Positions 1 through 20,892 of a DNA stretch of 20,892 nt are shown here, piece after piece. Position 1 is the first letter of the stretch. Each line of letters begins with the position of its first letter. This DNA comes from a virus: the IMG/VR virus record IMGVR_UViG_3300031658_000181, positions 1-20,892 of that record. One strand, written 5' to 3'. Below the pieces are notes generated by a model. The model was not told the DNA's origin. It did no database searches and worked only from the letters and a program-made list of their open reading frames with translations. The position numbers were made by a program, and so were the translations under genes.

Positions 1-710
1 TTTCCTGAGCTGTCGTAGGCTGTGAGGCCATCTTGCTCGTCCATCTTGTAGTGGTAGAACGTGCTGGCTGTGGTGATCTTGAAGTCGAAGAGTTTACCTG
101 CCCAAGTTATGTTGCCCGGAATTCTAGCCCCAAAAGAAATTTTACGAGCGTTTAACTGTTCGGGAGTTCCGACTGAAATATAGTCCATTAGGACTCCATC
201 GACATAAAAGTCATGTTTTGAACCATCCCAGACGACTTTGTAATAGTGCCATCCGGTGGGAATATCGTTAGTGAAGGCTTCCCTGTCACTCGCGGAAAAC
301 AACAGTGTAAAGGTCTCGCCTGTTATGTTTCCAGCTATTGAGCCAATGCCAATCCCTTCATAGTTTACTGGTCCGTATGACCCCATTATTTGCTCAGCCC
401 CAGACGTTGACGTAATCTCAGCATCCATGTGCGCCCAGAAAGTAATTTCGGTAATGAGATCATCACTCGCGAGAGTTGGCGTGAGGACATAATCATCATC
501 CCCATCAAGCACGTAGCACCGCCCGTTTTGCAGGGGTCGCTCCTCGTTGCCGATTACAGAGAGGAGTGTTCCGTCCTGGCGCGGATGGTTCCGGAAATGG
601 GAGATGATGCCGAGGGCGGCAAGGTCAAGCCCGCTGAGAGAATCCCCTACAGCGTCGCTTGTCGCGTCGCGAACGGCGTCTTGGATCTGCAATGGATAAA
701 AGCCGGTCAT
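1..710 (-). CDS. LamG/concanavalin-like virion or fibre protein, C-terminus beyond the window
   Basis: The open frame starts at the ATG at 708-710, three bases after the stop of the previous gene, and runs off the window edge, so 236 N-terminal residues are visible. Residues about 62-215 look like a LamG/concanavalin jelly-roll: an early YVLDGDDDYV strand, FWAHM near 91-95, and the typical GWHYYKVVWDG ... FYVDG core at 153-172. Residues 220-236 (YHYKMDEQDG ... YDSSG) resemble the start of a second LamG unit, so tandem repeats are likely. Such domains bind glycans or act as structural jelly rolls in fibres and appendages. The position after the lysis genes is compatible with an accessory receptor-binding or decoration protein. 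The domain call is fairly secure; the role is inferred. No good ribosome binding site is seen. Confidence 0.75.
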   Translation of the reverse strand, partial: MTGFYPLQIQDAVRDATSDAVGDSLSGLDLAALGIISHFRNHPRQDGTLLSVIGNEERPLQNGRCYVLDGDDDYVLTPTLASDDLITEITFWAHMDAEITSTSGAEQIMGSYGPVNYEGIGIGSIAGNITGETFTLLFSASDREAFTNDIPTGWHYYKVVWDGSKHDFYVDGVLMDYISVGTPEQLNARKISFGARIPGNITWAGKLFDFKITTASTFYHYKMDEQDGLTAYDSSG

Positions 711-713
711 TTC

Positions 714-977
714 CTAGAGTCGTTCGAAATCAGCGATGACGGAAGAGGACTCAGCGGTGAATCTCAGTTGATGCCCTTTGGAGATCACCGAGAAAACTTT
801 CATGGAGCCGTCGGCGAATGGTGAACCGTCAATCGGAATCCATGCGTCGCTGGAATTCATACGCTCTACAGCAAGAGTTCCGCCGTCGATCTGAAGGAGG
901 AGAGTTGGTGGAAAGCCATCCACGCTGCCGGGAATTGGTTTTGCGATGGCGTCGGTGTCGGCGAAAGTGAGGGTCAT
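714..977 (-). CDS. Small hypothetical beta-rich protein (87 aa)
   Basis: The family is not recognised. The 87 residues have no membrane segment or signal peptide and look soluble and beta-rich, with alternating hydrophobic strands such as PPTLLLQIDGG and KVFSVISKGHQLRFTAES. The gene lies between the lysis cassette and the LamG protein, whose ATG follows its stop after three bases, so the two are probably co-translated and may work together as a fibre component and its partner. The leader is A/T-rich (CACTTAAAATT before ATG) with no Shine-Dalgarno sequence. A CCATTTTCAAA element directly after the upstream gene's stop resembles the window's repeated motif without its G run. Confidence 0.6.
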   Translation of the reverse strand: MTLTFADTDAIAKPIPGSVDGFPPTLLLQIDGGTLAVERMNSSDAWIPIDGSPFADGSMKVFSVISKGHQLRFTAESSSVIADFERL

Positions 978-1029
978 AATTTTAAGTGGTTAGGTTCTTT
1001 GCGGTAAAATTCTATAATTTGAAAATGGG

Positions 1030-1314
1030 CTAGTGTGTCACTCGCTCAGTCAGTTTTTTTACTGACTCATTCAATTCGTCGGAGGTTTTGACGAGCTGCT
1101 CGGTCGTGACGGAAAGACGAATCATTTGCTTGGTGATGTCAGACTCGAAAAGCTCACGGCGAACAATCCACTCTTTCCGGCCTTCGATGACTGCGGAATT
1201 ATTGCTGACGTCGGCGCGCAATATTGCGGCAAACCAAACGATGCCGCCCGTGTGGATGATCCCGGCCAGGATAGCCGAGATTGGAATGCTTTTTGCGGGT
1301 TTTGCTTCAGGCAT
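1030..1314 (-). CDS. Single-pass membrane protein with coiled coil, i-spanin-like or holin accessory
   Basis: This 94-residue protein has one hydrophobic segment at about residues 10-32 after a short lysine-containing N-terminus, followed by a charged heptad-rich region at about 55-92 (VTTEQLVKTSDELNESVKKL) predicted to form a coiled coil. That layout, N-in membrane anchor plus coiled coil, matches Rz-type inner-membrane spanins, although Rz proteins are usually longer. XhlA-like holin accessory proteins have the reverse order. The start codon directly follows the endolysin stop (TAAATG), and a lipoprotein gene lies two genes upstream, so a split spanin pair flanking the endolysin is plausible. 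The lysis role is inferred from context and topology only. Confidence 0.55.
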   Translation of the reverse strand: MPEAKPAKSIPISAILAGIIHTGGIVWFAAILRADVSNNSAVIEGRKEWIVRRELFESDITKQMIRLSVTTEQLVKTSDELNESVKKLTERVTH

Positions 1315-1932
1315 TTAGGCGTATCGGTTGGAGATTTTGAGATTCCCTTTGCGTAACTCCACCTCGGGAATGAGGATGTAATCGAAAGAGCGGACTTTCT
1401 GCCCCCAATCATTCTTTCGGAGTGGGTTTTTATACTCGGAGAGGAGGGAATAGAGGGTCACTTTAAACCGAGGCCAATTAGCTTTTGGGATCGTTTGGCA
1501 TCCGAGTGAACTGGTCGAGGTGTAGCCCCCTGAGTGGAGGTTGATTGCGTGATAATCGAGATGATCATAAGGAGGATTCCCGTCACGCGTCACGGTGAAC
1601 TTCTCGCACTGGCGGAAGGCCTGAACTCCCTTGTGTGAGCCCTTTCCAAAGCGATGGATTCCGGGCTTGAGGGTTGCCATACCCTTCCTTGATCCGGTTC
1701 CTTTCCCGGCGCGGTAACCGTTTGGATCGGTGTTTGCCTGGAAGCGTTCAATCCCGTTAGGGTGAACGATGAACATGGCGTCATCATAGATGCGGCGATC
1801 GTTCTTCCCCTTCTTCCCCATGGAATCGAGATAGTATCCACGGACAGCGACAACGCAGACTTTCTTTGAGTCTGCGCCGTTAGCGTCCACGATTGCGCGG
1901 ATTGCGCTCTCGTTCATTTGGGGAGTCTTCAT
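1315..1932 (-). CDS. YkuD-fold (L,D-transpeptidase-like) endolysin candidate
   Basis: This 205-residue protein carries the YkuD signature: His133 in NLHSGGY followed by SLGCQT with Cys145, the expected catalytic thiol. The N-terminal half (AVRGYYLDSMG, NDRRIYDDAMF, FQANTDPN, LKPGIHRF) matches a phage- and prophage-encoded YkuD-like family that I recognise from memory. YkuD enzymes act on meso-diaminopimelate cross-links of peptidoglycan. Lying in a lysis cassette after a holin-like and a lipoprotein gene, this protein most likely degrades peptidoglycan at lysis. It has no signal peptide or membrane segment, so export would depend on the holin. The start at 1932 lies four bases after the lipoprotein stop. 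The family call is solid; the direction of the reaction (cleavage or transpeptidation) is not proven. Confidence 0.8.
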   Translation of the reverse strand: MKTPQMNESAIRAIVDANGADSKKVCVVAVRGYYLDSMGKKGKNDRRIYDDAMFIVHPNGIERFQANTDPNGYRAGKGTGSRKGMATLKPGIHRFGKGSHKGVQAFRQCEKFTVTRDGNPPYDHLDYHAINLHSGGYTSTSSLGCQTIPKANWPRFKVTLYSLLSEYKNPLRKNDWGQKVRSFDYILIPEVELRKGNLKISNRYA

Positions 1933-1936
1933 CTAG

Positions 1937-2074
1937 TTATTTGGCAGGCTCAACGACAAGCTCGAAGAGCGCGCCCGCGATGGTAGCGCCAGCACGGGCT
2001 TGATCAGGCGAAATGGCAAGGTTAGCCCCACATCCGGAGAGAAGGAGAGTGATGGCGATTGCAATGGTTTTCAT
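1937..2074 (-). CDS. Small lysis lipoprotein, o-spanin (Rz1-like) candidate
   Basis: I chose the internal ATG at 2072-2074, which gives 45 residues beginning MKTIAIAITLLLSGC. This is a textbook lipoprotein signal: Lys2, a hydrophobic core and a LSGC lipobox with Cys15 as the lipidated residue. The longer reading from 2128 adds 18 residues that merely overlap the end of the holin-like gene in another frame and would bury the signal peptide. The mature part is about 31 residues, ending with a hydrophobic stretch (GATIAGALFELVV). A tiny outer-membrane lipoprotein between holin and endolysin fits an o-spanin, which bridges the envelope together with a membrane-anchored coiled-coil protein. It is not proline-rich like classical Rz1, so the spanin role is inferred. 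Confidence 0.65.
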   Translation of the reverse strand: MKTIAIAITLLLSGCGANLAISPDQARAGATIAGALFELVVEPAK

Positions 2075-2078
2075 GTTC

Positions 2079-2258
2079 TTAGGTTTGGGCTTTACCGGCC
2101 CCAGCGTCAGCCACGCCTTGCCCGACAATATAGCCGGTCAAGAGTGTTACAATCCACCCCGTTGATGCGGGCGAAAGGCCGAAAGTGTCGGCAAAAAAAG
2201 TGATGACGACGCCAGCGAATGCGGCCCAGAGTTTGCGGGATTTTAATTTTGCGATCAT
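2079..2258 (-). CDS. Small holin-like membrane protein (59 aa)
   Basis: The ATG at 2256-2258 opens a 59-codon frame ending with TAA at 2079-2081. The protein starts MIAKLKSRKLW, has a hydrophobic segment at about residues 10-26, a short turn (FGLSPAS), a second hydrophobic segment at about 35-50, and a polar tail (DAGAGKAQT). A short protein with a basic N-terminus and two membrane helices, directly upstream of a lipoprotein and an endolysin gene, fits a class II-type holin. Its leader is CCAACAAAATAAAAAC right before ATG, with no Shine-Dalgarno sequence; a nearly identical leader precedes the gene at 13788-14015. The stop is four bases before the lipoprotein ATG. Confidence 0.65.
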   Translation of the reverse strand: MIAKLKSRKLWAAFAGVVITFFADTFGLSPASTGWIVTLLTGYIVGQGVADAGAGKAQT

Positions 2259-2283
2259 GTTTTTATTTTGTTGGAGGTTGGAT

Positions 2284-4167
2284 TTAAAAGGAGGTGGTAA
2301 CGCGCTGGATTCCGATGCCGTAAGCTCCCGAGGCGTAGCCCGTAGAGCGGAAACCGATTCTGGAGCGTCTGTGCTGGGAGTCGCTTAACGCCCCAAGCAC
2401 GGCCCCTGAGACGCTCACAAGAAGCACCCATGAATCACTCAAGAGGAGCCTGCTCCAGACCTCGACGACGCCTGTCGTGTAGGTTCGAATTTCAAAGCGG
2501 TTGAGGCGGTTGAGATTGGGCGTCACGGTGGCCGCAGAAACGAGTTCGTTCCCATTTACCCCATCATGCACCCGGAGCGTCGCGGTATAAACCGATCCGC
2601 TGCGGTGGATATTGAAAAAGATTCCTTCCGATGTCGTGGCGGGCGTTCCTGTCAATGCCGTGGCGAGTCCGCCAAGCTCAATAAAGATTTCAGAATCGGC
2701 GGGAAAAGTCCGGTGGAAGCAGAAGCCCAGCCGGGCGTTGTGAACGTCGAACCTCGATGACGCTCCAGAGCCTCGCCCTTTCGCGAAATACGCATCAAGA
2801 ACCGTTGAGACCTGATCGTTGTTTGCGGCGATGCTGTAAAGCCCTATCGACCCCTCGTTTCCGCCTGAGCCGGTTCCGACTGTCTCGAATGCCATCAAGC
2901 CAACCGGGTGATGGGAGGTTGAGTCCCTGGCGTCAAAATGCAGGTTCTCAAGCTGTCCGAGATTCGGAACACTCAAAGGATTCGTGATGGCTTGCGGGCC
3001 TGCTGTCAAAAGTCCCGAGACGTCAATGTCAGTATTACTGCCGAAAATGGAGTTTCGGACAGCAAGCTTTTGCGCTGCCGTTAAAACTTCGCCATTCTTG
3101 AAAAAGAAAGGTGTCGCTTGCGCACTACCGACGGTCGATACGTCCCATGATGCGACGGCGGAGGTCGCGGAAAGCGCGATTGAGGAAGTTCCAATATAGA
3201 CGATTTCTAGTTGCCCGTATGCGTCCGCTGGTCCCGATGCGCCCAGATAACGAGCATAAAGTAAAGAGTCAGAGTCGAAGTCATCAACGCTAAACGACAA
3301 TCCGAACTGGTTATCAGCTCCGTTGCCGTTAATGAGCGAAACGAGAGCTTGAGCGACGGTGTGCTGCGTGTCGGCATCATCCCCTGTAATCTCGATAGCG
3401 GTTTGATTCGTTGCTGTGAAAAGCGCATAATCGCCAGCATCGATAGGAGCTGTGACGAAATAGATCCCGAGATTCCCCATTGTAATATGAGAATGAGGAG
3501 AAGGAGTCTTCCAGTCGTCAAACCCTGCCGTTACTGTCAATACTGCTCTCTGAAAGACGTATTCCGAGACGGTGGCGAGCGAGCTGGCAGCGGCGGCGGC
3601 TGACGCTGCGGCGGCGGTGGCGCTGGTCTCCGCTGCGGTCACAAGATCACCGCTCGTCGTGATGTTATCAACAAGCGCTTGAACCTGAGATGATACCGTG
3701 GGAGTTAGCGGAGTAGCGAGAGAAGGGGATTCCCACTGATCATCAAGAACGCTAATTTGAGTTGCGGCATGCGTGACGCGCCGTCCCCCGGCGAACTCAT
3801 GGATAATAACGAGCAGATAGGTTCCGGGATCAAACGCCACGGATGCCCGCGCGATCTCGAACTCGATAAGCTGATCATCGCCCGCTTGCCAGTCCAGAAG
3901 ATTAGCGTACGTCCCGGAGCAATCAGCGGCGTCAAACGTGGTTTCGAATAAAGCGACGTCCTCGGCAGCGGCAGCGAGCGCTTTGATTGAGAAATAAATG
4001 GTTCCAACTTCTGAAGAAATCAAGTGATGCTCTCCCGTGGAAAGGCTCAGTTGAACCTTCAAATCTTCGCCGCGATAGTAGAACAAGCCCGGCCCGCGAG
4101 CGTCTCTAAGCGTAGCGGAGCTATACTTTGAGTCAGCTAGAAGTCGAATTGTCGCACCGGTGGGCAT
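2284..4167 (-). CDS. Tail fibre / receptor-binding protein
   Basis: This 627-residue protein follows the tail hub gene. Residues 1 to about 150 look like an Ig-like, BppU-type baseplate attachment domain (LLADSKYSSATLRDARG, DDQLIEFEIARA, FDPGTYLLVIIHEF). Residues about 165-206 are an alanine/serine-rich coiled coil (TAAETSATAAAASAAAAAS) typical of trimeric fibres. The remainder is beta-rich and glycine/serine-rich, and its last 200 residues (from about FDARDSTSHHPV onward) resemble a jelly-roll or lectin-like head, the likely receptor-binding part. A copy of the GGGGGCCGTTT repeat lies 50 bases before the ATG, and there is no Shine-Dalgarno sequence. Domain boundaries are by eye; the fibre role is well supported by architecture and position. 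Confidence 0.72.
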   Translation of the reverse strand: MPTGATIRLLADSKYSSATLRDARGPGLFYYRGEDLKVQLSLSTGEHHLISSEVGTIYFSIKALAAAAEDVALFETTFDAADCSGTYANLLDWQAGDDQLIEFEIARASVAFDPGTYLLVIIHEFAGGRRVTHAATQISVLDDQWESPSLATPLTPTVSSQVQALVDNITTSGDLVTAAETSATAAAASAAAAASSLATVSEYVFQRAVLTVTAGFDDWKTPSPHSHITMGNLGIYFVTAPIDAGDYALFTATNQTAIEITGDDADTQHTVAQALVSLINGNGADNQFGLSFSVDDFDSDSLLYARYLGASGPADAYGQLEIVYIGTSSIALSATSAVASWDVSTVGSAQATPFFFKNGEVLTAAQKLAVRNSIFGSNTDIDVSGLLTAGPQAITNPLSVPNLGQLENLHFDARDSTSHHPVGLMAFETVGTGSGGNEGSIGLYSIAANNDQVSTVLDAYFAKGRGSGASSRFDVHNARLGFCFHRTFPADSEIFIELGGLATALTGTPATTSEGIFFNIHRSGSVYTATLRVHDGVNGNELVSAATVTPNLNRLNRFEIRTYTTGVVEVWSRLLLSDSWVLLVSVSGAVLGALSDSQHRRSRIGFRSTGYASGAYGIGIQRVTTSF

Positions 4168-4217
4168 GAGTTAATCATGAGGAATTCCCCGTTTTACCCA
4201 TCGCGATCCCTATTTGA

Positions 4218-4228
4218 AAACGGCCCCC
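4218..4228 (-). repeat. GGGGGCCGTTT repeat, copy before the tail fibre gene
   Basis: The minus strand reads TAATTGGGGGCCGTTTTCAA, where TAA is the stop codon of the J-like gene. The 11-mer is identical to four others in the window and is 50 bases before the fibre ATG. Downstream, CCGTTTT (4217-4223) has an inverted partner AAAACGG (from 4189-4195), with the palindrome ATCGCGAT in the loop. The sequence is seen directly; a regulatory function is inferred. Confidence 0.8.
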
Positions 4229-4230
4229 AA

Positions 4231-6306
4231 TTATGCCGATTCAGTATAAACGACGTTCGTTTGATCCGACTCCGTATAGCCGCCCTTGAATGCTCTCGCG
4301 TAAATGGTTTGGCCATTGATCGGAACCGTCAACGGTGACGAATAAGCGCTGCCGTCCGTGTCCGTTACGATTGCCGCTGAAGTGCTGTATCGGATCGACG
4401 CGCCCGCCGTCGCGCATGTTAGCGAGACATCTTGAGGAAAGTAACCGTCTGGATATTCCCCACCGGACAGGGAGAACTGGACCGACTCGACCTTCGCCTG
4501 GTCGAATGTGGCAATAAGAGACTCTGAATCTTCGAAGTCATCCTTAAATGCTTTTGCTAAAAGAGTTTCCCCTTTCTCGACCGAGATGGCCGTTGAATAC
4601 GCGTTGCCATCGGTCACCGTGTTGATGGCGGTCCCGCGAGACCAGCGAATCGTCGCGCCATCAGTAGCGACCGCAAGCGTGATATTCGTTGGAAAGGATG
4701 TTCCAACAAGAACACCGGAAGCGGGCGTACTGGTGGGAGCGCTGACTTGCGGCGCATCTTCGGCGGTTTTCGTCCCTACCGTCACCGCCGTTTCCTCCGT
4801 GCTCTCGTCGAAAGTGTCGATGGCTGAGCTTGTTTCTCTTAATGACATTTGGACGCCGAGCTTTCCATCTCGCGACGCGGTGAGAGCCCACCCCAAGACG
4901 AGCGCCTCGGCCCCATTGAGAGGGAAGCGTGAACCCATCGAGATCGCTACAGGCTTGCCGCTGATAGCCCTTAGAGCTTCCCCGTCGAACACTCCAGACA
5001 TGCGCTTTTCGAGTTGCGCCCTTTTTAAAACCCTTGTCGCGAGGCGCTGCGCTTGGCTTGGTGAAGAGACTAAGCGGAGATCGAGATTAATAACCTTCTC
5101 GTCAGTGACGGCAGTTGCCGCCGCTTTGACGGTGGGGAAACTCGTTTTTTTCCAGTTGTTATCCGGCGCCAAGTAAGTCCCTTTGACGACTTCGACTTGA
5201 TCTTTTCGGGGAAGGCGAGTCTTGGAAGTGATGGCTCCAATCGCGTGCTTGGCCTCAATCGTGAACGTCGGCGTGACGTGCTTTCCCGCAATGAGGGTTT
5301 CGAGTCCGCCGAGGTTTGCGGAAACTCCGTCCATCGTGACGAGAAGGTCTTTTTCAAACGCTGACGGCTCGTTGCTTGTGTCGAAAACACCATGGCAGGA
5401 ATAGCGCGGCTCGGTCCCTCCGTAAACGGTAGCGACCGACTCGTCGCAAATGTCGGCCGCCGTCTTCACTGACTCGATATCGATGTCTGCCGTAGGGACG
5501 GCGCGCCCGTGGAGCTGGTTCGTTTTCCACCAATACCAAAGCAAAGCAGGGTTTGCCGTCCATCTTGTGACGCTGTCCCGAGGGTCGAGGACTTCGATTC
5601 CTTGGACGCGCGCTGAGATGTTTTCTACACCACGCGGGAAGACGGTGGCGGATTTCTGAAAAGCAAACACCGCGTAACAGATGCCCGTCAGCTTGTGGTC
5701 CGTGGTCCAGTGGGTGAGATTCGCGACCATGTTGTGATCCGCTACCGTCTGCGTCCCGTCGTACTTGCGAATGTACATGAACCCCGCAAATTTCGAGGAA
5801 TCCACGGAATACTTCCGCATCACGGGGTTTCCGTCATGAGTCGAGCCCACGGCGTCAAGCGCTGCTTGGTCCGCCACGAAGTAAAGTTTGCTTGTGCCAG
5901 TCCATCTCGTCTCGACGACGTAACACGGCGCGGTTTTCGGCGTGTAAATCGGGTGTCCATTCCCATCATTCGCAAGAGTTTCTAAGCAGATCAATTCCTC
6001 CTCCCAATAGAGGTAAGAGATTGTTGATTTTCCCTCGCAAAAGATCCCGGCGAAATAAAGAATATCGCTTGTCGGCGATGGTTTCGCCCGCTCAAAAGCA
6101 ATCATGCCAAGTCGCGTTTCGCCAAAAACAAACCGCCGAGCGGCGTCTGATTGTTGAACCGTGACCGTTTGGTTTTGGTTGTCGTTGAACCCGGGCTGAT
6201 CGTATAAGCCGCCAAACAACGAATTGAATATCCCCCCGATTAAATCGGCAGCGAAATTAAACACAGAGGAAACCGCGTCCACAATAAAATCTACCACGTC
6301 ACCCAT
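4231..6306 (-). CDS. Tail tip hub protein, J-like, with two C-terminal CHB_HEX_C-like domains
   Basis: This 691-residue protein sits last in the tail-tip cluster, as lambda J does. The N-terminus (1-35) is hydrophobic and amphipathic, followed by a hub-like region starting with RRFVFGETRLG at 57-67, a motif typical of phage tip proteins. The middle (about 230-490) fits the gp27/J-type hub core. The C-terminus carries two tandem repeats, about 530-602 and 610-688, each with the pattern DGATIRWS...TDGNAYS...LLAKAF, which matches the chitobiase/beta-hexosaminidase C-terminal beta-sandwich. The repeats probably project from the tip and could bind saccharides. The start overlaps the end of the previous gene by 8 bases less than one codon pair away and has no clear Shine-Dalgarno sequence. 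Confidence 0.78.
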   Translation of the reverse strand: MGDVVDFIVDAVSSVFNFAADLIGGIFNSLFGGLYDQPGFNDNQNQTVTVQQSDAARRFVFGETRLGMIAFERAKPSPTSDILYFAGIFCEGKSTISYLYWEEELICLETLANDGNGHPIYTPKTAPCYVVETRWTGTSKLYFVADQAALDAVGSTHDGNPVMRKYSVDSSKFAGFMYIRKYDGTQTVADHNMVANLTHWTTDHKLTGICYAVFAFQKSATVFPRGVENISARVQGIEVLDPRDSVTRWTANPALLWYWWKTNQLHGRAVPTADIDIESVKTAADICDESVATVYGGTEPRYSCHGVFDTSNEPSAFEKDLLVTMDGVSANLGGLETLIAGKHVTPTFTIEAKHAIGAITSKTRLPRKDQVEVVKGTYLAPDNNWKKTSFPTVKAAATAVTDEKVINLDLRLVSSPSQAQRLATRVLKRAQLEKRMSGVFDGEALRAISGKPVAISMGSRFPLNGAEALVLGWALTASRDGKLGVQMSLRETSSAIDTFDESTEETAVTVGTKTAEDAPQVSAPTSTPASGVLVGTSFPTNITLAVATDGATIRWSRGTAINTVTDGNAYSTAISVEKGETLLAKAFKDDFEDSESLIATFDQAKVESVQFSLSGGEYPDGYFPQDVSLTCATAGASIRYSTSAAIVTDTDGSAYSSPLTVPINGQTIYARAFKGGYTESDQTNVVYTESA

Positions 6307-6312
6307 ATTTTT

Positions 6313-6705
6313 CTAAGTTGAAGCCTCCCACCATTCCTCGACCAGCATCTTGTCGATTTCTCGCAAGCCTTTGCTGGAAATCATCCAAAGGGCTCCCCCA
6401 TCCCATACCGAAAGTGCAGGAGTCGTGCGATTGATTGAGATAATACCGATTGATCCTTGTTGGTTCGGTCCGTCCGATTTGCTCAGCCCAGACTCTGAAA
6501 ATAGCTTCCGGAAAAGCTCGCGGAGTTCCGGCCCGTGGAATGAATCGCTTAGTTCCTTTTCGGTTTTTGCGCGCAGGTTCGCAGGGGAAACCATCGCTTG
6601 CCCTGTCAGGCACTCGGCGGCGTCCATTGAAAAGGCCCAGCAATCCGAGATCCCCCATTGGAACTTCTTCCTCTTCCATTTCTGGATAACTTCAGAAATC
6701 ACCAT
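6313..6705 (-). CDS. DUF6950-family tail-tip protein (NlpC/P60-like position, lambda K analogue)
   Basis: I chose the ATG at 6703-6705 (130 aa) because a strong Shine-Dalgarno sequence, GGAGGGGG, lies five bases before it and because a 7-base overlap with the preceding gene is typical here; a longer reading from 6795 would add 30 arginine-rich residues from inside that gene. The protein has FQWGISDCWAF with Cys22, the conserved start of DUF6950, and later TPALSVWDGG and a C-terminal GL...EEWW pattern that I recall from that family. The family occurs at the place of the NlpC/P60-like K protein of lambda-type tails, between L-like and J-like genes. No clear catalytic histidine is visible, so peptidase activity is uncertain. 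Confidence 0.72.
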   Translation of the reverse strand: MVISEVIQKWKRKKFQWGISDCWAFSMDAAECLTGQAMVSPANLRAKTEKELSDSFHGPELRELFRKLFSESGLSKSDGPNQQGSIGIISINRTTPALSVWDGGALWMISSKGLREIDKMLVEEWWEAST

Positions 6706-7256
6706 TCCAGCCCCCTCCCTTGAATCTCCGTCATGCGAGAGAGCCCTTTGTCGCCTGCGTGTAATTCGTTTTGATCCTCTTGAGAGTAAAGCCAAGGTCG
6801 CCGTTTCGCTTTGTCAGAATCGGAAGACCTGGCAATCATCGTAACGACACTTTCTCCTCCTGATTCCGCCACGCTGTCCGCGTCCATAACTCCCTTGAAC
6901 AAGGTGAGCGGTCCCACAAGCGTCTCTTCATCGCCGGTGAGAACTCCAAGACGAATCGAAAAGGACCGGCCTTGATAATCCCCAAGGATTGTCGGGTCAA
7001 AAATGTTTGAGTCGAGGCCCGAAAGAGAAACAGTGACTTCATCGAGCCCGCCGTCGGTTCGTTCTTTGACCGCCGGGATCGAAAGGAGCGCGCCGACTCC
7101 TCGGTAGGTTTCCCCAGAAAATTCTCGAGTTCCGAGTCCTGACCAGATGCGAGTAATCCCAGCGGGAAAATCCGCGTCAATGAGGATTAAGAGCTTGATG
7201 ACGCGAGCTTGAAAAGCTGCCGCCATGCCGGAAGGAAGAACCCTTTCAGCGCTCAT
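6699..7256 (-). CDS. Tail tip protein, L-like (DUF2163-like)
   Basis: This 185-residue protein has the pattern LILIDADFPAGITRIWSGLG followed by FSGETYRGVGALLSI, VTVSLSGLD, and DYQGRSFSIRLGVL ... TLFKGVMD. This pattern of strands is characteristic of tip proteins in the lambda L / DUF2163 neighbourhood that attach between distal tail ring and hub. The start overlaps the previous gene's stop (ATGA), and its own end overlaps the DUF6950 gene by seven bases, so translation is probably coupled. The assignment to the tip is secure from context; the exact family name is recalled from memory. Confidence 0.7.
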   Translation of the reverse strand: MSAERVLPSGMAAAFQARVIKLLILIDADFPAGITRIWSGLGTREFSGETYRGVGALLSIPAVKERTDGGLDEVTVSLSGLDSNIFDPTILGDYQGRSFSIRLGVLTGDEETLVGPLTLFKGVMDADSVAESGGESVVTMIARSSDSDKAKRRPWLYSQEDQNELHAGDKGLSRMTEIQGRGLEW

Positions 7257-7873
7257 GAAAGAACCTCCCGCGCTCGAAAGCTAAAGCCTGACCCTCGCTG
7301 CTCGGTCGTCCATGACATCTCTGGGATGTCGCCTAGAAGCTTGAAAGTTCCGGTTGGCTGATCGAGAACTAAAGGCACATCGTTCGCCGGTGCTACCGCG
7401 AGCGCCCGCCATAAATTAACCGTTCCTGCTCCTGCCGCGTCGCTGACGACGTCCGTAGTCACCTCATGCAGGATTCCGCTAAGTGAGAACCAGTCGCCTT
7501 GAGCGAGCGCTTTGGCCTCGCTGACAGGAAGCCCGTTAATGTTGAGAGTCTTGCCAGTCTGTCCAGACCCGCTGACAACTGCGGTTCCTTTCCATCTCCC
7601 GAATGCGTCGAGGATCGCGCCTTTAGGTTTCTCTCCCCCGTATGGCGTCAAAGTGAATGTCCCTACCTGACCATCGACGCGCAAAAAGAACCCTCTCCAT
7701 TTCGCCTCTTCCTCGGCGGACAAAGAACGAACGGAAATGGTCACCTCTCGAATGCGAGCGCTCCAATCATAGATCTTTTGCGAATAATCAAACGAACCTG
7801 AAGTGCTCGAAACTTTCGCCAGTCGAGCCCATTTCATTTTGGTAATTCCAAAGTTTGGGAGAGTTTCGCTCAT
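7253..7873 (-). CDS. Distal tail / minor tail protein
   Basis: This 206-residue protein lies directly after the tape measure gene, three bases from its stop, where the distal tail or M-like protein is normally encoded. Its N-terminal half has the pattern expected of such proteins: a segment with DYSQKIYDWSARIREVTISV followed by LSAEEEAKWRGFFLRVDGQVGTF, where paired strands build the tail ring fold. The C-terminal half ends with FKLLGDIPEMSWTTEQRGSG. The sequence GAGG, ten bases before the ATG, could act as a weak ribosome binding site. No enzyme motif is seen. The role is inferred from position and pattern. Confidence 0.68.
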   Translation of the reverse strand: MSETLPNFGITKMKWARLAKVSSTSGSFDYSQKIYDWSARIREVTISVRSLSAEEEAKWRGFFLRVDGQVGTFTLTPYGGEKPKGAILDAFGRWKGTAVVSGSGQTGKTLNINGLPVSEAKALAQGDWFSLSGILHEVTTDVVSDAAGAGTVNLWRALAVAPANDVPLVLDQPTGTFKLLGDIPEMSWTTEQRGSGFSFRAREVLS

Positions 7874-7876
7874 AAA

Positions 7877-10771
7877 TTAAATTCCTCGGAATGCGTCCCT
7901 CTCTGGTCCTTGGTTCGTCACGGCGTTGATAACGCCAGCCTTGGCGCGCTCCTCGATCTCATGCGCCATCTCGCGGAGTCGCTCCGGTGTTGCGTCGTGG
8001 AAATTCTGGATGACGGTAACGCCAACGGATCCTTGCCCTTTCGTCTTGTCGATGACGTCCTCGTTAGGGTGGAGCATGGCAGCGAATCCGCCGCGTCCAT
8101 CAAGCCCGCCGATACGTGAGCCTTCGCCTGTGGATCCCCCACCCTCGAAAGATGGAGCGGAATTCATCCCGGCCATTTGACTTGCTCCGAATGCGAGCGC
8201 GGCCCCGGCGGCAGCGATGCCGAGAACGGGACCGATGACAGGAATTGGAGCCATGGCTTTATATGCGCCGATTGCCATGGCTTTCGTATTCATCGCGGCC
8301 TCGTACATCGCGCCCTTTCTCTGAATGACTGCCTGAGCGACGGAAGCCGCTTTGCCAATCGTGGCGATTCTTTGGTCGTGATGTCCCTGTAAGGTCGCGA
8401 GTTGGCCAAGGAAGTCTTTCCGGTCGCCTTGTAGAGCTCGACTCCGCGCCGCCTCGGATGACCTCAAAAGGTCGGTCCTTTGCTGCTCGGTGATTTTGGT
8501 CTCCGCGAGGATCATGTCCCGCTCGACCGAGTATTTATTGAGAATCTGCGCCTCTTCCGGAATGTATTGCCCCGCGATAGATCCAAAGCCTTCTTGGGAA
8601 AACGAGTCCTGACCGGCAAGCCCTGAAATTCCTTGGTCCGCGCTGGCGGTTCCCACCATTCCACCCATCGCGATGCCCGCAAGACCTCCTTTGAATGCGG
8701 TCTTGATTTTGCCCGCGCTTTCCATAGCTGCCGAGACTGCGCCTTTTGATTTGTGGAGTCCCGCCGCTAATCCATCCATGACATTTCCGCCGATGCCCAT
8801 GAAGACCCGGGAAGGGGATTTAATCCCGAACAAATCTTTCACGCCATTCGTTAAATCTTTGGCTACGTTTTTAGCGGCATTGATCGGCATCATTGCGGTG
8901 TCTTTCAAGCCTTGCGCAAAGCCCTTCATGATTTGAATCCCGATGGCCTTGAGATCAATCGAGGAGAAGATCTTAACAAACTGATCCCTCCACCCTAGAG
9001 CGACCGCCTTGGCAGCGTCGAGCGCGTGACTGATCACGCCGCCGAGACCTTCCCAGATAGTTTTCTGTCCGGAAATAACGGCAGCAAGTTCCGAGAACAC
9101 GCCAGCGACGAGCGTAAAAGCCGCGCTTACGGTGGTCGCGATTTGATCCCATCCAGCTTTGATGAACACGAAGGCGATTTCCCAAGCTCCCTTCATGCCG
9201 CCAATCGGCTCAAGAAATTCGTCCAGCTTGGTGATGATCCCGCCGAGCGCGGTTTGGATTGATCCACCGATGGAAACGAGAGATTCTTTGATTGATGCCC
9301 ATGCGGTGGACATTGCCGCGATTGCCGCCGCGTTTCTCACCTTCCAGTTTTCGAATTGAACTAGAGCGGCTTGCACCAAAGCAATCGCGCCCGCTTTGAC
9401 TTTATCCCAATTAGCGATCAGCAAGGCTCCAACTCCAATCACCGCGATTATCGCGAGACCGACCGGACCTGTCAGGACGCCAGCAACAAGCCCGAAAGCG
9501 CCAGTAAGCCCGCCAGCAGCGCCAGCAGCGCCAGTAAGGAAAGGGATAATCGGAGCAGCTACGGTGATCATAGCGCCAAAAGCAATAAGCAGCGGACCAG
9601 CTACCGCGAGCAAGCCAGCGAAAGCGAGGCCCACTTGAAGGACGGCAGGATCGAGGTTGCCCAGCTCCGTCGCAATGGAGGACAATCCATAAACTAAAGG
9701 GAGAATGGCAGGAATGATCTGATCTCCAATCTGCACCGCAAGACTGCTCATTGCGACCGAGAGCTTAGCAAAGCCTCGCCCTGGTCCTTTGTCGATTTCC
9801 TCGAACGCCGCGACCATCGCGCCCGTGCTTCCCGTTACGGCGTCGATATTCTCCCGCCATTGATCGGTGTTTTCCGCAAGATCGAGCATCAAAAGGATGG
9901 CTTCTTTTCTGCCAAAAGCTTTAGCAATGACGGTTGAGTTTCCTTTCGCGGCTTTGCGAAGTTTCAATAAAGTATTCGTCAGGCCGTTCGCTTCGATCTC
10001 CGCTTTAGCGTTCGCGATCCCGGCGGTATCGAGAAGGTCGCTCATGTCTTTCGACGGTTTCAAGATTGCTCCCATTGCCGAACTGATCCTCGTAACGGCT
10101 CCAGCCGTGGAGTCTGAAACTTTCGAGGTTCGCGCTAAGATCCCGAGAAGCTCTTTCGATTCGACCCCTAGCGCCGCCGCCATGCTACTTGCGTTCGGCA
10201 ATGCGGACGCAAGCTGATCAAAATCCGTCACTCCGTTTTTCACGGTGGCGAATAGCTGGTCGGAAAGTTCTTTGGCAGAAACGGATTTATCCCCGTATGC
10301 GTCCATCGTTTTAGTCAAGAGACCAACGGAAGTTTCAAGATTCGAAACGCCAGCAACGGCAGCTTGTCCAGCAATAGCGAGAAACGAAGTCAGCTCCTCT
10401 TGTGGAATTCCCGCAGAGATCGCTTGATATGCCGCCGCCGCGCCGTCTTTGAGATCGAGGCCTAGCGCGGCGGACGTGGTCCGGATCTCATCTTTCAAAT
10501 CCTTGAAGCCTTGTTGCGGTAATCCGATCAGAGAATTTACCTCTCTCATCGCATCGTCAAAATCCGCCGCCATTTTCCCGCTGACTAAACCGATTCCTAG
10601 AATTGGCGCGGTTAATCCCGCCGTCATGTTTTTCCCAGCGCTCTTGAATTGGGAACCAACGCGCTGCATTTGCTTTTTCGACTTCGAAATCGCCCGTTGG
10701 ATATCCTTTGGAAGTTCCGAGCCATCAGCTCGAAGATTCCAGAAAACATTGCCGACCGAGATTTTAGCCAT
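7877..10771 (-). CDS. Tail tape measure protein
   Basis: At 964 residues this is the largest gene in the window and follows the tail chaperone pair, as expected. Residues about 60-340 form the PhageMin_Tail / TP901 core (FDDAMREVNSLIGLP, AAYQAISAGI, LGVESKELLGILARTSK). A long glycine/alanine-rich hydrophobic stretch at about 370-455 probably crosses or inserts into the host membrane during DNA ejection. Further on, KDLFGIKSPSRVFMGIGGNV is a classic tape-measure motif, and a second hydrophobic patch is near 865-895. At roughly 1.5 angstrom per residue, the known rule for such proteins, the tail would be about 145 nm. There is no Shine-Dalgarno sequence; a GGGGGCCGTTT copy lies 50 bases before the ATG. 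Confidence 0.93.
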   Translation of the reverse strand: MAKISVGNVFWNLRADGSELPKDIQRAISKSKKQMQRVGSQFKSAGKNMTAGLTAPILGIGLVSGKMAADFDDAMREVNSLIGLPQQGFKDLKDEIRTTSAALGLDLKDGAAAAYQAISAGIPQEELTSFLAIAGQAAVAGVSNLETSVGLLTKTMDAYGDKSVSAKELSDQLFATVKNGVTDFDQLASALPNASSMAAALGVESKELLGILARTSKVSDSTAGAVTRISSAMGAILKPSKDMSDLLDTAGIANAKAEIEANGLTNTLLKLRKAAKGNSTVIAKAFGRKEAILLMLDLAENTDQWRENIDAVTGSTGAMVAAFEEIDKGPGRGFAKLSVAMSSLAVQIGDQIIPAILPLVYGLSSIATELGNLDPAVLQVGLAFAGLLAVAGPLLIAFGAMITVAAPIIPFLTGAAGAAGGLTGAFGLVAGVLTGPVGLAIIAVIGVGALLIANWDKVKAGAIALVQAALVQFENWKVRNAAAIAAMSTAWASIKESLVSIGGSIQTALGGIITKLDEFLEPIGGMKGAWEIAFVFIKAGWDQIATTVSAAFTLVAGVFSELAAVISGQKTIWEGLGGVISHALDAAKAVALGWRDQFVKIFSSIDLKAIGIQIMKGFAQGLKDTAMMPINAAKNVAKDLTNGVKDLFGIKSPSRVFMGIGGNVMDGLAAGLHKSKGAVSAAMESAGKIKTAFKGGLAGIAMGGMVGTASADQGISGLAGQDSFSQEGFGSIAGQYIPEEAQILNKYSVERDMILAETKITEQQRTDLLRSSEAARSRALQGDRKDFLGQLATLQGHHDQRIATIGKAASVAQAVIQRKGAMYEAAMNTKAMAIGAYKAMAPIPVIGPVLGIAAAGAALAFGASQMAGMNSAPSFEGGGSTGEGSRIGGLDGRGGFAAMLHPNEDVIDKTKGQGSVGVTVIQNFHDATPERLREMAHEIEERAKAGVINAVTNQGPERDAFRGI

Positions 10772-10821
10772 AGCGAAAGACTGATGAATGATGGCGGAAT
10801 AAGCCTTAGATCGGGATCAAG

Positions 10822-10832
10822 AAACGGCCCCC
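10822..10832 (-). repeat. GGGGGCCGTTT repeat, copy before the tape measure gene
   Basis: On the minus strand this copy follows the GT stop codon by one base (TAATGGGGGCCGTTTCTTG) and ends exactly 50 bases before the tape measure ATG, the same spacing as the copy before the fibre gene. Just downstream lies GATCCCGATC, an imperfect palindrome. The copy is outside both coding regions. Confidence 0.8.
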
Positions 10833-10833
10833 A

Positions 10834-11474
10834 TTAATCCAGAGTCACCCCTAGTTCACGGAAGATATTTTTCTCTTCCATTTTTCCAGTCAAGGAAGCT
10901 CGCGAAGTCGCCAGAAGTTTCCCGACAAGGAATCCTTGGCGGTTCTTTTCAATGGCGATCTCATCTTCGAGCGCTTCGACCTGCTCGGTTGAGAGGCCTC
11001 GCCATTCCTTCCAGGTTATCCCGCAGGCTCTTCGGAGTCTGGCCCATTCTCTGAGGAGGCTGGCTCGGTCGAGGATAGTTCCGGCTTTCCCGGCTTCTCT
11101 TCTTCGCCCCCGATAACAACGTCATCATTCGCGCCTTCTGCGTCCTCTAAGAAGCTCTCAAGCTGAATAGCAACCTCTTTCCAAGGGGAATGTTTGAGAA
11201 CCTCAATAAAGGTCTCTTGCATCTCTTGTTGAAGTGTCGCCTCCTGCTCTTCGTCTTCGTCCGTTCCCTTGAAGATCAAAAGAACAAGCTGTTTCGGAGT
11301 CGCCTTGCCTCGATTCTGGCAACATGCCCAGAGGAAGGTCGTAACGAACGCGTCAAAGCGATCGGAATCGGGACCGTCAAACCCCTCAGAAGAGAGGTCG
11401 AACGCTGCCCCGCGATCCCATCGAAATTTCAGCTCGGTCTTTTTGTCTACCTTCCATCGAATAACTTTGCTCAT
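10834..11474 (-). CDS. Tail assembly chaperone fusion GT, made by -1 programmed frameshift
   Basis: The zero frame is G up to codon 130 (AAG at 11085-11087); slipping back one base on GGGAAAG (11085-11091) continues into an open frame ending with TAA at 10834-10836. The product would be 213 residues, the last 83 starting AGTILDRASLLREWARLRR. This extension has no start codon of its own near its beginning and contains the tryptophan-rich CGITWKEWRGLSTEQVEAL segment, typical of T domains that recruit tape measure protein. In lambda the fusion is made in a small fraction of rounds and is required for tail assembly but absent from the virion. The heptamer is the same one lambda uses. The frameshift is inferred from sequence and synteny. 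Confidence 0.85.
11016..11474 (-). CDS. Tail assembly chaperone G
   Basis: This 152-residue protein lies between the major tail gene and the tape measure gene, the standard place of G. The N-terminal 100 residues form a compact domain (VIRWKVDKKTELKFRWDRGAAF, FDAFVTTFLWACCQN); the C-terminus is acidic and low in complexity (EEEKPGKPELSSTEPASSENG), the linker over which the frameshift occurs. In siphoviruses G coats the tape measure during assembly. Its ATG lies inside a 15-base stretch that is perfectly complementary to the capsid 3' region, and no Shine-Dalgarno sequence precedes it. Confidence 0.82.
   Translation of the reverse strand: MSKVIRWKVDKKTELKFRWDRGAAFDLSSEGFDGPDSDRFDAFVTTFLWACCQNRGKATPKQLVLLIFKGTDEDEEQEATLQQEMQETFIEVLKHSPWKEVAIQLESFLEDAEGANDDVVIGGEEEKPGKPELSSTEPASSENGPDSEEPAG
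11085..11091 (-). other. Slippery heptamer GGGAAAG for -1 frameshifting
   Basis: In the frame of G the codons read G GGA AAG, so the heptamer fits X XXY YYZ, and both tRNAs can re-pair as GGG AAA one base back. The sequence equals the lambda G/GT slippery site (Xu, Hendrix and Duda described such shifts as conserved across tailed phages). The phase was checked against the G stop at 11016 and the GT stop at 10834. Confidence 0.87.
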
Positions 11475-11484
11475 TGGTGTTATC
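11470..11484 (-). promoter_or_regulatory. Start region of G, complementary to the capsid 3' region
   Basis: On the minus strand this reads GATAACACCAATGAG, with the G start codon ATG at 11472-11474. It is the exact reverse complement of the 15 bases just 5' of the capsid terminator stem. Pairing would cover from ten bases before ATG to five bases into the gene, which would block initiation. Complementarity is seen directly; regulation is inferred. Confidence 0.45.
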
Positions 11485-11492
11485 GGTGAGGA

Positions 11493-11936
11493 TTAGCTGA
11501 TGTCAGATGGAACGATAGCGCCAGAGATGCGAATCTCTCCGGAGATTTGAAGCATTTCTTCCGATCCAGCGTAATTCGGCTTGGAGAATTTCTTCAAGAA
11601 GCCAGTGAATTCCTTGCGCTCGCCCGTGGAAAGCTGCGTGGCGTCGATGCGGAAGTTTCGAGTGGTTCCAGCGTCAAAAGATGTCTGAAGACTCGCGGCA
11701 ATCGCTTTATCCGCTGCCTCGTTGTCATAGTGACCAACGAAAGAGAAAGTGCCGTTGTCGAGAAGCCCGGACGTGAACTCCTTCACTTTTCCGGTCGTGC
11801 ACGAATCCGTTGTTTCCACTTCGCCCCACTCCCCTTCGGGCTCGGTGAGTTCAGTAAAGCAGATTGAATCCCATTGCCCAGGGGTCACTACGTTTTCAAC
11901 AAAGAGTTTAGTTCCTTTTCCGATGAGTTTGGCCAT
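11493..11936 (-). CDS. Major tail (tube) protein
   Basis: This 147-residue protein lies between the tail terminator and chaperone G, where the tube protein is encoded. It has the expected features of a gpV-type tube subunit: an early KGTKLFVENV strand, ITELTEPEG-like loop and ETTDSCTTGKVKEF at about 40-54, then a GTFSFVGHYD strand and a long FTGFLKKFSKPNYAGSEEMLQ region near the C-terminus. No extra Ig-like decoration domain is present. The leader is TAAAAAA before ATG, where TAA is the previous stop, and has no Shine-Dalgarno sequence. The nearest repeat copy is inside the preceding gene, 114 bases upstream. Confidence 0.85.
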   Translation of the reverse strand: MAKLIGKGTKLFVENVVTPGQWDSICFTELTEPEGEWGEVETTDSCTTGKVKEFTSGLLDNGTFSFVGHYDNEAADKAIAASLQTSFDAGTTRNFRIDATQLSTGERKEFTGFLKKFSKPNYAGSEEMLQISGEIRISGAIVPSDIS

Positions 11937-11940
11937 TTTT

Positions 11941-12390
11941 TTAGGTAGTAGGAGTCCAATGAATGCGCAGATCGATGCGCCTAAAAGGACTCGTTAATTC
12001 CCCGTCAGTGTCCACCGCTTCGTTCTCATCTGGTCCGTTGTCAGATATGAAAACGGCCCCCATATCGATATCAGCGTAGGCTCCGTCAATGAATGAGACG
12101 TGATCAGTGACCGCCTTGTGAATGCCGTCCAACTCTTCCATGTCCTGCGCGTAAAGGTCGATTTGCACCGTTGTTTCGTAAGTCCCCACCTCCCCGCAAG
12201 AATCGTATTTGATCGGCGTGACGACATGATGCCAGACCAGAAAGGGAGCCTGTGCTTCTTGCGGAGCGCGGTTCCTGAAAAGCGCGGGGATGTTCCCATC
12301 TTCTCCCGGGAAAGAAGTCAAGAGGGTCGAGATGTTCGGCGTAGCAATTAGCAGCGCTTGGAATCCGCTGGCGAAGTTTTCGAGGTCCAT
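11941..12390 (-). CDS. Tail terminator protein (DUF3168 / gpU-like)
   Basis: This 149-residue protein matches the small alpha/beta tail terminator fold: an N-terminal helix (FASGFQALLIATPNI), APFLVWHHVVTPIKY, then the strand TTVQIDLYAQDMEELDGIHKAVTDHV, typical of DUF3168 proteins, and a final FRRIDLRIHW strand. Tail terminators cap the tube and join it to the neck. The gene overlaps the previous stop by one base (TAATG). It contains one repeat copy coding for part of DMGAVFIS, the only copy well inside a gene. Confidence 0.78.
   Translation of the reverse strand: MDLENFASGFQALLIATPNISTLLTSFPGEDGNIPALFRNRAPQEAQAPFLVWHHVVTPIKYDSCGEVGTYETTVQIDLYAQDMEELDGIHKAVTDHVSFIDGAYADIDMGAVFISDNGPDENEAVDTDGELTSPFRRIDLRIHWTPTT
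12051..12061 (-). repeat. GGGGGCCGTTT repeat inside the tail terminator gene
   Basis: Here the 11-mer is fully coding (ATG GGG GCC GTT TTC, giving MGAVF) and lies 114 bases before the major tail protein ATG. CCGTT at the motif is matched downstream by AACGG (from 12035-12039), giving a short inverted repeat. Exact conservation inside a coding region suggests selection at the DNA or RNA level, though coincidence cannot be excluded for one copy. Confidence 0.65.
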
Positions 12391-12863
12391 TATTTATTGA
12401 GTTTTGCGGCTTCGATCATGCTGAATTTCCTGAGCTCCTCGACGAAGATCTTCTGCATGTTTTCTTTTTCGGATTCGAAGGATTTACGAAGGACGGAATA
12501 AGGCTGAGTCCGGATCTTCTTTCCTCGTCGCGTTGCCGTCCCGCCGTACTCGATCCGGCGTCCGTGGTTTGAGGATTTATACATTCTGCCGAGCCATTTT
12601 ACCGGGATAGTGGAATCCCATCCGGCGTAAGCTAAAGTCACTTGATTCCCCCGGTATGACTTCACCGCGAGACGAAGCGCTTTCGTGTTCCCATCGAGCG
12701 CGGGAATCCCCTTTGCGATCTGGCGGGCCGCGACTAAGCCAGGGCGCGCCGCTTTTTTCATGGCTCGCACTTTCGAGGTTCTCGCGATCTTCTCGAACAA
12801 GTTCTCCATGTTGGAGGATGCTTTTTTGAATGAGGTCTTTTTGAGCGATAGCAAGGCCATCAT
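12390..12863 (-). CDS. Neck protein, HK97 gp10-like
   Basis: This 157-residue basic protein lies between head closure and tail terminator genes. Its pattern of an N-terminal helix (NLFEKIARTSKVRAMKKAARPGLVAARQIAKGIP), a central strand region (LAVKSYRGNQVTLAYAGWDS) and a GRRIEYGG...PYSVLRKSFESEKENMQK tail is typical of HK97 gp10 / minor tail Z-like proteins, which connect head and tail. Two ATG codons are possible, 12861-12863 and 12858-12860; a strong GGAGG precedes both, and the second has the better spacing (7 bases), which would make the protein one residue shorter. The start overlaps the stop of the preceding gene. Confidence 0.77.
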   Translation of the reverse strand: MMALLSLKKTSFKKASSNMENLFEKIARTSKVRAMKKAARPGLVAARQIAKGIPALDGNTKALRLAVKSYRGNQVTLAYAGWDSTIPVKWLGRMYKSSNHGRRIEYGGTATRRGKKIRTQPYSVLRKSFESEKENMQKIFVEELRKFSMIEAAKLNK

Positions 12864-13228
12864 TTCACCTCCATTTCCACTTTCACCTGGAGGAATCGCG
12901 CTCTTTCAGATTCGGTCTCTAAGGCGAAACCTCGCACTAAATGAGTCTCCTCCGGGATGTCCGGCATGGGAGAAAATTTGATCCTCCACTTTCCAGAAAT
13001 CTTCGAGGCAAGATCAGATTCAAAGCGCAACGTGATGACTCCACCGCGCCGCTCTTGATCCTGTTTCTCGACGCTTCGGATGTCTCCCTCCATTGAGAGC
13101 TTATCCGGCTCGTAAGAGCCCATGACAGCCACGGAACCCCATTGCTTCCAAACGGCTTTCGTGCTTCCCGCCGAGGTCAAGCGAACCTCGCGATATTGAA
13201 GCGTCATTGGTATTCTGAGACGCTTCAT
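12860..13228 (-). CDS. Head closure / head-tail joining protein
   Basis: This 122-residue protein fits the SPP1 gp16 / HK97 gp7 type of head-tail joining proteins in size, position and pattern: LQYREVRLTSAGSTKAVWKQWGSVAVMGSYE, then a central charged stretch, GGVITLRFES and a C-terminal strand pair. The start overlaps the preceding stop as ATGA. The paralogue-like WKQWGSV...E element corresponds to the conserved W..... vwA.v...s pattern of this family. It probably closes the connector after packaging. Confidence 0.75.
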   Translation of the reverse strand: MKRLRIPMTLQYREVRLTSAGSTKAVWKQWGSVAVMGSYEPDKLSMEGDIRSVEKQDQERRGGVITLRFESDLASKISGKWRIKFSPMPDIPEETHLVRGFALETESERARFLQVKVEMEVK

Positions 13229-13788
13229 ACAATTCCATTGATGTTCGCGATCCTCATGGGTCGGAGGAAGTTTTTCATAGCCCGAACGAAGTCTCCTTCG
13301 GTGTCTCCCGGATGTTCAAAGAGATGCTTGGTGAATCTCTCCACGGCAGAAATCAAAACGCCGTCAACGTCGGCGCGTGTCGCCACGCCTGCCATGTATT
13401 CGATAACGATAGCATCCTCTGCCGTGTCGATCAGCACGATGTCAGTCGTTGCGAGTAATCGCGCGGGCTCCAATCCGAACGCCTCGCGGTATCCAGTCGA
13501 TCCCATGATATCCGTGACGACGTCAGAGACGCGCGCAGTAGCGAGCGTGACGGACGAAACAGGACCGCTCCTGAGTTCCAAGCCTTTCGTTGGCCACGCA
13601 GAATAAATAACTCTGCGCTTTTGGCTTAAAAGACTGCGATGCGTCCAAGATTCGACCCAATGCGTAGCGCCCGCAAGAGCTGTTTGGCATTCGACCAACT
13701 GGCCGGAATAGGCGGCGCACATTGCGAGCAACTCCGCATCGGTGAAGAGCGCGGCAGGCTTTTCAATGACGGTGATTGCCTCTAGCAT
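13225..13788 (-). CDS. Head-tail connector, HK97 gp6-like
   Basis: This 187-residue protein is the first connector gene after the capsid module. It has the helical pattern of gp6-like adaptors: ACQTALAGATHWVESWTHRSLLSQ-like region at about 33-57 (the segment where these proteins read a..a...ie..tgr.l), then LRSGPVSSVTLATARVSD, a common strand pair, and a C-terminal helix VLISAVERFTKHLFEHPG. It would form the ring under the portal. Its ATG overlaps the previous stop (TAATG), so coupling is likely. Confidence 0.8.
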   Translation of the reverse strand: MLEAITVIEKPAALFTDAELLAMCAAYSGQLVECQTALAGATHWVESWTHRSLLSQKRRVIYSAWPTKGLELRSGPVSSVTLATARVSDVVTDIMGSTGYREAFGLEPARLLATTDIVLIDTAEDAIVIEYMAGVATRADVDGVLISAVERFTKHLFEHPGDTEGDFVRAMKNFLRPMRIANINGIV

Positions 13789-14015
13789 TAGACTGCTTTT
13801 TTATCGGTTTTCTTGGCGGTCGTCTTCTTCTCGCTAGCGACCTTGGCGGGCTTCTCGGTTTTGACAGATGGCGCATCTTGAGCGAGACGGGGAACCATGA
13901 CGCCGAGCTCGTCGGCAGTAAGATCGAGATCTTTTTTGTCCGGCACGATATCACCACGGAAAACGGTTTTTCCACGGAAGATACAGCTATTAACTTGAAT
14001 TTGAATTTGTTTCAT
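13788..14015 (-). CDS. Small head-associated protein with lysine/alanine-rich tail (75 aa)
   Basis: I chose the ATG at 14013-14015; the longer reading from 14057 would begin inside the terminator. The first 45 residues (IQIQVNSCIFRGKTVFRG ... LTADELGVMVPRLAQ) resemble small phage proteins with a beta-barrel-like core often found between capsid and connector genes; the rest is a basic, low-complexity tail rich in Lys, Ala and Thr, ending TAKKTDKKAV. The function is unknown; a minor head role is inferred from position. The leader CCAACAAAATCAAAAA runs directly into the ATG and matches the holin leader at 14 of 16 positions. Confidence 0.68.
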   Translation of the reverse strand: MKQIQIQVNSCIFRGKTVFRGDIVPDKKDLDLTADELGVMVPRLAQDAPSVKTEKPAKVASEKKTTAKKTDKKAV

Positions 14016-14041
14016 TTTTTGATTTTGTTGGAATATGAGAG

Positions 14042-14078
14042 AAAAAAAGAAGGGCAAGGGCGAACCCCCACCCTTCTT
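14042..14078 (-). terminator. Intrinsic terminator after the capsid gene
   Basis: On the minus strand AAGAAGGG (14071-14078) pairs with CCCTTCTT (14047-14054), and an inner GGG-TTCG-CCC hairpin extends the stem. A run of seven T (14042-14048) follows. This is a clear Rho-independent terminator 20 bases after the capsid stop codon. It would end or attenuate transcripts right after the most abundant structural protein. Confidence 0.88.
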
Positions 14079-14093
14079 GATAACACCAATGAG
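14079..14093 (-). promoter_or_regulatory. Putative antisense seed in the capsid 3' region, targets G start codon
   Basis: The minus strand reads CTCATTGGTGTTATC directly 5' of the terminator stem. It is the exact complement of GATAACACCAATGAG at the start of chaperone G. A single-stranded seed beside an intrinsic terminator is the usual architecture of small RNAs derived from mRNA 3' ends. No transcript has been shown; the RNA and its role are inferred. Confidence 0.42.
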
Positions 14094-14098
14094 AATGT

Positions 14099-15448
14099 TT
14101 AAACGAGAATATCGTCAAGAACCTCGAACTCTTCAGGGTGTTCAACATTCACGTCCATATAGGTTGTGGCTACGAGAGTGTTGAGACCTTCTTTGATTCC
14201 GGTGTAAGGATCCGACTTGAGAACGATTCCGCCCCATTGCGCAACCATCAGAGAAGCCCAGTTGCCTAGGATCGCTGTGTGAGTGTTGCCGCTTGAGGTT
14301 CCTTTCGTTCCGGTGGTCGGCAGCGTGTGTGAATACGCGTAAGGATGACCGGCGAGCATGCCAGGACGTGACTCGTCGATGAGGAACTTTCCAGATCCAG
14401 AATCAAGCAGCGTGTTTTGCAGCTTTTCCTCTGCGCCCGGAGTGAGCAAGTAGGACCAGTTTTGAGGACGAGCCTTCGAAACCTTAAGTCTCTTCTGCAT
14501 CGCGATTGCGAGAGCGCGGGTGAGTGCGCCGCCGTTGGTAGCGATTCCTTCAATGTTGATCCCGGTAATGTTGAGAAGACCTTCAGGGATGACGCCGGCA
14601 CCGGATCCGGTGAGAGCATAATCATCAACCTTCAGGGCAATCTCGGTCGCGAGATAGTTACGAAGCCACATCTCGACAGACTGCGAAGACTGCATAAGAA
14701 GTTGATCCGAGACATTGACGAATGCCGGGATACGGTGAGGCGTCATATCAAAACTTCCGAAAGTAACGGTAAGCTCGTCAGCGGTGGCGTTCTCGCCTTT
14801 TGCGACTGGCTTGGCGCTGGATCGGATCGCACGGGGAAACTTCACGTTTCCTTCAAGTCCGGTGAGGAAGGTTGCTCCGAGCTGGCGAACTTGAAGGCTC
14901 TCCATCAGAATATCAATGAAGGGACGAAGTTCGGTATCAATCAAAACTCCGCCTGCGCTGGCAGTGCCTGCAATGTGGTCGTTTTGCGGGCGGCGAGTGC
15001 CAGCCTCAAGAACGATTTGAGGAACACCAATTCCACCGGCCTCAATCGAGAGTCCAGCGGCTTTAGCATCTTTCGCGGCTTCCTGTGCCATCTCTGCTTC
15101 AACTCCGTCAAGAGCGATGCGGGGATTGTTAGCGGCAGCGGCAGCGCGAACGAAGGAGAAGCCTGAAACGTCTCGTTGGTCGCCGTTGCTCAAGCCGGTA
15201 TTAGCGGGAGGCGCGACGAGAGCGGGAGCGCTTGGAGTTGCGGCGGCGGTAGCGGTAGCGAGAGCGCCCGTATTACCAGAAGCAGCAGCAGCTTGCTTTC
15301 GTGCGATTTTAGAATCGAGAGCTTTGATTTCGGCTTCGACGGTTTCCCACTCCGTTTCCTGAACATCCGTAAGGTTGTCGGCATCGGCGAGGATTTGCAT
15401 TTGTGCCTGAAGTTCGGCGCGTTTGGCTAGTAGGGCTTGGAGGTCCAT
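14099..15448 (-). CDS. Major capsid protein, HK97 fold
   Basis: This 449-residue protein follows the protease gene. Residues 1-55 are a coiled-coil scaffolding (delta) domain (LLAKRAELQAQMQIL, ETVEAEIKALDSKIARK), followed by an alanine/proline-rich linker at 56-95 that the protease is likely to remove together with it. From about residue 160 the HK97 fold is recognisable: GGVLIDTELRPFIDILMESLQVRQLG, FPRAI, GENATADELTVTFGSFDMTPHRIPAFVNVSDQLLMQSS and the C-terminal LGNWASLMVAQWGGIVLKSDPYTG. The start is preceded by AATTATTAATTT with no Shine-Dalgarno sequence, and a GGGGGCCGTTT copy is 64 bases upstream. Confidence 0.94.
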   Translation of the reverse strand: MDLQALLAKRAELQAQMQILADADNLTDVQETEWETVEAEIKALDSKIARKQAAAASGNTGALATATAAATPSAPALVAPPANTGLSNGDQRDVSGFSFVRAAAAANNPRIALDGVEAEMAQEAAKDAKAAGLSIEAGGIGVPQIVLEAGTRRPQNDHIAGTASAGGVLIDTELRPFIDILMESLQVRQLGATFLTGLEGNVKFPRAIRSSAKPVAKGENATADELTVTFGSFDMTPHRIPAFVNVSDQLLMQSSQSVEMWLRNYLATEIALKVDDYALTGSGAGVIPEGLLNITGINIEGIATNGGALTRALAIAMQKRLKVSKARPQNWSYLLTPGAEEKLQNTLLDSGSGKFLIDESRPGMLAGHPYAYSHTLPTTGTKGTSSGNTHTAILGNWASLMVAQWGGIVLKSDPYTGIKEGLNTLVATTYMDVNVEHPEEFEVLDDILV

Positions 15449-15499
15449 AAATTAATAATTTCGAGTATTAGAATGCATGAAGGAATTTGAGGGGCAGAA

Positions 15500-16261
15500 T
15501 TAGGCGATTGGAAAACGGCCCCCTTGAATTGCCAGCGCCTTCGCTTGGCGTTGACGTTTTGCTTTCGCCGCTAATGATGGATCGGGAATGATAGCTTCCG
15601 GTTCCTTCTTTTTGGCGGACTTGAGCTTAACGACGCGATCAGCGAAACCAGCGTCAACCGTCTCTTGCGCGCTCATGAATGTTTCAGCCGCGACGAGCGC
15701 CTCGATCTCCACGCGGTCGATAGAAGTTCGCTCTTCGTAGATATCAATAATCCCGGCGGTCGTCTTTTCGAGCCAGTCAGCAATTTCCCGAGCCTCTTCA
15801 GCGTTCGCGTAGAAAAGCATGGATGCTCCGTGAACCATGAATTGGGAGCCCGTGACCATCTCGATTTCATCGCACCCCAGGGCAATCACTGTTGCGATAG
15901 AGGCGCAGATCCCTTCGACCTTTGCGGTGATCTTCGCATCGTGCGCGGAAAGAATGGCAGCGATCCCGAGGCCCATGAAGACATCACCGCCCCCGCAGTT
16001 GATACGAACCTCGAGAGTTTCCCCTTCAAATCCCCGGAGCGCTACCGCGACATCTTGGTCGGTGATCATCCAGCCGATTGAGTCGTAAATTTCAAGGTAT
16101 GCTTTCCCGTTCGCATCTTCGTGAATCTTCAGAGAGGAATATTCCCCTGTGTCATCATCGTAAAAATTCAATGGATCATTTTCATTCTTGAGACGCGCCT
16201 TGATGTTCTTGGCATGCTTTTTTGCGAAGGTCTTAAACCCTCGCGGAAGTTTCATTTTCAT
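15500..16261 (-). CDS. Prohead protease, ClpP-like (S14 type)
   Basis: This 253-residue protein has the ClpP fold: RINCGGGDVFMGLGIAAIL at about 87-104 (the usual NSPGG is NCGGG here), the nucleophile Ser121 in GICASIATVIALG, and His144 in FMVHGAS. An acidic third residue would lie in the following helices. It is expected to cut the capsid delta domain during maturation. The start overlaps the portal stop by one base (TAATG); MKMK offers two close starts. The last codons contain a GGGGGCCGTTT copy that codes for GGRF. The C-terminal basic tail (AAKAKRQRQAKA) may mediate entry into the prohead. Confidence 0.9.
   Translation of the reverse strand: MKMKLPRGFKTFAKKHAKNIKARLKNENDPLNFYDDDTGEYSSLKIHEDANGKAYLEIYDSIGWMITDQDVAVALRGFEGETLEVRINCGGGDVFMGLGIAAILSAHDAKITAKVEGICASIATVIALGCDEIEMVTGSQFMVHGASMLFYANAEEAREIADWLEKTTAGIIDIYEERTSIDRVEIEALVAAETFMSAQETVDAGFADRVVKLKSAKKKEPEAIIPDPSLAAKAKRQRQAKALAIQGGRFPIA
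15513..15523 (-). repeat. GGGGGCCGTTT repeat, copy before the capsid gene
   Basis: This copy is coding, CAA GGG GGC CGT TTT CCA, near the end of the protease gene, ten bases from its stop, and lies 64 bases before the capsid ATG. It reads in a different codon phase from the copy in the tail terminator gene, so conservation cannot come from a shared peptide. Confidence 0.75.
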
Positions 16262-17499
16262 TATTCTTGTTCGGTCCGGTTGATTGTTTGCGTGACTGTC
16301 TCCTCGTTCATCGGTCCAAAGAATTCGTCACCTCCCTCGTAAGGATTCCAGTCCTCAAGCTTGCGGGCTTCGTTTGGATTCATCACGCGCTTGCCGAGGA
16401 GGACGTTATAGAACTCTGCGCGGTCCTTCATGGTTCCTCGAAGGAGCGCGTTAAGGTTGAACTTTAGGAAGTAGCCCGCTGCGCGCTCGGCGCGTGTGAG
16501 AACGCGGGTAAATTCGGCCTCGAAGAGGCAGGCAATAGGAGCGAGAACGTCGGTAACAGATTCGATTTGCTGCGCTTCAATGTTCGCCTTGATCGCATTA
16601 TCGAGGATTCCAACCTTGTGCGGAGGAACGCGGAGCATCCGGCAGATGGCAAGCGCTTGATCCTTCCGATTACTGGAGAATTCAAGTTCCTGATAGTTGC
16701 GCTTTGGCTCCCAAGGCTTCAGGCCGGAATCAAGAACGGTCGTCTTGAGCCTGCCGAGGAGAGTCCCCACGCCGCTCTTGAGCCATGTGGAAACGCGAGT
16801 AAATGCCGTCTCGGACATCTCGTTATCCGTGACCAGAAGGTTAGGAAAGCGGACATTCTCAGAGAAGGTGAACCCGGCGTCGCGCTCCAGGGCAATCGCA
16901 AGACCGATACATTCCCGCGCGTAATCTCCGAACCGGCAAGGGTTGACGCCATCGAAGGACAAGCCCTTGATATGAAGGATATCGGCACGTTCAAGAATCG
17001 TGTTTTGGTCGATCTTGTAAACGATCCGGCCTGAAGTATCCGGCTGATTGTTCGCATTGAACCGCAGTCTCTCGACTCGCGAAGGATGGATCGGAACAAA
17101 GCCCATCACCTTTCCCAAAAGATTCCTGATTACCTGGCAATAAGACTCGTTGTAAAGAGCGTGTTGAGCCTCAAGAGAAGACAGCATGTCCACCCTGTTA
17201 ATCTCCTCATGAGGTCCATCGAGCGCGAGCGCGACGGGATGCTCGCGAGCGGTCCGCGTGTTTTCCCCGACGGATTGCAGGAGCTTGAACGGCAAGTGAC
17301 CAATCATTGAAGCCCGCCATTGAACGCAAGCGAACACGGTAACGACCCCCATGGCCTTTTCAGGAGTCACGGTGATTCCCACCGATGACGCTGCGCCGAT
17401 AATGTCCGCGATGGACTCACCGACGAGAGCGCCGGAATCAATCAGCCCGTCAGAAGCGGAATTCTCGGGGCGGGATTTTTTACGAAAGAGGCCGAACAC
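16261..17499 (-). CDS. Portal protein, HK97 gp3 type
   Basis: This 412-residue protein matches HK97-type portals: N-terminal MFGLFRKKS, then KAMGVVTVFACVQWRASMIGHLPFKLL at about 48-74, ILHIKGLSFDGV in the middle, FSSNRKDQALAICRMLRVPPHKVG at about 273-296, and the C-terminal N-x-NEARKLEDWNPYEGGDEFF motif. It forms the dodecameric ring for DNA packaging. The start is GTG at 17497-17499, only nine codons after an in-frame TAG, and there is no Shine-Dalgarno sequence; a GC-rich hairpin lies just upstream. A repeat copy lies 53 bases before the start. Confidence 0.92.
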   Translation of the reverse strand: MFGLFRKKSRPENSASDGLIDSGALVGESIADIIGAASSVGITVTPEKAMGVVTVFACVQWRASMIGHLPFKLLQSVGENTRTAREHPVALALDGPHEEINRVDMLSSLEAQHALYNESYCQVIRNLLGKVMGFVPIHPSRVERLRFNANNQPDTSGRIVYKIDQNTILERADILHIKGLSFDGVNPCRFGDYARECIGLAIALERDAGFTFSENVRFPNLLVTDNEMSETAFTRVSTWLKSGVGTLLGRLKTTVLDSGLKPWEPKRNYQELEFSSNRKDQALAICRMLRVPPHKVGILDNAIKANIEAQQIESVTDVLAPIACLFEAEFTRVLTRAERAAGYFLKFNLNALLRGTMKDRAEFYNVLLGKRVMNPNEARKLEDWNPYEGGDEFFGPMNEETVTQTINRTEQE

Positions 17500-17502
17500 T
17501 AC

Positions 17503-17524
17503 GGCGGGGATAATACCGCCCGCC
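17503..17524 (-). promoter_or_regulatory. GC-rich hairpin just before the portal start codon
   Basis: On the minus strand GGCGGG (17519-17524) can pair with CCCGCC (17503-17508) across a 10-base loop, ending three bases before the portal GTG. There is no T run, so it is not an intrinsic terminator. It could limit ribosome access or stabilise the mRNA end. Seen in sequence; function inferred. Confidence 0.4.
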
Positions 17525-17552
17525 TATTTTCTAGGCTGATAGTCGTTTTTGG

Positions 17553-17563
17553 AAACGGCCCCC
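17553..17563 (-). repeat. GGGGGCCGTTT repeat, copy before the portal gene
   Basis: The minus strand reads TAATTGGGGGCCGTTTCCAA, where TAA is the stop of the 85-residue gene; the arrangement TAATT plus the 11-mer is the same as in the copy before the fibre gene. It lies 53 bases before the portal GTG. CGTTT of the motif is followed by AAACG, giving a small inverted repeat. Confidence 0.8.
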
Positions 17564-17565
17564 AA

Positions 17566-17823
17566 TTAAGCGCAGGCTGGAATTAAAATATCCAATCCAT
17601 CGGGCGAGAGAGCCTCTCGAAGAGCTGGCTTTTCGATGGCTTTGCTTGCCTGGGCGAAAACATCTCGCATCTCTTTAAGATTGTCACCCATCAATATCAC
17701 CGGCCCCGTCCAGCTTGTCGGCGCGTCATCATCATAATACACCTCATGGATCGCGCAGGAATCAACACTGTCTCGATTCGTGATAATCACTCGATAATTC
17801 CAATATCTCGGCGGCTTGCTCAT
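17566..17823 (-). CDS. Hypothetical protein (85 aa) between regulator and portal
   Basis: The family is not recognised. The protein is soluble, with an N-terminal strand pair (NYRVIITNRD, AIHEVYYDDD) followed by TGPVILMGDNLKEMRDVFAQASKAI, a strand-helix unit, and an acidic-proline C-terminus. The pattern Y-R-V ... I-H-E-V-Y-Y-D with W...P recalls small single-domain proteins of the general type W-N-Y-R-v, but no function can be given. It starts three bases after the preceding gene's stop, so both are probably co-translated. Confidence 0.68.
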   Translation of the reverse strand: MSKPPRYWNYRVIITNRDSVDSCAIHEVYYDDDAPTSWTGPVILMGDNLKEMRDVFAQASKAIEKPALREALSPDGLDILIPACA

Positions 17824-17826
17824 GAT

Positions 17827-18198
17827 TCACTCTACTTGAAGGTGATCTGAAACTTGGGATTCAAAGAATGGTGTCGGTTTCTGAACCGACAGCTCATCTA
17901 ACTCATGAGCCAACTCCATGCATCTCCAGAACTTCAAAGCCTCGTCTCCAATTATCGAAAAATAATTAGGATCATCCAAATCCGAGCAACCCCAGTTCAG
18001 CGAATCCTTCCCGTGCTGCTCGAACTCTTGCGCGGCCTGCATGACGCAATAGTCATCCACGTAACACCCGAGAACATCCATGACTTCCCCGTGTATATCG
18101 TCCTTTTCCCTGTCGTTCGCTTGAATTCTTAAAGAGAGCGCTTTAAGTTTAGTATCCTGATCGGTCGTTAATAGTGCGTATTCATTTTCTTCATTCAT
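17827..18198 (-). CDS. Hypothetical acidic protein (123 aa)
   Basis: The family is not recognised. It is an acidic, mostly helical protein; residues about 14-45 (DTKLKALSLRIQANDREKDDIHGEVMDVLG) may form a coiled coil, and three cysteines occur at CYVDDYC and near WGC. The start overlaps the end of the two-HTH gene by four bases (ATGA), which suggests translational coupling and possibly a partnership with that regulator. No signal peptide or membrane segment is seen. Confidence 0.68.
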   Translation of the reverse strand: MNEENEYALLTTDQDTKLKALSLRIQANDREKDDIHGEVMDVLGCYVDDYCVMQAAQEFEQHGKDSLNWGCSDLDDPNYFSIIGDEALKFWRCMELAHELDELSVQKPTPFFESQVSDHLQVE

Positions 18199-18767
18199 GA
18201 TTCGTCTGGCTTTAGGTGCTTGGGATAACGGTGAGTTCTCCTTTGAAGGTCTACCGTTTGAAATTTAACCTCCAGAAACAGCGCGACGGAAGCGAAAAAT
18301 ACCTCTCTTGTGATTCCATGCTGTCCACTCTCTGAATGCTTTACGGTCCCGACATGAACGCCGAGAGAACCGGCCCATTGAACCGCACTCATATTGCAGG
18401 CCTCCCGCATCGAAAAAAGAACTTGCGAGACCTCAAGCGGCAGAGATTTAATTGACTGCGTCGTCGTTCCGATCTTCACCACCTCCCAGATTCCGCCGCC
18501 GTCGATAGCCCCCGCGACATTCCCGCAGAGGAGAATATCGAGGCTTTTGAACGCATCGAGTTGATGAACTCCGCAGAGCGCCAGCCAGTTAATCGTCTTA
18601 ATGCTCCGCTTGCCGATCTCCCGCCGCTTGATGGTTTTGACATCGACGCCAAGGACCGCCGCAAGTTTGAGCTGTGACAAGCCGAGGGTGTCGCGCCGTG
18701 CCTGAGCGTACCTCCGACCAGTGACTTTCCGCTGACCCATTAACTCTTTGCTTGGTTCCCTTCTCAT
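18195..18767 (-). CDS. Putative DNA-binding regulator with two helix-turn-helix domains
   Basis: This 190-residue protein has two XRE-like helix-turn-helix units. The first is at about residues 19-66, with SQLKLAAVLGVDVKTIKRRE (31-50) as the HTH core; the second at about 114-165, with SAVQWAGSLGVHVGTVKHSE (127-146). Both have the order helix, A-x-x-L-G-V turn, T-[IV]-K-[RH] recognition helix, so they probably arose by duplication. A tandem HTH protein can bind an asymmetric site as a monomer. It lies between large terminase and portal, an unusual place for a regulator; its ATG is one base past the terminase stop, with GAAGAG as a weak binding site. The target is unknown. Confidence 0.75.
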   Translation of the reverse strand: MRREPSKELMGQRKVTGRRYAQARRDTLGLSQLKLAAVLGVDVKTIKRREIGKRSIKTINWLALCGVHQLDAFKSLDILLCGNVAGAIDGGGIWEVVKIGTTTQSIKSLPLEVSQVLFSMREACNMSAVQWAGSLGVHVGTVKHSESGQHGITREVFFASVALFLEVKFQTVDLQRRTHRYPKHLKPDES

Positions 18768-18768
18768 A

Positions 18769-20463
18769 TCAATGCTCTTCCATTTCCTGATTATCGTAGA
18801 TCGATCCCTTGCTTTTTGACTTCTTCGTCGGTCCGGTCATGCGCTTCCCGATGGCGATCTTTGTCATGATGACTCCATCGATCTTCCCGATAGAAAGCTT
18901 CCGGTCTACCCATCTGATGCCGTTGTAATCATTCAAGACCGCGTTCCTCATCATCCATAGCCATATCGGATGGTTACCATGATTAATCATGGCATTCTCA
19001 AGCATCACTTCGAATTCCAACAAGCACCACCCCAGCGCCTTTCCTTGCATGAATTTTAAAAGGTCAATTCCCGCTTTCTCCAGATTCCCCGCGATGTGAG
19101 ACGCGTTCCAAGGGTCGAACCCAAACCCTTCAATGTTGAATTTTTGACGGTCCGTGATGATTTGCTCTTCGATATGGTCGTAATCAATCACGGTTCCGGG
19201 CGTTGAAATCATGTGGCCGTCCTCGATCCATTGCTCGTATGATGCTTGATCGCTTTCGGATCGCTCGCGCACCTTCTCCGCCGGGATGAAGAACCTTGGC
19301 AATATCTGAAAACGATCTCCCGGAAAGTCTGGCTCGAAAACCAAAACGTATCCGGCGATATCTCCCGAGGAAGCAAGGTCGATCCCGCCATGGCATCGGC
19401 GGCCCCGCAAATCATCTTCGTTGATGACGTGCGTGAAATTCCTATCGAGCAACTCCTTATCAACCCATGCGACGCCCCCTTGCGCCGGAACATTAAGCTC
19501 TTTGACCATGAAGTTAGGCTTCTTTCCAGGAGATCGCTTGGCTTGTTTGGCCTTCTTCTCCATGTATTCCAGCGGCTTCGTGATGCCTAGGCCTGGGTTC
19601 GCCTTTTTCCAGACAGCAGGATTGAATGGATCCTTCTCTTCCCCTTCGTCGAGCGTCGCGACATAGGCGAAAACTTCGTCGTCTTCGTCCTCTTCGTTAA
19701 TGATCTTGAGAGCATCGGTTCTTTCTTCCCACCAAACAGATTCAATATTGAAGCCCGCCGTCGTCACCATCAGGAAAAGCCCTTCGAGCGTTGAACCGAA
19801 AGACGAGTCGAGAACGTCCCGCAGTCCTCTGCCTTTCCATTCGTGGACTTCGTCACCAAGGACGATTTGCGGCATGAGCCCGTCAAGTTTCCCGCTGTTC
19901 GCCGGTAGGTTCTCAAGATATGAGTCCCGCCGATTCGAAAACATCATGCCATATTTGAAGGTGAACTCTCGTTTCATCTCCGGTGAGCCCCTGAAGATCT
20001 GCTTGAGGTATTTGTAAACCGTCGCGGCCTGTTTCTGAGTCGTCGCGGCGGAGTAGAATTCCCCTGATTCGCTGGTCGGTTGAACCATCGTCCAGGCAAT
20101 GATGGATCCGGCAAGGAATGTCTTGGCGTTCTTCCGTGCCAGCTCCACAAAAGCGCGAGAGAATCGGCGGTATTTCGTCTTCGTCCATCGCCAACAAAGA
20201 ACCGATCCGGCGATGAAGATTTGAAATGGTGCGGGATCAAAATACGTTCCTCGCGCCTGTCCCTTCACGTGCTTCATGAACCCGCAGAATTTCAAATAAC
20301 GGGTCTCCTCTTCGATGTCGTAAAACAAATCTTTGCGCTTGAGATCCCGAAAATGACGACGGCAAGCCTTGATGACCAGTAGCCCAGCGACTTCATCGCC
20401 ATCGATGACCGATTGCGCGTAGAGTGTCGCTTTGGCAACCATGGGCTTCGTCGTTAGTTTCAT
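18769..20463 (-). CDS. Terminase large subunit
   Basis: This 564-residue protein is a Terminase_1 / HK97-like packaging motor. The ATPase has a Walker A variant ARKNAKT at 109-115 (the family usually has ARKNGKT), Walker B QIVLGDEVHEW with Asp204-Glu205, and a TTAG coupling motif at 234-237. The nuclease has Asp362 in GGIDLASSGD, Asp450 in GFDPWNAS and Asp529 in KIDGVIMTKIAIG, the three expected metal ligands. It translocates DNA into the prohead and cuts concatemers. It starts two bases after the small terminase stop. All motifs are intact, so it should be functional. Confidence 0.94.
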   Translation of the reverse strand: MKLTTKPMVAKATLYAQSVIDGDEVAGLLVIKACRRHFRDLKRKDLFYDIEEETRYLKFCGFMKHVKGQARGTYFDPAPFQIFIAGSVLCWRWTKTKYRRFSRAFVELARKNAKTFLAGSIIAWTMVQPTSESGEFYSAATTQKQAATVYKYLKQIFRGSPEMKREFTFKYGMMFSNRRDSYLENLPANSGKLDGLMPQIVLGDEVHEWKGRGLRDVLDSSFGSTLEGLFLMVTTAGFNIESVWWEERTDALKIINEEDEDDEVFAYVATLDEGEEKDPFNPAVWKKANPGLGITKPLEYMEKKAKQAKRSPGKKPNFMVKELNVPAQGGVAWVDKELLDRNFTHVINEDDLRGRRCHGGIDLASSGDIAGYVLVFEPDFPGDRFQILPRFFIPAEKVRERSESDQASYEQWIEDGHMISTPGTVIDYDHIEEQIITDRQKFNIEGFGFDPWNASHIAGNLEKAGIDLLKFMQGKALGWCLLEFEVMLENAMINHGNHPIWLWMMRNAVLNDYNGIRWVDRKLSIGKIDGVIMTKIAIGKRMTGPTKKSKSKGSIYDNQEMEEH

Positions 20464-20465
20464 GT

Positions 20466-20837
20466 TTAGCCGTTCATCAAATCGCCGATTGGATCAACCG
20501 CTTCCCTTTTCCCTTTGGCTCGGGAGCCTGGAGTTAGTCCGAGTTTGTCCAAGATCCTCAAAAGTCGTGCCGATGCCTGATTCATCACAGGGGCGGCGGG
20601 ATTCGTTTTGATGATTTCCGCGCCCCGGTCAGAGAGAACCTTCAGGGTGATGCCGTTCTTTTTGATCTCATCGCGCGCCATGGCATATTCCTCAAATGTC
20701 TGCGCGGCTAAAAGCAAAACGTAGCTGTCGGAAGTTTTGAGATCGCCTGAATCTTCCATAGTTTTCTTAAGGCGTCGCCAGTAGCCAAGGCCTCCAGCGG
20801 TGAGGCCTTTCGGCGTTGTCATTTTGATGTTACTCAT
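20466..20837 (-). CDS. Terminase small subunit, P27 family
   Basis: This 123-residue protein has the P27-family pattern: PKGLTAGGLGYWRRLKKTMEDSGDL, TSDSYVLLLAAQTFEEYAMARDEIKKNG, then NPAAPVMNQASARLLRILDKLGLTPGSRAK. The family recognises the packaging site and recruits the large subunit. The leader, CCATTTCCAAAAACTT before ATG, has no Shine-Dalgarno sequence. It is the first gene of the visible late cluster; the short sequence beyond it (20838-20892) shows no further gene. Confidence 0.88.
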   Translation of the reverse strand: MSNIKMTTPKGLTAGGLGYWRRLKKTMEDSGDLKTSDSYVLLLAAQTFEEYAMARDEIKKNGITLKVLSDRGAEIIKTNPAAPVMNQASARLLRILDKLGLTPGSRAKGKREAVDPIGDLMNG

Positions 20838-20892
20838 AAGTTTTTGGAAATGGGGGGTTGGCTGGTAGAAATTGAATCACTTTATTTTGTGT

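Follow-up and report, generated by a model that had tools for sequence, protein, structure and literature searches.

A 17-nt one-orientation repeat ahead of structural genes in a phage late operon, a possible late-promoter element

Why does a densely packed run of phage structural genes carry the same short word five times, always in one orientation and always ahead of a gene start? The window (the whole 20,892-bp stretch of DNA analysed here, probably a fragment of a phage genome) contains exactly five copies of the 11-mer GGGGGCCGTTT, all of them on the minus strand, on which all called genes of the record are encoded, and none on the plus strand. Both the coordinates of the copies (4218-4228, 10822-10832, 12051-12061, 15513-15523 and 17553-17563) and their restriction to the coding strand agree with a preliminary description of the sequence, which had also suggested a count of mismatched copies. 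This count, which like the others covers the 20,892-base record, returned zero copies with one mismatch, and the inner words GGGGGCC and GGCCGTTT are absent from either strand of the record outside the five copies. Five dispersed copies of any 11-mer were reached in none of 300 first-order Markov sequences, in which no word exceeded three, so the claim that the copies outnumber chance expectation was upheld. As a yardstick, 7 of 149 fetched loci (a non-random sample, each locus at least 10 kb long) contain an 11-mer that is likewise dispersed in five or more copies, indicating that repeated short words are not unique to this record. The combination of five copies, a single orientation and placement before genes throughout was seen in none of the fetched relatives.

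The gene set is that of a standard siphovirus late operon, with terminase, portal, Clp-type protease, HK97 capsid, connectors, tail tube, chaperones, tape measure and tail tip (Table 1). The distances from the copies to the next start codon, given previously as 50, 50, 114, 64 and 53 nt in order of coordinate, were all reproduced by measurement, and three copies directly follow stop codons as described (TAATT at 4218 and 17553, TAAT at 10822). The summary that one copy stands before each main structural gene was a little too tidy: the five copies do precede such genes, but the tail-tip genes have no copy. Likewise, the gene following the first copy does start 50 nt downstream, but its designation as a fibre gene is only positional because it has no family match in Pfam or PHROGs. 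Three of the five copies lie in intergenic gaps, and the copies at 12051 and 15513 are within coding sequence. These two, E3 and E4, sit in different reading frames and in protein segments that show no conservation towards the nearest relative, which argues for a constraint on the nucleic acid and not on the protein. All five copies are located 40-120 nt before a start codon, as are 8.9% of random positions; five of five at this distance has a probability of 5.4e-6 with the copies treated as independent and with a range that was picked after the distances were known. In the region preceding the tape measure gene, the window probably encodes a -1 frameshift tail chaperone pair of the G/GT type (10834-11121 on the minus strand, overlapping 11016-11474), in which the frameshift extension is a 95-codon open frame that overlaps the tail chaperone gene, carries the slippery heptamer GGGAAAG within the overlap and stops just before E2.

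Table 1 Coordinates of the element copies and of the neighbouring features in the window
Feature	Position	Strand	Remarks
E1 GGGGGCCGTTTTCAAAT	4212..4228	-	Directly after TAA+TT of the tail-tip (J-like) gene; fibre-like gene 50 nt on
E2 GGGGGCCGTTTCTTGAT	10816..10832	-	Directly after TAA+T of the tail chaperone frameshift extension; tape measure 50 nt on
E3 GGGGGCCGTTTTCATAT	12045..12061	-	Within the tail terminator gene, codons ATG GGG GCC GTT TTC; tail tube 114 nt on
E4 GGGGGCCGTTTTCCAAT	15507..15523	-	Last protease codons, GGG GGC CGT TTT; capsid 64 nt on
E5 GGGGGCCGTTTCCAAAA	17547..17563	-	Directly after TAA+TT of a small gene; portal 53 nt on
Fibre-like gene	2284..4167	-	After E1; named by position
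Tape measure	7877..10771	-	After E2; PhageMin_Tail, E=8.6e-24
Major tail tube protein	11493..11936	-	After E3; weak Phage_TTP_11, below cut-off, E=5e-4
Tail terminator gene	11941-12390		Contains E3
Intrinsic-terminator-like hairpin	14047..14078	-	Strong; just 3' of the capsid gene, with a stem of 14 bp and a T run; z -3.7
HK97-type major capsid protein	14099..15448	-	After E4; E=2.9e-31
Protease gene	15500-16261		E4 at its 3' end
Portal protein	16261..17499	-	After E5; E=2.2e-62
190-aa tandem helix-turn-helix protein	18195..18767	-	Between the terminase and portal genes

The conserved site is longer than previously described: all five copies match the 17-nt sequence GGGGGCCGTTTYYNNAW, so that conservation reaches about 6 nt beyond the 11-mer core. 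For the six columns beginning at the second base after the core, the conservation was equalled in 0 of 100 shuffles, and the same comparison among the five copies revealed no conserved columns upstream of the core. The A that the copies had been noted to share five positions after the core is invariant in all five. With a weight matrix the copies score 28.8 to 33.3 and the next-best site, register-shifted matches on the five copies left out, scores 13.0; this gap indicates an all-or-none set of five near-perfect copies without intermediates. No second motif at a fixed spacing, including a -10-like box, was found around the five copies, in which the conserved block adjoins the core only; the missing -10-like box still leaves room for a single-block promoter. 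The five contexts also exhibit no shared or unusually stable RNA fold (z -0.9 to +1.0). The orientation, the position, the sharp conservation and the freedom from reading frame show that the five copies are a nucleic-acid signal, and the lack of a shared fold favours DNA over RNA, which supports an element that acts at the DNA level.

Among the three candidates between which the preliminary description had made no choice, a DNA-level regulatory site, either a promoter or a stoperator, thus retains its standing, whereas an RNA processing or stability signal is weakened. We tentatively regard the five copies as one phage-specific transcription signal, most plausibly the core of late promoters, and give this function a little less than an even chance. 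In such a system, a phage-encoded factor would recognise the 17-bp asymmetric site and transcription would start a short distance downstream, adding initiation before the portal, capsid, tail tube, tape measure and fibre-like genes within one long late operon. The factor might be an activator, a sigma factor or an RNA polymerase not seen in this fragment, or else the tandem helix-turn-helix (HTH) protein of the operon itself; both the initiation by the element and the identity of its reader are inferred. The packing of the operon speaks for late promoters. The structural cluster has 2% noncoding DNA, and most gene junctions overlap or leave gaps of a few bases, while every gap of 51-66 nt in the cluster is found at an element. 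The untranslated stretch downstream of the gap elements is 50-53 nt long, which would give room for a transcription start plus a leader, and the terminator-like hairpin after the capsid gene would make internal initiation useful. That sigma-70-like promoters are not in excess in the region (8 found vs 11.0 expected) also speaks for them. Counting against late promoters are the missing -10-like box and the tail tube copy, which lies within a gene and 114 nt from the start. In addition, neither a sigma factor nor an RNA polymerase of phage type is among the family matches in the record, outside which the early region lies. Sigma-54-type and T7-type promoters were judged by eye and set aside, as spacing and flanks fit poorly.

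The 190-aa protein contains two diverged HTH repeats, at about residues 23-66 and 115-156. The first half matches HTH_3, and the second half weakly matches HTH_31 and sigma-70 region 4. The repeats are mutually similar (score 56 vs 23.4 +/- 4.5 in shuffles, 0 of 1000 as good) and are clearly duplicates of each other. The protein is an orphan for which our searches found no relatives, it has no sequence relation to known repressors including those of Cluster A, and its structure prediction without an alignment was of too low confidence for use (mean pLDDT 32). It is a plausible candidate for the reader of an asymmetric site.

If the copies were instead sites of the stoperator type, each would be bound by a monomer of a repressor encoded by the phage, plausibly the tandem HTH protein, which would block passing RNA polymerase and keep the structural genes silent in a lysogen. 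The asymmetric site and its single orientation relative to transcription agree with such a roadblock, as may its location in short gaps for three of the five copies, and so does a protein with two duplicated HTH copies, which resembles the logic of the Cluster A repressors. However, a late operon is an odd location for the gene of an immunity repressor, the HTH protein is without sequence relation to known repressors, and the record contains no integrase or other temperate sign. Since a roadblock does not call for the additional 50 nt or so of untranslated sequence found behind every gap element in this packed operon, the late promoter is somewhat favoured, and we consider stoperators possible but rather unlikely. 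A more specific proposal, which we hold to be distinctly improbable, combines elements of both readings: the late-operon HTH protein would read the 17-bp site as a single chain and by orientation alone start or block transcription for each head or tail module, forming a stoperator-like or feed-forward system with an origin independent of the mycobacteriophage one.

At the RNA level, the word could tag the transcript for a protein or a small RNA, or mark a processing or stability site between late genes. It is strand-specific, lies mostly at gene ends and would always be transcribed, provided that the operon forms a single unit; against this, the five contexts share no fold, Rfam has no match for the element and its complementary word is absent from the record, and we deem such a signal doubtful, more so than either use of the HTH protein. 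The copies also stand at module borders and their near-identity could mean recent spread, as expected for a recombination or module-boundary sequence or for a dispersed non-regulatory repeat, but a 17-nt stretch offers little length for homologous recombination, two of the copies lie within genes, and orientation and distance to the start are constrained, all of which makes this origin very unlikely. In other phages the same word forms the 3' arm of GGCCCC...GGGGCCGTTT hairpins, visible in the unrelated contigs L191 and L192, so that the element might be half of an intrinsic terminator. GGCCCCC is absent from the coding strand of the window, however, and the partner arm is therefore missing at all five sites; without this arm or a stable fold, an intrinsic terminator at these copies is refuted and we assign it practically no probability.

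Searches with the capsid, terminase, portal and HTH proteins recovered distant kin only, at about 30-36% protein identity; the closest, L113 and L195, are 31-36% identical to the window in their terminase, portal, protease and capsid proteins. Copies in related phages, for which the preliminary description had proposed to look, did not turn up: the element is absent from every relative found, which counts against late promoters, although the collection searched may lack records very near the window. Scans of bacterial genomes yielded no relative. Motif scans of IMG/VR returned 62 and 17 stretches, which were rejected as kin sites: apart from one integrase group they look like single chance copies or copies within terminator hairpins. 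One record (L072) has two copies at gene ends, but we estimate that chance alone would produce about one record of this sort in the set scanned. In the integrase group, tandem pairs of the 11-mer adjoin a phage-type integrase gene (L086 7691-7956, on the opposite strand; also L037, L043 and L066); they could be integrase or regulator sites and were not taken as equivalents because the arrangement differs. Repeats in the nearest relatives L006, L007 and L113 were dismissed likewise, being mostly coding or tandem. A systematic search of the relatives for one-orientation words before genes returned nothing beyond an A-rich sequence at start sites (L185) and weak words in three copies.

Several other repeats were encountered in these sequences. 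In the closest relative, the gap preceding the portal gene contains imperfect 10-bp tandem repeats resembling TTGAGTTTCG (L113 2363-2459). L106, L191 and L192 carry repeats of about 23 nt around TGTCAGCGAGA in 7-9 copies per 11-14 kb, mostly in one orientation and often followed by C-rich stretches; they resemble a further set of promoters or stoperators specific to a phage. The unrelated viral contig L056 has six copies of the perfect 15-mer GTCCGGGTAATGGAC, five of them in one orientation.

If confirmed, the element would offer a way into the late gene control of a phage without a cultured close relative; its sequence would predict which genes are separately boosted and point to one candidate DNA-binding protein. 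It would also tell whether asymmetric sites read by monomers, which to our knowledge are known in detail only from mycobacteriophages, arose outside them. Phages P2 and Mu use several late promoters that each stand before a structural operon and that all depend on a single phage activator (Ogr and C, respectively). The sites of these activators have dyad symmetry and are combined with a host -10 box; neither was seen in the element described here. The layout matches that of phages phiEco32 and 7-11, which have about six low-copy, highly conserved motifs of ~9-12 bp on the coding strand upstream of structural genes (PMC4331800), and this match speaks for late promoters. The likeness lies in the few conserved coding-strand motifs before structural genes; the sequence differs (tAATGTAtA in phiEco32), and the phiEco32-like motifs are read by a known phage sigma factor whereas the reader here is only a candidate (PMC4331800). 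The start-associated sequences of Cluster K mycobacteriophages are 13-bp, asymmetric, mostly in one orientation and tied to gene starts, with unknown function (PMC3203893), and in being short, one-way and linked to gene starts they resemble our element. Those sequences, however, lie 3-7 bp before the start codon, include a Shine-Dalgarno core and occur in the non-structural genome half alone (PMC3203893), in contrast to an element that is 50-114 nt from the start, precedes structural genes only and contains no AGGAG. The stoperators of Cluster A mycobacteriophages such as L5 number more than 20 13-bp sites genome-wide including promoter regions, unlike the five copies seen here, all before structural genes, and our candidate reader, whose gene is part of the late operon, has no sequence relation to their repressors. 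Those sites are nevertheless likewise short, asymmetric and in one orientation, many in short gaps, and the repressors of this cluster (183 aa in L5) bind them as monomers through one HTH at the N terminus and a further HTH-like domain, an architecture of two DNA-binding domains and a size similar to those of the 190-aa candidate (PMC9283540). The repeat is real and well placed for a regulatory role; its sequence is new, but phages are already known to carry elements of this kind.
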